This document shows, piece by piece, positions 1 through 64,000 of a stretch of 64,000 nt of DNA. The stretch covers positions 1 to 64,000 of the forward strand of contig NZ_MWZD01000018.1 of assembly GCF_002982315.1 (NCBI RefSeq), written 5' to 3'. The position numbers were made by a program, and so were the translations under genes. The notes beneath the pieces were generated by a model that made no database searches, had not been told where the DNA came from, and saw only the letters and a list, made by a program, of their open reading frames with translations. How positions within the stretch are numbered: the stretch's first letter is position 1; each line of letters starts with the position of its first letter. Source of the stretch: Leucobacter massiliensis (lineage in GTDB: Bacteria; Actinomycetota; Actinomycetes; Actinomycetales; Microbacteriaceae).

Positions 1-106
1 CGCCGGATCCTACCACACTGTCTTGTTTTTTTTATTAAGAGGCTCCCCCGCCCGCATATCACCACCCTGATTGCCGCCGGCAGCGCAAGATGTTTAAAAG
101 GGCCGG
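1..106. other. Adapter-derived and low-quality contig edge
   Basis: Positions 74-106 align to the 33-base Nextera read-1 transposase adapter at about 24 of 33 bases, including CGGCAGCG at 78-85 and AGATGT at 88-93. The upstream bases, with a run of eight T and AT-rich patches, do not look like the GC-rich chromosome. This is best read as a degraded adapter at a contig end. Genomic sequence probably begins near 107, where a dnaX reading frame becomes continuous. Confidence 0.75.
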
Positions 107-1549
107 GCGCAGCCCCCCGCTTCGGTGCCCTCCGTGGCGGACGGGCCTCCGGCACCGAATGCCGCCGAGACCGCCGCCTCGATCCGTGATTTCCTGCGCG
201 AGGATCCCGCCGGGACCCCGCCGCAGGCAGCGTCGGCGGCGCCCTCGCAGGGCGGGGATCGCCACCCGAACGAGGGCGCCGCCGCCTTCGGCCGGCCCAT
301 CTCCGATGTGCTCAGCGCCGCAGACATCGCGAGCATCGGCCGTGAGGCTCCCGCCGCGCCGGCCCCCGCCGCGCCGCCTGCCGCCGAGACGCCCGCAGCC
401 CCGGTGCCGTCATCCGCCCCCGCGGAGCCCCGCGCTCCCGGGGTCGAACCCGCGCGGTCGGAGGCTTCCGAGCCCGAGGCCGCCGACGCAGCGCCCGAAG
501 CGGGGTCGGGCGGCCTCGACGACCTCCTCGAGCTCTGGCCGGAGCTGCTGGAGGAGATCCTGCAGCAGGACCGCGAAGCCTGGAACGCCGTGCGGGTCGT
601 CACCCCCCTCGCCCTGGAGGGGGACGTGCTGACGGTGGGCCTCGCCTCGCAGTCGGACCTCGCGGCGTTCAAAGCGGCGGGAGCGGGCCCGCTGCGCGAC
701 ACCATCCACGCCGCGACCGGGGTGCAGGTCAAGTACGTGCCCAAGCGCGTCGCCGCCCGGGCAGGCGGCGAATCCCGCGCCGTCGGCGGGCAGCAGCGCG
801 AGCCGCGGTCCGACACTGAGGAGTCTGACACTGCGGGGCCTCACACTGCGCAGCACGACCGGGGCGGTGCCGCCACGCCCGCCGCAGCACCCGCGTCCGA
901 GTCGGACGACCCGGTCGCCCGCGCCGCCGCACGCCTGAGCGCGCTCGGCCCGGCCCTCGCAGCGCCCGCGTGGGCGGGGCCCATGCCGGGCGAGCCGTCC
1001 TCCCCGGAGACGGCGGCCCCGGCGCCGCACGCCCCGTCGTCGCCAGGCATCTCCGAGACCGGGCCGCGAGCGCCGCTCACCGAAGCGACGGCCCCGGCTC
1101 CGGCCACGACCCCCGCTCCGGCGGCAGCTCCGGTTCCGGCGGCAGCTCCGGTTCCGGCGGCAGCTCCGGTTCCGGTCGCGCCGAGAGCAAGAGCGACGCC
1201 CGACGCCGGCGAAGCCGGTGTCGACCGCTACGCCGACGCCGACCCCTACGACGACCCCTACGAGGGAGGGGACCCCTACGCGGGAGCCGCGGGTCCCGCG
1301 CCCGTCGAACTCGGCACGCGGGCGGCCCCGGAAGCGCCCGCTCCCCGGCCCGCCGCACCTTCTGCGGTTCCGACGCCTCCGGCTGCCTCGGCGCAGGCGG
1401 CTGCGGCCCCGGAACCCCCGGCGTCCGTCGCTGAGGGCCGCTCCGCTCCGGCGTTCACCCGCTACGGCGAGGCGGTGGTGCGCGAGGTGCTCGGCGCCCG
1501 CTTCGTCGAGGAACGTCCGCTGCCGCAGCGCGCCCCGATGATCCCCTGA
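107..1549 (+). CDS. dnaX: DNA polymerase III subunit gamma/tau, C-terminal part (5' truncated)
   Basis: This is the tail of the clamp-loader subunit gamma/tau. The N-terminal AAA+ ATPase is missing because the gene is cut at the adapter-containing contig edge; the frame is open back to about 107. What remains is an Ala/Pro-rich linker, a compact folded domain (roughly residues 129-210 counted from GTG 125, with [10 protein letters not shown] and [10 protein letters not shown]) typical of actinobacterial DnaX, a second long Pro/Ala linker and a conserved end, [15 protein letters not shown]. The linker contains three perfect 18-bp repeats (1123-1176). recR lies downstream, the usual order, although adapter sequence sits between them. 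Identification is by recognition of the domain and the context. Confidence 0.85.
1123..1176 (+). repeat. Three tandem 18-bp repeats in the dnaX linker
   Basis: The unit GGCAGCTCCGGTTCCGGC occurs three times in a row, differing only in the last base of the third copy. It encodes a repeating Ala/Pro/Val hexapeptide in the disordered linker. Such in-frame repeats can change copy number by slippage without disrupting the protein. Confidence 0.9.
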
Positions 1550-1558
1550 GCCGGCCCC

Positions 1559-1605
1559 CCGTCTCTTTTACACATCTGACGCCGCCGACGATATGCCGGG
1601 GGTGG
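1559..1605. other. Nextera adapter remnant between dnaX and recR
   Basis: Positions 1559-1591 match the 33-base Nextera adapter (the strand containing TATACACATCTGACGCTGCC) at 30 of 33 bases. The following TATGCCGGG and G-rich bases are the same as those after the adapter at 18384-18415, as expected for index read-through followed by low-quality calls. The join between dnaX and recR is therefore not proven by this sequence, although the gene order is a natural one. Confidence 0.9.
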
Positions 1606-1626
1606 GGGTCCCGCGAGGAGACCACC

Positions 1627-2235
1627 GTGTACGACGGCATCGTCCAAGACCTCATCGACGAGTTCGGCAGGCTTCCGGGCATCGGCCCCAAGTCGGCGCA
1701 GCGCATCGCGTTCCACATCCTGCAGACGCAGAACTTCGACGTCGCGCGGCTCGCGGAGCTGCTCGTCGAGGTCCGCGAGAAGGTGCGCTTCTGCGAGGTC
1801 TGCGGCAACATCACCGAGCAGGAGCGCTGCGCGATCTGCCGCGACCCACGCCGCGACCAGGGCGTCATCTGCGTCGTCGAAGAGCCCAAGGACGTGGTCG
1901 CCATCGAGCGCACCCGGCAGTTCCGCGGCGTCTACCACGTGCTCGGGGGAGCGATCAGCCCGATCGACGGGATCGGCCCCGACGATCTGAGCATTCCCGC
2001 GCTCATGCGCCGCCTCAGCGTGGGCAGTGGCGAGGAGCCGGTGCGGGAAGTGATCATCGCGACCGATCCGAACCTCGAAGGCGAGGCGACGGCCGCCTAC
2101 CTGTCACGTCTGCTCACCAGCATCGAGATCCCGGTCTCGCGCCTCGCCTCGGGCCTCCCCGTCGGGGGCGACCTGGAGTTCGCCGACGAGGTGACCCTCG
2201 GCCGCGCGTTCGAGGGCCGCCGTCGCGTCGAGTAG
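1627..2235 (+). CDS. recR: Recombination mediator protein RecR
   Basis: RecR acts with RecO and RecF to load RecA at gaps during recombinational repair. The 202-residue product has full family length. It has an N-terminal helix-hairpin-helix ([17 protein letters not shown], about residues 16-32), a four-cysteine zinc finger (C-x2-C-x8-C-x2-C around residues 56-71) and a Toprim domain beginning at [16 protein letters not shown]. The GTG start at 1627 is chosen because GCGAGGAG lies 6 bases upstream and the peptide start matches RecR proteins. The adapter remnant ends just upstream, so the native promoter region may be missing. Confidence 0.95.
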
Positions 2236-2381
2236 GGCGATCCCGCGGCCGGGATCCGGCGATCCCGCGCGGAGCACCCCGGGTCGTGATGCGCGCCCGT
2301 CCGGCCATCATGCGCGAGGCCAAGCGGCATACGCCGTTCCGATAGACTGGCGTCTTGCAGCAGACTTGAGGAGGGGCCCGC

Positions 2382-4738
<2,357 letters not shown>

Positions 4739-4754
4739 CGTCGCGCGTCACACC

Positions 4755-4793
4755 GCACGGGGGGCGGATCCGGTCGGATCTCGCCCCCCGGTG
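4755..4793 (+). terminator. Hairpin after asd
   Basis: CGGGGGGCG (4758-4766) pairs with CGCCCCCCG (4782-4790), and the flanking GCA/TGC bases can extend the stem. There is no U-run, as is common in high-GC actinobacteria. It ends the lysC-asd operon and separates it from the convergent metallophosphoesterase gene. Confidence 0.6.
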
Positions 4794-4932
4794 CGCATTC
4801 GCAGCAGGGCAGCAGGCCCGCACCTCGGTGCTGAGTCCGTGCCTGTGAGCCCGTCCCTTCCCGCGCGGCCGGGGCATGAGCACCCAGCGGCTCAGTGCGG
4901 ACGCGCCGGGCTCCGGCCTCGCCGTCCCCGGC

Positions 4933-5817
4933 TCAGCGCGGGGCTTCGAGGGTCAGCAGCGAGGCCTCGGGGCGGCAGGCGAAGCGCACGGGTGCGTAGA
5001 TCGAGTTGCCGAGGCCTGCGCTCACGTTGAGGAACGCCGCGCGGTGCGCGTCGTACCACACGCTGAGCCCGCGAGCCTGCGCCGTGGGCAGGTCGCAGTT
5101 CGCGGTGAGCGCGCCGACGCCCGGCACGCGCACCTGGCCGCCGTGGGTGTGGCCGGCGAGGATCAGCTGGGCGCCGTCGTCGAGCAGCTCGCCGAGGGCC
5201 GCCTGGTACGGCGCGTGCACGACCCCCACCCGCAGGGACTCCGGCTCCGGGCCGTCGACGCCGTCCTCGGCGTAGATCGTGGCGAGTGCGTCGCGCATGG
5301 CCGAGGCGTCGTCGTAGCGGATGTGGGGGTCGTTCAGCCCGAGCAGCTCCAAGCGGGTGCCGCGCAGCACGAGCCGGGCCGCCGAGTTGTTGAGGTCGAT
5401 GGCGCCCAGATTCGTGAACTCCGCCGCGAGCCCGGCCGCGTCGAGATCGGGGGTGCGGGTGCTCTTCCGGCTCGGCTCGGCGAGGTACTTGAGCGGGTTC
5501 TTGACGATCGGCCCGTAGTAGTCGTTCGAGCCGTGCACGAAGACCGTGGGCGTCGACTCGATCAGGGGGGCCAGCGCGCGCACCAGCCCCGCCTTCGCGT
5601 CGCGGTGCCCCATGAGATCCCCGGTGAGCACGAGCAGATCGGGGTTCAACGCCGTCAGTGCGCGGACCCACCGGATCTTGCGCGACTGCCACGGCGCGAG
5701 ATGCAGATCCGAGAGCTGCAGCACCCGGAGCGGCGGAGCCCCCTCGGCAAGGAGGGGGAGCGCGTGCCGCCGCACGGTGAAGAGCTGCCGCTCGACGAGG
5801 GTCGACCAGGCGAGCAC
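4933..5817 (-). CDS. Metallophosphoesterase (calcineurin-like, YkuE type)
   Basis: A two-metal phosphoesterase. The metal-ligand motifs appear in family order: SDLHL, TGDL, a GSND variant of the usual GNHD, and AGHTHGGQ near the C-terminus. The 294-residue form starts at GTG 5817. The frame stays open upstream, with Ala/Leu-rich residues, to the stop of the penicillin-binding protein gene, so the true N-terminus may include a membrane anchor from a non-standard start. It lies directly downstream of the penicillin-binding protein on the same strand, an arrangement common in actinobacteria. Its substrate is unknown. Confidence 0.88.
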   Translation of the reverse strand: MLAWSTLVERQLFTVRRHALPLLAEGAPPLRVLQLSDLHLAPWQSRKIRWVRALTALNPDLLVLTGDLMGHRDAKAGLVRALAPLIESTPTVFVHGSNDYYGPIVKNPLKYLAEPSRKSTRTPDLDAAGLAAEFTNLGAIDLNNSAARLVLRGTRLELLGLNDPHIRYDDASAMRDALATIYAEDGVDGPEPESLRVGVVHAPYQAALGELLDDGAQLILAGHTHGGQVRVPGVGALTANCDLPTAQARGLSVWYDAHRAAFLNVSAGLGNSIYAPVRFACRPEASLLTLEAPR

Positions 5818-5873
5818 TCCCGCCGCGGTCAGCCCGAGGGCCGCCGCGGCGGGGCGCCGGAGCCGCCCGGCGA

Positions 5874-8567
5874 TCAGTCGTCGTCCTTGTTGCCGCAGGC
5901 CAGCGTCAGGGTGACTCCGGCGTCGGGCCGTGCCTCCGAACCGCTCTCCGGGCTCACGGAGACGACGCGGTGCTTCTTGGGATCGGGCTTGCCCGATCCC
6001 TCGCAGGTGAAGCTCACCTGCGAGAATCCCGCGCCCTTCAGCGTGGCCTCGGCGTCGCGTCCCAGGGCGCCGACGAGGCCGTCGGGCACCTTGTCCGCTT
6101 CGCCGTTGCTGCGGTAGATCGTGACGAGCGTGCCGAGCCCGGCGGAGGAGCCGCCCTCGGGGTCGCTGCGCGCAATCTGCCCGCGCGCCACCGAGGAGTC
6201 GACCTCGCCGCCGTCCGCCACGTCGAAGCCGAGCTGCGTGAGCATGGAACTCGCCTCGTCGAAGGACTTGCCCTTGACATCCGGCACGGTCACCATCGTC
6301 TGCTGGACCGAGGCCGCGGACGGCTCGGGGAACGCGGTGCCGCCGTACTTCTGATCCGCCACGTTCATCATGGCCGGCCAGATCGTCTGGTCGGCATACA
6401 TGAGCCCGCCGAACGGCTGCGTCGAGACCCGGCCCCAGCTCCCGTCCCAGAGCTGCGTGGGGCCCGCGTTACCGACCCAGGTGGCGGTCGCGACCGTGCT
6501 GCTGGCGCCCGCGGTCCAGTTGTCGACCACGTCGTCGGTGGTGCCCGTCTTGGCGAGGTGCGGGATGCCGAACGGAGAGTTCGCGTGCCGCGCCAGGCCG
6601 TTCGTCACGGTGTACTGCAGGGCGTATGCCACGCCGGCCGCAACCTCGGGCGCGATGCCCTCGGTGCACTTGCTCTTCGTGAACGGGACCTGCTCGTCGT
6701 CGGGGCCCACGATCTTCTCGATGGGCACGGGCGTGCAGACTGTGCCGTTGCCGGCGAATGCGGCGTAGGCGCTGGCGACCGTGATCGGCGCGATCTCGTC
6801 GACGCCGCCGTAGACGTTCGAGGGCACCATGGTCAGGTCGTAGGGGTCACCGTGGAGGGTGGGGTTCTTGTTGGTGCCCACGAGCTCCTGCGCGACCGCA
6901 CCGGCGTCGGCTTCCTCCTGCGTCCACACCGGCTGCGGCGAGGCTCGGTGCAGCCCCAGCTTCTGGGCGGTGGAGAAGGTGTCGCACAGGTCCATCTTCT
7001 GCTGCATCGACACGAGACCGCCGTTGACCGAGTTCGCGATCGCGGTGAGCACCGGCTGGTTGCCGCGCGTGCCCTCGTTGTCGTTGGTGAAGCTGAAGGA
7101 ACCGTAGCTGTAGACCCCGTCCGGCATGCACGAGGCCCGGAAGGACTGGTAGGGCACATTGGAGCGACTGCTCACGTTGACCACGTCGCGGACCGAGTGC
7201 CCCGTGCGGATCCACTCGGCGAGGGTGACGGGCTTGAAGGTCGAGCCGATCTGGAATCCGCTCGAACCGCCGTAGTCGAAGTCGGTGTTGTAGTTGATGC
7301 CCGTGAAGTCGGGATTGGCGTCGAGGAACTCCTGAGCGTTGTTGAACGGCCTGTTCTGCACCATCGCGAGCACCTTGCCGGTGCCCACCTGCACGCTGAC
7401 GCTCGCCCCGCCCACATTGATGCCCGGCATGTTCGCGGGAACGGTGGAGCGCATCGCCTCGTTGCCCGCGGCCTGCATGTCCAGGTCGAGGGTGGTGTAG
7501 ATCTGATAGCCGCCGCGCGCGAAGTTGAAGGCGCGGTCCTCCGGGGTGTCGCCGAAGTTCGGGTCCTGGCGGATGTAGCGCTGCACGAAGTCGCAGAAGT
7601 GGCCGGCGCCGAAGTTCTTCTCCGCGAGGAAGCAGCCCTGTTCGCGCGGCTGGATCTTCGGCTCGACCGGAGTCTCCACCGCTTCGTCGTACTGGGCCTG
7701 GGTGATCTTGCCGTGCTTGAGCATACTGCCGAGGATCTTGTCGCGCCGCTCCTTGTTGGCGGCGAGATTCTCCTCCACGTCGAGCTGATACAGCGAGGGA
7801 TTGTTGACGATCGCCACGAGGCTCGCGGCCTGCGCCAGCGAGAGATCCTTCGCCGAGGTGCTGTAGTAGTACTGCGCCGCCGACTCGATGCCGTAGATCG
7901 TGCGGCCGAAGAGGGCGATGTTGAGGTAGCCGAGCAGGATCTCGTCCTTCGGGTACTTCTTCTCGATGCTGATCGCGTAGCGCATCTCCTGCAGCTTGCG
8001 ATCCATGCTCTGCTCCATGGCCTTCTTGTAGGCCACGTCCCGCTCCTCCTTGTCCGGGATCGCGTAGGCGTCCTGGATGAGCACGTTGCGGACGTACTGC
8101 ATGGTGATGGTCGAGGCTCCGGAGAGGTTCTGCCCGGTCGCGTTCTGCAGCACGGCACGGCCGCTCGCGAGGACGTCGACGCCGCCGTGCGTGTAGAAGC
8201 GGGGATCCTCCTCGGCGACAGCGGCGTCCTTCACGAACTGGGAGATGTCGTCCCAGCCGACCATCTTGCGATCCTGATCGTAGAACTCGGCCAGCTTGTG
8301 GACGGTGCCGTCGGATCCGGTCGCGTAGATGGTCGACGGTTCGGCCAGTCGGCCCGGATTCAGGTGGTTCGGCAGCTTCTCGAAGATGTTGATCGCCGAC
8401 GACGTGGAGATGCCGCTGAGGGCGACCACGGGGGTGACGGCGGCCGTCACGAGCACACCGGCGATGGCGCTCATGGCGACGGCTCCGAGGATGCCTCCGA
8501 GGGCACCACCCGCGCTGCGCGGCTTGAAGGAGCGCACGCGCGAGGACTGTGATGTCTGACGGGTCAT
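5874..8567 (-). CDS. Bifunctional penicillin-binding protein 1A (transglycosylase/transpeptidase) with PASTA domains
   Basis: Polymerises and cross-links peptidoglycan outside the membrane. The 897-residue protein has a basic cytoplasmic N-terminus, one membrane helix (about 30-60), a GT51 glycosyltransferase domain with EDPRFYTHGGVD near residue 121, and a transpeptidase domain with the serine motif GSTFK near 445, SVNGG and the KTG motif (LAKTGTTD) near 672. Two PASTA repeats follow from about residue 759, the second ending in an acidic tail. The start at 8567 (MTRQTSQ) is preferred over an upstream in-frame ATG at 8597. It is likely co-transcribed with the downstream metallophosphoesterase. 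Confidence 0.95.
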   Translation of the reverse strand: MTRQTSQSSRVRSFKPRSAGGALGGILGAVAMSAIAGVLVTAAVTPVVALSGISTSSAINIFEKLPNHLNPGRLAEPSTIYATGSDGTVHKLAEFYDQDRKMVGWDDISQFVKDAAVAEEDPRFYTHGGVDVLASGRAVLQNATGQNLSGASTITMQYVRNVLIQDAYAIPDKEERDVAYKKAMEQSMDRKLQEMRYAISIEKKYPKDEILLGYLNIALFGRTIYGIESAAQYYYSTSAKDLSLAQAASLVAIVNNPSLYQLDVEENLAANKERRDKILGSMLKHGKITQAQYDEAVETPVEPKIQPREQGCFLAEKNFGAGHFCDFVQRYIRQDPNFGDTPEDRAFNFARGGYQIYTTLDLDMQAAGNEAMRSTVPANMPGINVGGASVSVQVGTGKVLAMVQNRPFNNAQEFLDANPDFTGINYNTDFDYGGSSGFQIGSTFKPVTLAEWIRTGHSVRDVVNVSSRSNVPYQSFRASCMPDGVYSYGSFSFTNDNEGTRGNQPVLTAIANSVNGGLVSMQQKMDLCDTFSTAQKLGLHRASPQPVWTQEEADAGAVAQELVGTNKNPTLHGDPYDLTMVPSNVYGGVDEIAPITVASAYAAFAGNGTVCTPVPIEKIVGPDDEQVPFTKSKCTEGIAPEVAAGVAYALQYTVTNGLARHANSPFGIPHLAKTGTTDDVVDNWTAGASSTVATATWVGNAGPTQLWDGSWGRVSTQPFGGLMYADQTIWPAMMNVADQKYGGTAFPEPSAASVQQTMVTVPDVKGKSFDEASSMLTQLGFDVADGGEVDSSVARGQIARSDPEGGSSAGLGTLVTIYRSNGEADKVPDGLVGALGRDAEATLKGAGFSQVSFTCEGSGKPDPKKHRVVSVSPESGSEARPDAGVTLTLACGNKDDD

Positions 8568-8669
8568 AGACTCTAGGGTAAGCGACGTTGCTGACAAAAA
8601 GTCCCGTCAGCCATGCCGGCGGACTGCGTCGCCCACCCATCGACACCGACCACTGAGGGAGATTTTCAC

Positions 8670-8837
8670 GTGAGTGAGACGAGCGAGGCTCCGCGCTGGG
8701 AGTACTTCGTGACGCCGCTGCTGCTGCACAACGAAGCCCAGATCCTGAACAACTGGGGAGCCCAGGGCTGGGAACTCGTGCAGATCATCGAGGGTCCCGC
8801 CGGTGGCAATGTCGCATATCTAAAGAGGAAGGCCTGA
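8670..8837 (+). CDS. DUF4177-like small protein
   Basis: A 55-residue protein of the type RWEYFVTPLL...LNNWGAQGWELV, the signature of DUF4177 proteins, whose function is unknown. The GTG at 8670 is chosen because GAGGGAGAT lies upstream and earlier in-frame codons do not match the family. Its stop is one base from the ridA ATG, so the two are coupled. Confidence 0.8.
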   Translation: MSETSEAPRWEYFVTPLLLHNEAQILNNWGAQGWELVQIIEGPAGGNVAYLKRKA

Positions 8838-8838
8838 G

Positions 8839-9315
8839 ATGGCGTCTGTGATCGAGGAACGGCTGAGCGAGCTCGGCTTCGAGATTCCCCAGGTGGCCGC
8901 GGCCGTCGCCGCCTACGTCCCGGCCATGCGGGACGGCGACTACGTGCTCACCGCAGGACAGCTGCCCTTCGTCGAGGGTGCGCTGCCCGAGACCGGCAAG
9001 GTGGGCGAGGGGCCCGGCCTCGTCTCGCCGGAGCGGGCGGCGGAGCTGGCGCAGCTGTGCGCGCTCAACGCGCTCGCCGCGGTGCGCGGGGTCGTGGGTT
9101 CGCTGGACCGGATCACGCAGGTGGTCAAGGTGACCGCGTTCGTGGCTTCCGATCCCGCGTTCACCGGTCAGCCCGCCGTGGCGAACGGCGCCTCCCTGTT
9201 CCTGGGCCGTGTCTTCGGCGATCTGGGGATCCACGTGCGCTCGGCGGTGGGCGTCGCGGTGCTGCCGCTCGATGCGCCGGTCGAGATCGAGTTCGTCTTC
9301 AAGGTCGAGGACTGA
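8839..9315 (+). CDS. RidA family enamine/imine deaminase
   Basis: RidA proteins hydrolyse reactive enamine/imine intermediates released by PLP enzymes. The 158-residue product is of the longer actinobacterial RidA type, with YVLTAGQLPFVEG near the N-terminus and VTAFVASDPAF and VGVAVLPLDAPVEIEF near the C-terminus. I do not see the classical conserved arginine placed with certainty, so activity is inferred from the family. It is translationally coupled to the upstream DUF4177-like gene and followed by a strong terminator. Confidence 0.9.
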   Translation: MASVIEERLSELGFEIPQVAAAVAAYVPAMRDGDYVLTAGQLPFVEGALPETGKVGEGPGLVSPERAAELAQLCALNALAAVRGVVGSLDRITQVVKVTAFVASDPAFTGQPAVANGASLFLGRVFGDLGIHVRSAVGVAVLPLDAPVEIEFVFKVED

Positions 9316-9342
9316 CGCAGCTGAGGCGCGCCCGACGCGAGT

Positions 9343-9380
9343 GAGGAGGGGCGGATCCCGATCCGGATCCGCCCCTCCTC
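9343..9380. terminator. Perfect 16-bp hairpin between ridA and acs
   Basis: GAGGAGGGGCGGATCC (9343-9358) is the exact reverse complement of 9365-9380, with a six-base loop. It lies between convergent genes, so it probably serves both directions. Confidence 0.85.
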
Positions 9381-9423
9381 GTGTGTTCCGCGTGCCGCGG
9401 GTCCCGCCGGCTGAGTGCCGCGG

Positions 9424-11412
<1,989 letters not shown>

Positions 11413-11638
11413 GGACGCCCTTGTCTGTTCGCTTGCGTGTTTCCCGTTCCCGGCCCCGCGCAACTGGCTGAACGCATCATTGGAGGGAGCCGTGCACTCC
11501 CCAGCGTATACCGTTGAGGCGAGCGGGCCAGTGCCTGTGCTCCGCTCACAGGGGTGAAATTCGGACGTTTTTCCGCGAGTTGTTCGGGAGGGCCGGGGGC
11601 GCGCACCACCGCACTGCCGCTGGTGCTTCCCTGGGGGC

Positions 11639-12712
11639 ATGAGTCCCGTTCACCCGCCGCATGCCGCCGCCGGCTCCGGGGTGACCTCCGCCGCTGCGGG
11701 CGGCGCCGGACCGCCGGAGGCGGCCGGCCGCGGAGCGGACGTCGCAAGCAGCCGCACGGCAGCACTCGCGCCCGCGGCCCGGCGCGCCTTCGGATCGCTG
11801 CTGCCACTGCTCGACGACCCGCGGCTGCGCGACCTGCTCGTCCATGTGAGCCGGGGCGTCGGCCGGGTCTGGCTCGACCGTGGCGGGCTGCCCGAGCCCC
11901 AGGAGGAACGGCGCCTCGATCCGGCGGAGGTGCGGCGGATCGCCGTCGAGCTGGTGGCTGCCGGCGGCCGTCACCTCGATGAGCTGCACCCCTGCGCAGA
12001 TGTGCGGCTCGGCGACGGGATCCGCGTGCACGCGGTGCTGCCCCCGGTCGCGGCGGGCGGCGCCGCGGTCTCGATCCGCGTGCCCCGCGTGTCGCCGCCC
12101 GGCCTCGACGAACTCGTGCGCGCGGGACTGTGCTCCGCAGCCCTGGCCGGCGAACTGCGGGGAGCGGTGCGCGCCCGGCGCAATCTGCTCGTCACCGGCG
12201 GCACCGGCAGCGGCAAGACGACCGTGCTCGCCGCGCTGCTGGAGCACGCGCACCCGCACGAGCGCATCATCGTCATCGAGGACGTGAGCGAGCTCAGGCT
12301 GCGCCACCCGCACGTGGTGTCGCTCGAGGCGCGGCAGGCGAGCTCCGAGGGGGTGGGGGAGGTCGGCCTGGACAGGCTCCTGCGCGAATCGCTGCGCATG
12401 CGCCCCGACCGGATCGTGCTGGGCGAGTGCCGGGGCGCGGAGATCTCCACGCTGCTGGGTGCACTGAACACCGGCCACGACGGCAGCGCCGGCACCCTGC
12501 ACGCCAATCGGCTGCGCGATGTACCGGCCCGCCTCGAAGCGGTCGGGGCGCTCGCGGGGCTCGCACCCGAGGCGCTCGCCCGTCAGGCCGTCTCCGCCCT
12601 GCACGGCGTGATCCACCTGGACCGGGGAGACGGGCCGCCGCGCATCGCGGGGCTCGGCCGGCTCGCGCTCACTCCGAGCGGTCTGCTCCGGATCGAGGCG
12701 GTGGGGTCGTGA
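11639..12712 (+). CDS. Tad/Flp pilus assembly ATPase (CpaF/TadA family)
   Basis: Cytoplasmic secretion ATPase that powers assembly of Flp-type pili. The 357-residue protein has Walker A GGTGSGKTT at about residue 187, Walker B IIVIEDVSEL, an Asp box and a His box (GALNTGHDGSAGTLHAN). The N-terminal 50 residues are low-complexity. The start at ATG 11639 is uncertain because no strong ribosome site is visible. The stop overlaps the GTG of the next gene. This opens a Tad locus whose later genes (DUF4244, TadE, TadG) are now at 21.4 and 47.1 kb, separated by other genes and an integrated element. The TadZ/Ssd gene that often precedes it is not in the window. Confidence 0.92.
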   Translation: MSPVHPPHAAAGSGVTSAAAGGAGPPEAAGRGADVASSRTAALAPAARRAFGSLLPLLDDPRLRDLLVHVSRGVGRVWLDRGGLPEPQEERRLDPAEVRRIAVELVAAGGRHLDELHPCADVRLGDGIRVHAVLPPVAAGGAAVSIRVPRVSPPGLDELVRAGLCSAALAGELRGAVRARRNLLVTGGTGSGKTTVLAALLEHAHPHERIIVIEDVSELRLRHPHVVSLEARQASSEGVGEVGLDRLLRESLRMRPDRIVLGECRGAEISTLLGALNTGHDGSAGTLHANRLRDVPARLEAVGALAGLAPEALARQAVSALHGVIHLDRGDGPPRIAGLGRLALTPSGLLRIEAVGS

Positions 12713-13923
12713 GCGGGGTCGTGTCGCCGCGACGCCGCCGGTTCGGGTGGCCGCCTCGCGATGACCCTGGTGCGGCGGCGGAGTGCGCTCGGCGGTGCGC
12801 CTCGCTGCTGCGCGGCGGGGTCCCGCCGGGGCGCGTGTTCGCGGGGATGCTCGGCGAGGAGCCCCGCTCCGGTTCCGGGCCGCCGGTCTCCCCCTCAGCT
12901 CGGGGGTCGCCGGGCGAGCGAGGGGCGCCGGGCGAGCGAGGGGCGCCGGGCATGCCGGGGGCGCCGGGCGCGCGAGGGGCGCCGGGCGAGCGGGTGCCGG
13001 GCGAGCACGGGGCGCCAGCCGAGCACGGGGCGCCCGCCGAGCACGGGGCGCCCGCCGAGCGAGGGCCGTCAGCCGGCTCGGGATCGCCGAATGCAGGAGG
13101 GACGCCGAAGGCGCAGGCCCGCGTCCGCGACCGGGCGGAAACCGCGAGTGCGGTGCGGCGCATCGCGGAGCGCCGAGCGCGCGGAGCCTCGCCTGCGGAG
13201 GCGATCGCCGCTGAGGACGGACCGGAGTGGCGGGTGCTCGCCGTCGCGTGGAGCCTCGCCGAGGAGAGCGGCGGTGCGCTCGCTCGCGCCCTCACGCGCA
13301 TCGCTGCGGCGCTGCACGCCCTGGCCGCGATCCGCGAGCGCCGGCGTGTGCTGCTCGCGGCCCCCCGCGCCACGGTGCGGCTGCTCTCGGTGCTCCCGCT
13401 TCTCGCCCTCGCCTTCGGGTGGCTGACCGGCCTCGACCCCTTGCCCGTGCTGCTCGGCCCCGCCGGTGCGCTGCTGCTGCCGGGCGGGGGGCTCTTGCTG
13501 CTGCTCGGGATCGCCTGGAGCGGGGCCATGCGGCGCCGGCTCGAACGGGCGGATCACGTTGCGGGACTGGAGCTGGAGCTCCTGTGGATCGCGCTCGGGG
13601 GCGGGGCGCATCCGGACGACGCGACGCGCCGGGTCGTGGCGCAGGCGGATCGCTTCGGAGCGGAGTGGGTGCCCTTCGAGGCATTCACGCGGCGCGCTCC
13701 GCTGCGCTCGGTGGCCGGCGCGGCAGAGCGCACCGGCACTCCGCTCGGGCCGCTCCTCATCGCCGAGGCCGGCGCGCTCCGGGGCCGTGCGCAGGCGGAG
13801 CTCGAGCGAGAGGCGGAGCGGCTCGGGGTCCGGGTGCTCCTGCCGATGGGCCTGTGCGTGCTGCCGGCCTTCATCCTTCTCGGCGTGGTTCCCGTCGTCC
13901 TGGCCATGCTCGGAACCACCTGA
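12709..13923 (+). CDS. Tad pilus membrane protein, TadB-TadC-like fusion with collagen-like insert
   Basis: Integral membrane platform of the Flp pilus machine. The 404-residue product reads as two type II secretion F-like modules in one chain. The TadB-like half has CASLLRGGVPPGRVF, WSLAEESGG and paired helices around residues 220-270. The TadC-like half (from about 285) ends with the helix VLLPMGLCVLPAFILLGVVP. Residues about 66-119 are an insertion of Gly-X-Y triplets, with GERGAPGERGAPG followed by repeated EHGAPA. The GTG start overlaps the stop of the ATPase gene (GTGA). Fusion of TadB and TadC is inferred from sequence resemblance. Confidence 0.82.
   Translation: MSGVVSPRRRRFGWPPRDDPGAAAECARRCASLLRGGVPPGRVFAGMLGEEPRSGSGPPVSPSARGSPGERGAPGERGAPGMPGAPGARGAPGERVPGEHGAPAEHGAPAEHGAPAERGPSAGSGSPNAGGTPKAQARVRDRAETASAVRRIAERRARGASPAEAIAAEDGPEWRVLAVAWSLAEESGGALARALTRIAAALHALAAIRERRRVLLAAPRATVRLLSVLPLLALAFGWLTGLDPLPVLLGPAGALLLPGGGLLLLLGIAWSGAMRRRLERADHVAGLELELLWIALGGGAHPDDATRRVVAQADRFGAEWVPFEAFTRRAPLRSVAGAAERTGTPLGPLLIAEAGALRGRAQAELEREAERLGVRVLLPMGLCVLPAFILLGVVPVVLAMLGTT
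12904..13066 (+). repeat. Tandem repeats encoding a collagen-like stretch
   Basis: Units of 9 and 18 bases (GGCGAGCGAGGGGCGCC-type, then GAGCACGGGGCGCC-type) recur across this stretch, encoding Gly-X-Y-like triplets. The regular period suggests expansion by slippage; copy number may differ between strains. Confidence 0.8.
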
Positions 13924-14253
13924 GGCCCCCGGACGGTCCTCGCCGTCACGGAACCGCCTCGGAGCCCAGCGGGTCAGCCGTTCGGCCCGGAGCGTCGAGA
14001 CTCGCGCAGCTGCCCGCGAAAAAGATCCGGGATCGTGCGTCACGTTTCGACGTTCCGTCCGTCCTGACAGGTGAGGGAGGTTGCTGCTTTCACCGCACCG
14101 ATCCGCCGATACTTCCCGTGATGAAGCAGGAACCTCCCTCGCTCAAAAAACTCTCACGAACGTTCGTCACGAAACCCGCGTTCCGGAGTGTTCATAGGTG
14201 CACGGACGCGTTTGGGGACGTGCACCGACCGTATTCATCGGAATGAGGGATTG
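13924..14253 (+). promoter_or_regulatory. Untranslated region upstream of the surface protein gene
   Basis: No gene is visible in these 330 bases. They hold a 17-bp inverted repeat with one mismatch (14073-14089 with 14124-14140) whose loop is 34 bases, and a perfect 12-bp palindrome ACGAACGTTCGT at 14156-14167. The inverted repeat lies in the likely 5' leader and could fold in the mRNA; the palindrome could bind a dimeric repressor. Both roles are inference. GAATGAGGGA just before the ATG at 14254 is a plausible ribosome binding site. Confidence 0.4.
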
Positions 14254-17200
14254 ATGCCTGAGAAAGAAACCGCGCACCGGAGAGTGCGCAAGGTGGGTCC
14301 GGGAGCCGCCGTCGGCGCTCTCGCGCTCATCGCGGGGCTGCTCGTCGTGCCACCGGCTCACGCGGAGGAAACCACCCCGCCCATCGCACAGGATGCCGAA
14401 GCCACGCCGGGGGGCGGAGCGACGCCGCGGGAGGCGGCTGAGGAGGGGGCTGAATCCGATTCGAAGCCAAAGAGCGAAGTGGCTCCTCACGAAGACGAGG
14501 CGCCCCCGCACGGCAGGGCCGGGGCGGATGACGCGCCGAGCCTCGCTCCGCTCGCCGCGGGCGATGGCGTCCTCACCTTGACCGTCGCTCAGCAGACCGG
14601 AACGGGGCCGTTCCAGGACAACGACGACGCTGGAAACGACTCCGGTCCGGACAACACCATCGTGCGCACCAACGACACCGTGAGCTACAACGTGGGCATC
14701 CGGTACGAGGGCGAAGACCAGACCCAGCCGAGAATCGGCTTCACGCTCCCGCAGGGGCAGGAACTCGTGTCCCTTCCCCCCTTCTGCCTGCCAGGCTCCA
14801 CGGTGACGCCCGAGACGATCCCCGCTCCCGCTGTCCCCCTGACAGCGACGTCGTGGACCGAGCTCCCGTCGCAGACCGTCACCTGCCTGCTGGAGGACCA
14901 GGCTGCGGGCACCTCCCTGAACTACCCCTTCATCTCCGTGGTGCGGTCCGAAGTCCCGAACGGCACCGAGATGGATGCGCCGACGTTCTCGGTGTCCACG
15001 AACGAGGTTCCCGAAGCCGTGACGATCGCTCCGGAGCCGGTCACCGCTTCTGCGACGCCTCGCTTCGACCTTTCGAAGCGAGGATCCGCGACGCAAGCGA
15101 ACCAGGGTCCGCTGTTCCAGGGCACTGCGGCATGCCCCGACGACTCCGGGCGGATCTGCCGGACGATCGCGTACCCGATGACGCTGACGGTCCCGGCGAG
15201 CGGCAAGGGAGTCGCACCGCTGGCGAACCCCATCATCTTCGAGGACAACCTCGACCCTGCGACGTTCTTCGGCGCCGAAGCCTGGGCCGAGATGATCGCC
15301 AAAGCCGGGAGCGAATCCGCTGCGAGACAGGCCTATGCTCCCATGCTCTCCTGGTGCGGAGCAATCACGGCAGGATCCGGCTTCCGCGGATCGCTTCCGT
15401 TCTCCGACATTGCGACGGGTGACCAGACGAACTCCGTGCGGGATAGCGGCACGGTGACGTGCACCTCGCCGGGGGCTGGTCAGAACGCGGTCATCACGAT
15501 CACGGACATGGACACCAGCGCAGTGACCGTGCCCACGAAGACGGGCAACGGCAATGCCCTTCCGGCAAACACCGGGTACGTGTTCTCGTATGAGATCGCC
15601 ATCGCAGTGCCGCAGGACGCGGTATTGGACATCGGGGCTGACGGGGAAGGCAACTACACCCTCGACACCCACAACGAGTTCACCAATGTCCAGATGACCA
15701 GCATCGACGGTCAGCAGAACAGCGACGATCCAGCCAACAACTCGCGAGACGCATCGATTCGCCTGCAGATCACCGGCGGCTTCGACAAGAGCTTCACGGG
15801 AATCTACGGGCAGCCGGGGAACACCCCCGCACCTCAGTTCTCAAACGGACCTATTTACGAGGGTCTGCCGGGCTCGGGTATTCGCAAAGACGGCAACACG
15901 GTCGTCATGCCGGGGCAGGCCGTCCAAAGCGTCATGAGCATGAACGAATCCGCGGTGGCGGGTTCGGGAACGGAGTTCTCGCGCACGCACGTCTCCTGCG
16001 ACGTGTGGGACGCGGACCGTCTCGCCCTCGCCGCCCACCCCGACTGGCGGGGGACCTACACGAACCTGCCGAGTAACGGCGAGCCCGTGTTCCCCTCCTA
16101 TTATTCGCAGGGCAACTCGCAGCCCGGCCGCGCGCATCTGGGCACCGCCGCTTCGACCTTCAAGAACATCAAGATCGAATACAGCAGCGGACCCGCCGGT
16201 CCCGGCGCAGACTCCGACTGCTCCACGGGCACCTGGTCGACCAACCCGGACGACATCGTCGCACCCACGACCGACGGCTTCGGCCGGACTGTGTGGAACG
16301 GGATCAACCGGGTCCGCATCACGCTCAACACCGAGTATCCGGCCGGGAACCCCGCGGCCGGCGGCGGACTCGATTTCGCCATCGCCCAGGTCGTGCTCGA
16401 TTCCGACAAGACCGAGCCGATCGGCAACTGGGCATCTCGCGAGATCGCCAATGGCGTGAAGTCGACATCGGAAGCGCTGGATACCGCAGTCACGAGCAAC
16501 GTTCCAAGCTACGACCCTGACACCCACGCGGGTTCGCTGGGCGATCGCCTCATCCAGGGCGAAGCGATTGTGCGGGTGAAGAAGTACGTGCAGAACCCCA
16601 CGACGGGTGAATTCGTCGACTCCGTGGCGCCGCAGTTCACCGCAGGGGCTACGGTCAACTACCGGCTGGATCCGTCCCTGTCGACCTCGGTTCCCGTGGA
16701 GGGGAACACGGCCGAGGTCGTCGTCGAGGATTGCCTCCCGCAGTATCAGGTGTTCAGCGCCGCGGTCCAGGGTGGCAGCGCGCTTGAACCGGAGGTGGCG
16801 CAGATGGGTGCCCCCGACGGCTCTGAGCTCGCCTGCCCGGATGACCGCCAGTATGTGCGATGGAACCTGGGCAAGCACGCGATCGGGGAACCGATCGAGC
16901 CGATCGTGGTGAGCGCCGAGGTGCTCGACGTCGCGCGCAACGGGACCTACACGAACGATGTGATGGTGTCGTCACCGGTGGATCAGAGCCCGGCGAGCGT
17001 CCGTGACGACGATGTGCAGCTGCAGCTCGTCGTACCGACGGGGATCAAGATCTCGAAGACGGTCGATCAGCCGGTCCTCGAAGTCAACCCTGACGGTATT
17101 ACGAACCCTCGATCGATGCTGTGGAGCGTGTACTTCGCGAACATCGACGCACCGGGCGAGGTCACGAACGTGGACGTCATCGACGTTCTCCCCGTAAACG

Positions 17201-18383
17201 GGCAGAACGGTTCCGCCTTCGACGGTCAGCTCCGTTTCGACAGTGCGACCGTCGGCGCAGGCTCAGGGATGACCATCCTGTACACCTCAGATGCTGGATT
17301 GAATGCTGATCCTGCGCACCCCAGCAACACCGCTTCGGGTGCAACGGTGTGGTGTGACGCGGTTACCGGAGCCGTGGTCTCCGGGAGTGGTTCCGCCGCA
17401 GACTGCCCGCAGTCTGCGGGCGAGGTCACCGGGCTTCGCTTCTTGCGAGCAGGCCCCTTCACGCCCGCGGACGACTTCCGGGTCGACATCGCGATGACGC
17501 CTCTGGGAAACGCTGGTGGTGACGTGTACCGAAACATCACTGCTGGACGCGCTGACGGTGTTTCGCAGGGTGTGGGTCCTGCGGCACGGACTGTGGACAT
17601 CATCTCGTCGTCGATCGGTGACCGGGTGTGGGAGGACGCCAATAGCAACGGAATCCAAGATGAAGGCGAGCCCGGCATTGCCGGGTTCTCCGTCAAGCTT
17701 GTCGGCACCGACGTTGACGGCAACGCAGTATCGCTTGAGACCGTGACGGACGAGAACGGACGGTACACGTTCACGAATCTCGCCTCGGGCACGTATCGAG
17801 TGATCTTCGATCCCAATGGGCTGAACTCGAACACCCAGTTCACCACTCAGCACTCTGGGAGCGATGCTGCCATCGACTCCGATGCTGACCCGGTGAACGG
17901 CCAGACGCAAGAGTTCACTCTCGGAAAGGACACGGAAGATCTCACGCTGGATGCCGGCGTGGTGATCGACCGCAACGTCGACATCGTGCTCGACAAGAAG
18001 TACCTCGGCGCGACAGACCTGGACGAGGATCGTCACTCCACGGTGACGTACGAACTCGAGGTGACGAACCATGGCACCGCTGAGGGCCCCTATGACCTCA
18101 CGGACACGCTGAAGTTCGGCGGCGACATCACGATCGATGACGTCACGGTGGCAAACGCCGCTCCCGGTGACATCGCGACGAACCCCGGATTCGACGGGCA
18201 GAAGGACACGAGCGTCGTCTCAGGGGCGGTCCTCCCCGGCGGCGCGACGCACACCTACCTGGTGACCGTGGAAGCAACCGTGGAGACGACGATCACCACG
18301 GAGGAATCCGAGTGCGCCATCACCGAGACAGAATCGGGGAGCGGCTTCCTCAACGAGGCCGAGCTCTCGATGAACGGCGAGAC
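14254..18383 (+). CDS. Large secreted surface protein with SdrD B-like and DUF11-like repeats (3' end lost in assembly)
   Basis: A cell-surface adhesin or structural protein. About 1376 authentic residues are present: a signal peptide (basic start, hydrophobic 19-33, probable cleavage after AHA at 37), an acidic linker, a long region of beta-rich domains, an SdrD B-like domain at about 1118-1235 (IGDRVWEDANSNGIQDEGEPG, DENGRYTFTNLASGTYRV), and a DUF11-like domain from about 1240 (YELEVTNHGTAEGPYDLTDT). At 18384 the frame runs into adapter sequence, giving a false tail LYTHLTLPT and stop. The LPVTGG anchor at 18514 is almost certainly the real C-terminus. Repeats of the DUF11-like domain probably caused the break. 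The start at ATG 14254 follows GAGGGA. Confidence 0.88.
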
Positions 18384-18489
18384 CTGTCTCTATACACATC
18401 TGACGCTGCCGACGATATGCCGGGTTGAGTGATTGGGGGGGGCCCTGTTATTTATAAAAAAAAAATAGTGACAATGTCACCACAGTAGG
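18384..18489. other. Adapter insertion and low-quality join inside the surface protein gene
   Basis: Positions 18384-18415 match the 33-base Nextera adapter with a single T missing. TATGCCGGG follows as at 1592, then homopolymers (eight G at 18436-18443, ten A) and AT-rich bases unlike any neighbour. The frame shown as LYTHLTLPTICRVE is translated adapter. The number of missing bases between the two flanks is unknown. Confidence 0.97.
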
Positions 18490-18633
18490 TCCTTGTGGCA
18501 CCCCGTCCCCGGTCTTCCCGTGACGGGTGGACAGCTGATGGGCGGCGTCGCGGGTGCCGCGGTGCTGCTCCTCGCGGCGGGCGCCGGAGTCCTGGCGATG
18601 GTGCGGCGGCGCCGACCGAGCCGCATCGAGTAA
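18490..18633 (+). CDS. LPXTG cell-wall anchor, 3' end of the surface protein gene (5' truncated)
   Basis: An open frame without a start encodes PVPGLPVTGGQLMGG, a hydrophobic helix (VAGAAVLLLAAGAGVLAMV) and a basic end RRRRPSRIE. This is a complete sortase sorting signal: LPVTG cleavage motif, membrane helix and positive tail. It lies directly after the adapter junction in the orientation of the surface protein and is followed by a terminator, so it is read as that protein's missing C-terminus. The first few codons may be low-quality bases. Confidence 0.88.
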   Translation, partial: SLWHPVPGLPVTGGQLMGGVAGAAVLLLAAGAGVLAMVRRRRPSRIE

Positions 18634-18638
18634 GCCCT

Positions 18639-18672
18639 CCGCGGCGGCGGGGCCCTCGCCCCGCTGCCGCGG
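18639..18672 (+). terminator. Hairpin after the LPXTG anchor
   Basis: CCGCGGCGGCGGGGC (18639-18653) pairs with 18658-18672 over 15 bases with one G-U pair. It lies six bases after the TAA stop of the anchor fragment. Confidence 0.7.
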
Positions 18673-18734
18673 AATCGCCCGTCCTCCGCTCCGTCATCGT
18701 GCGCCGTCATGATCTCGGGCGAAGGGCTCACGCC

Positions 18735-18776
18735 CTCCGCTGGCCATCTCCCCACCTCCCCCGATGGTCAGCGGAG
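18735..18776. repeat. Inverted repeat upstream of a small membrane protein
   Basis: CTCCGCTGGCCATC (18735-18748) pairs with 18763-18776 with one G-U pair and a 14-base loop. It may be a second terminator or a leader structure for the gene at 18854. I see nothing else in the 220 bases between the anchor and that gene. Confidence 0.5.
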
Positions 18777-18853
18777 TCCCCCTCCGCGGTGGCCGATGGA
18801 AGCCTCCAGCCTCCAGCCTTCGGCATCCGGGGACGACAAGAAAAGGAAGCCGC

Positions 18854-19195
18854 TTGCGACCGTCCGGCTCCACGAACGACGACGCTCCTCGCCCGAGCGA
18901 CCACGGGGCGTCCTCCCGAACCGTCACGCTCGTCCTCGCGTACCTCGCGCTCCTGCCGATGTCGCTGATCTGGGGGCTCTTTCTCCTGCTCCTCGGCGCC
19001 TCCAGCGGCGCAGGAACGATGGCTGCCGTGCTGCCGATGATCGCGTACCTCTGCACGGGGTGGGCCTGGGGGCTGATCGCAGGCATCGCGCTCGTTCGCG
19101 CGACCGGGCGGCGGCACGGGCGTCACGCCACCGTCGTCGCGGCCACCGCGCTGACGTTCGTCGTGCTCGGCGCATTCATCCTCGTGCCTCGCTGA
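18854..19195 (+). CDS. Small three-helix membrane protein, unknown function
   Basis: Not recognised as a named family. The 113-residue product has a polar N-terminus (RPSGSTNDDAPRPSDHG) and three hydrophobic segments, LVLAYLALLPMSLIWGLFLL, AAVLPMIAYLCTGWAWGLIAG and VVAATALTFVVLGAFILV. The TTG start at 18854 is chosen because AGGAAG lies 5 bases upstream; the frame is open further upstream, but that part reads like non-coding DNA. It is convergent with the sigma factor gene. Confidence 0.6.
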   Translation: MRPSGSTNDDAPRPSDHGASSRTVTLVLAYLALLPMSLIWGLFLLLLGASSGAGTMAAVLPMIAYLCTGWAWGLIAGIALVRATGRRHGRHATVVAATALTFVVLGAFILVPR

Positions 19196-19233
19196 CGAAG
19201 CTCCGGGGACCCGCACGCCGCGGCTGTGCGCCG

Positions 19234-21081
19234 TCACTCGCAGACGGCCGCAGGCGTGACCACTCTCCAGGGCGAGTACCGGCCGTCCGCCCCGAGGAGG
19301 CGCATCTCGATGAGCACTTCGGCCACTTCGTGATCTTCGAGCCCAGGCCACTTCGAGAGCGGGGTGAGCTCAGGCGTCCACCACCAGGGATCGGGCTCGG
19401 GGTCGGTCCCCGTGAAGACGTCCTCGTAGCTGACGCCCTGGGCATCGGTGATCGTCGGGTATTCGATGAGCTCGACCGGCGTGGAGGATCCGGGGGGAGT
19501 GATGCGCGCCTTGATGGCACCGGCGTGGCTTGCCGTGCCGATGAGGCGGAATCCCTGGCCCGCATCGTCGACGTAGCACGCGAATCCGACGTTGAGCGAC
19601 GGGTCGGATCCGTCCGCGGTCTCCGAGCCCTCATCCGGGCTCCCGCCGCCGTCGGCACCGGTGTCCGGGCCGGTGCTGTCGGCGCCGCCGAGGGCATCCG
19701 CATCCGAGTCCGCGCCCCCATCGTCTCCGGCGCCGTTCCCCGAACCATCCGACGCACTGTCGCCGTCTGCGGAGACCCCGCCCTGCGCGTCCCCTGCGGA
19801 CTCGCCGCCGTTTTGCGCCGTCCCGCCGGGGCTGCCGTCGCCGCTCGCGCTGGAGGAAGCGGGGGCGGGACCACCCGAAGCTGCGCTGTTCCCGGACGAG
19901 CCGTCCGCTGCGCGATGGTCGGCGCTTCCGTGGCCGTCCGGCTCCCCGACGGGTCCGCGCGCAGATGCGGGGGTCGTGTGCGCGTCATCGCCATCGTCGC
20001 CGTCTTCGTCGCGGGGTCCGGAGGCCCCGAGGTGGCCGTTCGGCGACGAGTGGTCCGCTCGTCGCGACTCCGCCCGATCGTCAGCGCGCCCCGCGGACGC
20101 CGCCTCGGTCGCGGGCTCATGATGGAAGCCGGAGGCGATGACAGGGCTCACCGCACCGACCGGGGAGAGCAGCGCGGCGGCTCCGGCAAGCCCTGCGGCT
20201 GCGACCGCTGCAATGGAGGCGGCGGCGAGGACGTCCTGCGCGCGTCCGGGGACGTCAACGGCGAAACGCTTGGTGCGGGGAGCGTGCGCCTGCGCGGCGG
20301 AGCTGGCCGAGGGATCGAGGACCGCGACCGCGGGGCCGCCGACGCCGAGGAGGACCGTGATGAGCACCAGGGCGAGCCTGCGGTTCAGGGTGTCGAGTTC
20401 ACCTGCCGCACGACTGCACGCGTCACAGTGCGCGAGGTGCGCCGCGATCGCTCGTGAACGTCTCGCGGGCAGCTTGCCGCGCGTGTATCGTTGCAGCTCC
20501 TGCAGTGCGGCCCGGCACTCGGCACGTACCGGAGACCGGAGCACGTGGGCTTCGGCCCAGGCGGACCTGAGTGCCTCACGAGCCCTGATCGTGAGAGCCG
20601 AGACGCCGTTTGCGGATATTCCGAGAAGCACCGCGATCTCTCGCGGGGGAAGGCCCTCCACCTCGCTGTACCAGAGAACGGCCTGCCAGCGGGGCGTCAA
20701 CGAGGCGTAGGCGGTCGCCGCAGCGGACTCGTCGAAGGCGGCATCCTCCCACGGGGCGCCGCTCATGTCCGCGGGGAACAGGTCGAGCAGATCGCTCGCT
20801 TCCTCTGCCGGGTGAGCGCGGTCGTAGGCGATGGAACGGATGACGCGGTAGAGGTAGGGACGGAACGCGCCGTGGGGCCCGGCGCCGCGCCGCACCGTCT
20901 CGAAGATCTTGAGGAAGGCCTCCGAGGCGACATCCTCGGGATCGAGCCGTGGAGCGATGCGCCGCGCCGCGTGCAAAGCGGCACCGTGGTGGCGCTCCCA
21001 CAACTCGGCGACGCCCGCGTCGTCTCCTGCACGCCACGCCGCGAGCAGCTGCTCGTCCGAACTGGGAAGCGAATCTGGCAC
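19234..21081 (-). CDS. ECF sigma factor fused to zinc-finger anti-sigma domain, membrane segments and an extended acidic tail
   Basis: A 615-residue protein that appears to combine sigma factor and anchor. Residues 1-180 form an ECF sigma factor: region 2 (ELWERHHGAALHAARRI, DVASEAFLKIFETV) and region 4 (LPPREIAVLLGISANGVSAL). Residues 190-230 are a zinc-binding anti-sigma-like domain with H215-x3-C219-x2-C222. A hydrophobic helix (236-255) and a second Ala-rich hydrophobic stretch (284-312) follow, then about 180 residues rich in Asp, Gly and Ser, and a C-terminal domain with two cysteines and WWWTPELTP. ECF proteins with such C-terminal extensions are known in actinobacteria. Signal sensed and topology of the tail are unknown. 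The GTG 21081 start has GGAAGGA upstream. Confidence 0.85.
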   Translation of the reverse strand: MPDSLPSSDEQLLAAWRAGDDAGVAELWERHHGAALHAARRIAPRLDPEDVASEAFLKIFETVRRGAGPHGAFRPYLYRVIRSIAYDRAHPAEEASDLLDLFPADMSGAPWEDAAFDESAAATAYASLTPRWQAVLWYSEVEGLPPREIAVLLGISANGVSALTIRAREALRSAWAEAHVLRSPVRAECRAALQELQRYTRGKLPARRSRAIAAHLAHCDACSRAAGELDTLNRRLALVLITVLLGVGGPAVAVLDPSASSAAQAHAPRTKRFAVDVPGRAQDVLAAASIAAVAAAGLAGAAALLSPVGAVSPVIASGFHHEPATEAASAGRADDRAESRRADHSSPNGHLGASGPRDEDGDDGDDAHTTPASARGPVGEPDGHGSADHRAADGSSGNSAASGGPAPASSSASGDGSPGGTAQNGGESAGDAQGGVSADGDSASDGSGNGAGDDGGADSDADALGGADSTGPDTGADGGGSPDEGSETADGSDPSLNVGFACYVDDAGQGFRLIGTASHAGAIKARITPPGSSTPVELIEYPTITDAQGVSYEDVFTGTDPEPDPWWWTPELTPLSKWPGLEDHEVAEVLIEMRLLGADGRYSPWRVVTPAAVCE

Positions 21082-21442
21082 CGTGCGTCCTTCCCTGCTC
21101 CGTGGTGCGGCCGCGAAGCGCCATGGCGTGTACTTTCGCATCGGGGGGCACCCAGCTGTGCTGGCGACCTCCGGCCCGTCGCAGGGCGACTCCGCAGGAG
21201 GCCGGGTTCAGTCTGAGCCAGAACCCATGCAGAATCCCGCCGTGCGGGAGAATTCACCCGCGGAATTCACCCTCGCCACCTCACTGTCAACCGCAGCCGG
21301 TCGTCGTCCACATCGGCGGGTTCTGCGTCTTCATGCGGTTTCTGTCCACAGATCGTGCAGGGGCGCGCACCGCTCGGCCAAGCCGTCGGAAGATGGAGCG
21401 ACCGGCACCGGCCGGGAGCCGTGCCCGAGGAAGGGAACCCCC
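21082..21442. other. Intergenic region between divergent sigma factor and DUF4244 genes
   Basis: These 361 bases hold the divergent promoters of the sigma factor gene and the pilin-like gene. The 10-bp word GAATTCACCC occurs twice 13 bases apart (21250-21259 and 21263-21272), a possible binding site. No small gene is convincing here. Confidence 0.4.
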
Positions 21443-21735
21443 GTGAACACCAGACTCCATCTCGTCTCAGATCGCAGCGAGCGAGGCCGCGCGCGACCGC
21501 CGGCCGGTGCGAGCAGCGGCGAGCCCCCGGGGCCGCGGAACCGGAGCCAGACCGGCGAGCGCTCCGGCGCACCGCGGCCCGCCCTCCCGCTGAGCCACCC
21601 CGCCGTCGCGGCCGCCGCCGGCCGGCCGGCGCCGCGCAGCTCGCGCCGGCGACGCACCGCGCGGGAGCTGCGCAGATTCCTTGCCGAGGAGCGCGGCGCG
21701 GTCACCGCCGAGTACGCCATCGTCATCATGGCCAC
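21443..21735 (+). pseudogene. DUF4244 pilin-like gene, 5' part (interrupted by the integrative element)
   Basis: The N-terminal 97 codons of a DUF4244 protein, a small Flp-pilus-associated protein. A basic, disordered leader ends in ARELRRFLAEERGAVTAEYA, the start of a pilin-like hydrophobic segment, and is cut at IVIMA by the element. The GTG at 21443 has GAGGAAGGGA upstream. As it stands, the frame runs into the element and stops at 21778. Joining 21735 to 47040, 47043 or 47046 restores an intact 132-134 residue protein. Confidence 0.88.
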
Positions 21736-21758
21736 AGTAGTGGACCTAGAGCATACTT
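21732..21758. other. attL, left junction of the element
   Basis: Chromosomal gene sequence ends in ...ATGGCCAC (CCAC at 21732-21735) and passes into element DNA AGTAGTGGAC followed by the arm CTAGAGCATACTT. The four bases CCAC also occur at the right junction. The integrase gene begins 17 bases further on. Confidence 0.75.
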
Positions 21759-21774
21759 CTGTCAAAATGACCAC

Positions 21775-23247
21775 GTGACTTCCTCGAAGACCAGCATTCC
21801 CCGCGTTGCGATCTACGCACGTCAGAGCGTCGAGGAGGACCAGGGCATACGGCAGCAGCTCGATGACGGCCGGAAGCACGCGGCGGATCACGGCTGGACT
21901 GTCGTGCACGAGTTCTCCGACAACGACACGTCGGGCAGCAAGGAACGTGGCCCGAAGACGGACTGGGCGAGGATGCTCAGCGCATTCGACGAAGACGAGT
22001 TCGACACGCTGATCGTCACCGAGACGTCGCGTCTCACCCGCAGCCTGACCGACGTCCTGGACGTCACTCCTCCTCGGCGTGCGATGCGGGTGATCGTGAT
22101 CCGCCAGGGCATCGACACCCTCGTCGCCGACTTCCAGCTCAAGCTCCTCGTGCTCGTGGCGGAGAACGAGGTCAAGCTGAAGGCCCAGCGGGCGGCCCGC
22201 TACGCGGCCGACCGTCGGAAGGTGGGTCATCCGACGTCGGGCAAGACGCCCCACGGCTACCGCTGGGTGCCCGCAGGACAGCGGGACGAGAGGGGGACGC
22301 GTTACGTCGTCGACGAGGCCGAGGCCGAGGACGTGCGTCAAATCTTCAGGGAGTTCCTCGCCGGCGCGACGCTCGGCCAGATCGCCAGGGACCTCACCTC
22401 AACGGGACGCCTCACGCGCAAGGGTGCGCGCTGGCATTCCTCTACCGTCCGTCGGGTTCTCATGAACCCCCTCTACGCGGCCCTCCTTCCGCCGGCACAG
22501 CCGACAGGCCAACACAGCATGGCCGCGATCGATCTCGAAGCCTGCACTCCGGGAGCTTGGCAGCCCATCGTGACGCGAGACGACATCGTCGCTGCCCGGA
22601 GCCGGCTCGTCGGCGTCAAGCCCATGCACGCCGGCACAGCCCGACGCTGGCTCCTCGCCGGCATCGCCCTCTGCGGCGTGTGCCGCAAGCCCGTGAAGTC
22701 CTCGCGCCCCGTCAACCACCCCACCCCTCGTAAGGATGGATCGGTCGCACCGGCACAGCGCTACCACGGCTATCGGTGCCATTTCAGTCGCAACGGTGAC
22801 GTGATCGACGAGTTCGTCTCGGAGCTTTGCATCCAGCGTCTCTCGCAGCCGGACGCCGTCGACCTCCTCACTCCGCCCGACGACGAGTTCGACCTCCCCG
22901 CCCTGCACACGCGTCGGGACGCTCTGCAGGCGGAACGGAAGAACGTCTTCGCGTTGATCGGTAGCGATCCGTCGAGGCTCGCGGCCGCTCAGGATCGTCT
23001 CGAAGAGCTGGAGGAGCAGCTACGCGAGGTCGACGCCGTCATCGCGAAGGCCGCGGAACGGCACCCCCTCGCTGATCTGATGGGCGTCGAGGACGTCAGG
23101 GCATGGTGGGAGAGCCGCACGCTCGCGCGTCAGCGGGCGATCGTACAGCTCCTGATGACCGTGGTGATCAAGCCGGTCGGCATGGGCCACCGCCCGCGTC
23201 GTCCCCAGGACGTCCTCGCGTCGCTGGAGATCACACCGTTGATCTAA
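21775..23247 (+). CDS. int: Large serine integrase (site-specific recombinase)
   Basis: Catalyses integration and, with a directionality factor, excision of the element. The 490-residue protein has the resolvase catalytic domain with YARQSVEEDQGIRQQL (catalytic serine at about residue 15), the ETSRLTRSLTDVL and QGIDT motifs, then a recombinase domain (VGHPTSGKTPHGYRWV...LTRKGARWHSSTVRRVLMNP), a zinc ribbon (CGVCRKPVK...YRCH) and a C-terminal coiled coil rich in Leu/Glu (about residues 380-430). The GTG 21775 start is chosen because upstream codons lie in the att site. It sits at the element's edge, the usual place. Confidence 0.95.
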   Translation: MTSSKTSIPRVAIYARQSVEEDQGIRQQLDDGRKHAADHGWTVVHEFSDNDTSGSKERGPKTDWARMLSAFDEDEFDTLIVTETSRLTRSLTDVLDVTPPRRAMRVIVIRQGIDTLVADFQLKLLVLVAENEVKLKAQRAARYAADRRKVGHPTSGKTPHGYRWVPAGQRDERGTRYVVDEAEAEDVRQIFREFLAGATLGQIARDLTSTGRLTRKGARWHSSTVRRVLMNPLYAALLPPAQPTGQHSMAAIDLEACTPGAWQPIVTRDDIVAARSRLVGVKPMHAGTARRWLLAGIALCGVCRKPVKSSRPVNHPTPRKDGSVAPAQRYHGYRCHFSRNGDVIDEFVSELCIQRLSQPDAVDLLTPPDDEFDLPALHTRRDALQAERKNVFALIGSDPSRLAAAQDRLEELEEQLREVDAVIAKAAERHPLADLMGVEDVRAWWESRTLARQRAIVQLLMTVVIKPVGMGHRPRRPQDVLASLEITPLI

Positions 23248-23298
23248 CTGAACCGCATCGTCGGATAGAGGCTGCCGAGGTCGACGGAAGTCCTCGAG

Positions 23299-24615
23299 CT
23301 ACGCAACATTTCGCGAACTTGGCGTCCGTGACATTGAGCTCAGTCGTTTCTTCACAGCAGCAGCACGGTGCGGTGTCGTCAGTGAACCGAAGCGCGGGGA
23401 GACATGAACTATCTCGTAACTTCCGCCGCCAACCCATGACATCGTCGAGGTGATGCCCCCGCCATCAGTTCCGTCGATAACTCGATCCAAACGAGGAACG
23501 ATGAAGTCCAGCACCGTTTGGGTGTTTCGCTCAGCAAGAATCCAACGACGCCGCATCTTGTGCGCCGTCGAAGCTGTCGTCCCACTTCCACCAAAGATGT
23601 CGACGACGAGTTCCCCGGGGTTCGTGGCGATGTGAATAATCCGCTCCAGAAGAGTTTCCGGCTTCGGCGTGTCGAACACCTCCTGATCTGGGAAGAGCGC
23701 GAGTAGATGACGCTTGGCCTCATCGTTTGTCCCGGTGTCGGCAGAACCCCACACCGTAAAGGGGACAAGGCCACGAAGTTGGTGGGCGAAGAGCTTGATC
23801 CGGGGCGATCCGTCGCCGCCCTTGGGGAACCAAATTCGATCCTCAGCCAGCAGTTCCCGATACGTGGGCTCAGTCGCGTACCAGGATCGGCCACGAGGTG
23901 GTCGATGCACGATGCCCGTCGGAGTCACGATGTCGTACTGCTGGGCCTTGCGATAACCGGGAGCCGTAAACGGCGCATCTGCCCAGGGGCCTCTAGGGTC
24001 ATCGTCGCGATTGCGAAGGTTCGCCTCGTCTTTTGCGAGGAGGTTCCGTGAGGTCTTCCAGCGTTTTGGGCCGCTGGGCGCGTAGACGAGAATCGTGTCA
24101 TGGTTCGAAGAAAAGGCCGCCCGTGAGTCCCTGGTGAGCTTCTTCTGCCAGATGACGGACGCGACGAACGCTTGCTCACCGAAGACTTCATCCATGATGG
24201 CGCGCGCACGGTGAACTTCTGCGTCGTCAAGATGCACCCAAACGCTCGCGTCTTCGGCGAGAAGCGGCTTCAGCGCCTCGAGGCGATCACGCATCATGCT
24301 GAGCCACTTAGAGCGAACCATCGAATCGTTGTACTGACGGAAGTTCACCTGTGTGTTGAAAGGTGGGTCAATATAGACCAATCGGATGCCGCCGGCCAAC
24401 ACTGACGTGTTCTCGCGGAGCGATTCGATGACGTCCAGTCCGTCCCCAACCGCAACGATGTTCGAAGTACTGCCCAAGACTCCGTCGGTGAGCTGCTCGA
24501 ACTTCAAGGCGTGCTCAAGCCGCCGATCGTGTGGGTCCACCCACTCGTAACCGGTCAGGCCCGATGCGCGGAGCGACAGCTCCTTGTTCGGCCACACGAG
24601 CTGTACGTCTGTCAT
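23299..24615 (-). CDS. Site-specific DNA methyltransferase (type III Mod-like, beta class)
   Basis: Methylates an amino group of adenine or cytosine in a specific sequence. The 438-residue protein has the catalytic motif IDPPFNT near residue 85 before the S-adenosylmethionine motif FGGSGTT near 345, which is the beta order, and the Mod-like YNDSMVRSKWLSMMRDRL segment. The stretch between them is the target recognition region. It is transcribed divergently from the Dam-like gene across about 106 bases and probably belongs with the following mcrBC-like pair as one restriction-modification system. Base composition is lower in GC than chromosomal genes. Confidence 0.92.
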   Translation of the reverse strand: MTDVQLVWPNKELSLRASGLTGYEWVDPHDRRLEHALKFEQLTDGVLGSTSNIVAVGDGLDVIESLRENTSVLAGGIRLVYIDPPFNTQVNFRQYNDSMVRSKWLSMMRDRLEALKPLLAEDASVWVHLDDAEVHRARAIMDEVFGEQAFVASVIWQKKLTRDSRAAFSSNHDTILVYAPSGPKRWKTSRNLLAKDEANLRNRDDDPRGPWADAPFTAPGYRKAQQYDIVTPTGIVHRPPRGRSWYATEPTYRELLAEDRIWFPKGGDGSPRIKLFAHQLRGLVPFTVWGSADTGTNDEAKRHLLALFPDQEVFDTPKPETLLERIIHIATNPGELVVDIFGGSGTTASTAHKMRRRWILAERNTQTVLDFIVPRLDRVIDGTDGGGITSTMSWVGGGSYEIVHVSPRFGSLTTPHRAAAVKKRLSSMSRTPSSRNVA

Positions 24616-24721
24616 CTCCGCCTCAGTTCCGATGGCACAGCGAGCCCCTGAAGGTCAGTGGATCCGCGTCTACTAGACTCTCATGATCGTAAGTGAACTC
24701 CTAGCCGACACGAGGACCATC

Positions 24722-25612
24722 ATGACCTCCAGCTCCTCAGCGGCCGCCGCCGACGTCGCGGCTAACTCGAAAGCGACGAAGCCATTCGTTCGATGGGCTG
24801 GGGGGAAAACGCGGCTCCTGCCCAAGATCCTCCCGCATGTCCCTGAGCGCTTCGAAAACTACTTCGAACCATTCCTGGGCGGCGGGGCGATGTTCTTCGC
24901 GGTCCAAGATCGCATCACTGGGCGAGCTCAACTCGCGGATCTCAATGAACATCTTGTGGCCGCATGGATTGCGATGCGGGACCACCAGCTGGAGCTGCGA
25001 CCGCTTCTCGAGTGGTACCGCGAACGCGACTCGAAGGAGTTCTACTACGAAGTGCGTGCGAGCGTACCCGAAGGTCTTGTCCCGCGTGCAGCGCGATTCC
25101 TTTACCTCAACGGTGTCTCTTGGAATCATCTCTGGCGAGAGAACTCCAAGACCGGCGCTATGAACGTGCCGTGGGGCGATCGCGTGTTCAAGAGCTTCGA
25201 CGACGAAACTTTTCAGCGTCTTGAGCGATCGCTGCAGCTCGCGGACGTGCATGCGGCCGACTTCCGCGAGGTGCTCCGCAATGCCAAAGCGGGCGACTTC
25301 GTCTACCTCGATCCTCCCTACCTGCCGGTCTTCACCAAGTCCGACGTCGAGAAAGAACCCACCTCGAAGTTCAATAAGTACACCGCGAAGGTTTTTGGCG
25401 AGTCTGACCTACGCGAGCTGGCGCAACTTTGTGGAGACCTGACAAGCCGCGGCGTCAAATGGGTGATGTCCAACCGCGACACACCGGGCGTCCGAGAGCT
25501 GTTTCCCGATGCTGACATCATTGGGTTTACGACACGTCGCTCCGTCGCTGCGCAGAGTCGACGGAAAGTTGAAGCCGGCCACTCGCCGGAAGCTATCGTC
25601 ATCGGAAGGTAA
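24722..25612 (+). CDS. DNA adenine methyltransferase, Dam family (alpha class)
   Basis: N6-adenine methyltransferase. The 296-residue product has the N-terminal AdoMet motif [26 protein letters not shown], the catalytic DPPYLP near residue 200 and a C-terminal [12 protein letters not shown], all in Dam/M.DpnII order. The ATG at 24722 is preferred (GAGG 7 bases upstream) over an ATG at 24683. The mcrB-like gene starts 5 bases after the stop, so they share an operon. With the divergent beta-class enzyme it makes two methyltransferases for one system, as expected if the recognition site is asymmetric and each strand needs its own enzyme (inference). Confidence 0.93.
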
Positions 25613-25617
25613 ACAGC

Positions 25618-27354
25618 GTGGTCGCATCTCCGGTTGAAGCTGTATGGGTCTGGTTCTATGGCGGCACTAACCAAAAATGGACGTACGGTCGCTTCGGGAA
25701 GAGCGGTTTCACCAAGGATCACCTCCAGATCAAAGATGAAGCCGCAGGTCCTGTCCAGGCCATCTATGGACTGAGGCCAGAGCCTGACCAGAAGCACGAG
25801 TTAACGCTGAAGTGGCCGAACGGAGGTAGCCGAGACGGTCGCTTCATGTACTCCTCAGGACGCTTCGTTCTTCGGTGGGATCGTCCAGCGACGGCAGGTT
25901 CCGTGCCCTGGAGCTCGCCAGACCCTTGGCGCATGACTCCTGACCCCGACCCAAGTTCAGTGACACCACTTCGAGGCAACGGTGTAGCACGAACAGACGT
26001 CGATGCGATTGCGGCAATCGACTCGTTTAACCAGGCAGGGCATCTCGCTTACCTTGTCGCGGTAAAGCTGAAAGACGAAGATGACGTCCTGCATGTCCGC
26101 ACATACTTGAAGGACCCCTCGGCTGGCCTCGAGTTCGCGAGCACTGATCTGCTCCCTCGGGAGGTGCAGAAGCTTGTCGATTCACTCAACGTCTCTGTGC
26201 CGTCATGCGCATCCCGGATCCTAGGCGGTCAGGCCCCAGACCCTGCCGTTGACGCAGCGATCGCGAAGCTCGAGGAGAACCCAAACCTCCTCCTCATCGG
26301 GCCTCCTGGTACCGGTAAGTCTGTCCTGCTGGACAAGCTCGTTCAGCATGTGACAAATCCTGACTTTGAGGTCACATTTGACCCCGATGAAATTTACGAC
26401 GCATGGAGCGAGCCGGAGGACGAACCTGGTGCAGGCAAGGCCGCTACGGTGGTCTTTCACCCGAGCTACTCCTATGACAATCTCGTGGTCGGTCTTCTGC
26501 CTAAGGTCAAGGGCAAGGAAGTTCAGGTGGGGGTGTCCACCGGACCGCTCGTGAATCTCGCGCACTATGCTTCTAGCGGGAATCCGGCGCTCCTGGTGCT
26601 CGATGAATTCAATCGCGGTAACGCTGCTGCCATCCTCGGAGACACGCTCGCACTGCTCGACAAGGACAAGCGCGACGTGGCTCACGTTGACCTACCCTCC
26701 TACGGACTTCCCATCGACGTTCCTGAAGAGTTCGCCGTAGATAAGAGCGTCCGGGTCGCGTCTCGGTTCGGGTTGCCGCGGAATCTATGGATCGTGGCAG
26801 CGATGAACTCCAGCGATCGCAGTGTGGCACCCCTCGACGCGGCCCTTCGTCGCCGATTCTCGATCGTCGAGATTGGGCCGGACTACGAGCTTCTTGCAGC
26901 GCAGCTCTCGGCAGATCTCGATGCCGACCTAAGCGACCCGTGGTCGAACTGGACGCCTGGCCATGTCGCTAGCCTGGCCGTCGAATTGTTGCGAGGGATT
27001 AACGCCCGAATTGAAGCATCGCTCGGCCGCGACTTCCTCCTCGGCCACTCCAACTTCTGGCATGTCGCAGGCGATTCCGCCGAAGATGCGCTCCGATCCT
27101 TGGCCTCAGCGTGGGATCTTCGAGTGGTCCAGACGATGCGTCTCGCGCTCCAGGACGATGACGACACCCTCGCCTTCATTCTCAACGCGGGGAAACCAGA
27201 AGACGCTGTCGCAAGTTCTTCGCACGCAGTTTGGTGGCTGGCTGCCGACCCCGCTCACGAGCAGTTCGCTCGTCCACGCCTTGCGTTCAACCCGATTGCT
27301 GGGATGCCGTCGGACGAGCTCCATACCGAACTCTCGCGACTCGCCGGGGTTTGA
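25618..27354 (+). CDS. McrB-like AAA+ GTPase, restriction subunit
   Basis: The motor subunit of an McrBC-type nuclease. The 578-residue protein has a non-canonical N-terminal domain (WVWFYGGTNQKWTYGRFGKS), probably for DNA recognition, then a AAA+ domain with Walker A GPPGTGKS at about residues 228-235, Walker B LVLDEFNRGN near 325-335 (McrB has DEINRGN) and the McrB signature MNSSDRSVAPLDAALRRRFS near 396-415. The GTG at 25618 follows the dam-like stop by 5 bases. The mcrC-like gene follows 1 base after the stop. Classical McrB senses methylcytosine; here, next to two methyltransferases, it more probably cuts unmodified DNA, as in LlaJI-type systems. Confidence 0.88.
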   Translation: MVASPVEAVWVWFYGGTNQKWTYGRFGKSGFTKDHLQIKDEAAGPVQAIYGLRPEPDQKHELTLKWPNGGSRDGRFMYSSGRFVLRWDRPATAGSVPWSSPDPWRMTPDPDPSSVTPLRGNGVARTDVDAIAAIDSFNQAGHLAYLVAVKLKDEDDVLHVRTYLKDPSAGLEFASTDLLPREVQKLVDSLNVSVPSCASRILGGQAPDPAVDAAIAKLEENPNLLLIGPPGTGKSVLLDKLVQHVTNPDFEVTFDPDEIYDAWSEPEDEPGAGKAATVVFHPSYSYDNLVVGLLPKVKGKEVQVGVSTGPLVNLAHYASSGNPALLVLDEFNRGNAAAILGDTLALLDKDKRDVAHVDLPSYGLPIDVPEEFAVDKSVRVASRFGLPRNLWIVAAMNSSDRSVAPLDAALRRRFSIVEIGPDYELLAAQLSADLDADLSDPWSNWTPGHVASLAVELLRGINARIEASLGRDFLLGHSNFWHVAGDSAEDALRSLASAWDLRVVQTMRLALQDDDDTLAFILNAGKPEDAVASSSHAVWWLAADPAHEQFARPRLAFNPIAGMPSDELHTELSRLAGV

Positions 27355-27355
27355 G

Positions 27356-28606
27356 ATGGAGCCGAGGCTGAGGCTTCGTGAGCACGAAGGCGTCAACCTT
27401 CCTCGCGAGACCGCTGGATTGGTAATCGACGCTGTCCAAGGACTTGAAGCCCGCCTGCAACCGCGCATTCCTCAGGTGACTCGTACCGAAGGCGTCGTCA
27501 AGATAGGCAACCTCATCGGATCGGCCCGGATGGCGGACGGCACGGTTCTCGAAGTTGAGCCGAAGGTGCCGGCCAGCAGTTCCTGGCCGAGCGCCGTCGT
27601 GCAGTTGCTCAACAAAGAATCGCGCATCTCCGTGACCGGGTCGCAGCGCTCCCGCCAGGGACACGCCCGCCAAGACCTGACGTCAGTCATTGCGTTCGAA
27701 TACGCACGTCGTCTCGAAAATGCCATCTCGAAGGACGGCCCACTGCAGCTTTTTGAGCGCTACCGTCTCAACTCGCGCCGGTTGAGCGGGAGACTCGACG
27801 TGAGCGCATACACCCGCAATGCTTGGCGCGACCCCATTCTCTTTCCAGTTCAACGGGATCAGCTCACGGTAGCGAATGACTTCGCGCGTGGCCTATCGGT
27901 AGTGTCACACGCATTCCGTCGATCAGTGTCAGACAGCGCATTGTCGGCCCAACTGCTTCGACTCGAGTCCGCAGTCATTCCAGGACATCCGCTACCAGAA
28001 CACATCAACCCTGTAGCGGCCACTCGGCCGATGCCTTCCCAGTGGAAGAATTACCGCCCTGCATGGGACATTGCGGCCGCCGTCCTGCGGAACCGCTCAA
28101 TCATCAATGACCCAGGGCACTCAATCGGCCTCGAAGTCGCAGTTGAGCCGTGGCCACTTCTCGAGACGCTCTTAGAACGGACCCTCGCGGCCGTCACTCG
28201 AGCAGCTCCGAATATCGTGTTCGGCGCGAAGCGACGTTACCCAATCTTGAAGCTCCGCGGCGCGATCGCCGGCTCAGTGGAGCCTGACGGCGTCCTTCGC
28301 GATGACACAGGTCAAGTTGTGGCGACATTCGAGGCAAAATATACGTTGCCCAGTACACATCCGAGCGAGGACCATCGCTATCAGGCCCTCGCTACGGCCG
28401 CAGTACTGCACTCTCCGATCGCGATACTGGTGTATCCAGGTGCCGAGGAACCTAGGATCTACGACGTCCAAGGATTCAACGGACAACCCATGCAACTGGC
28501 AACCATGGGACTGGAGCTTTATGGGTACGAACGCGGCTCAGGGGAAAAGCGTAGAGCAGACGCGGTTCTGAGACTCCTAGGAACCATGGCCGGACGAACG
28601 CCCTAA
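27356..28606 (+). CDS. McrC-like nuclease subunit
   Basis: Supplies the endonuclease activity to the McrB-like motor. The 416-residue protein has the McrC layout: a beta-rich N-terminal domain (GNLIGSARMADGTVLEVEPKV), a middle YARRLENAI...RGRLDVSAYTRN-like segment (here LSGRLDVSAYTRN) and a C-terminal PD-(D/E)xK fold with an Asp in SVEPDGVLRDD and ExK in ATFEAKY at about residues 325-327. The ATG lies one base beyond the mcrB-like stop (TGAGATG), so translation is coupled. It closes the methyltransferase-McrBC operon. Confidence 0.87.
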   Translation: MEPRLRLREHEGVNLPRETAGLVIDAVQGLEARLQPRIPQVTRTEGVVKIGNLIGSARMADGTVLEVEPKVPASSSWPSAVVQLLNKESRISVTGSQRSRQGHARQDLTSVIAFEYARRLENAISKDGPLQLFERYRLNSRRLSGRLDVSAYTRNAWRDPILFPVQRDQLTVANDFARGLSVVSHAFRRSVSDSALSAQLLRLESAVIPGHPLPEHINPVAATRPMPSQWKNYRPAWDIAAAVLRNRSIINDPGHSIGLEVAVEPWPLLETLLERTLAAVTRAAPNIVFGAKRRYPILKLRGAIAGSVEPDGVLRDDTGQVVATFEAKYTLPSTHPSEDHRYQALATAAVLHSPIAILVYPGAEEPRIYDVQGFNGQPMQLATMGLELYGYERGSGEKRRADAVLRLLGTMAGRTP

Positions 28607-28614
28607 CGTCGTCA

Positions 28615-28818
28615 TCACCTCAGGTCGCTGAACGGATCCACGACGCTCTGCACACCGTGCTCCGCACACACGAAGGCGATCCGAACGCCCGTGCCGTCGG
28701 CGCTGAGTGACGTGTCGGGCGCGCAGTCGCCGCCACACTCTGAGCACGTCCGGTAGCCGTCGTCCGTCGGCACGCGGATCTCGAGGCCGTCGGGCCCTTC
28801 CGTGCGCTCGTAGTCCAT
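28615..28818 (-). CDS. Small zinc-ribbon-like protein
   Basis: A 67-residue acidic protein with a CSECGGDC cluster and a C-terminal FVCAEHG, a plausible four-ligand zinc site. No family is recognised. It faces the end of the mcrC-like gene with 8 bases between the stops. A 47-residue protein at 37001-37144 in the same element has a similar CLECGGE motif. Function unknown. Confidence 0.6.
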   Translation of the reverse strand: MDYERTEGPDGLEIRVPTDDGYRTCSECGGDCAPDTSLSADGTGVRIAFVCAEHGVQSVVDPFSDLR

Positions 28819-28956
28819 GGCCCCATTCTCACCGCATTTCGTGCAGACGGCACTGGATTTCGTGCTGCACTCGTGTCGTCACCGAGGACACCGCGGTGTT
28901 GCTTCACGTCGCGATCATCGCAACGATGGAGATACCGGTACGAAACGAGCACGCAC

Positions 28957-29157
28957 ATGACGAACCAAAAGAACCCGCAGTCTCCCTCGGGCGAGGCGCA
29001 CGATGACACTCCGCGCAAGCGCTGGTATCAGCGCCCCTGGTTCATGAGCCCTGACGGGCACAACGTGATGCCGACGAGCTGGATCGGACTGGTCGTCCTC
29101 GCCGTCGTCATCGTGGCCGGCGTCGGCATCGTGAACTGGATCGGCTCTCTGTTCTGA
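28957..29157 (+). CDS. Small single-helix membrane protein
   Basis: A 66-residue protein: polar N-terminus (NPQSPSGEAHDDTPRKRWYQ) and one hydrophobic helix, SWIGLVVLAVVIVAGVGIVNW, near the C-terminus. The ATG at 28957 has only a weak ribosome site. A terminator-like hairpin follows at 29178. It is not recognised; similar small membrane proteins are common on actinobacterial mobile elements. Confidence 0.55.
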   Translation: MTNQKNPQSPSGEAHDDTPRKRWYQRPWFMSPDGHNVMPTSWIGLVVLAVVIVAGVGIVNWIGSLF

Positions 29158-29177
29158 GCCGCCTGCTGTCGTCATTG

Positions 29178-29206
29178 AACGCCCTCCTCCTCGGAAGGGG
29201 GCGTTT
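29178..29206 (+). terminator. Hairpin with T-rich tail
   Basis: AACGCCC pairs with GGGCGTT around a GC-rich loop, followed by TCGCTTTTC. It lies 21 bases after the small membrane protein gene. Confidence 0.65.
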
Positions 29207-29308
29207 CGCTTTTCTCCCGTCATACCCATCGTTCGAGATCGTCTGTCGGTGGCTCCTCGTAGCCTGGAGGCGACGACCCGACGCTTTCCCACACCGCGAG
29301 GATCTCCC

Positions 29309-29521
29309 ATGGCCATGCGCACCATCGTCCACCACCTCTACCGCGACGCTGGCGACCTCTTGCCCGTCTGCGGCACCATCCCCGGCCCCGACGAGCGGGA
29401 CCAATGGCACACCGGCCACGTTGTCGACTACCTCGTCGCCTACAAGCGCGTCGGGCACCCGTGCTGCACCCTGTGCTGCGCGGTCGCACTCACACTCATT
29501 CAGGCCCACGATGCGGCCTGA
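29309..29521 (+). CDS. Hypothetical small protein with cysteine and histidine clusters
   Basis: A 70-residue protein (MAMRTIVHHLYRD start) with VCGTIPGPDERDQWHTGH and HPCCTLCCAVALTLI. The cysteines and histidines could bind a metal, but no known family is recognised. The ATG at 29309 has GCGAGGA upstream. It precedes the EAD-nuclease gene by 33 bases and may be co-transcribed with it. Confidence 0.5.
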   Translation: MAMRTIVHHLYRDAGDLLPVCGTIPGPDERDQWHTGHVVDYLVAYKRVGHPCCTLCCAVALTLIQAHDAA

Positions 29522-29554
29522 TCGCACATCGGCGTATCGCGAGACAATGCTGTT

Positions 29555-30580
29555 GTGACCGGATTCAGTTTCCTCGACGCCGTCTTGGGCGATGCGCCGG
29601 CGCTGCCCCTGAAGGTGTCGTCCCGCTCGTTCCGAAGCGCGATCGAAGAAGCGCTCATTCACACGTACACCCGGAACGATCTCGAAGCCGTGTTGGCCGA
29701 GGAGCTCAAGCTTCCCTGGCAGAAGCAGGACGTTCAGCCCAGCCACGGAGAGTTCTCCAAGCGCGACCTCATCCGTGCATACACGGAAGGCTGGGAGCTC
29801 CCGCGACTCGTCGCTCTTGCGCGTCGCATCGTGAACGAGCTCGAAGTAGCCGGCCAGCTTCGCCTCGACCTGTCGAACCTGCTCGCTGAGCACGATCGCG
29901 CTGGCGGTGTCGACGCGCCCGCAAAGAACCTCATTTTCGCGGCGAACGGTCCCAAGCCCGAACTCGTCCTCAGAGACGCCGTCAACAACGACATCGAGAT
30001 CGTCCGCAATGGTGAGTACTGTCTCGTCTACAACCAGCCCATCCCAACCGACGGCTTGACCTTCGCCCGTCTGATCGAATGGTGGCGCGCACACGAGGGC
30101 TTCGAGGAATCCGTATCCGCGCGAGACGTTGGAATCGACCTCCATAAGCGCCTCCGTGCGTCCTTGGGGGAGAATTCCGTCGAACTCCTCGTCTTCGATA
30201 CCTACGCGGCCCGCTACAAGGACAACCAGTTCGACATCCCGGCGCTGATCCCGCAGGTCTATCTCCATTTCGATCCCGCTACCCAGGCGTCACGACGGGC
30301 CGCTGGCGAGAGTGGTAGTCCGTTGGCCCGTCAGAGGATGGACTTCCTTCTCCTGTTCTCCAGCAGGCACCGGGTCGTGCTGGAGGTCGACGGGAAGCAG
30401 CACTACTCCACGGGCAATGTGGCGAGCCCCACTTTGTACAGCGAGATGGTGGCCGAGGATCGCCGGCTCCGGCTCGCGGGATACGAGGTTTACCGATTCG
30501 GTGGAGCCGAGCTGATGAAAGACGACGCTGCGAAGATGGTCGCCGAGTTCTTCGACCAGCTTGCCGACCGCATGAGGTGA
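29555..30580 (+). CDS. Putative defence nuclease: EAD-like N-terminal domain and DUF559/Vsr-like PD-(D/E)xK domain
   Basis: The 341-residue protein ends in a restriction-like nuclease domain: RMDFLLLFSSRHRVVLEVDG with KQHYS (about residues 261-285) and LRLAGYEVYRFGGAEL, the layout of DUF559 and Vsr-type nucleases. The N-terminal 90 residues (FRSAIEEALIHTYTRNDLEA, then IRAYTEGWELPRLVALA) resemble the effector-associated domain EAD1, an adaptor found in bacterial conflict systems; this part is weaker. The middle has no assignment. The GTG at 29555 lacks a strong Shine-Dalgarno. It lies beside the restriction genes and ahead of a resolvase. Role in phage defence is inference. Confidence 0.7.
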   Translation: MTGFSFLDAVLGDAPALPLKVSSRSFRSAIEEALIHTYTRNDLEAVLAEELKLPWQKQDVQPSHGEFSKRDLIRAYTEGWELPRLVALARRIVNELEVAGQLRLDLSNLLAEHDRAGGVDAPAKNLIFAANGPKPELVLRDAVNNDIEIVRNGEYCLVYNQPIPTDGLTFARLIEWWRAHEGFEESVSARDVGIDLHKRLRASLGENSVELLVFDTYAARYKDNQFDIPALIPQVYLHFDPATQASRRAAGESGSPLARQRMDFLLLFSSRHRVVLEVDGKQHYSTGNVASPTLYSEMVAEDRRLRLAGYEVYRFGGAELMKDDAAKMVAEFFDQLADRMR

Positions 30581-30596
30581 GGCCTCGTCGGTCCGG

Positions 30597-31163
30597 TCAG
30601 CCGCCGGTGCTCTCCTCGGAGAGCACTCGGTGAACGGTGCCCATCGAGACACCGATACCGCTCGCGATGACCCGAATCGACTCCCCGCGGTCGCGTCGAG
30701 CCACGATCGCGGCGCGCTTGTCTTCGTCGACGACGGTGGGGCGTCCGCCAACTCTGCCGCGTGCCCTCGCAGCCTCGAGTCCATTCTTCGTCTTGCGCAC
30801 GATGTCCCGGCGACGGTCTTCTGCCAGCGCGAGCGCGAGATCCAGGATGAGGCTGCGCTCCGTATGTTCTCCTGCTGCGATGCCTTCGAGCACCTTTACC
30901 GAGATGCCTCGCTCGAAGAGGTCCGTCAGGACGATCAATCCCTCGAGGAGATTCCTGCCGAGTCGGTCCACCTCCTGAACCGTCAGCATGTCCCCGTCGC
31001 GGAGATGCTCGATCGCCTTCTGCAAGCCCGGGCGCTGGTCTACGGCGAGCTTGCCACTGACCTTCTCCTCGAACACCTTCACGCAGATGGGGTCGAGGGC
31101 GTCGTGCTGCCGCGCGGTGTCCTGCCCTCGCGTGCTCACCCGAACCAGGCCGATCAATGCCAT
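30597..31163 (-). CDS. Serine resolvase/invertase
   Basis: Small serine recombinase of the Tn3 resolvase/Hin family, 188 residues. The catalytic domain has LVRVSTRGQDTARQ (catalytic serine at about residue 10), VQEVDRLGRNL and the long E helix (LILDLALALAEDRRRDIVRK), followed by a helix-turn-helix (SIRVIASGIGVSMGTVHRVL). The 155 bases upstream contain repeated GTTCA-type words that may be its recombination site. In an element it could resolve multimers or invert a segment. Its stop lies 16 bases from the convergent nuclease gene's stop. Confidence 0.93.
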   Translation of the reverse strand: MALIGLVRVSTRGQDTARQHDALDPICVKVFEEKVSGKLAVDQRPGLQKAIEHLRDGDMLTVQEVDRLGRNLLEGLIVLTDLFERGISVKVLEGIAAGEHTERSLILDLALALAEDRRRDIVRKTKNGLEAARARGRVGGRPTVVDEDKRAAIVARRDRGESIRVIASGIGVSMGTVHRVLSEESTGG

Positions 31164-31176
31164 CAGCGCACCCTTC

Positions 31177-31310
31177 GTTCAATAAACGTGTTCATCATCT
31201 TGAATCGAGACTAGCTGTTTATGAACGAGTTGTTGAACGAGTTGGCCGTGAATTTCCTATCCGTGCGGGCGGACTGTTCAGCGTTCGACAACCGGTCGTT
31301 TTCTGAACGT
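31177..31310. promoter_or_regulatory. Possible resolvase recombination site
   Basis: GTTCAATAAACGTGTTCAT (31177-31195) is an imperfect inverted repeat of ATGAACGAGTTGTTGAAC (31221-31238). Further GTTCA or TGAACG words occur at about 31280-31308. The region is non-coding and lies directly upstream of the resolvase, the typical position of a res site and autoregulatory operator. The assignment is by position and repeat pattern only. Confidence 0.5.
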
Positions 31311-31318
31311 CGTCTCAC

Positions 31319-31996
31319 CTAGAGGCCCAGCTGAGCCCGATAGCGGTCGGTCGTCCAATGGTTCTCGAAGAAGCCGTGCTCATTGCGGAGGTGCATGCGC
31401 GTATCGCGCATCGGCGACGACAGCACCGACTCGTACAGCGCGCTCAAGCCGTCCGTCGCAACCCGCCCGATATGGGCGAGGATCTCGATCTGGCCGTTGC
31501 TGTGCCCGAGCAGCAGAGGTGCCATGCTGCTCAGCACTTCTTGGGTGTCGTTCTTCGCAGGGCCGAGGTGCACGCCTCCCTCGGCATTTGCGTAATACAG
31601 GACGACGTCACGGAGCGCCAAAGGACGGTCGCGGACCATTCCCACCTGCGCCTTCAGGAGGTGCTGGATCGTCGTGATGCTCGGCGTGCTCTGGTCGCCC
31701 ACGAGCTCCTCGCCGCCGAGCCTGATCAGGTACGGCAGATCGTCGTCGCCCACACTCTCGGGCTTGGTCCACGGGCGGAGGCGGAAATCCATCTGAATCT
31801 CCGGCCGGCCCGCACGCACGCGGTCCACGAGCGTATGCCCGTCGACGAAGAGTTTCCGAAGCAGGGGCGCGATTCCGAGCAACTCGTACCGACTGCGCTC
31901 CCGCGGCTTCTCGCATCGCCGACGAAGATCCTCGAGCGTCTCCACGAAGAGCCACTCCGCGATCATGATCTCCGGCCCGATCGGCGGCCGGGTCAT
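31319..31996 (-). CDS. Hypothetical protein coupled to an XRE regulator
   Basis: A 225-residue soluble protein (starts MTRPPIGPEIMIAEWL) of unrecognised family, with MVRDRPLALRDVVLYYANAEGG and GHSNGQIEILAHIGRVATDG. Its ATG overlaps the stop of the upstream XRE gene by 4 bases (ATGA), so the two are translated together. Genes of this arrangement on mobile elements may be regulator-effector or toxin-antitoxin-like pairs, but no catalytic motif is visible here. Confidence 0.65.
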   Translation of the reverse strand: MTRPPIGPEIMIAEWLFVETLEDLRRRCEKPRERSRYELLGIAPLLRKLFVDGHTLVDRVRAGRPEIQMDFRLRPWTKPESVGDDDLPYLIRLGGEELVGDQSTPSITTIQHLLKAQVGMVRDRPLALRDVVLYYANAEGGVHLGPAKNDTQEVLSSMAPLLLGHSNGQIEILAHIGRVATDGLSALYESVLSSPMRDTRMHLRNEHGFFENHWTTDRYRAQLGL

Positions 31997-32226
31997 GACG
32001 TCGACGTGATCGGTGCGAGCAGATCGGCCGGCGTCACCTCGAGGCCACGTGCGAGCTTGACGATGACGTCGAGCGTCGGATTGCGTCGCCCTCGCTCCAG
32101 ACCGCTGACGTAGGTGCGATCCATGCCGACGTGGTGGGCGAAGGACTCCTGAGATCCCCAGCCGCGATCCCGGCGCAATTCCCGAAGATGCTCGCCGAAT
32201 ATTCGACGGTGCTCGGGAACGCTCAT
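31993..32226 (-). CDS. XRE-family transcriptional regulator
   Basis: A 77-residue single-domain helix-turn-helix protein: LRELRRDRGWGSQESFAHHV, DRTYVSGLERGRRNPTLDVI and a short end. It is coupled to the 225-residue hypothetical gene. A 14-base palindrome (32256-32269) lies 30 bases upstream, between it and a divergent lipoprotein gene, and is its likely operator. Confidence 0.88.
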   Translation of the reverse strand: MSVPEHRRIFGEHLRELRRDRGWGSQESFAHHVGMDRTYVSGLERGRRNPTLDVIVKLARGLEVTPADLLAPITSTS

Positions 32227-32255
32227 AGATCAATGCCAACGGATATGCTGTCTAT

Positions 32256-32269
32256 TAGTCCACGGACTA
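32256..32269. promoter_or_regulatory. Palindromic operator candidate
   Basis: TAGTCCACGGACTA: six-base arms TAGTCC/GGACTA around AC. It lies between the divergent XRE and lipoprotein genes, where a repressor could control both. Confidence 0.5.
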
Positions 32270-32309
32270 TGAGTCACACTGTTCAGGTGCTACTGGGGAG
32301 ATGCCCGCC

Positions 32310-32837
32310 ATGACCATCACATCCACGACGCGGATCCGATCCGCTGCCGCCGCGGCGGCCCTTGTCGTTCTCACCGCAGGGCTCGCTGGCTGCGCCGGCG
32401 AGGAGGAGCCCGCCGCAGAACCGGTGGCGTCGACCGTCGAGACGCCCGTCGCGACAGAAGAGCCTGCCGAGGCGGTCGAGCTCGCCGCAGACGGCTCGTA
32501 CGTGTCGTTCAACGACATCGACGTCGTGCTCACCACCATGACGCTCCAGGGCGTCGAGCTCCGAGAGCTGAGCACCGCGTGCATGCCGCAGTTCGTCCAG
32601 GAGTACACGCACGACTACGACCCGTCCACGGGTGCCGTGACGCTGAACTATGCCGACACCAGCGAGAAGCAGCTCGCGGCGTCCGACGACGGAGGGATCA
32701 GCCTGTACGGCGATGGTGCCGACGACCGCCGAGGCTTTGCGGCTGCGGACTCGGCCGAGGGTGAAGAGCTGGTCGCGGCCTACGAGCAGATGTGCCTGGA
32801 CAGCTATGGAGAGTTCGAGAACGACGGCCGCTCGTAG
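32310..32837 (+). CDS. Putative lipoprotein
   Basis: A 175-residue lipoprotein: basic start, hydrophobic segment AAAAAALVVLTAGLAGC ending in a lipobox (LAGC), a Glu/Pro/Ala-rich linker and a small domain with two cysteines (STACMPQF and YEQMCLDSYG). The ATG at 32310 is preferred over 32301 because GGGGAG is 12 bases upstream of the former. Family unknown. It converges on a second lipoprotein gene, and both could be surface-exposed exclusion or accessory factors of the element (speculative). Confidence 0.7.
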   Translation: MTITSTTRIRSAAAAAALVVLTAGLAGCAGEEEPAAEPVASTVETPVATEEPAEAVELAADGSYVSFNDIDVVLTTMTLQGVELRELSTACMPQFVQEYTHDYDPSTGAVTLNYADTSEKQLAASDDGGISLYGDGADDRRGFAAADSAEGEELVAAYEQMCLDSYGEFENDGRS

Positions 32838-32852
32838 CCTCATCACCTACAC

Positions 32853-32893
32853 AGCAAGAACCCCGTGGACGATAGATCCGCGGGGTTCTTGCT
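32853..32893. terminator. Bidirectional terminator between two lipoprotein genes
   Basis: AGCAAGAACCCCG (32853-32865) is the exact reverse complement of 32881-32893. It lies between convergent genes. The stem is 13 bp with a 15-base loop. Confidence 0.85.
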
Positions 32894-32906
32894 GTGCCGT
32901 TGGGAG

Positions 32907-33542
32907 TCAGAGGATGAAATCGATGAGCATCTCACCCGCCCCCAGGCACATCTCGCGATACTCGCGCATCTCGATGTCGGTGTGCACGGAGGAGACATCC
33001 ACGTCTGCTGTGAGAGCTGCATCCGTGATCGTGGCCCACGTGGTGAGGCTGTCACTATGCTCCGTAGGATTCTCGCCTTCCCACGTCACGATCCAGCTGT
33101 CCGCGTACACCGAGTCCTCGTTCGGTGCCACCGAGCCATACCCCTCACCCTCGATGGATCCGATGCACGTGTGCCGCAGGTAGTGCACCCGCCCCCTCTC
33201 CAGGTCGACCGACCACGACTCGAGCTCCGGGCTGAACGCCTGGATCGCGCGCAGGTAGAGCGTCGACCCCTCCTCTCCCAATACGATCGGATCGGCGTCG
33301 CTGTCGAGCTCGCCCTCGGGTTTCTCGCTCGGTGCGGGCGTCACCGTTGCCGAGAGGTCGTCCAGCTCCTCCGTCCCCTCGGGCGTGGGCTCTTCCGTCG
33401 GTTCGGCATCCGACGGGGAGGTCGGCTCCGGGGTCGCGGTCTTCGCAGCAATCGGTTCGACCCCCTCGTTTCCCGGGTAGCTGCAGCCCGCGACGGTGAG
33501 CGTCAGGAGCGCCGTAGCCAGACCTGCTGTAATCCTCTTCAC
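32907..33542 (-). CDS. Putative lipoprotein
   Basis: A 211-residue lipoprotein with a hydrophobic signal (ITAGLATALLTLTVAGC) ending in a VAGC lipobox, a long Thr/Pro/Glu-rich linker and a domain with HTCIGSIEG and REYREMCLGAGEML. The start is GTG 33542, two bases after the stop of the upstream membrane protein, so it is part of the 35074-32907 operon. Its two-cysteine C-terminal domain is reminiscent of the convergent lipoprotein, though identity is low. Function unknown. Confidence 0.7.
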   Translation of the reverse strand: MKRITAGLATALLTLTVAGCSYPGNEGVEPIAAKTATPEPTSPSDAEPTEEPTPEGTEELDDLSATVTPAPSEKPEGELDSDADPIVLGEEGSTLYLRAIQAFSPELESWSVDLERGRVHYLRHTCIGSIEGEGYGSVAPNEDSVYADSWIVTWEGENPTEHSDSLTTWATITDAALTADVDVSSVHTDIEMREYREMCLGAGEMLIDFIL

Positions 33543-33544
33543 GT

Positions 33545-34105
33545 TTATGCGCCTGCTCCCTTCGTGTCGTTCTCCAGAGCGGCCTTGGTGTTCACGCGCA
33601 CTCCGGTCTTGCTCTTGAGATTCCGAAGCCCATCCCCGATGAGCTTCGGCGCAATGATGAACATTCCCAGGGCGAGGCCCGCGGCGACTGCGACCCAGAT
33701 GTTCGTGAAGATGAGCAACGCGAGACCGATGAGCCATCGGACGATCAGGAAGACGGCCGTGTAACCGACGGCGAGCAGAACGAGACGCCAGACCGGCGAA
33801 TTGGCCTGGAAGCGCTGGTAGTCTGCCCAGGCCGTCCGCAGCAGACCGGAGGTGGCCTCGAAGTCGCCCTTTCGATCCTTCTCCGGCAAGACGATGAGGC
33901 CCGCCGTCACCATCGTCGAAACGAGGCGAAAGAGGATCATCGTGGCACCAGTGGACGCGAGTTCCACCCATCCCTGCGTCGAGATCGCCCAGGCCAGAGC
34001 CGCGAGCGACCCCATCCCCAGCAGAGTGCCGACGATGTCGTAGGCGCGACTATTCGGCGTGATGTTGACGGTCACGTGCGGCTGGTTGTTGTTGTTCTCG
34101 GTCAT
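33545..34105 (-). CDS. Membrane protein of the mobilization operon
   Basis: A 186-residue protein with four hydrophobic segments (VGTLLGMGSLAALAWAI, STGATMILFRLVSTMVTAGL, LVLLAVGYTAVFLIVRWLIG, LLIFTNIWVAVAAGLALGMF) and a polar N-terminus starting MTENNNNQPHV. The ATG at 34105 overlaps the end of the upstream gene by 4 bases. It belongs to the small operon of element-encoded membrane proteins and may assist transfer, but no family is recognised. Confidence 0.65.
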   Translation of the reverse strand: MTENNNNQPHVTVNITPNSRAYDIVGTLLGMGSLAALAWAISTQGWVELASTGATMILFRLVSTMVTAGLIVLPEKDRKGDFEATSGLLRTAWADYQRFQANSPVWRLVLLAVGYTAVFLIVRWLIGLALLIFTNIWVAVAAGLALGMFIIAPKLIGDGLRNLKSKTGVRVNTKAALENDTKGAGA

Positions 34106-34932
34106 GCTGTTTTCCTCTCGTGGGAGTCGTCGATGTCGATGTCGTCGGGGATGGCCATCAGCTCGGCCATGGCGAGGATCTCCTCGTCGTCCTCGATGTC
34201 GTGCGGGTGAGTCGGTACGGACTCGGGGGTCTGCGCCGGAGCCGGCCCAGAGCTCGTCGCGGTCGCGTGAAGGCCGTCGATGATTCGCATCCCGTCGTCG
34301 CGCGCATCGTTCTGCGCCGAGGCGCTCTTCCGGACGGCGGGGGCCTCCCAACCCCAGGCGTAGACCAGCCACGCCGCACGCAGGAGCCCGAGGGCGACCT
34401 GGACGTAGATCCAGCTGATCCACCCCGCGGCGTACCAGCCGGACAGGGTCCGCGAACCGATCAGTCCGCCGCTCACCGTCTCGATGACCGAGGCCAGACC
34501 GTGGATCGCCCAGAGGTCCCAGCCGAGCGGCCGCCCGATCAGGACACCCAGCGACAGGACTCCGGCGACGAGGAAGTGCCAGACGCGAGGCCGGTGCTTC
34601 TCCGCCGCCATCTCGGCTGCCCGGAAGGCAACGAGCGAGACGAGCCATGTGACGCCAAAGCCGACCGGTGTCACGATGCCGTAGACGATCACGTAGGAGA
34701 CCAGCCCCAGCGCCGACGTCTTCGTGTCGTCGTGGTGCGTCCAGAGGTGGAAGACACCCTTGATCTCGGCCTCGCGGGCGGGTGTGCCGTCGAGTCCCGC
34801 CTTGCTGCGCTCGATCTCGCGTGCGCGACGCGTCAGCTGCGCGACGCGTCGAAATGCCGCCGGCTTGTCCAGCCACGTCTTGGAGTTGATCCACGCCGCG
34901 CGCTCGGCCTCGTATCGGGTCGGCTCAGGCAT
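34102..34932 (-). CDS. Multi-helix membrane protein of the mobilization operon
   Basis: A 276-residue protein with a charged cytoplasmic N-terminus (ERAAWINSKTWLDKPAAFRR, REIERSKAGLDG), about five hydrophobic segments between residues 75 and 205, and an acidic C-terminal tail (DIEDDEEILAMAELM, DDIDIDD). It overlaps genes on both sides by a few bases, indicating one operon. Similar proteins occur next to relaxase genes on actinobacterial plasmids, which suggests a transfer role, but this is inference. Confidence 0.65.
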   Translation of the reverse strand: MPEPTRYEAERAAWINSKTWLDKPAAFRRVAQLTRRAREIERSKAGLDGTPAREAEIKGVFHLWTHHDDTKTSALGLVSYVIVYGIVTPVGFGVTWLVSLVAFRAAEMAAEKHRPRVWHFLVAGVLSLGVLIGRPLGWDLWAIHGLASVIETVSGGLIGSRTLSGWYAAGWISWIYVQVALGLLRAAWLVYAWGWEAPAVRKSASAQNDARDDGMRIIDGLHATATSSGPAPAQTPESVPTHPHDIEDDEEILAMAELMAIPDDIDIDDSHERKTA

Positions 34933-35074
34933 GCGGCGTCACCACCCCGAAGGTGGCCGAAGCGCTTGCCGACGGGGCCAGCGGCGTCACGGTCGAGCCC
35001 AGGACGAAGCCGACGAGGAAGACGGCTCCGAGGACGAACAGGAGGATGATCCCTCCGAAAATGAGTCGCCACAT
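34925..35074 (-). CDS. Small single-helix membrane protein
   Basis: A 49-residue protein that starts MWRLIFGGIILLFVLGAVFL and continues with a Ser/Ala/Pro tail. Its 3' end overlaps the next gene by 8 bases. It opens the minus-strand operon of membrane proteins and lipoprotein. Function unknown. Confidence 0.55.
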   Translation of the reverse strand: MWRLIFGGIILLFVLGAVFLVGFVLGSTVTPLAPSASASATFGVVTPHA

Positions 35075-35199
35075 CGTGGCTCCCTCCGGGTCGCAGATGC
35101 CCGGACAGGAAGAAACCCGGGCGGAATGGGGGTGCCAGACCGATGTCGGCACAGGCTCCGCATTCGGGCCTCGGGTTACTGTCCATCCTAGGGTAGTAT

Positions 35200-35215
35200 T
35201 GTTGTAAGTGCAACA
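35200..35215. promoter_or_regulatory. Inverted repeat in divergent promoter region
   Basis: TGTTG (35200-35204) and CAACA (35211-35215) flank TAAGTG. The site lies 22 bases before the RHH gene, between it and the divergent membrane-protein operon, and may be the RHH protein's operator. Confidence 0.4.
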
Positions 35216-35236
35216 CCATTACATGAGGAGAAGCGC

Positions 35237-35497
35237 ATGAGTCGCATGTCGATCTCGCTGGACGCGGAGTCCCGTCGACGCCTGCAGCATCACGCCGCCG
35301 ACCGGGGGATCAGTCAGCCCGGCATCCTCGCTCGCGTCCTGGTGGAGCATGGACTCGACGTGCTGGATGCCGCGGACCCCGCGCTCATCGAGCTCGTGGA
35401 CGAAGCCATGAAGAAAGAACGCGCCCGGCGTCAAGCCGTCGGGCGTGCGGCCATGGAGTCGCGTTACTCGCAGAAAGACGATGATGACGCCGACTGA
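35237..35497 (+). CDS. Ribbon-helix-helix-like DNA-binding protein
   Basis: An 86-residue protein beginning SRMSISLDAESRRRLQHHAA, a CopG/RHH-type pattern (beta strand then basic helix), followed by an acidic end. The ATG at 35237 has GAGGAGAAG upstream. The coupling-protein gene starts 11 bases after it, so it may autoregulate that operon or act in the relaxosome. Confidence 0.7.
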   Translation: MSRMSISLDAESRRRLQHHAADRGISQPGILARVLVEHGLDVLDAADPALIELVDEAMKKERARRQAVGRAAMESRYSQKDDDDAD

Positions 35498-35508
35498 AAG
35501 GCCCCACG

Positions 35509-36924
35509 ATGGCTCTCTTCGACAAGGCTCCGAGGGAGCCTGACTTCACCCCGCCCGTAGAGCGACAGCCCTACGGCGGCTTCTTGATTGACTCGGCGGG
35601 CAAGGCCTCCGGCCTCGCCCCGACCGGCCCGCACCTGCTCGTCCTGGCGGGGACCGGTGCAGGCAAATCGCGGCGCGTGCTCGCACCGCAGATCATGATG
35701 TGGGACGGCCCCGTCTGCGCTGTCTCCGCCAAGAGCGACCTCGCCGAGATGACTGCCCGCACGCGGGCGCAGCGCGGCGGTCCCATCTACGTGATGGATC
35801 TCACCGGTCAAGCCGACTGGACGCAGCTCCCCGACGGAGTGACCCCCGTCGCCAACGACCCGTGCGCGCTCCTGACGCCGGATGCCGACGGCTCGACGGA
35901 CGACTCGGCTCTCGATCTCGCGACGCTGCTTACGCAGGTCGGCAGCCTCGGCATGGGTGGCGGCCAGACTGGCGGCGACTCAGCGTTCTGGATGACGCTG
36001 GCCCTCGGCACGCTCGCCTGCCTGATCCAGGCGGGCGGCTGGTACCCCGACTACTCACAGGATCCGGACAACCCGCCGATGGTCTGGGGCGGCGGCATCG
36101 ACTGGGTACTGAAGGCGGCGCTGGTCCCGGACGCCGCGGACGACGGTGACGACGAGACCGTCGATCTCACGACCCCCAGCTGGACTGTCGCCGCGACTCG
36201 AGCGAGCCTCCTCGGCTCCAGCCATGCAGCAGACGTCGCGTCGGTCCAGAGCCTCGACCCGAAGCAGCGCGACTCGGTGGGCATCAACCTGCGCGTCGCG
36301 CTCTCGAGCTGGAAGAAGCGCGCCGTGCGCGGGCGGCCTGGACAAGTCGCATTCACCCCGCAGCTGTTGGAAGACCCGCGCGCGACGTTCTACCTCGTCT
36401 CCCCGTCATCGGGCAGCGCCGCGGGAGCCGCGACGTCGGTGATCGAGAGCCTCGTCGAGCACTGGAAGATCCACGCGATTCCGCGGGGCCTGCCTAAGAT
36501 CGCGATGGTGATCGACGAGTGCCCGCAGATCTGCCCGATCCCGCGGCTCTCCGAGCACATCGGCCTGATGCGCTCGTACGGCATGCACTTCACGGTCGCA
36601 GCTCAGCACACCTCGCAGTTCGAGAAGCGTTTCGGCAAGGTGGAGGTGGACGTCCTGCGCAACGTCTTCCCGGCGATCCTCATCGGCATCGGTGCGATCG
36701 AGCGGGACATCGTGGAGACGGCCGCCTGGACGCAGCCACCGAGCGAGCGCCCAGCGGGATCCACGGACGCGAGTGGTCGTCAGCAGAGCCTCTCCACGGA
36801 GCGGGGCGAGGTGCTCCACGCCGCCGAGCTCCTGCCGCGTCACCAGGGCGAGGGACGGCTCCTGATTCGTGGTCTCGCGGGCATGAAGGTCAAGCTCGGC
36901 GACTTCACCAAGATGGTCCGCTGA
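35509..36924 (+). CDS. VirD4/TraG-like type IV coupling protein
   Basis: ATPase that links the relaxosome to a mating channel. The 471-residue protein has Walker A AGTGAGKS near residues 46-54, Walker B IAMVIDECPQI near 330 and the family's C-terminal AAQHTSQFEKRFG segment. It lacks the N-terminal membrane helices of VirD4, so the neighbouring membrane proteins may anchor it. The start ATG 35509 has GAAAGG upstream. It is followed by a 19-bp perfect hairpin. No VirB4-like gene is present nearby. Confidence 0.85.
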   Translation: MALFDKAPREPDFTPPVERQPYGGFLIDSAGKASGLAPTGPHLLVLAGTGAGKSRRVLAPQIMMWDGPVCAVSAKSDLAEMTARTRAQRGGPIYVMDLTGQADWTQLPDGVTPVANDPCALLTPDADGSTDDSALDLATLLTQVGSLGMGGGQTGGDSAFWMTLALGTLACLIQAGGWYPDYSQDPDNPPMVWGGGIDWVLKAALVPDAADDGDDETVDLTTPSWTVAATRASLLGSSHAADVASVQSLDPKQRDSVGINLRVALSSWKKRAVRGRPGQVAFTPQLLEDPRATFYLVSPSSGSAAGAATSVIESLVEHWKIHAIPRGLPKIAMVIDECPQICPIPRLSEHIGLMRSYGMHFTVAAQHTSQFEKRFGKVEVDVLRNVFPAILIGIGAIERDIVETAAWTQPPSERPAGSTDASGRQQSLSTERGEVLHAAELLPRHQGEGRLLIRGLAGMKVKLGDFTKMVR

Positions 36925-36943
36925 CGGCCTCGTAGGCAATCGG

Positions 36944-36986
36944 CGCTCGAAGACCCCAGCAGCCTGGCTGCTGGGGTCTTCGAGCG
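36944..36986. terminator. Perfect 19-bp hairpin after the coupling protein gene
   Basis: 36944-36962 (CGCTCGAAGACCCCAGCAG) is the exact reverse complement of 36968-36986, with a five-base loop. It lies between convergent genes. Confidence 0.88.
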
Positions 36987-37000
36987 TCTCGGGGCGGTGC

Positions 37001-37144
37001 CTACTCCTCTGGCAACAGCTTCGAGCAGCCGTCGTAGTGGAGTCGTGTGCTGTCGCCCGTAGGCGTCTCTCCGCCGCACTCCAGGCAGATGTCGTAGCCA
37101 CCCACCCCGTAGAGCGTGTCGCGGCTCGTACTGAGGATGCTCAC
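37001..37144 (-). CDS. Very small zinc-ribbon-like protein
   Basis: A 47-residue product read on the minus strand from GTG 37144: SILSTSRDTLYGVGGYD, then ICLECGGETPTG and YDGCSKLLPEE. The CxxC and later cysteine suggest a metal site. It lies 2 bases after the stop of the Gln-rich gene, the last in the relaxase operon. Compare the 67-residue CSECGGD protein at 28615-28818. Coding status is supported by operon position and the clean end, not by known homology. Confidence 0.5.
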   Translation of the reverse strand: MSILSTSRDTLYGVGGYDICLECGGETPTGDSTRLHYDGCSKLLPEE

Positions 37145-37146
37145 GG

Positions 37147-37527
37147 CTACATCCCCATGCCGCGGGACTGCTGCTGTCCCTTGGACTGCTGCGCGGCAGC
37201 GCGCTGACGCGCCTGCTGTTGAACCCTCCGCGCCTCGGCGAGGCGCTGCTGGCCGGCCGAGCGCTGCGCCTGAGCAGAGCGCTGCGCGGCCGTAGCCTGC
37301 TTCTTCTGGTTGCCCTGCTGCTGAATCGACATCGTCGTGCCTCCCTGTTCTGCGAGCGCTGCCCGCTGCTTCTGTCCTGCTGCCTTCAGGCGCTGGCGCT
37401 GGGCCATCGCCTCTCGGTACTCGGGCGAGGTCTCTCCGAACCTCGCCGCCGCCTTCTTCTGACCGTCGCGCTCGACGGCCGCGCGGACCTTCTTCACCTC
37501 ACGGTCGTCGACCTTCGGCTGAGCCAT
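37147..37527 (-). CDS. Gln/Ala/Arg-rich coiled-coil protein
   Basis: A 126-residue basic protein with a helical N-terminal part (VDDREVKKVRAAVERDGQ) and a C-terminal half dominated by Gln, Ala and Arg (QQARQRAAAQQSKGQQQ). It lies 22 bases downstream of the relaxase gene in the same operon. It may bind DNA or the relaxosome; no family is recognised. Confidence 0.6.
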   Translation of the reverse strand: MAQPKVDDREVKKVRAAVERDGQKKAAARFGETSPEYREAMAQRQRLKAAGQKQRAALAEQGGTTMSIQQQGNQKKQATAAQRSAQAQRSAGQQRLAEARRVQQQARQRAAAQQSKGQQQSRGMGM

Positions 37528-37549
37528 GTCCTTCCTCCCTGCTGTCCTG

Positions 37550-40009
37550 CTATTCCAAACCGAAGCTGTCGTTGCTGGCCTGATGCATCTCCTCCCTCGT
37601 GATCCGCGTGCGAGCCGTGCGAGCGTCGTCCAACAGCTGCCGGCCCTGACTCTTCGTCTCAGAGCGCACCTTGTCCTCGTGAGCCGTCTGGGTCTCGAGG
37701 AACGTCTCGTCCGGCGGGTGCAGCTCCGACGGCTTCACAGATCCGGGCTTAACACGGTGGTACCGACGACCGCCGGCGACGACCTCCTCGACCGTTCCTC
37801 GCATCGCGAACGCGCGCTGGCCGGCGATGACGGTGCCCATGCCACCCGAAGCATTCGCCATTCGGGCGACTTCCGCGCGCGTGTAGGGCACGAGCGTCGT
37901 CGGGGTCTGATTCTCGCCGGATCGCGCCGCCCTCAGATGCAGACCTCGCTGCCCTCGAGCCAACGGGTCCTCTGCGCGAACCTGCGCGTCGACGAACACG
38001 CGCCCCTTGTTGTCCTCGCCGGCGACCAAGACGACGAGTTCGGCCTCGGTCGGTCGACTCCCGCGAGGGTGGTGCGGTCGCTGCGGATCCAGGGGCTCCC
38101 GTGGGAGCTTTACCGCCGCAATCGAACGGTCGCCCGCACCGGCCATCACGGCCTGGGCCCTCAGGCGCGCTTGCGTGGCTGGGTACTGCGCAGCGGCGAT
38201 TCGGACCGCGTCGACGGAGAGATCTCCCGCTGCGATTTCGTCGCGCAGCCGGTCGGCCGTCCTCGAAGCGATCAATTGCTCGGCAGTGAGATTCTGCCGT
38301 TCCTTGAAGTCGGCCAGCGTTCCGTACGGATGATCCGTCGTGTAGTAATCCGTCAACGACTTGGCTACGCCCTTGGACTTCTCCGCCTGTTCGTCTGCAT
38401 CACGGCCCGCTTCCTGCTCGGCTGGACCTCGACCCGCTTTCTGCTTGTACTGGCTCGCGAGAGCCGACTTCTCGACGTACTGCTGGAGCACCGCCTGCAT
38501 CTCCGGGTGCAGGTAGGGGGCGAACGCGCCGAGGCTCCTCTCGCCGATGCCGCCCACGCCGTCCTTGTCCCGGAGGCGCGCGATGAACTCGGCGTCGACG
38601 ACGAAGCCACGCGACTCGTAATCCTCCTCAAGCTGCGCCAGCGCGGCGACGCGGCGCTGCGCGCGAGCCTTCGAGAAGTGCGCATTGCGCAGGGTCGATC
38701 GGAACGGCTTCGGAGCTGGCTCCGACTCAAGCGTCGGTTCCACGACGGGCTCGCTGAACGGCAGACCCGCGGCGTTGCCGTCAATCGACGCAGAGCTACC
38801 GGCTGCGATTGCCGCCTCGTGCGCCCGGAAGATGTCGTCGTAGGAGCGTGGGGTCGATGCCGGAGCCTCCGCCGCCTTCTGCAACGCCACGTTCTTGTCG
38901 ATCGCCGCCTCGACGTCCTTGACGCGGAACCCGACGCCGAGCCCGGTGCCCCGGCGTCGGTGCGCCCGCGCCGGCTCCGACAGCGACCCGTCGGGCTCCA
39001 CGAGCATCATGCCGTAGACGACGTCCTGGCCGCGACGACCGATCGTCACGCCGTTCTGACGCCCGAGCTCCTGGATCTCATCCCATGACTGTGCGCGAGG
39101 ATCGGCGAGCACCTCGCGGACGCGGCCCTCGAGCTCGATCTCGGAGAACCGCTCCGGCACGGGCACCGCGCCCACGTCGAGGGCCGCCTCACGCTCGATC
39201 TTGTTGAGCTGGTACAGCTCGTACTCGCGCTGACGACGATCCTCACGCTTCTGCGCATGCAACTGCGCCTTGGCCTCAGGCTCCAGCCCGGAGCGGCTGA
39301 CGCTGTCCTGGATGCGCACTGAGTTCTCGGCCGCGATCAGTCGCCGCTGGAGCTGTGAGGGGCTGATCCCCTCGGGCGCACTCTGGAGCGCCTCTGCTCG
39401 ACGCTGCTCGACCTCCTGCGCCGCTGACCGGGTCAGCTCCTGCATGTCTGCGCGCTGGGTGAACCCCTGCTCAGCCAGAACCCGGTCGTGGGCGATCGCC
39501 ATGCGCGAGTGGGTGAACGCGTTGGAGTCGAGACTCTTCCCGGTGACCGGGTGAACGGCCCCGATGATGATGTGGTTGTGGACGTGACCGGTCCGGCCGT
39601 TCACCTCGGTCGCGACGAGCACGGGGTGACCGGGTGCCCGGTCAGCAGCCAGAGCCTGACCGTATCGCTGAGCCCTCGCCCACGACTCCGGATCCTCTGG
39701 GTCGAGCTCGTCGCGGCCGAAGCTCTCGACGAGTGAGTATGCCTGGACGTACTTCGACTCGTACTGGACGTGCCCGAACGCGTTCTTCTCGACGACAGGG
39801 TTTCCATGCTCGTCGCGCACGACGGTGCCGTCCTTGACGAGGTGCCGAGGGCGAACGCCGTCTTTGCCGTGGGCCTCGCGAATGGCCAGGAGGTGCTGCT
39901 CGAACAGCGGCGCGGGAGCGCCCACCGCGGAGATGGCGACGTAGCCTTTTCCGGCGTACTTCACCGTGGCGGCGCTGCGCCGGGTCGACTGAGCGGAGAC
40001 GGTGGCCAC
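37550..40009 (-). CDS. Relaxase/mobilization nuclease
   Basis: Nicks oriT and pilots the single strand in mobilization. The 819-residue protein has a relaxase domain in the first 200 residues with the metal-binding histidine triad GHVHNHIIIG (H142, H144, H146) and an upstream VQAYSLVESFGRDELDP motif. The remainder is a long helical, charged region with predicted coiled coils, typical of large MOBP-type relaxases. The GTG start at 40009 shares one base with the stop of the accessory gene (TAGTG). A candidate oriT lies upstream of the accessory gene. Confidence 0.9.
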   Translation of the reverse strand: MATVSAQSTRRSAATVKYAGKGYVAISAVGAPAPLFEQHLLAIREAHGKDGVRPRHLVKDGTVVRDEHGNPVVEKNAFGHVQYESKYVQAYSLVESFGRDELDPEDPESWARAQRYGQALAADRAPGHPVLVATEVNGRTGHVHNHIIIGAVHPVTGKSLDSNAFTHSRMAIAHDRVLAEQGFTQRADMQELTRSAAQEVEQRRAEALQSAPEGISPSQLQRRLIAAENSVRIQDSVSRSGLEPEAKAQLHAQKREDRRQREYELYQLNKIEREAALDVGAVPVPERFSEIELEGRVREVLADPRAQSWDEIQELGRQNGVTIGRRGQDVVYGMMLVEPDGSLSEPARAHRRRGTGLGVGFRVKDVEAAIDKNVALQKAAEAPASTPRSYDDIFRAHEAAIAAGSSASIDGNAAGLPFSEPVVEPTLESEPAPKPFRSTLRNAHFSKARAQRRVAALAQLEEDYESRGFVVDAEFIARLRDKDGVGGIGERSLGAFAPYLHPEMQAVLQQYVEKSALASQYKQKAGRGPAEQEAGRDADEQAEKSKGVAKSLTDYYTTDHPYGTLADFKERQNLTAEQLIASRTADRLRDEIAAGDLSVDAVRIAAAQYPATQARLRAQAVMAGAGDRSIAAVKLPREPLDPQRPHHPRGSRPTEAELVVLVAGEDNKGRVFVDAQVRAEDPLARGQRGLHLRAARSGENQTPTTLVPYTRAEVARMANASGGMGTVIAGQRAFAMRGTVEEVVAGGRRYHRVKPGSVKPSELHPPDETFLETQTAHEDKVRSETKSQGRQLLDDARTARTRITREEMHQASNDSFGLE

Positions 40010-40548
40010 TACGCCGCCTCCTGTCCGTCCTTCGCTACCGCTCCGGCCGATGCTGCCGAGATGAAGTCGAGGAGCAGAGCCTCCATGCGATCCACGGTCG
40101 CCTTAGACTCCTGCACGGCCGTGAACGCGTCGCGGACCTCCTCCCGGGTCACACCCTCGTCGAAGTTGAGCTTGCGGAGGATCACGTACAGCGAGCCTTG
40201 CGAGTGCGACAGCCGGTTACGGCACTCCGTGAGCCCGTTCCAGACCTCGTCAGGCAGCTCGAAGGTGCCCGAGGCCGCCCAGGCTTCCGGCTGTCCTGCC
40301 AGCACCTGCGCCGCACGATGGTTCTCCGTCAGCAGCAGACGCAGCGCCTTCGAGAAGGGAACCTGCTCGGCCTCCACGCCATGAATCTTCCCCAGCGCCG
40401 CACGCATCGCCGCGACTGCGGCTTCCTCGTCCTCGCTGAAGCGCAGCGTGCGGCGCAGCCCGTAGTTCATGGGCTTCGGTCGCCGCGGCTTCCCTTGCCG
40501 ACCTCGATGTGGCCCAGACGTCACCTCCATCATGCTTTGGACCTCCAT
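40009..40548 (-). CDS. MobC-like relaxosome accessory protein
   Basis: A 179-residue protein with a basic N-terminus (GPHRGRQGKPRRPKPMN), then LRRTLRFSEDEEAAVAAMRA, which resembles the ribbon-helix-helix start of MobC proteins, and EVWNGLTECRNRLSHSQGSL in the MobC-like central part. MobC proteins bind oriT and help the relaxase nick. It is translationally coupled to the relaxase. Confidence 0.75.
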   Translation of the reverse strand: MEVQSMMEVTSGPHRGRQGKPRRPKPMNYGLRRTLRFSEDEEAAVAAMRAALGKIHGVEAEQVPFSKALRLLLTENHRAAQVLAGQPEAWAASGTFELPDEVWNGLTECRNRLSHSQGSLYVILRKLNFDEGVTREEVRDAFTAVQESKATVDRMEALLLDFISAASAGAVAKDGQEAA

Positions 40549-40735
40549 TCACGTCGCGCCGGTCAATACCCCAGGGGGGTATAACCATAGTACTCCGTGA
40601 CGATGCGACATGGGGCTTCCATCAGGGATTTTTGCTGTAGGGGCCACACGGGCCACAAGAGCGAGAACCAGTTTGATCCGTCAGACAAATGACGGCGCTT
40701 CGCCCCGTCATTTGCTGACGAATCCTGGTTCATTC
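40549..40735. other. Candidate origin of transfer (oriT)
   Basis: Non-coding region directly upstream of the mobC-like and relaxase genes with nested inverted repeats. ATACCCC/GGGGTAT flank AGG at 40566-40582. CAAATGACGG (40686-40695) pairs with 40705-40714, and flanking GTCAG/CTGAC and GAACCAG (40665-40671)/CTGGTTC (40725-40731) extend the structure. Such layered repeats next to mob genes are typical of oriT. The nic site is not identified. Confidence 0.6.
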
Positions 40736-40840
40736 GCGCTTCGCGCTCAGAGAAAATGCGGCTCCGCCAGCCCTCCCCACCTGCGGTGGGGCCCCCAAGG
40801 GACTGGCTCCACCAGAAGGCGAAAATGGAGAGCGAGGATA

Positions 40841-40886
40841 CGAAAATGCCGCCTCGGACTCTGTCGAATCCAAGGCGGCATTTTCG
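40841..40886. terminator. 14-bp hairpin flanking the oriT region
   Basis: CGAAAATGCCGCCT (40841-40854) pairs exactly with AGGCGGCATTTTCG (40873-40886), giving a TTTT in the outgoing strand. It lies 13 bases beyond the stop of the 123-residue gene on the minus strand. The 100 bases between it and the oriT candidate show no gene. Confidence 0.75.
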
Positions 40887-40899
40887 TCCGGAGCGAGGC

Positions 40900-41271
40900 T
40901 CATCCGCTGAGCGACGTGGGGTAGCCGCCTCTCTCAGCGTCTGCCTGTCCACGCTCCGCCTGCAGCACGAGCTCCTCGAATCGCTCGGCGAGCCGAGCAA
41001 TGCGATGTCCCTCGTCGCGGTCGGTCTTCACGAGGATGGGTGAGCCGTCCTTCGTGCGCATGAGTTCGCCCTCCTTCGTGCGACGCTCCGTCATCTCTGC
41101 ATCGATGCCGAAGTGGCGATAGAGCATCTCCACGAACTCTGCGCGGGTGCGTCCTGCATGCTTCACCGCCTCGTCGATCGCATCGTCGTACTCGCGCTGC
41201 TGCTGCTCTGCGGCCTTGAGCTCTGCGGCGATCTCCTTTGCCCTGGCCTTCGGGTCGAAACGCTTGGTCAT
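40900..41271 (-). CDS. Hypothetical helical protein
   Basis: A 123-residue charged protein (MTKRFDPKARAKEIAAELKA start) with VKHAGRTRAEFVEMLYRHFG and a C-terminal helix rich in Glu/Ala. No family is recognised. It lies between the DUF2637 gene and the mobilization genes, in the same orientation, and probably belongs to the element's replication and transfer block. Confidence 0.6.
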   Translation of the reverse strand: MTKRFDPKARAKEIAAELKAAEQQQREYDDAIDEAVKHAGRTRAEFVEMLYRHFGIDAEMTERRTKEGELMRTKDGSPILVKTDRDEGHRIARLAERFEELVLQAERGQADAERGGYPTSLSG

Positions 41272-41372
41272 GCTCTGTCTCCTTCGTGATTCTCTTGCCG
41301 TCGATGAGGGGTGGTGGCCTTGGTGCTGTCCGCAGCGGGAGCGGAGGCGGCACAGGGCTCGGACGGAGCGGG

Positions 41373-41404
41373 AGCGGAGGCCGGGAGGTGCCTCGGCCTC
41401 CGCT
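41373..41404. terminator. 11-bp hairpin after the DUF2637 gene
   Basis: AGCGGAGGCCG (41373-41383) pairs with CGGCCTCCGCT (41394-41404). It is directly downstream of the DUF2637 gene on the minus strand, in a 138-base gap. Confidence 0.5.
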
Positions 41405-41409
41405 CTCGA

Positions 41410-42300
41410 TCAGGCGGCGAACGCCTCGGGTGCGACAGCCCGAGCGCGAGCCAGGCGGCGCTGCACGGTGCTCTCGCTCGCCGCGTGGCCGGCGTCGCTG
41501 AGAGCTTGCATCAGGCCGCGACGGGTGACGTCCTGGCCTGCGCGGGCGCGCTCGACGATCCACGAGATCTGCTCCTGCGGGTCGGTCGGGATCTCCTCGA
41601 CAAGGACGGTCAGCTCCTCGTCAGCAGGACTCTCAGCACCGTCGTGAGGGGAGGTCGTGACCGGGTCGGGAGTCACCTCCGCAGTCACGGGGGCCGTCAC
41701 GACGCCGGTCACCGGAGCGGGGGTGAACCTCTCCTGACCGTCGGTGACGAGGTCAGTGACCGGGGTAGCGGTCACCTTCGTCTCGGCTTCGACGGCTGTG
41801 ACCGTCTCGTCAACGACGGGACGCGTCACCTCGTCACCGACGCCGTCGGGCGACGTCACCGCGGTCGCGGTGACCGGGACGGGCGTCAGGAGACGCACGA
41901 GCATCTCGCTGGCCAGCAGGAGGCCGATGGGCGGGATCGCGCCGACGCAGATCGCCACGGTCAGGCTGATGCCCTGCGCGCCGTCGTACACGGCCGCCGT
42001 GTGGATCCCGTTGCCGACGACGGAGAACAGGGCGAACAGGATCAGTGCTGCCCACGGCAGGGCCAGCGCACGGCGACCGCGGTCGCGCTGGGTGAAGATC
42101 ACCAGCATCGCCGTGACGATCGTTCCGTCGACGATCAGCGGCCACGCCCAGGTCATCTGCGCCGGGATCCCCGCCCGCGCGGCCAGGTCTTGCAGCACGG
42201 CGAACGACAGGCCAAACGCGAGCAGGGTCACGGTCAGCACCAGGATCATCGCGGAGCTGACGAGCCAGCGAGGGGCGCGGCGGTGGCTATGGGCGGTCAT
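41410..42300 (-). CDS. DUF2637 membrane protein (plasmid transfer/spread type)
   Basis: A 296-residue protein with four hydrophobic segments in the first 135 residues (SAMILVLTVTLLAFGLSFAVLQ, WAWPLIVDGTIVTAMLVIF, ALALPWAALILFALFSVVG, SLTVAICVGAIPPIGLLLASEM), which match the DUF2637 pattern found in actinobacterial mobile elements. A middle region is rich in Val-Thr (TPVTDLVTDG, APVTGVVTAPVTAEVT), and the C-terminal 60 residues look like a helix-turn-helix (ISWIVERARAGQDVTRRGLM). It overlaps the primase gene by 4 bases. Confidence 0.8.
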   Translation of the reverse strand: MTAHSHRRAPRWLVSSAMILVLTVTLLAFGLSFAVLQDLAARAGIPAQMTWAWPLIVDGTIVTAMLVIFTQRDRGRRALALPWAALILFALFSVVGNGIHTAAVYDGAQGISLTVAICVGAIPPIGLLLASEMLVRLLTPVPVTATAVTSPDGVGDEVTRPVVDETVTAVEAETKVTATPVTDLVTDGQERFTPAPVTGVVTAPVTAEVTPDPVTTSPHDGAESPADEELTVLVEEIPTDPQEQISWIVERARAGQDVTRRGLMQALSDAGHAASESTVQRRLARARAVAPEAFAA

Positions 42301-44105
42301 GCTGCTGCACGCTCCTCAGGATCGATGGTGGTTGGGGCAATCGGGGGCAGAGTCGACGGCGCGACTCCTGCACGGCGGACGCCGCGGTAGTTCAGCTGCA
42401 GGACAGGCTTGGAGCGCATGTCAGGGTCCATGCCCTTGTAGGTCGGGTTCAGCCAGCTCTTCAGCTCGTACTCGTGGATGAGCAGCTCCGGCTCGTCCAT
42501 GTGCGTGCTCGTCCGCACGCTCCGGCTCTTGTCCGTGCAATACCACTGGTCGTCCGTCTGGAGGATCTGCACGAGGTCTTGGACGAATCGCTTGTGCTCT
42601 ACCGGCGATCCGGAGGGATTCACCGAGGCGAACCACGCCTTGTAGAGGTCGTAGAGGAAGGTGAACGGCAGCAGGTCCCAGACGAACCGTTCGCGGAACT
42701 CGTTCCAGTACGCCCGCACGGGGTCGTTCCACTCCTTGTACTCCTCGAGGACGCGCCTCGTCGCCTCCGGCTCGGAGAGCTGGTAGTAGCTACCCGGCGT
42801 CGTGCTGCCGGCGACGTGCAAGACGTACCAGAGTGCGTACTCGAGGACATCGCGGCGCGCGAGGTAGTCGTCCTTGATGTACTTCCGCTCACGTCCCGTG
42901 AAGCTCTTCTCGAAGGGAACGAACAGCTGACGCCGGTAGAGCGACCCCGACTTGTCTTTCACACGCGGCATCTCGTTGAGGCACTGCACCATCAGGCCGT
43001 AGAACTGGAAGGCCACCGGCATCCGGTACTTGCGGTTGATCTGGATGACGTCGTTGGTGACGATCGCCTTGAGGTTGGCAGCCTTGTCGATGTAGGTGCC
43101 GACGTCGTTCTCGTCCACGATGATCGCGTTGACTTTCATCAGCGGCTCGAGGGCGAACTCCTTGCCGAGCTCCGACAGCGGGATCGAGGTGTGCGATTCG
43201 TGCCCGACGAGGTTTCGCATCAGGGCGCAGAGCGTGCCCTTGCCGTTGTTGCCGACCTCGGAGTAGAACCACGCAGCCTTGCCCCACCGGACGTGCGGCC
43301 GGATGATCGCGCCGAGGATCTCCCAGAGCAGCTCGGGGATGCCTGGTTCGTCGGAGAGCTCTTCGATCCAGGACTCGATGTCCCAGACAGTGCCGTCCTC
43401 GGGATGGGTGATCACCACCTTGGGCGCGTCCGGGACGTAGTCGACGTGGCTCTTCCGCATCGACACGATGCTCGGGTCGAAGGGGTGCAGGACCTTGGTC
43501 TTGTAGTCGAAGATCCCGTTGCGCACGAAGATCTTGTCGGCGTCCGCACACACGGTCCGACGAGGAGCGTCTTCACGAAGCGCCGCCTCGATCTCCTTGA
43601 ACTCGTTGACGGAAATGCCGACGTTGTATCGGCGAGCCGTCGCGCGGATCGCATCCTCGCTGCTCGTGTAGGTCCCCTCGGCAGGCCCCGACGACACGTA
43701 CATCGCCGTGATGTCGTACTCGCGGTCGACGCTCTTGTTGCTGGGCGAGACGCGGATGACGTGGTGGAGGCGGATCAGAATCTGCGCCACCTGCCAAGGC
43801 GTGAGCGACCTGGCCGGGAAATGCTTCTCCTGCGCGCTGCGGATCTCAGCGTTCTGCAGCATGAGCGCCTCGTTGAGCATGGTCAGCAGCGTGCGCTCCA
43901 CGTCGCGAGGGCTCGGGGTGTCGACGGCAGACAGCTGCCCGACCTGGTCGAGGTAGGCGGTCGTCACCCGCTCGATGATCTGACCGCGGGGCAGGGGCCC
44001 CTCGGCAGCTAGGTCGGTTGACACGGTCATCAACGCCTCGGCAAAGGCGGTGGAGTCCTGATTGGTGGCGTCAGCATCGCTGCGCGAAGGGCCAAAATTT
44101 GGCAT
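42297..44105 (-). CDS. D5-like primase-helicase of a phage/plasmid type
   Basis: Replication protein of the element. The 602-residue product has an SF3-type helicase core with the Walker A-like EVGNNGKGT near residue 290, NAIIVDENDV (Walker B region) and NDVIQINRKYRMPVAFQFYG, and a C-terminal winged-helix-like region (PSGSPVEHKRFVQDLVQIL). This layout is that of the D5 N-terminal-domain/DUF5906 family. The ATG 44105 is preceded by AGGTGTCC-like bases. It overlaps the DUF2637 gene and, with the iterons at 45.3 kb, suggests the element can replicate after excision. Confidence 0.85.
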   Translation of the reverse strand: MPNFGPSRSDADATNQDSTAFAEALMTVSTDLAAEGPLPRGQIIERVTTAYLDQVGQLSAVDTPSPRDVERTLLTMLNEALMLQNAEIRSAQEKHFPARSLTPWQVAQILIRLHHVIRVSPSNKSVDREYDITAMYVSSGPAEGTYTSSEDAIRATARRYNVGISVNEFKEIEAALREDAPRRTVCADADKIFVRNGIFDYKTKVLHPFDPSIVSMRKSHVDYVPDAPKVVITHPEDGTVWDIESWIEELSDEPGIPELLWEILGAIIRPHVRWGKAAWFYSEVGNNGKGTLCALMRNLVGHESHTSIPLSELGKEFALEPLMKVNAIIVDENDVGTYIDKAANLKAIVTNDVIQINRKYRMPVAFQFYGLMVQCLNEMPRVKDKSGSLYRRQLFVPFEKSFTGRERKYIKDDYLARRDVLEYALWYVLHVAGSTTPGSYYQLSEPEATRRVLEEYKEWNDPVRAYWNEFRERFVWDLLPFTFLYDLYKAWFASVNPSGSPVEHKRFVQDLVQILQTDDQWYCTDKSRSVRTSTHMDEPELLIHEYELKSWLNPTYKGMDPDMRSKPVLQLNYRGVRRAGVAPSTLPPIAPTTIDPEERAAA

Positions 44106-44171
44106 AATGGAGGTGTCCTTCTGGATCGATACGAGTTGGCGCTCGTGATCTGGAGAGTGGAGATTCTTGAG

Positions 44172-44197
44172 AAGGCCTCGCTTCGGCGGGGCCTTTT
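44172..44197. terminator. Hairpin between excisionase-like and primase genes
   Basis: AAGGCCTCGC (44172-44181) pairs with GCGGGGCCTT (44186-44195) around TTCG, with one G-U pair; TTTT follows on the plus strand. It may attenuate transcription from the excisionase-like gene into the primase gene. Confidence 0.6.
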
Positions 44198-44203
44198 CGT
44201 ATG

Positions 44204-44539
44204 TCAGGCCGCGAGGCGGCTCAGCTCGCGCCTGCGCTCGGCACTGAGGCGCGGCCAGGTCGAGACGATCTGCGCGACGAAGGTGGCGAGGTCGTCCATG
44301 TCCTCGGTCGCGCGAGCCTCCTGCGAGGCACGGCTCTCGTGAAGATCGGCGATGTCGACGCCGGCATAGGCGGCAAGGTCCGTCTCGCGGACCTTCCAAG
44401 CGTTGCCGATCATCACCGCGGGAAGTTCGCCGGAGTGAATGAGCCCGAGGAGATGACCGCGGGAGCCCCAGCCTCCGGCGGTCAGATCACGCAGCCCGTA
44501 CATGCGAAGGGTGCTGTCAAGGGTGGCGGTCGTAGCCAT
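44204..44539 (-). CDS. Excisionase-like DNA-binding protein
   Basis: A 111-residue protein with a winged helix-turn-helix of the excisionase/HTH_17 type: LLGLIHSGELPAVMIGNAWK followed by VRETDLAAYAG. Such proteins act as directionality factors or as replication regulators. Serine integrases need a separate directionality factor, and this is a candidate, but proof is lacking. The ATG 44539 is chosen by fit to the domain start. Confidence 0.7.
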   Translation of the reverse strand: MATTATLDSTLRMYGLRDLTAGGWGSRGHLLGLIHSGELPAVMIGNAWKVRETDLAAYAGVDIADLHESRASQEARATEDMDDLATFVAQIVSTWPRLSAERRRELSRLAA

Positions 44540-44722
44540 CGTTGCGGAGCCTCCGAGTCGACCGAGACGCTGACTGCATCTCGATGTCTCAGCTACACGT
44601 CGCATTCGACGGCTGAGCTCCGCCCGATCCGTAATCGGTCGCTCCCCGCCTACTGAGGGCGGTTACCGCTCTGGACCATCCGGGTCCTGGTAGCCCCAAG
44701 CTTACTACAAGAATCTGCGATT

Positions 44723-44738
44723 GCAACACTGTAGTTGC
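44723..44738. promoter_or_regulatory. Inverted repeat upstream of the XRE gene
   Basis: GCAAC (44723-44727) and GTTGC (44734-44738) flank ACTGTA. It lies about 50 bases before the XRE gene in the 251-base divergent region between the excisionase-like and XRE genes, and is a plausible operator. Confidence 0.45.
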
Positions 44739-44790
44739 GGACGATACTGTTCAAATCGCAGGGTTGCTCGTAAACAAGGAGATGCACACA

Positions 44791-45192
44791 ATGCCCGCCC
44801 CATCCGAGACCTTCGTCCACCGACTCCGCGAGATTCGTCGCACGGCGAAGATTAGCCAAGCCGAGCTTGCCGATCGTGTCTCGTCGAGCCTGTCGTACCG
44901 CATCGACAGCACGGCGATCACCCGCATGGAGCGCGGCGACCGCGTCGTGCGCCTCGACGAGGCAGTCGCGATCGCCGACGTGCTCGGCGTCTCCCTCGAC
45001 GAAATGCTCCATGAGGGTGGCGAGGTGGCCGCTCAGCTCCATCAGCTCCAGCACGAGCTCCAGCAGGTGGAGTGGCAAGCCGCTGACGCCGAGGCCGAGG
45101 CAGCCCAGGCCCGCGCGAGCGCGGACGCCATTCGGCAGCAGATCGTAGCGCTCGAGGCGGAGCAGCGCTCGGGCGACAGTGCGCAGTCCTAA
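44791..45192 (+). CDS. XRE-family regulator with C-terminal coiled coil
   Basis: A 133-residue protein: an N-terminal helix-turn-helix (FVHRLREIRRTAKISQAELA, STAITRMERGDRVVRLDEAV) and a long C-terminal helix (AQLHQLQHELQQVEWQAADA...) likely to form a coiled coil. The ATG 44791 is preferred because AAGGA sits about 10 bases upstream; earlier ATGs are too close to it. It diverges from the excisionase-like and primase genes and probably controls them. Confidence 0.85.
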   Translation: MPAPSETFVHRLREIRRTAKISQAELADRVSSSLSYRIDSTAITRMERGDRVVRLDEAVAIADVLGVSLDEMLHEGGEVAAQLHQLQHELQQVEWQAADAEAEAAQARASADAIRQQIVALEAEQRSGDSAQS

Positions 45193-45247
45193 GAGCGAGG
45201 ACCGGGGCCGCAGGCCCCGTCACTGGAAGATCGTCGTCAGCGGGGAA
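45191..45247. repeat. Direct repeat flanking the iterons, left copy
   Basis: AAGAGCGAGGACCGGGGCCG at 45191 and onward is repeated almost exactly at 45581. Both copies contain the hairpin CGGGGCC-GCA-GGCCCCG, then a GGAAGATC word. The left copy also serves as the terminator of the XRE gene. Confidence 0.8.
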
Positions 45248-45287
45248 AGGCACGACGTGCTCGTCGCCGAGGAGATGCGCTGCGACA

Positions 45288-45552
45288 TGTAGCAGATGTA
45301 GCACGTGTAGCAGCAGGTGTAGCACGTGGGTGCTACGCGATTTGCCGCGAGATTTCAACGAACTTCGGCGGTGTAGCAGCTGTAGCAGGAAAATTCCGAA
45401 CTTCTATAGGACGTGTGAGGGGTGACACCTACCTATAACTTTCCTGATTCACGTGCTACAGCTGCTACACCCCCATCGATCCCAGTCGTAGCAAGGGAAA
45501 GACCTGTAGCAGCCATCTGCTACACACGTGCTACAGCTGCTACACGTGCTAC
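45288..45552. repeat. Array of TGTAGCA iterons, probable replication origin
   Basis: The 7-mer TGTAGCA occurs 7 times on the plus strand (45288, 45297, 45306, 45318, 45372, 45381, 45505) and its complement TGCTACA 5 times (45454, 45463, 45518, 45529, 45538), with three further 6-of-7 matches. Paired copies form TGTAGCAGCTGTAGCA and its reverse complement. The first copies are spaced 9 bases apart. An AT-richer stretch with CTATAGG and CTATAAC lies near the centre (45405-45440). The pattern resembles plasmid iteron origins and lies beside a primase-helicase gene. Confidence 0.8.
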
Positions 45553-45580
45553 GGCCCGGACGCAGGCCGTACCCAGCACG

Positions 45581-45644
45581 AAGAGCGAGAACCGGGGCCG
45601 CAGGCCCCGGCTTTCGTCACAGGAAGATCATCACCACGAGGGGA
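45581..45644. repeat. Direct repeat flanking the iterons, right copy
   Basis: This copy (AAGAGCGAGAACCGGGGCCG onward) matches 45191-45247 except for a short insertion (GCTTTC) after the hairpin and scattered changes. The two copies bracket the iteron array. The following 240 bases to 45888 contain one terminator-like hairpin and no convincing gene. Confidence 0.8.
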
Positions 45645-45784
45645 AGTCAACTCCCACGCGTCGCGCAGCGGGGGGCGGCGAGATCATGCCTGGCTACCTC
45701 CAGGCCACGCCTTCCCGATGCGTCTACTCCTGATGTCCTCCCTTCGTATCGCTGTCCGCCGCTCGCAGAGCGGCGCTTGCCCGT

Positions 45785-45804
45785 CCGGCCTGCGGCCGGG
45801 TTTT
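45785..45804 (+). terminator. Hairpin with T-run
   Basis: CCGGCC (45785-45790) pairs with GGCCGG (45794-45799) around TGC, followed by GTTTTC. No upstream gene is obvious, so it may end transcription from the iteron region or belong to a small RNA. Confidence 0.55.
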
Positions 45805-45888
45805 CACCCACCCACCACCTGGCCGCACCTGCTCCTCGACGCCGGCACGCGGATTGACTACTCACTGAGTACTCGATACCCTCGCCTC

Positions 45889-46698
45889 ATGAACGAACGC
45901 ACCGACCGACGTACCGAGCTGGACCTCACGCAGACCGACGCTGCCCGCCGTGCGGGCGTCTCCCTGGCCACCTGGCGGCGCTGGGAGGAGGACCCCAACT
46001 CCGTCAGCGAGAAGACTCGCCGCGCCTGCGAGAGCGCCCTGCAGCGCGTCTCCGAGCTCGATCTCGCCATGTCCAAGGAGGCCGACGCCTTCACTCGGGC
46101 ATGGCAGAACTCGCGGCGTCTCACGCCGCGCCAGGCGTACGCCATCGCGCTCGAGCTCGACACGTGGGACGATCTGTATCTCTCGCCCTGGATCAGCGAT
46201 CCGAGCGGACCGCTCTACGACGTGTCACCCTTCGACGAGTTCGACCTCCGTGTCATGATGCTGGTCGGGGAGAATCGCGCCTGGGCCGAGGCCGTCCGCC
46301 GACGCTGCCGCGTGCTCTCCGACGAGATCGAGGCCGGCACGCTGCCATTCGACCGACCAGGTCCGCTCATCGACGAGGTGCTGATCGGCGCAGCGCTCGC
46401 GGGCGCGCAAGCGTCGCTCGAGGACATGCCCGAAATTTTCGATCGGATCCCGGCACGCGAGGCCATCGACGACGAGGCCGAGGACGTGTATTTGCTCGGC
46501 GACGACGACTGGGACGCCGTGTCCGATGGGTTCGACGACGCGTGCATGTGGGACGAGTGGGAGGTCCCGCTCCGGCAGGGTCACCCGCTCCTGCCCGCGG
46601 TCCTGGCCGAGCGCCACCCCTTCACCTGGTTCGATCTTGTCGAGCCCACGGGCCCTGGGTACCTCCAGCGGCTCTCCGGCCTCCTCGTCGAAGACTGA
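45889..46698 (+). CDS. Hypothetical acidic protein with N-terminal helix-turn-helix
   Basis: A 269-residue acidic protein. The N-terminal part (LTQTDAARRAGVSLATWRRW then EEDPNSVSEKTRRACESAL) looks like an XRE-type helix-turn-helix; the rest (WDAVSDGFDDACMWDEWEVP) is not recognised. The start ATG 45889 gives a product beginning MNERTDRRTELDLTQ. It is the penultimate gene of the element and may be co-transcribed with the next. Confidence 0.65.
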   Translation: MNERTDRRTELDLTQTDAARRAGVSLATWRRWEEDPNSVSEKTRRACESALQRVSELDLAMSKEADAFTRAWQNSRRLTPRQAYAIALELDTWDDLYLSPWISDPSGPLYDVSPFDEFDLRVMMLVGENRAWAEAVRRRCRVLSDEIEAGTLPFDRPGPLIDEVLIGAALAGAQASLEDMPEIFDRIPAREAIDDEAEDVYLLGDDDWDAVSDGFDDACMWDEWEVPLRQGHPLLPAVLAERHPFTWFDLVEPTGPGYLQRLSGLLVED

Positions 46699-46731
46699 GC
46701 CGATCCACCACAGCACAGCCGGGAGGCACCG

Positions 46732-47022
46732 ATGACCCTCAATCCGCCCGCAGCGCATCGCCGCCGCACACCCGCCGAGGTCGAGGCCCTGCTCGATGCT
46801 CTCGACGAGCAGGGTAACCCCGTCACGACACGCCGCTCGGAGCGTCCTGCTCACGCCCTCCGTGATCCTCGGGGACGCGAGATCCTGCGCGCGTTCTTCG
46901 CCGGCGAGATCACGCGCGACGGGGTGCACGAGCGCCTCGATGCTCAGCCAGACATTGATAACGCGGACCTCGTCGGATGGTTCGCGTGGTCCTACCGTGA
47001 GTCGCAATGGATCGCGGCGTAA
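46732..47022 (+). CDS. Hypothetical protein at the right end of the element
   Basis: A 96-residue protein (RRRTPAEVEALLDALDEQGN and GREILRAFFAGEITRDGVHE) with no recognised family. The ATG 46732 has GGGAGGC upstream. Its TAA stop lies within the right att arm (47021-47033), so the gene reaches the very edge of the element. Confidence 0.6.
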   Translation: MTLNPPAAHRRRTPAEVEALLDALDEQGNPVTTRRSERPAHALRDPRGREILRAFFAGEITRDGVHERLDAQPDIDNADLVGWFAWSYRESQWIAA

Positions 47023-47045
47023 GTATGCTCTAGCTCCACCACCAC
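47021..47045. other. attR, right junction of the element
   Basis: The arm AAGTATGCTCTAG (47021-47033) is the exact reverse complement of the left arm at 21746-21758. It is followed by CTCCACCACCACGG, where CCAC occurs three times (47036, 47039, 47042), so the exact crossover cannot be fixed. After it the chromosomal DUF4244 frame resumes. Confidence 0.75.
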
Positions 47046-47151
47046 GGCGGCCGTCGCGTTCGCGGGGCTGCTCGTAGCGATCCTGCGCTCCGACGAGATC
47101 CGTGCCATGCTCGTCGAGCTGGTGGAGAATGCGCTCGGCGCGGGCGGCTGA
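47040..47151 (+). pseudogene. DUF4244 pilin-like gene, 3' part
   Basis: Continues the interrupted gene: TTAAVAFAGLLVAILRSDEI, then RAMLVELVENALGAGG and a TGA at 47149. The hydrophobic helix completes the one begun at 21735, giving AEYAIVIMATTAAVAF after precise excision. All three possible CCAC crossovers keep the frame. Confidence 0.88.
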
Positions 47152-47602
47152 GCGGGCGGCGGGCGGAAGGCCTCGGCTCGGCGCGACGGAGGGGGCGTTC
47201 CGGCGGCTGTGCGGCGAGGAGCGGGGCGCGGTCACGGCGGAGTTCGCCGTCGTCCTCCCGGCAGTGCTCGCGGTGCTCGGAATCTCCATCGCCGGGGTGT
47301 TCATCGCCGCGCAGCGCCTCAGCCTGGTCTCGCTGGCCGCTCAGCTGGCGCGCTTCGAGGCACGCGGCGACGAGGACCTCGCAGCGGCGATGCTCGCGGA
47401 CTGGGCGGGGCCGCCGCTCGAGGCGGAGCGAGAGCGGAGCGGGGCACTGCACTGCGTCGTGCTGCGCAGCCACCCGGCGGGAGGGCTGCTCTCGGCCATC
47501 GCGGTCGAGACCCGGGCCTGCGCGGCTGTCGCGGGCGAGGAGAGCGTGCCCGGTTCCGCTGCGGTCGCCGCCGCGACCCCCGCCGCTCGGAGCCTCGCGT
47601 GA
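47129..47602 (+). CDS. TadE-like minor pilin
   Basis: A 157-residue protein with ERGAVTAEFAVVLPAVLAVL, the conserved Glu and hydrophobic helix of TadE/TadF prepilin-like proteins, then a small extracytoplasmic domain with two cysteines (ALHCVVLRS and TRACAAVAG). The ATG 47129 is inside the end of the DUF4244 gene, which suggests coupled translation before the element was inserted; transcription from the pilus promoter is now interrupted by 25 kb. Confidence 0.82.
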   Translation: MRSARAAERAAGGRPRLGATEGAFRRLCGEERGAVTAEFAVVLPAVLAVLGISIAGVFIAAQRLSLVSLAAQLARFEARGDEDLAAAMLADWAGPPLEAERERSGALHCVVLRSHPAGGLLSAIAVETRACAAVAGEESVPGSAAVAAATPAARSLA

Positions 47603-48399
47603 GCGCGCCCGCACTGCTCGCGTGCGCTGCCGCCGCGATGTGCCTGGCCTTGCCGGTGATCGCGGCCTCCGCTCAGCTGGAGGCGCACCAGCGGGCCGCC
47701 GCTGCGGCCGATGCGGCGGCGCTCGCCGCCGCAGACGCCCTCACCGGGTGGAGCGCGGGACCGCCGTGCGCGCTCGCGCAGGAGGTCGCTGCCGCCGTCG
47801 GCACGCGGCTGCTCGTGTGCTCCACCCGCGAGGAGCTCGCCGAGGCGAGGGTCGAGGTGTCGGCATCCGGGCCCTTCGGCGCGGCAAGCGGCGAGGCGCG
47901 CGCCGGAGCACCCATGACGGACGCTGCGCGGTCCGCCGCGTCCGGAGCCGTCGGCCCCGACGGCTGGGCCTGGCCCTCCGACCGACGCGCGGTCACGCAG
48001 GGACCCCACGACGGCTGGGCGCTCGACCTCGCCGTGAGCCCGGAGGGCGCCCTCTACGCCCCGTACGCGGGCGTCGTGATCAGCGCGGGCCCCGACGGCT
48101 TCGGGGTACCGGAAGCCTGCCGGGTACACCCGGAGTGGTGGCGCGGTCCGAACGTCACGGTCGTGATGCGCCACGAGTACCGGGGGCGGGTGCTGTACAG
48201 CTCGCACAACCACGTGATGCCGGCGTCCCCGCAGAGCTTCGGCATCGCCCCGGGCAGCCGCGTGCGGGCCGGCCAGCGCGTCGCGACCGCCGGGATGAGC
48301 GGGTGCACGAGCGGACCGCACACGCACTTCACGCTCGCGACCACGCCGCGGAACACCGCGCCCGACCTCGACCCCTTCGCCTACCTCGGCCCGCCCTGA
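47599..48399 (+). CDS. TadG-like N-terminus fused to an M23 (LytM-type) peptidase
   Basis: A 266-residue secreted protein. The N-terminal 60 residues are a membrane helix and Ala-rich stretch ([35 protein letters not shown]) typical of the small TadG/Rv3654c-type proteins that end Tad loci. From about residue 120 there is an M23 peptidase domain: HDGWALDLAVSPEGALYAPY, VVMRHEYRGRVLYSSHNHV and the SGPHTHF metal motif. The first zinc ligand motif is H-x5-D rather than the usual H-x3-D. The GTG overlaps the tadE stop (GTGA). Confidence 0.82.
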   Translation: MSAPALLACAAAAMCLALPVIAASAQLEAHQRAAAAADAAALAAADALTGWSAGPPCALAQEVAAAVGTRLLVCSTREELAEARVEVSASGPFGAASGEARAGAPMTDAARSAASGAVGPDGWAWPSDRRAVTQGPHDGWALDLAVSPEGALYAPYAGVVISAGPDGFGVPEACRVHPEWWRGPNVTVVMRHEYRGRVLYSSHNHVMPASPQSFGIAPGSRVRAGQRVATAGMSGCTSGPHTHFTLATTPRNTAPDLDPFAYLGPP

Positions 48400-48602
48400 G
48401 CGCGGCGGCCGGGCGCTGCCGGAGCATCCTATGATTGAGAGCAGTCGATGCGTCCCGGAGGCTCGGGTGCATATGGTGATGATGGATTCTCACGTCAGAG
48501 TGTGTATCGTGTCGGTGCAGAACGGTCGGCCACCGTCGTAGGCCGCACCGCGCAGCGTGGACCGCATCCCGCGGAGCGCTCGAAGCAGATGAATGGAGAC
48601 CC

Positions 48603-51443
48603 GTGGCGGGGACGAAGAAGCTGGTAATCGTCGAGTCGCCGACCAAGGCGAAGACGATCGGCGGATACCTGGGAGACGAGTACGAGGTGATCGCATCGGT
48701 CGGCCACGTGCGCGATCTCGCCGAGCCCTCGGAGCTGCCCAGCGAGCTCAAGAAGGGGCCGTTCGGCAAGTTCGCCGTCGACGTCGATAACGACTTCGCT
48801 CCGTATTACGTCGTCAACGACAACAAGAAGAAGACGGTCGCCGAGCTCAAGCGAGCGCTCAAGGGCGCCGACGAAGTCTGGCTCGCCACCGATGAGGATC
48901 GCGAGGGCGAGGCCATCGCGTGGCACCTCCTCGAAGTGCTGAAGCCGAAGGTGCCCGTGCGCCGCATGGTGTTCCACGAGATCACCCGGGAGGCCATCGA
49001 GCAGGCGCAGCAGAACACCCGCGACCTCGACATCGCCCTCGTCGACGCGCAGGAGACGCGGCGCATCCTCGACCGCCTCTACGGCTACGACATCTCCCCG
49101 GTGCTGTGGCGCAAAGTCGCCCCGAAGCTGTCAGCCGGGCGGGTGCAGTCCGCCGCGACCCGGCTCGTCGTCGACCGCGAACGTGAGCGGCAGGCCTTCC
49201 GCGCCGCGGAGTACTGGGACCTCACCGCCACCTTCCGCCCCGGCGAAGAGGCCCCCGACACGACCGCCTTCGAGGCCCGCCTCGTGCGCCTCGACGCACA
49301 GCGGCTCGCCACGGGAAGCGATTTCGGGGACGACGGCCAGCTCACCGCGAAGGCCGCGAAGGCCGGCGTGATCCGCCTGGAGCAGTCGCGTGCCGAAGCG
49401 CTCGCCGCAGCGCTCGCCGCCGGCGCCAGCGCCGAGGTCCTCTCGATCGAGACGAAGCCGCACACGCGCCGCCCGGCCGCGCCCTTCACCACCTCCACGC
49501 TGCAGCAGGAGGCCTCGCGCAAGCTGCGCTACAGCTCCCGGCAGACGATGTCCTTCGCGCAGTCGCTCTACGAGAACGGCTACATCACCTATATGCGCAC
49601 CGACTCGCCCACGCTCTCGCGCCAGGCGATCCAGGCGGCGCGCGCGCAGGCGGCAGAGCTCTACGGCGCGCAGACCGTCCCCGAGAAGCCCCGCGTCTAC
49701 ACCGGCAAGTCGAAGGGCGCACAGGAGGCGCACGAGGCGATCCGCCCTGCCGGCGACGTCTTCCAGCGGCCGGCAGCGCTCAAGGGCACACTGTCGCAGG
49801 GCGAGTACGCGCTCTACGAACTGATCTGGAAGCGCACCGTGGCCAGCCAGATGGCCGATGCCAAGGGCTCGACCGACACGGTCACCGTCTCGGTGCCTGT
49901 CGCCGAGGCCACGGGGGCCGCCCCCACCGCCGCCGAGTTCACCGCCAGCGGCACCGTCATCACCTTCCCCGGCTTCCTGCTCGCCTACGAGGAGGGGCGC
50001 GACGAGAAGCGCGGCGACAGCGACCAGAACGTCTCGCTGCCGCAGCTCGCGCAGGCGCAGCCGCTCGGGGTCGAGGATCCCGAGGCGAAGGGCCACGAGA
50101 CGAGCCCGCCGCCCCGCTACACCGAGGCGAGCCTCACGAAGCGGCTCGAAGAGCTGGGGATCGGCCGGCCCTCGACCTACGCCGCCATCATCAGCACGAT
50201 CATGGACCGCGGCTACGTGACGAAGAAGGGCCAGGCCCTCGTGCCGAGCTGGATCGCCTTCTCCGTGGTGCGGCTGCTGGAGGAGCACTTCAGCGAGCTC
50301 GTCGACTACGACTTCACCGCCGAGATGGAGAACGACCTCGACCGCATCGCTGCCGGTGAGCAGGCGCGCGGGAAATGGCTGGGCGAGTTCTACTTCGGCA
50401 CCGACTCCCACCCGGGCCTGCGCGGGGTCGTGGACAACCTCGGCGAGATCGACGCCCGTGCGATCAACACCATCAAGATCGACGAGCAGATCTCGCTGCG
50501 CAACGGCAAGTACGGGCCCTACCTCGAGGTCTACGACGAGAAGTGCGAGGTCGGTGAGGACGGTGCGCTGAAGCCCCGCAGCGTGAACATCCCCGACGGC
50601 ATGGCCCCCGATGAGCTGACTCCCGAGAAGGCGCACGAACTCGCCGACGCGGAGCCCGCGGAGGATCGCGTCGTCGGGCTGCACCCGCAGACGGGCAAGC
50701 GCATCGTCGCGAAGAACGGCCGCTTCGGCCCCTACGTCACCGAGCTGCCCGATGAGGGCGAGGAGCTGCCGAAGGGGCAGAAGCCGCGCACGGCGTCGCT
50801 CTTCAAGAGCATGGACCCCGCGACCGTCGACCTCGACACCGCGGTCGCGCTGCTCGATCTGCCCCGCGTCGTGGGCCAGGACCCCGAGACGGGTGCCGAC
50901 ATTACGGCCCAGAACGGCCGCTACGGCCCCTACCTGAAGAAGGGGGCCGACACCCGCTCGCTGCCGTCCGAGGAAGCGATCTTCACGATCGACCTGGCGG
51001 GCGCACAGGAGCTGTTCGCGCAGCCGAAGTACGGCGCCCGCAAGGCGGCCAGCGCGCTCAAGGAGTTCGACGCGGACCCGGTCAGCGGCAAGCCGGTGCG
51101 GGTGCGCGACGGCCGCTTCGGGCCCTACGTCACCGACGGCGAGACCAACGCGACAATCCCGCGCGGCGACAGCGTCGAGGACATCACCTTCGAGCGCGCC
51201 ATCGAGCTGCTCGCCATCAAGCGCGCCAAGGGGCCCGCCAAGAAGAAGACGCCGGCCAAGAAAGCGCCGGCCAAGAAGGCGCCCGCCAAGAAGACCACCG
51301 CGAAGAAGACCGCCGCCGCAAGCGGCACGGCCTCCAAGGGCGCCGCGAAGAAGAGCGTCGACCCCGCGCGCTCCGCGGCGGCCAAGAAGGCCGCCGAGAC
51401 CCGCAGGGCCAACGCCGCGAAGAAGCTCGCCGAGTCGGCATGA
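48603..51443 (+). CDS. topA: DNA topoisomerase I
   Basis: Relaxes negative supercoils. The 946-residue protein has an N-terminal Toprim domain (KLVIVESPTKAKTIGGYLG, ATDEDREGEAIAWHL), the active-site tyrosine in ITYMRTDSP near residue 330, and several C-terminal repeats (NGRFGPYVTE, NGRYGPYLKK, DGRFGPYVTD) in place of zinc fingers. It ends in a Lys/Ala-rich tail (PAKKAPAKKAPAKKTT), as in actinobacterial TopA. The GTG start at 48603 follows GGAGACCC. tmk overlaps its stop by 4 bases. The 203 bases upstream hold the promoter; no other gene is seen there. Confidence 0.97.
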   Translation: MAGTKKLVIVESPTKAKTIGGYLGDEYEVIASVGHVRDLAEPSELPSELKKGPFGKFAVDVDNDFAPYYVVNDNKKKTVAELKRALKGADEVWLATDEDREGEAIAWHLLEVLKPKVPVRRMVFHEITREAIEQAQQNTRDLDIALVDAQETRRILDRLYGYDISPVLWRKVAPKLSAGRVQSAATRLVVDRERERQAFRAAEYWDLTATFRPGEEAPDTTAFEARLVRLDAQRLATGSDFGDDGQLTAKAAKAGVIRLEQSRAEALAAALAAGASAEVLSIETKPHTRRPAAPFTTSTLQQEASRKLRYSSRQTMSFAQSLYENGYITYMRTDSPTLSRQAIQAARAQAAELYGAQTVPEKPRVYTGKSKGAQEAHEAIRPAGDVFQRPAALKGTLSQGEYALYELIWKRTVASQMADAKGSTDTVTVSVPVAEATGAAPTAAEFTASGTVITFPGFLLAYEEGRDEKRGDSDQNVSLPQLAQAQPLGVEDPEAKGHETSPPPRYTEASLTKRLEELGIGRPSTYAAIISTIMDRGYVTKKGQALVPSWIAFSVVRLLEEHFSELVDYDFTAEMENDLDRIAAGEQARGKWLGEFYFGTDSHPGLRGVVDNLGEIDARAINTIKIDEQISLRNGKYGPYLEVYDEKCEVGEDGALKPRSVNIPDGMAPDELTPEKAHELADAEPAEDRVVGLHPQTGKRIVAKNGRFGPYVTELPDEGEELPKGQKPRTASLFKSMDPATVDLDTAVALLDLPRVVGQDPETGADITAQNGRYGPYLKKGADTRSLPSEEAIFTIDLAGAQELFAQPKYGARKAASALKEFDADPVSGKPVRVRDGRFGPYVTDGETNATIPRGDSVEDITFERAIELLAIKRAKGPAKKKTPAKKAPAKKAPAKKTTAKKTAAASGTASKGAAKKSVDPARSAAAKKAAETRRANAAKKLAESA

Positions 51444-52072
51444 CCGGCCTCTTCATCACCGTCGAGGGCGTCGACGGAGCCGGCAAGAGCACCCAGGCCG
51501 AACTGCTCGGATCATGGATCGAGCAGCGCGGGCACGAGCTGGTGCGCACCCGCGAACCGGGCGGCACCCGCCTGGGGGTGGAGATCCGGAAGCTGCTGCT
51601 GCACGGCGGCGAGGAGCTCGGCACGGTCGATCCGAGAGCCGAGGCGCTGCTCTACGCGGCGGATCGCGCGCAGCACGTGGGTGCGGTGGTGCGCCCCGCG
51701 CTCGAACGGGGTGCCGTGGTGGTGCAGGACCGCTACATCGACTCCTCCCTCGCCTATCAGGGTGCGGGACGGGTGCTCGACCTCGCCGATGTGCGGCGCA
51801 TCAGCGAGTGGGCGACAGGGGGGCTCTGGCCCCAGCTGACGGTGCTGCTCGATCTCGACCCGGCCGTCGCGGCGGCGCGCCGCGAGGATCGCGGCGGCGG
51901 TGCGGATCGGCTCGAGTCCGAAGCCGCGGCGTTCCACGCGGCCGTCCGGGCGGGGTTCCTCGAACTCGCCGAGGCCTTCCCCGACCGGTACCTGGTCCTC
52001 GACGCCTCCGAGCCCGCCGACGTCCTGCACGCCGCAGTCGTCGCCGCCGTCGCGCCCCTGCTGCCACGCTGA
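51440..52072 (+). CDS. tmk: Thymidylate kinase
   Basis: Phosphorylates dTMP to dTDP. The 210-residue protein has the P-loop EGVDGAGKST (residues 8-17), the DR(Y/H) motif in VVVQDRYIDSSLAYQG and a LID-like ARREDRGG. It overlaps topA (ATGA). The holB gene that commonly follows tmk is absent; a terminator and a convergent mtnK gene come next. Confidence 0.95.
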   Translation: MTGLFITVEGVDGAGKSTQAELLGSWIEQRGHELVRTREPGGTRLGVEIRKLLLHGGEELGTVDPRAEALLYAADRAQHVGAVVRPALERGAVVVQDRYIDSSLAYQGAGRVLDLADVRRISEWATGGLWPQLTVLLDLDPAVAAARREDRGGGADRLESEAAAFHAAVRAGFLELAEAFPDRYLVLDASEPADVLHAAVVAAVAPLLPR

Positions 52073-52117
52073 TCCGGCGACGTCGCAGGAGCCGACGGCA
52101 CCGGCGCCCGGAAAGCG

Positions 52118-52153
52118 ACAGGGGGCGGCGCGCCGCAGCGCGCCGCCCCCTGT
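52118..52153. terminator. Perfect 16-bp hairpin between tmk and mtnK
   Basis: ACAGGGGGCGGCGCGC (52118-52133) is the exact reverse complement of 52138-52153, loop CGCA. It lies between convergent genes. Confidence 0.88.
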
Positions 52154-52172
52154 GCGAGGCCCTCGGGGCCGC

Positions 52173-53396
52173 TCAGCGGCCGCCGCCCAGCAGATGCTCC
52201 CCGGTCAGTTCCGCGAACTGCTCGACGTCCCGCACCTCGCGCCAGTTCGCGGCCAGTGCGCGGGCGGCCAGCAGCACGCCGCGAGCGGCGGGCGCCCGCA
52301 GTCCGGGCTCCAGCGTCTCGATATCGCGCACCTTCGCCGCGCCGACGATGCGCCGCGCCATCTTCGCCGAGGCGAAGAGGAAGGCCTCGGAGCGGATGCG
52401 CTCCAGCCGGGCCGCGGCGAAGGCGGCGTCGAAGAGGCGGGTCTCGTGCCAGTCGGCCGCGCGACGCAGGTATTCGGCCTCGAAGGCGCGCCAGGTCTCT
52501 GCGACGAGTGACAGCGCCCATGCGGCGCGCTCGGACTCGCCGAGCGCGGTGGCGCGCGCGGCGGCGAAGGCGTAGTTCGCGAAGAGGGCTCCCAGATCGA
52601 AGGCGACGGGCCCGTAGAAGGCGAACTCCGAGTCGAACACCTTCACCGACTCGGCAACCGCCCCGCTCGCGCCCCGCACCATCACCGAGCCGGTGTGCAG
52701 ATCGCCGTGGATCAGGGCCTCCGCCTGGGTCATGAAGCGCCACTTCGCCTCCGCCATCGCTCCCGCGAAGGCCCGGTCAGCGGCCAGCTCCGCGGCGTCC
52801 GCGGCGTTCTCGGGCAGCACCTCGTTGCGGCCGATGTCGAACACCGGCTCGGTGAAGACGAGGTCCTCGGTGATGGTGCACAGCTCGGGGTTCTGGGTCT
52901 CGGCGATGCGCGCCGCGATCTCGCCGCGATCGCGGCCGAGGATCGAGGTGCCCACGGCGACGGCGGCGACGTATGCGCCGAGTCGTCGCGCCACGTCGAG
53001 GTGCTGCTCCGAGCGGTTGAGCGCGTCGCGCCACACGGAGTGGTCGGAGAGGTCCTCGAGCGCGAGGATGTAGCGCTCGGGATCGTAGAGCACCGTCTCG
53101 ACGACCAGCTCGGGCGTCAGCGCGAAGTGCGCCTGCAGCGAGTCGGCCTCCCGCGCCGCCCGCTCGGGGGTCATCGGCCAGCCGGCCCCCGTCATGCGCA
53201 CGTAGGGGAGCGCCTGCTTCAGGATGATCCCGCGTTCCTCGGCGTCGACGACGTGGAAGACCAGGTTGAGGTTGCCGTCGCCGATCTCGCGGATGGAGGC
53301 GATGCGATCCGCGTCGATGCGATCCCGCAGCTCGGCGCGCGAACGCAGGTAGTCGGCGATGTTGCCGGCGTCGAGGAAGGCGTACTCGTGAGACAT
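52173..53396 (-). CDS. mtnK: S-methyl-5-thioribose kinase
   Basis: Phosphorylates 5-methylthioribose (or related 5-deoxyribose) at C1 with ATP. The 407-residue protein has the choline-kinase-like fold motifs of MtnK: GDGNLNLVFHVVD near the N-terminus, KQALPYVR, the catalytic loop HGDLHTGSV near residue 228 and DSEFAFYGPVAFDLG. It is the last gene of the mtnA-transporter-mtnK operon, 111 bases downstream of the permease gene. Substrate between methylthioribose and deoxyribose is not decided by sequence. Confidence 0.93.
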   Translation of the reverse strand: MSHEYAFLDAGNIADYLRSRAELRDRIDADRIASIREIGDGNLNLVFHVVDAEERGIILKQALPYVRMTGAGWPMTPERAAREADSLQAHFALTPELVVETVLYDPERYILALEDLSDHSVWRDALNRSEQHLDVARRLGAYVAAVAVGTSILGRDRGEIAARIAETQNPELCTITEDLVFTEPVFDIGRNEVLPENAADAAELAADRAFAGAMAEAKWRFMTQAEALIHGDLHTGSVMVRGASGAVAESVKVFDSEFAFYGPVAFDLGALFANYAFAAARATALGESERAAWALSLVAETWRAFEAEYLRRAADWHETRLFDAAFAAARLERIRSEAFLFASAKMARRIVGAAKVRDIETLEPGLRAPAARGVLLAARALAANWREVRDVEQFAELTGEHLLGGGR

Positions 53397-53507
53397 GGGT
53401 GACCTTTCTGGAGTGTGGGTCCGCGGCGGGGGACCGGATCCGAGCGCCGGTCGCCGCTCACCTCGGGAAGAGCGGGGCGGGGGCCGCGCCGCAGGCGGCC
53501 CCCGGGG

Positions 53508-54551
53508 TCAGGTCGCCGGCGTGTACCGGACCTTCTTCCGCGACAGCGTGAAGGAGAACAGCAGGGCGACGATCACGACGAGGCCCTTCGCCGTGTCCTG
53601 GTAGAAGTACTCGAAGCCCATCATCGTCATGCCGGTGAGGACGATCACCACGAGCACGGCGCCGAGCAGGGTGCCCCAGGCGTTCGGCTTGTTGAGGCCG
53701 AGCACCGAGGTGCCGACCAGCGCGACCGCCACGGCCTCGAGCAGGCTCGAGGCGCCCGCGTTGACGTCGCCCTGGCCGATGCGCGCCACGAGGATGATGC
53801 CCGCGATCGAGGCGAACACGGAGGACACCACGTAGGCGGCGCCGCGGTGGAAGCCGACGCGGATGCCCGACAGGCGCGCCGCCTCGGGGTTCGCGCCGAT
53901 CGCGTAGAGGATGCGACCCCAGGAGGTCTTGGTGAGCACGAACCAGCAGGCCGTGACGAGGACGATCATCACGATCACGGGGATCGGGACCGGTCCGACC
54001 GTGCCGCGGTCGATGAGCAGGAAGGCGGGGTCGAACTTGCCGGGGGCGGCGGTCCCGTCGGGGAGCGTCATGCCCGAGGAGACGGACTGCCCGGAGACGG
54101 GGATCATCTTCGCGCCCTGGATCACGAACATCATGCCCAGCGTCGCGAGCAGGTCCGGGATCTTGCAGACCACGATGAGGAAGGCGTTGAGCAGCCCGAC
54201 GGCGAGCCCGGCGACGATCACGAAGGTGATCGCCATCCCGGCCGTCAGGTTGTAGAAGACCATCGTCATCGCGGCGAGCTGCACGCTCAGTCCCGCGACC
54301 GAGCCGATGGAGAGGTCGAGCCCGCCGACGATCATGCTGAACATGACGCCGAGGCCCAGGATCGCGGTGACCGAGGCGAACTTCAGCATCGAGAACATGG
54401 AGTTCGCGGTGGCGAAGGCGGGCTCGGTGAGCGCGAAGAAGGCGAAGGCGATCACGGTGACGGCGAGGAAGCCGTACTTGACGACGATGTCGCGGACGCG
54501 GTCGCCGGTGGAGAGGCGCACCTGCGCGGGGATTGCGGTCGTATCGGCCAT
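53508..54551 (-). CDS. ABC transporter permease, RbsC type
   Basis: Membrane subunit of a CUT2 sugar transporter. The 347-residue protein has about nine hydrophobic segments and the family motif FSMIVGGLDLSIGSVAGLSV. It lies one base from the ATPase gene and shares its operon with mtnA and mtnK, so the imported sugar is probably 5-methylthioribose or 5-deoxyribose (inference from context). Confidence 0.93.
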   Translation of the reverse strand: MADTTAIPAQVRLSTGDRVRDIVVKYGFLAVTVIAFAFFALTEPAFATANSMFSMLKFASVTAILGLGVMFSMIVGGLDLSIGSVAGLSVQLAAMTMVFYNLTAGMAITFVIVAGLAVGLLNAFLIVVCKIPDLLATLGMMFVIQGAKMIPVSGQSVSSGMTLPDGTAAPGKFDPAFLLIDRGTVGPVPIPVIVMIVLVTACWFVLTKTSWGRILYAIGANPEAARLSGIRVGFHRGAAYVVSSVFASIAGIILVARIGQGDVNAGASSLLEAVAVALVGTSVLGLNKPNAWGTLLGAVLVVIVLTGMTMMGFEYFYQDTAKGLVVIVALLFSFTLSRKKVRYTPAT

Positions 54552-54552
54552 C

Positions 54553-56079
54553 TCAGGCCACCTCCGTCATGCTCTGGATGATCTGTTCGTTGGTGATGTC
54601 GGATGCGCGGGCGTCGAGCGTGATCCGCCCCTCCACCAGCACGATGATGCGATCTGCGATCTCGCGGACCTCGTCCACGTCGCTGCAGATCATGATGACC
54701 GCGGAGCCCGCCGCCGCCTGCTCGCGCGCGCGGTGCGAGATGACCCGGCGGGCGCCGATGTCGACGCCGCGGAAAGGCTCGTCGAGGAGCAGCACGCGCG
54801 GGGCGCGCTGCATCCAGCGGGCGACCATCACCTTCTGCTGGTTGCCACCGGAGAGCGCGTCGACCGACTGGCCCGGTCCGGTGGCGACGACCGAGAACCG
54901 GTCGATCGCGGCGGCCCCGGCCTCGCGCTCGCGCCGGGGGGAGAGGATCCCGTTCCGCAGGAAGTCGCTGAGGAAGGGCAGGGACAGGGTGCGCATGAGC
55001 GACCAGCCGGGCAGCATGCCCTGGGCGGCCCGGTCCTCGGGCACGAGGTAGACGCCGCGGCCGATCGCCTGCTTGGGGTCGCGCGGCGCGAAGGGCTCGC
55101 CGTCGAGCGTCATGCTGCCGCTCGCGGAGCGCCGGGCGCCGAAGACGGCCTCGGCGAGCTCGGTCTTGCCGGAGCCGATGAGCCCGATGATGCCGGTCAC
55201 CTCGCCCGCGGCGAAGTCGACGTCCACGGGGGAGCTCTCGGGGAAGATGCGGTGGTCGCGGATGCTCAGCATGGTGCCGGTGCCGTGGAGCTCTTCCAGC
55301 TCGGCGGCATCGGCGAGGACGCCCTCGCCGAGCATCGCGGTGACGGCCTCCTGCAGATCGAAGGGCAGGTGCTGGGCGTTCACGATGCGTCCGTCGCGCA
55401 GCACGGCGAGCCGGTCGGCGAGCGCGTTGATCTCGCTGAGCCGGTGCGAGACGTAGAGGATCGCGACACCGCGGTCCCGCAGGCGCGCGACGACGGAGAA
55501 GAGCCGTTCGGCCTCGTTCTGCGAGAGCGTCGAGGTGGGCTCGTCGAGGATGAGCACCTGCGGCGTGGTCGAGAGGGCGCGCGCGAGGAGCAGCATCTGG
55601 CAGTCGGCGATCCCGAGCTCGTGCACGTCCTGGCGCAGGAAGGCGTCGTCCCAGTCGAGGTCGAGCGTTGCCGCGATCTTGCGGGCGCGCGGCAGCAGCG
55701 AGCGCAGCGAGGCGACGGGCCGCACCTCTTTGAGTGCGATGTCCTCGAACAGGAGGTTCTCGGCGACGCTCAGGCCGGGCACGATCGCGTCGTCGATGCG
55801 CTGGTGGACGGTGCGCACGCCAGCGCGGGCCGCGGCCATCGGCGAGCCGAGATCGACGGGTTCGCCGCCCAGCCGCAGCTCGCCGCCGCTGGGCTCGTGC
55901 ACGCCGGCGAGGATCTTGATGAGGGTCGACTTGCCGGCGCCGTTCGCGCCGAGCAGCGCCGTGATGGTGCCGGGCACGAGGTCGAGGTCGACGCCCTTGA
56001 GCACCCGGTTCGCCCCGAAGTTCTTGGTGAGTCCGACGAGGCGCAGTGCCGGCGCCTGGGCGGTGTCCGTCGAATGCAT
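54553..56079 (-). CDS. ABC transporter ATPase, RbsA type (two nucleotide-binding domains)
   Basis: Energises sugar import. The 508-residue protein has two ATP-binding domains: the first with GANGAGKST near residue 45 and a degenerate signature (HELGIADCQMLLLARAL), the second with GLIGSGKTEL near 295 and the signature LSGGNQQKVMVARWM near 395. This is the RbsA/MglA layout. The start is ATG 56079. It follows the binding protein gene by 60 bases. Confidence 0.94.
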   Translation of the reverse strand: MHSTDTAQAPALRLVGLTKNFGANRVLKGVDLDLVPGTITALLGANGAGKSTLIKILAGVHEPSGGELRLGGEPVDLGSPMAAARAGVRTVHQRIDDAIVPGLSVAENLLFEDIALKEVRPVASLRSLLPRARKIAATLDLDWDDAFLRQDVHELGIADCQMLLLARALSTTPQVLILDEPTSTLSQNEAERLFSVVARLRDRGVAILYVSHRLSEINALADRLAVLRDGRIVNAQHLPFDLQEAVTAMLGEGVLADAAELEELHGTGTMLSIRDHRIFPESSPVDVDFAAGEVTGIIGLIGSGKTELAEAVFGARRSASGSMTLDGEPFAPRDPKQAIGRGVYLVPEDRAAQGMLPGWSLMRTLSLPFLSDFLRNGILSPRREREAGAAAIDRFSVVATGPGQSVDALSGGNQQKVMVARWMQRAPRVLLLDEPFRGVDIGARRVISHRAREQAAAGSAVIMICSDVDEVREIADRIIVLVEGRITLDARASDITNEQIIQSMTEVA

Positions 56080-56139
56080 GCGTGCACACTCCAGCTAGGG
56101 GCGGGCGCCGGCGCGAAGGCCGGCGCCCGCGTGATGGGC

Positions 56140-57240
56140 TCAGAAGGAGACGACCGGGATCCAGTCGGCGCTCGACACCTCGGAGATGTTGAGCTTCGGC
56201 TCAGCGGCGCGGAGGTCGTCCATGTTCTTGATGTCGTTCTCGCGGAGCATGTCCTGGGTCACGAGGATCGGCGGGAAGTCGACGCTGTCCTCCTCCAGCT
56301 CGCCCGCCATCTTCAGGGCGAGGGTGCGCATGACGGCCGCGCCGATCGCGTTCGGGTCGGTGGCGCCGGTGGCGACCCAGCGGCTGCCCTCGGCGGTCAT
56401 GAGCTCGATGTCGGCGGTGGAGATGTCGGCGCCGTAGACGAGGACGTCTTCGGTGCCGGGCACCTGGTCGAGGCCGGTGAGGGTGCCCTTCGTGAACTCG
56501 TCGTACGGGGCGTAGATGGCCTTGACGCCGGTGTTCGCCTGGGCGGCCGCGGTCACCATCGGCGCGGTGTCGGTGGCCGAGGAATTGGTGAAGTTGCCGG
56601 TCTTGAACTTCTGCGTCCAGTCCTGCTCGGCGAGGTACTCCTGCCACACGGCGTCGCGGCGGTCGAGCGGGGCGATGCCGTCGTAGTTGACGTAGCCGAC
56701 CTCCGCGCCGGTGCCGATGTCCTCGGCCATCTGGTCGAGCACGAGGGAGGCCATCAGCGCGTCCGACTGCTGCGTCTGCACGGCCTCGGGCGCGCACTCC
56801 TGGATCTCCACGTCGTAGATCGCGACGGTGATGCCCGCATCGAGCGCCTGGTTCACGCCCTCGCAGAGCGTGTCGGGCAGCCCGTGCCGCACGATGATCC
56901 CGTCGACGCCCGAGGAGATCGCCTGCTCCAGCTGCGAGGCCTGGGTGGCGTTGTCGCCCTGCGCGTCGAAGACGGAGAGCTCGACGCCGAGCGCCTCCGC
57001 CTGCTGGCGGGTGCCGTTGAGGTACTGCTGGAAGTAGTCGCCCTGGCCGGACTGCTGCACGATGGCGATCTTGACGCCGTCCTGGTCGAACGGCGCCGGC
57101 GCGTCGGCGGTCGCCTCCGCGACCTTGCCCGAGTCGCTCGAGGCGGCCGGGGCCGCGGTGTCTCCCTGCGTGCAGCCGGCGAGCGCCAGCGTGAAGATGG
57201 TCGCGGCCCCCAGCGCCGCGACCGTGGTGTTCTTGCGCAT
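56140..57240 (-). CDS. Sugar-binding lipoprotein of the ABC transporter
   Basis: Captures the sugar outside the membrane. The 366-residue protein has a signal with lipobox LAGC (Cys23), an acidic linker and a periplasmic-binding-protein type I fold (VKIAIVQQSGQGDYFQQYL, SSGVDGIIVRHG, ATDPNAIGAAVMRTLAL). It lies between mtnA and the ATPase gene in one operon. The ligand is inferred from the neighbours to be methylthioribose or deoxyribose. Confidence 0.92.
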   Translation of the reverse strand: MRKNTTVAALGAATIFTLALAGCTQGDTAAPAASSDSGKVAEATADAPAPFDQDGVKIAIVQQSGQGDYFQQYLNGTRQQAEALGVELSVFDAQGDNATQASQLEQAISSGVDGIIVRHGLPDTLCEGVNQALDAGITVAIYDVEIQECAPEAVQTQQSDALMASLVLDQMAEDIGTGAEVGYVNYDGIAPLDRRDAVWQEYLAEQDWTQKFKTGNFTNSSATDTAPMVTAAAQANTGVKAIYAPYDEFTKGTLTGLDQVPGTEDVLVYGADISTADIELMTAEGSRWVATGATDPNAIGAAVMRTLALKMAGELEEDSVDFPPILVTQDMLRENDIKNMDDLRAAEPKLNISEVSSADWIPVVSF

Positions 57241-57287
57241 CCTTGCGTTCCCTTCGGAAGGTGTTTCGGTGTGGTGTTCGGAGTGGT

Positions 57288-58337
57288 CTACGCGGCGACG
57301 GTCTCGGAGTCCGCCCGGAAGAGCGGCTGCGGCTGCGAGCCCGGCTCGACGACGCCGCGCTCGGTGACGATCGCGGAGATCAGGTCGTGGGGCGTGACGT
57401 CGAAGGCCGGGTTGAAGGCGCGCACGCCCGGCGTGGCGACGGTGACGCCGCCGAAGGCGAGCACCTCCTCGTCCCCGCGCTCCTCGATCTCGATGAGGTC
57501 GCCGGTCGCGGTGCCCGGGTCGACGGTGGAGTGCGGGGCGGCGACGACGAAGGGGATCCCGCGGCGCTGGCACGCGAGCGCCAGAGCGACGGAGCCCACC
57601 TTGTTGGCGGTGTCGCCGTCGGCGGTGATGCGGTCGGCGCCGATCACTGCGAAGTCGACGAGGCCGCGGAGGATCGTGCTCGACGCCGCTCCGTCGACCT
57701 GCACGAGGTGGGGGATCCCGTCGCGGTGCAGCTCCCAGCTGGTGAGCCGGGTGCCCTGCAGCAGGGGCCGGGTCTCGTCGGCGTAGACCAGTTCGAGCAT
57801 GCCGCGGTCGTGGAGCTCGTGCAGGATGCCGTAGGCCGTGCCCCACGCCGCCGTGGCGAGCGCACCGGTGTTGCAGTGGGTGATCGCGCGCAGCGGACGG
57901 TGGCCGATGCGGTCGAGCAGCCAGTCCGCGCCGAGGCGCGAGAGCTCGCGGTTGGCGCGTTCGTCCTCCGCGGCGATGGCGTGGGCCTCGGCCAGGACGC
58001 GCTCGAAGCCCTCGGCCCGGAAGCGGCCCGCGCGGCCCGCGCCCCAGGCGAGGTTGACGGCGGTCGGCCGCGCGTTCGCGATGGAGGCGATGGCGGCGTC
58101 GACTTCCTCGGCGCTCCAGCCGCTGCGCGAGCCTTCGAGCAGTGCGAGGGCGACGCCGTAGCCTCCGGCGGCGCCGAGCGCCGGAGCGCCGCGCACGGCG
58201 AGGCGCTGGATCGCGTCGATGAGCTGCGCGACCTCGCCGACCTCCAGGAAGGTCTCCTCCGCGGGGAGGAGCGTCTGGTCGATGAGCCGGATGTGGGAGT
58301 CGGCTCCGGCGTCCACCCATTCGATTGCGCGGATCAT
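57288..58337 (-). CDS. mtnA: S-methyl-5-thioribose-1-phosphate isomerase
   Basis: Converts methylthioribose-1-phosphate to methylthioribulose-1-phosphate. The 349-residue protein has the family motifs VRGAPALGAAGGYG, HCNTGALAT with the catalytic cysteine near residue 154, and IGADRITADGDTANKVGS with the catalytic aspartate near 232. It is the first gene of the operon; its promoter lies in the 216 bases shared with the divergent GntR gene, where a perfect palindrome sits at 58412-58424. Confidence 0.95.
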   Translation of the reverse strand: MIRAIEWVDAGADSHIRLIDQTLLPAEETFLEVGEVAQLIDAIQRLAVRGAPALGAAGGYGVALALLEGSRSGWSAEEVDAAIASIANARPTAVNLAWGAGRAGRFRAEGFERVLAEAHAIAAEDERANRELSRLGADWLLDRIGHRPLRAITHCNTGALATAAWGTAYGILHELHDRGMLELVYADETRPLLQGTRLTSWELHRDGIPHLVQVDGAASSTILRGLVDFAVIGADRITADGDTANKVGSVALALACQRRGIPFVVAAPHSTVDPGTATGDLIEIEERGDEEVLAFGGVTVATPGVRAFNPAFDVTPHDLISAIVTERGVVEPGSQPQPLFRADSETVAA

Positions 58338-58411
58338 GTCGATCGTGTTTCCTTCCGACGGCGGCGTCGGATCGCGCTGCGCGATCCGTGAGAGAACGGT
58401 AACCGGTTGAC

Positions 58412-58424
58412 TGACAAGTTGTCA
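58412..58424. promoter_or_regulatory. Palindromic GntR operator candidate, mtnA side
   Basis: TGACAAGTTGTCA: six-base arms TGACAA/TTGTCA around G. It lies between mtnA and the GntR gene, close to where the mtnA promoter should be. The TGACAA half-site recurs before the aldolase gene (59331-59336). Confidence 0.6.
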
Positions 58425-58553
58425 ATACTTGTAACATTCGGCTGTCATCCTGGAGGCTCTACACTGAAGGGGTCGCGGGCATTCGGCCGTGCGGAGCGCG
58501 AGCGGCCCCGGCGAGCCGGCGGCCCTCGGCGCCGGGATGCGAAGGAGAGAGGC

Positions 58554-59270
58554 ATGGCGAAAGCGGGATCGCGCGTGGCCCTCGTGGCCGACGGTCTCCG
58601 GGCGGCGATCATCTCGGGCGAGTTCGCGGAGGGGGCGAGGCTCCCTCCGGAGACCCGCCTTGCCGAGCGCTTCGGGGTGTCGCGCCCGACCGTGCGGGCC
58701 GCGCTCAAGGAGCTCGAGACGAGTGCCCTGGTGCACACCCAGCACGGCGTCGGCAGCTTCGTGGCGGAGCGCCCCTCCGTCACGGCTGGGCTCGAGCAGC
58801 TCGACTCGATCACGGAGTCGATCCGCAGCATGGGACGCGAGCCGGGGATGATCTACAAGGGCCGTGTCATCAGGCCCCTCCTGCCGGACGAGGCGGAGAA
58901 GCTCGGGCTCTCGGGCGACGCCCAGGCGCTGGAGCTGCGCCGCACGATCCTCGCCGACGGCGAAGTGGTCGCCTACTCCTACGACCTCATGCCGATCGGC
59001 GTCTTCCCCGATGGCGCGGATCCCGAGGAGGTGCAGGGGTCGCTGTTCGCCTATCTGCGGGAGCGCCGCGGCATGCACCCCCACCACGCGGTCGCCGAGG
59101 TCCACGCCGTCCACTCCGACCGCATCGGCTGGGACGGGCCCGTGGGGCGGCCGGCGCTCTACGTGCTGCTCGACCAGGTCCACTACGATCGTGCGGACCG
59201 CGCGCTGCTCTACTCGCGCAGCTATTTCCTGGAGGGGCGGTACGCCTTCACGATCCGCCGCTCCCACTGA
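58554..59270 (+). CDS. GntR/HutC-family regulator of the salvage genes
   Basis: A 238-residue repressor-type protein. The N-terminal winged helix has DGLRAAIISGEFAEGARLPP and RLAERFGVSRPTVRAALKEL; the C-terminal UTRA domain begins near residue 90 and includes LGLSGDAQALELRRTILADG and a FAYLRERRGM segment. UTRA domains bind small molecules, so the effector may be a sugar phosphate of the pathway. The ATG 58554 follows GAAGGAGAG. It sits between the mtnA operon and the aldolase gene and probably regulates both. Confidence 0.92.
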   Translation: MAKAGSRVALVADGLRAAIISGEFAEGARLPPETRLAERFGVSRPTVRAALKELETSALVHTQHGVGSFVAERPSVTAGLEQLDSITESIRSMGREPGMIYKGRVIRPLLPDEAEKLGLSGDAQALELRRTILADGEVVAYSYDLMPIGVFPDGADPEEVQGSLFAYLRERRGMHPHHAVAEVHAVHSDRIGWDGPVGRPALYVLLDQVHYDRADRALLYSRSYFLEGRYAFTIRRSH

Positions 59271-59322
59271 GGGCGCGGGCCGCCACCACCGCCGTCACCC
59301 GCGAGGACCGAACTCCGCTCGC

Positions 59323-59339
59323 TAGTTGTTTGACAACTA
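59323..59339. promoter_or_regulatory. Palindromic GntR operator candidate, aldolase side
   Basis: TAGTTGT and ACAACTA (seven-base arms) flank TTG. It lies 43 bases before the aldolase ATG. Its TTTGACAA core resembles the site at 58412-58424, consistent with one regulator acting at both. Confidence 0.55.
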
Positions 59340-59382
59340 ACGTCGATCTGGCAGGATGAGAGGACCGAACGAAAGGACGTCG

Positions 59383-60009
59383 ATGCCCGCCACCGCACGC
59401 GAAGACACCGTGATCTCCGAGCTCTCGGGGGTCGGCGAGGATGCGGTGCGCCGCGGGCTGGTGCTCGCGAGCGCCGGCAATCTCTCGGCCCGGCTCGACG
59501 AGGAGCGCTTCGTCGTCACGGCCTCAGCGACCTGGCTCGACCGGCTCACCCCCGGCGACTTCAGCGTCATGCACCTCGACGGCCGCGTGCTCGCCGGCAA
59601 CCCGAAGCCGTCGAGCGAGTGGCGGCTGCACCAGCGGGCCTACCAGGCGCGGCCCGATGCCGGCTACGTGATGCACCTGCACCCCCGGCACGCCGTGCTG
59701 CTCGCCTCGATCGGCGCCGAGATCCGGCTGCTCACCCTCGACCACGCCTTCTACGTCGGATCGATCGGCATCACGCCGTTCTACCCCAATGGCTCCGAGG
59801 AGCTCGCCGACACCGCCGCCGCGGAGCTCGCCCATCACGACTGCGTCGTGATGCAGCACCACGGCTGCACCGTCGTCGGGGACAGCGTCGAGATGACGTT
59901 CCGCCGCGCGCTGAACCTCGAAGACGCCGCCCGAGTCACCGCGCTCGCCCTGCAGCTCGGCGACACCGACACCCGCTTCCCCGAGGAGCACCGCCCCGAG
60001 CACGCCTGA
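59383..60009 (+). CDS. Class II aldolase/MtnB-like protein
   Basis: A 208-residue zinc-dependent aldolase-fold protein with NLSARLDEERFVVTASATWL, the metal-binding VMHLHPRHAVLL near residue 100 and MQHHGCTVVGDSV near 160. In the context of mtnK and mtnA it acts either as the methylthioribulose-phosphate dehydratase MtnB or as the aldolase that splits methylthioribulose- or deoxyribulose-1-phosphate to dihydroxyacetone phosphate and an aldehyde. No mtnC, mtnD or other later methionine-salvage genes are seen nearby, which favours the aldolase route (inference). GAAAGGACG precedes the ATG. Confidence 0.85.
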   Translation: MPATAREDTVISELSGVGEDAVRRGLVLASAGNLSARLDEERFVVTASATWLDRLTPGDFSVMHLDGRVLAGNPKPSSEWRLHQRAYQARPDAGYVMHLHPRHAVLLASIGAEIRLLTLDHAFYVGSIGITPFYPNGSEELADTAAAELAHHDCVVMQHHGCTVVGDSVEMTFRRALNLEDAARVTALALQLGDTDTRFPEEHRPEHA

Positions 60010-60031
60010 GCCGCGCCCGGGGCGCGCCGGG

Positions 60032-62365
60032 CTACGCGCCGACGACCGCGCCGAAGCGCGCCGGCAGGGTGCCTCGCGAGGCGGCGGCGAGCTCCGCGAG
60101 CGGCAGGGTGAAGCGATCCTGCACCTCGATCGCGGCGCCCTCGCCCGAGCCGTCCGTCACGCCGATCCGCAGCACCGGGAAGTCGCGTCCCTCGCAGAGC
60201 CCGCGGAACTTCACGTCCTCCTCGTGGGGCACGGCGACGAGCACTCGCGCCTGCGACTCCGAGAACAGGGCGGCGGTGTCGTCGACCCCGTCCCGCGACA
60301 CGATCTCGTCGATCCACACCCGCGCGCCTACGCCGAAGCGCAGCGCGCCATCGCTCAGGGCCTGCGCCAGCCCGCCCTCGGAGAGGTCGACGGCGCCCGA
60401 GAGCAGCCCGCCCTGGCTCGCGGCGTGCAGCAGCTCAGCGAGCCTGCGCTCCGCGTCGAGGTCTGCCACGGGCGGACGGCCGCCCAGGTGCTCGTGCACG
60501 GTGCCCGCCCAGGCCGAGCCGTCGAGCTCGTCGTGGGTCACGCCGAGGAGGTAGAGGTGCTCGCCCTCGTCCTGCCAGCCCGAGGGCACGCGGCGCGCCA
60601 CGTCGTCGATGATCCCGAGCACGCCCACCACCGGCGTCGGGTGGATGGGAGTGTCGCCCGTCTGGTTGTAGAGCGAGACGTTCCCGCCGGTGACGGGCAC
60701 CTCCAGCGCGAGGCAGGCGTCCGACAGGCCCTCCACCGAGCGCGAGAACTGCCACATCACCTCGGGATTCTCCGGGCTGCCGAAGTTCAGGCAGTCGGTC
60801 ACCGCCGTGGGCACGGCGCCCGAGGCTGCGACGTTGCGGTACGCCTCCGCGAGCGCGAGCTGCGAGCCCACGTAGGGGTCGAGCTGGCAGTAGCGGCCGT
60901 TCGCGTCCGTGGAGATCGCGACGCCGAGGCCCGACTCCTCGTCGACGCGGATCATGCCCGCGCCGTCCGGGAAGGTCAGCGCCGTGTTGCCGAGGACGTA
61001 GCGGTCGTACTGGTTGGTGATCCACTCGACCGAGGCCTGGTTGGGCGAGCCGGCCACGGCGAGCATCTGCGCGCGCAGCTCCTCGCCCGAGGCGGCGCGG
61101 GCGAGCCCCGCGGCGCGCACGCCGTCCGCCTGCAGCGCGTCGATCCACGCGGGATAGGCGACGGGACGCTCGTAGACGGGTCCGTCGACGGCGACCGTGC
61201 GAGGATCGACGTTCACGATCTCCTCGCCCCGCCAGTTGATGACGAGACGGCCCGTGTCGGTCACCTCGCCGAGCACGCTCGTCTCCACGTCCCACTTCTC
61301 GGTGACGGCGAGGAAGGCGTCGAGCTTCTCGGGCGCCACGACCGCCATCATCCGCTCCTGGCTCTCCGACATGAGGATCTCCTCGGCGGTGAGCGAGGGG
61401 TCGCGCAGCAGTACGCTGTCCAGCTCGATGAACATGCCGCCGTCGCCGTTCGCCGCGAGCTCGGAGGTCGCGCACGAGATGCCCGCCGCGCCGAGATCCT
61501 GGATGCCCTCGACCAGTTCGCCGCGGAACAGCTCCAGGCAGCACTCGATGAGCACCTTCTCGGCGAAGGGATCGCCCACCTGCACGGCCGGGCGCTTCGT
61601 CGGCCCGCCCTCGCTGAAGCTGTCGGAGGCGAGGATCGAGGCGCCGCCGATCCCGTCGCCGCCGGTGCGCGCTCCGAACAGCACGACCTTGTTGCCGGCG
61701 CCCGAGGCGTTGGCGAGGTGCAGATCCTCGTGGCGCAGCACGCCGACGCCGAGCGCGTTGACGAGCGGGTTCTGCTGGTAGACGCCGTCGAAGACGGTCT
61801 CGCCGCCCAGATTGGGCAGTCCTAGGCAGTTCGCGTAGGACGAGATGCCGGCGACGACGCCGTGCACCACGCGCGCCGTGTCCGGGTCGTCGATGTCTCC
61901 GAAGCGCAGCTGGTCCATCACGGCCACGGGCCGCGCCCCCATCGAGATGATGTCGCGGATGATCCCGCCGACGCCGGTCGCGGCGCCCTGGAAGGGCTCG
62001 ATGTAGGAGGGGTGGTTGTGGCTCTCCACCTTGAAGGTCACCGCCCAGCCCTCGCCGATGTCGATGACGCCCGCGTTCTCACCCATGCCCACGAGCAGAC
62101 GCTCGCGCATCTTGTCGTTGACCTTCTTGCCGAACTGGCGCAGGTAGATCTTCGACGACTTGTAGGAGCAGTGCTCCGACCACATCACCGAGTACATCGC
62201 GAGTTCGCCCGAGGTGGGGCGGCGGCCCAGGATCTCGCGGATCCGCTCGTACTCGTCGGGCTTCAGGCCGAGCGCACCGTAGGGCTGCTCCTTGTCGGGC
62301 GTCGCGACCGCGTCGGCGACGGTGTCGGGGCGGGGGCCGGCGGTGGGTGCAGCGGTGTCAGTCAC
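60032..62365 (-). CDS. purL: Phosphoribosylformylglycinamidine synthase subunit PurL
   Basis: Catalyses the ATP- and glutamine-dependent amidation in purine synthesis, together with PurQ and PurS. The 777-residue protein is of the small PurL type. It has the N-terminal [16 protein letters not shown] motif, [20 protein letters not shown], the second half [13 protein letters not shown] and [11 protein letters not shown]. The GTG at 62365 is preferred (GGAG about 10 bases upstream); longer versions add sequence with no PurL resemblance. It converges on the aldolase gene with 22 bases between. Confidence 0.97.
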
Positions 62366-62511
62366 GCTCGATGTGCTCCGTGGTTCGGGATCGGAACCGG
62401 CGGCAGCGCACGCCGGACATACGTGCATCCAGTCTACGCGCTCCCGCGCGGGCGCACGCAGCGCCCGCACGGTCGGTAGCGTTTCTCAGGCGAACACGGA
62501 AGACTGGGTGC

Positions 62512-63618
62512 ATGAGCGATCCGAACACGAACGCAGCCGGTCACGACGCCCCCGCCGAAGCGGGCGGGCAGAACGCCCAGCAGCCCGTGACGCTGCCCCC
62601 GCCCCCGCCCGGACACGCCGCCGACGCCGCCGGGCGGCAGCCCGGCGCCCAGGGCTCGGGCCGGCAGGCCGCGGAGGCGGCGGCGCCGCACGGCGGAGCC
62701 GGTGAGCGGGGGGCGGCCCCCGCGGCACCCGCCGCGCCGCGCGGCCCGCAGCCCGGCGAGGGGCGCGCCGGTGATTCCGGCCCCCGCCTCTCGACGTTCC
62801 TGAAGATCAGCATCGTGCTGCTCGCCGGGCTCACGCTCGCCTCGATCTCGCTGTTGTTCATCGGCGACTTCGAGGGCAAGTTCGAGCGGGTCTTCTCGAC
62901 CTTCGTGCTGTTTGCCGTGTTCGTGCTGTTCACCGCCCTGGACACCCGCCGGGGCCAGAAGTCGGAGTGGTACGCGCCCGTCGCGCTGATCGCCAACGCC
63001 TACATCCTGGGCCTGCTGCTGATCGTGATCTGGATGACGGGATACGACCGCTACACGCTCATGTGGGAGATCTTCTGGAAGTCGGTCTTCGTGATCCTCG
63101 TCACCCGGCTCGTGATCCTGTGCTGCCAGCTGCTGCTGACCATGGGCGCGAAGCTGAGCGCCGTGGTGACGCGCTTCGCCTTCGTCACGAGCGTCCTCGC
63201 GGTGCTCTCGGGCATCCTCTTCACCGCTCCGGTGGGCATCGACGCCTTCGGCCTGCACGTGCCCGATCTCTACTGGAAGATCGCGACCGCGCTGCTCATC
63301 CTCACGGCTCTCGGCCTGTCGATCACGCTGCTCCTGCGCTGGTCCTACGGCTCGGAGGCGCGCGAGGCGGCGCGCGAGGCCGCGCGTGCCCGCGGGGGCG
63401 TCGGCCCGGTTGCCGGCCCGCCCTATGTCGCGCAGCAGCTCCAGGCACCGCCGCTGCCGCAGCAGTCCCAGCCGCAGCCGCAGGCACCGGCGCAGGCACC
63501 GGCACCCCAGGGGGGACGGCCCCTGCTGCCGTGGCCGACCTTCCCCGACGGCCGTCCGCTGCCCGCGGGGCCCGATGGCCAGCCCGACTTCTCGGTGCTC
63601 GGCCACGGCCGTCCCTGA
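62512..63618 (+). CDS. Six-helix membrane protein with Pro/Gln-rich ends, unknown function
   Basis: A 368-residue protein with a disordered Ala/Pro/Gly N-terminus (about residues 1-95), six hydrophobic segments (FLKISIVLLAGLTLASISLL; STFVLFAVFVLFTAL; VALIANAYILGLLLIVIWM; SVFVILVTRLVILCCQLLL; FVTSVLAVLSGILFT; ALLILTALGLSITLLL) and a Gln/Pro-rich C-terminal tail (PPLPQQSQPQPQAPAQAPAP). Proteins of this kind adjoin purL in related actinobacteria, to my recollection, but no function is known. The ATG 62512 lacks a strong ribosome site. Confidence 0.7.
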   Translation: MSDPNTNAAGHDAPAEAGGQNAQQPVTLPPPPPGHAADAAGRQPGAQGSGRQAAEAAAPHGGAGERGAAPAAPAAPRGPQPGEGRAGDSGPRLSTFLKISIVLLAGLTLASISLLFIGDFEGKFERVFSTFVLFAVFVLFTALDTRRGQKSEWYAPVALIANAYILGLLLIVIWMTGYDRYTLMWEIFWKSVFVILVTRLVILCCQLLLTMGAKLSAVVTRFAFVTSVLAVLSGILFTAPVGIDAFGLHVPDLYWKIATALLILTALGLSITLLLRWSYGSEAREAAREAARARGGVGPVAGPPYVAQQLQAPPLPQQSQPQPQAPAQAPAPQGGRPLLPWPTFPDGRPLPAGPDGQPDFSVLGHGRP

Positions 63619-63636
63619 GGGCTCACGCCGTCCGCT

Positions 63637-63681
63637 CGCGGGCTCCGGCTTCTCCGTCTGCGACGGGGACCGGAGCCCGCG
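63637..63681. terminator. 12-bp hairpin between the membrane protein gene and hemA
   Basis: CGCGGGCTCCGG (63637-63648) pairs exactly with CCGGAGCCCGCG (63670-63681). It lies between convergent genes. Confidence 0.8.
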
Positions 63682-63710
63682 GCCGTTCCGGCGAGGAACG
63701 CGAGCGGGTC

Positions 63711-64000
63711 TCAGTCGGCGAAGAGCGCCGTGACGGCGTCGAGCCCCTCCGAGGCGCGGCCCTGGCGCGCCAGCTCGCGCAGGCGCACGCTGGGCCGGTG
63801 CAGGAGCCGCCCGGTGAGGTGGCGGAGCGCGGCTTCGAGCTCGTCCGAGCGGGCGTCTCCGCCGGTCGTCGCGTCCGTCCCGGGGGCGCCCGCCGCGCCG
63901 CGCCGGCGCATCCGCGCGATCTCCTCGCTCAGGATGCCGTCGACGTAGGCGCGCAGTTCGCGGAGCGCCGGCACCGCCTCCCGCTCGGCGCGCACCGCCG
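63711..64000 (-). CDS. hemA: Glutamyl-tRNA reductase, C-terminal part (continues beyond the window)
   Basis: The last 96 or so codons of a minus-strand gene that runs off the end of the window. VPALRELRAYVDGILSEEIA and RHLTGRLLHRPSVRLRELAR match the helical dimerization domain that closes glutamyl-tRNA reductases, the first enzyme of C5 haem synthesis. The frame is open to position 64000. The catalytic and NADPH domains are outside, so the assignment rests on this C-terminal pattern. Confidence 0.75.
   Translation of the reverse strand, partial: AVRAEREAVPALRELRAYVDGILSEEIARMRRRGAAGAPGTDATTGGDARSDELEAALRHLTGRLLHRPSVRLRELARQGRASEGLDAVTALFAD

Follow-up and report, generated by a model that had tools for sequence, protein, structure and literature searches.

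McrBC is taught as a machine that cuts modified DNA. At 23299-28606 of the window (the whole analyzed stretch of 64,000 nt from Leucobacter massiliensis), the same motor and nuclease are joined to a probable site-reading domain and to two adenine methyltransferases (MTases) of unrelated classes. The initial annotation had placed a beta-class Mod-like gene divergently from an operon of Dam-like, McrB-like, and McrC-like genes, and the four ORFs, their Pfam matches, and their intact motifs are all present in that arrangement. The Mod-like protein, the second MTase of the set, is encoded on the minus strand (23299..24615, 438 aa). On the opposite, plus strand are the genes of the Dam-like (D12) alpha-class MTase (24683..25612, 309 aa), the McrB-like AAA+ GTPase, an R1-type subunit (25618..27354, 578 aa, GTG start), and the McrC-like PD-(D/E)xK nuclease, an R2-type subunit (27356..28606, 416 aa). 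The gaps are 5 nt between Dam and McrB and 1 nt between McrB and McrC. The GC content of Mod, Dam, McrB, and McrC is 59.1, 59.4, 59.7, and 60.0%, respectively; it is 65.7% in the carrier element downstream of the four genes and 70.1 and 71.8% in the flanks. We would place both the Mod and the Dam promoter in the region between the two gene starts (24616..24682), where a sigma-70-type match was looked for and none was found. A shared site in the divergent promoter (LlaJI-style autoregulation) was also considered, and a k-mer comparison of 10 stretches from the Mod start to the Dam core, including the first Dam codons, led nowhere: the top 6-mer occurred in 6/10, the top 7-mer in 5/10, and GATC in 4/10.

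Both MTases match their families over the Pfam cut-offs. The Dam-like protein matches PF02086 (MethyltransfD12, E 4.1e-37) and the NCBIfam 'dam' family TIGR00571 (177.8 bits vs. a cut-off of 114.85); its best solved match is the DpnII MTase (2dpm, E 1.3e-37), and a further in-frame ATG lies downstream of the chosen start, at 24722. The Mod-like protein matches PF01555 (N6_N4_Mtase, E 4.2e-39), the PADLOC model MTase_III (315.5 bits), and, as its best solved match, the Mod protein 6k0w (E 4.6e-33). Its motifs follow the beta-class order, with LVYIDPPF early and DIFGGSGTT late. The three longest matched Mod chains (567-644 aa) exceed this protein by about 130-200 aa. There is no Res beside Mod, as the Res-type helicase domain (PF04851) gave 0 matches on the window's contig and 13 on other contigs. 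The class letters (alpha, beta, gamma) and the m6A product are our assumption, assigned by motif rules.

The McrB-like protein has an AAA_5 match over the Pfam cut-off and the motifs GPPGTGKS, LVLDEFNR, and NSSD. Because its match to the NCBIfam model PRK11331 is far under the cut-off (65.2 vs. 637 bits), we regard it as a remote McrB. The start chosen is the GTG at 25618, and the long form is supported by relatives of 573-580 aa, whose alignments span 100% of the query. The database copy of the same protein has only 473 aa, probably because a later start was annotated, at the cost of half of the N-terminal domain. This domain (residues 1-205, 25618..26232), which had been singled out as unusual, is predicted to be a DNA-recognition domain of the B3 fold. 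It was folded alone because the listed matches of the full-length model covered nothing but the AAA+ part. The resulting model matches B3 recognition domains, LlaJI.R1 being among the best and tied with two other B3 enzymes, with a LlaJI.R1 fold match only slightly above the background of the tool and an N-domain identity of 7% to the H. pylori LlaJI.R1. No methyl-reader domain (DUF3578/ADAM, YTH, EVE) appears among the Pfam hits of the window's McrB or among the listed fold matches. Searching the PDB sequences with a profile of the N-domain gave nothing below E 0.47, and a viral structure library compared with the N-domain model gave nothing below E 0.058. The family PF28529 is listed for many McrB relatives and is absent from the window's own Pfam hits; since it is also listed for P0066, which lacks most of the N-domain, it probably does not correspond to this domain.

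The McrC-like gene lies within a longer mechanical ORF (26963-28606), in which its start was chosen. The protein matches PF10117 (McrBC) over the cut-off across residues 48-361 (E 1.2e-17) and contains PDGVLRDDTGQVVATFEAKY, with a PD...E-A-K motif.

The initial annotation had suggested a search for the same four-gene neighborhood in other genomes. A profile from 26 McrB proteins identified 21 loci in genome_contigs. The counts below use the 14 loci (L002-L015) that match the N-domain as well, to the exclusion of seven loci matching the GTPase part only (L016-L022); 14 is a lower bound, given by a scan of genome_contigs that relies on exact words. The neighborhood was indeed recovered. A Dam-like gene is immediately upstream of McrB in 14/14 loci (in L010 the Dam start is cut off), McrC is next after McrB in 13/13, and a second amino-MTase is present in all 13 judged loci. 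The remaining locus, L015, has 8 kb upstream of Dam without Mod; its contig ends inside McrB, and it was omitted from the McrC and second-MTase counts and from the trees. The four genes are contiguous, with no foreign gene inside the set (flanks listed for four loci). Recurrence of the same set in other genomes argues that the combination is not due to chance. The motifs are conserved as well: with the window counted, DPPY is found in 15/15 Dam, DPPF and DxFxGSGTT in 10/10 Mod, and E-x-K in 14/14 McrC (FEAKY in 12, FECKY in L003 and L004), while the L009 McrC has PSAD where the other McrC have PD. Among the McrB proteins, with the window again counted, Walker A and NxxD are intact in 14/14 and the DEFNR pattern in 13/14 (the exception is L008). 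Membership in the CoCoNuT group (NxD McrB) is ruled out by the NxxD motif.

The second MTase is of two kinds. In nine loci (L002-L008, L013, and L014), from eight Actinomycetota and Candidatus Lucifugimonas (Chloroflexota), it is a Mod orthologue 54-83% identical to that of the window and in the same divergent position, the geometry being identical in 10/10 Mod loci with the window counted. In the other four, all from Pseudomonadota, a gamma-class N6 MTase follows McrC. Three of these loci, from the Pseudomonadota Xanthomonas arboricola (L009), Rhizobacter (L011), and a Burkholderiales MAG (L012), encode complete enzymes of 701-714 aa directly after McrC, all with NPPW and PF02384 over the cut-off and one with PF07669, and no Mod was found in them. 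The L010 contig stops 117 nt past McrC, and those bases encode the first 38 aa of the same gamma MTase; in comparison with each of the three homologues, 0/1000 shuffles scored as high. The four gamma loci form one side of a branch in both the McrB tree (support 97/95) and the Dam tree (85/82). As read from the sequences, the second MTase was exchanged for one of another class between loci, and a single beta/gamma exchange would suffice in these trees, which are midpoint-rooted only. Pairwise gene identities correlate at 0.84-0.93 (45 or 91 pairs), to which common descent contributes, and this correlation alone is not proof of joint function.

Other searches gave a sparser picture. An order sample and a phylum sample (396 genomes each, the own genome included; E <= 1e-30, three candidates per genome scored among the matches listed) each yielded an N-domain match in the own genome only and one GTPase-only match. 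Viral_contigs gave at least three short matches, all GTPase-only among the matches listed, and none of the 18 plasmid and 3 phage records covers more than 80% of the McrB query. A protein-cluster search over 7994 candidates gave at least 523 McrB relatives at E <= 1e-3 (best 120 of 523 listed). Among the loci matching the GTPase part only, L016 from Meridianimarinicoccus roseus (5180-10089) has D12 and gamma MTases upstream of a short 372-aa McrB-like GTPase without an N-domain; no McrC is visible in it, and transposase-looking genes come after the GTPase. It may represent an adenine-type cassette with the layout of LlaI/BsuMI that has been broken. In L017-L022, a motif scan picked out L018, where the ORF following McrB contains DPPY, and L021, which has a C5-like ORF; L017 and L019 are short contigs. 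A broader proposal, which seems to us evenly poised, is that the B3-McrBC modules form a family in which the Dam-like alpha MTase is constant and the second adenine MTase can be exchanged, being beta in Actinomycetota and Chloroflexota and gamma in Pseudomonadota. The site of the motor nuclease would then stay fixed while the protection of each strand evolves as a separate module, and L016 would be an independent case.

From the gene set, the intact motifs, the conserved linkage, and the predicted folds we infer, with a probability of about three in four and by analogy with known systems, a LlaJI-like Type II restriction-modification (R-M) system powered by McrBC. The McrB-like subunit would use its B3 domain to bind a short unmethylated DNA site, probably an asymmetric one; under stimulation by McrC, the McrB hexamer would spend GTP to move along the DNA, and the PD-(D/E)xK center of McrC would cut it. 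The alpha Dam-like and beta Mod-like MTases would each place m6A on one strand of the shared site, two MTases being what an asymmetric site needs. Host DNA, hemimethylated daughters included, would be left unbound or uncut. In Pseudomonadota, the gamma enzyme would stand in for the beta MTase. A LlaJI-like system with amino-MTases of two classes is what the initial annotation had proposed, and the proposal holds on the testable points: both MTases are conserved, the nuclease and motor motifs are intact, and a B3 fold is predicted.

The two MTases can also be read separately. The Dam-like enzyme might be the sole cognate MTase of McrBC, acting on a palindrome, with Mod a neighbor kept for other reasons. 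Indeed, the invariant core consists of Dam, McrB, and McrC; Mod, encoded on the opposite strand, is missing in Pseudomonadota, and Dam is closest to GATC-type enzymes. However, all four Mod-less judged loci carry another N6 MTase instead, which suggests that a second activity is required, and together with the constant divergent geometry of the Mod loci this makes a Dam-only system unlikely. It is extremely improbable that Mod was left behind, or orphaned, by a Type III system unconnected to McrBC: its sequence is Type III Mod-like, but no Res-type match accompanies it on the contig, the chain is short in comparison with the longest matched Mod proteins, and its position is kept in nine further loci from two phyla.

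Two more alternatives concern McrBC itself. McrBC is typically Type IV, and some McrB N-domains read modified bases, an example being the YTH domain of TgMcrB, which reads 6mA (PMC7680126). An enzyme of this type could cut modified phage DNA while stably allied with two m6A MTases whose role lies elsewhere, in regulation or in protecting against other systems; in particular, an m5C-specific McrBC would leave m6A uncut. We consider this quite unlikely, as the N-domain model matches B3 domains with no methyl-reader among the listed matches, both MTases recur with McrB in all judged loci, and the four genes are contiguous. A Type IV system has no cognate MTase; the two MTases conserved here would be cognate to McrBC in the LlaJI-like reading. 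A self-marking system like BREX, DISARM, or MADS, in which methylation marks self and unmarked phage DNA is blocked without cutting, is very improbable. In its favor, associations of McrBC branches with a DISARM-like system and with MTases are on record (PMC11090510), cleavage by LlaJI was not observed in vitro (PMC1459862), and there are weak PADLOC matches to MADS models, mad8 for McrB (E 6.3e-5 in the window, 3.4e-6 in L002) and, for the gamma MTase, mad2 (4.5e-12). Yet the mad8 and mad2 matches are far below the best PADLOC matches of the same proteins, the PADLOC listings of the window's proteins contain no other BREX or DISARM model (for Mod, the best 25 of 53), and the E-x-K motif is intact in every McrC.

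The LlaJI-like module would be defence cargo of a mobile element. A large serine recombinase gene (21709..23247, plus strand, PF00239 and PF07508) lies just outside the module and belongs to its context. The serine-integrase element of ~25.3 kb (21735..47045, ends approximate) splits a gene into halves at 21644-21742 and 47035-47148; by eye, we take this gene to be DUF4244/Flp-pilin-like and its neighbor to be topA. This gene is unsplit in 22/24 same-genus genomes and split in two, G781 and G799 (L037-L040), by insertions of ~30-32 kb with an integrase 58% identical to that of the window. By eye, their cargo is not that of the window's element: G781 carries a Type I R-M set, and G799 another R-M-like gene; judged in this way, the gene may be a hotspot for exchangeable defence cargo. 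The inner ends of the window's element (about 21740-21775 and 47015-47045) seem by eye to hold imperfect inverted copies around TAGAGCATAC and GTATGCTCTA, as expected of attP half-sites. The region 35509-44399 encodes, again by eye, a VirD4/TraG-like coupling protein, a relaxase with a MobC-like partner, and a primase/DnaB-like protein, and thus the element can probably be mobilised. The insertions of the congeners encode relatives of the relaxase- and primase-like proteins, at about 30-34% identity. A 341-aa protein (29555-30580) has no PADLOC match and, at its C-terminus, a weak DUF559 match under the cut-off; it presumably resembles an AbiJ-type defence protein. A tRNA-Ala reported by ARAGORN (20926-21013, minus strand) lies inside a sigma-factor-like ORF and is probably false.

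The family is a natural set for asking how methylation switches off the McrBC motor. Genes named '5-methylcytosine-specific restriction protein B' may in fact be parts of m6A-blocked Type II systems, and the MTases of the module could help to bypass restriction in these actinobacteria.

For comparison with known systems, BsuMI has two cytosine-5 MTases, the LlaI methylase is one FokI-like two-domain adenine MTase, and the endonuclease of MboII or FokI is a simple REase, not McrBC. BsuMI of Bacillus subtilis further differs in its short GTPase of 343 aa without an N-domain. The kind of system described here is already known: an McrBC-related Type II family that comprises LlaI, BsuMI, and LlaJI and has paired type IIS MTases has been described (PMC2614495). 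With LlaI in this family, amino-MTases probably have a precedent in McrBC-like restriction. The variant is the alpha+beta or alpha+gamma pairing of adenine MTases; no description of this pairing with McrBC, or of the gamma exchange, was found in the literature lists and excerpts searched (mostly non-subscription papers, outside REBASE). A census of McrBC finds that the association of McrB-like GTPases and predicted DNA MTases is prevalent and defers the details to a later paper; for this MTase-associated McrB branch, the portion available does not give MTase classes, B3 domains, or the four-gene layout seen here (PMC11090510). In Clostridium cellulovorans, a four-gene operon was likened to LlaJI, and removal of its two restriction genes gave tenfold more conjugation of an unmethylated plasmid (PMC11779793).

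Like the family of LlaJI, LlaI, and BsuMI, the module combines an McrB-like AAA+ motor, an adjoining McrC-like nuclease, and an MTase pair in one cassette. Systems of the MboII/FokI type IIS kind also use two MTases or MTase domains on one asymmetric site, of different types in MboII (PMC3990576). LlaI from Lactococcus pTR2030 is McrBC-related, acts on unmodified DNA, and has two MTases according to PMC3874153, but its LlaIB is a short GTPase of 337 aa without an N-domain, and its cassette has three restriction genes (PMC1459862). The closest comparison is with LlaJI from Lactococcus pNP40 and its H. pylori homologue, which also consist of two MTases, a B3-McrB-like GTPase, and an McrC-like nuclease. 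There, R1 is the specificity subunit that binds the site (PMC1459862), and it does so through its B3 domain (PMC7680126; reviewed in PMC12707154). The predicted B3-type N-domain on R1 is shared with LlaJI proper, whereas the MTases are not: in LlaJI, two cytosine-5 enzymes act on GACGC/GCGTC and all genes have one direction (PMC1459862), while here alpha and beta amino-MTases (PF02086 and PF01555) take their place and Mod is divergent.
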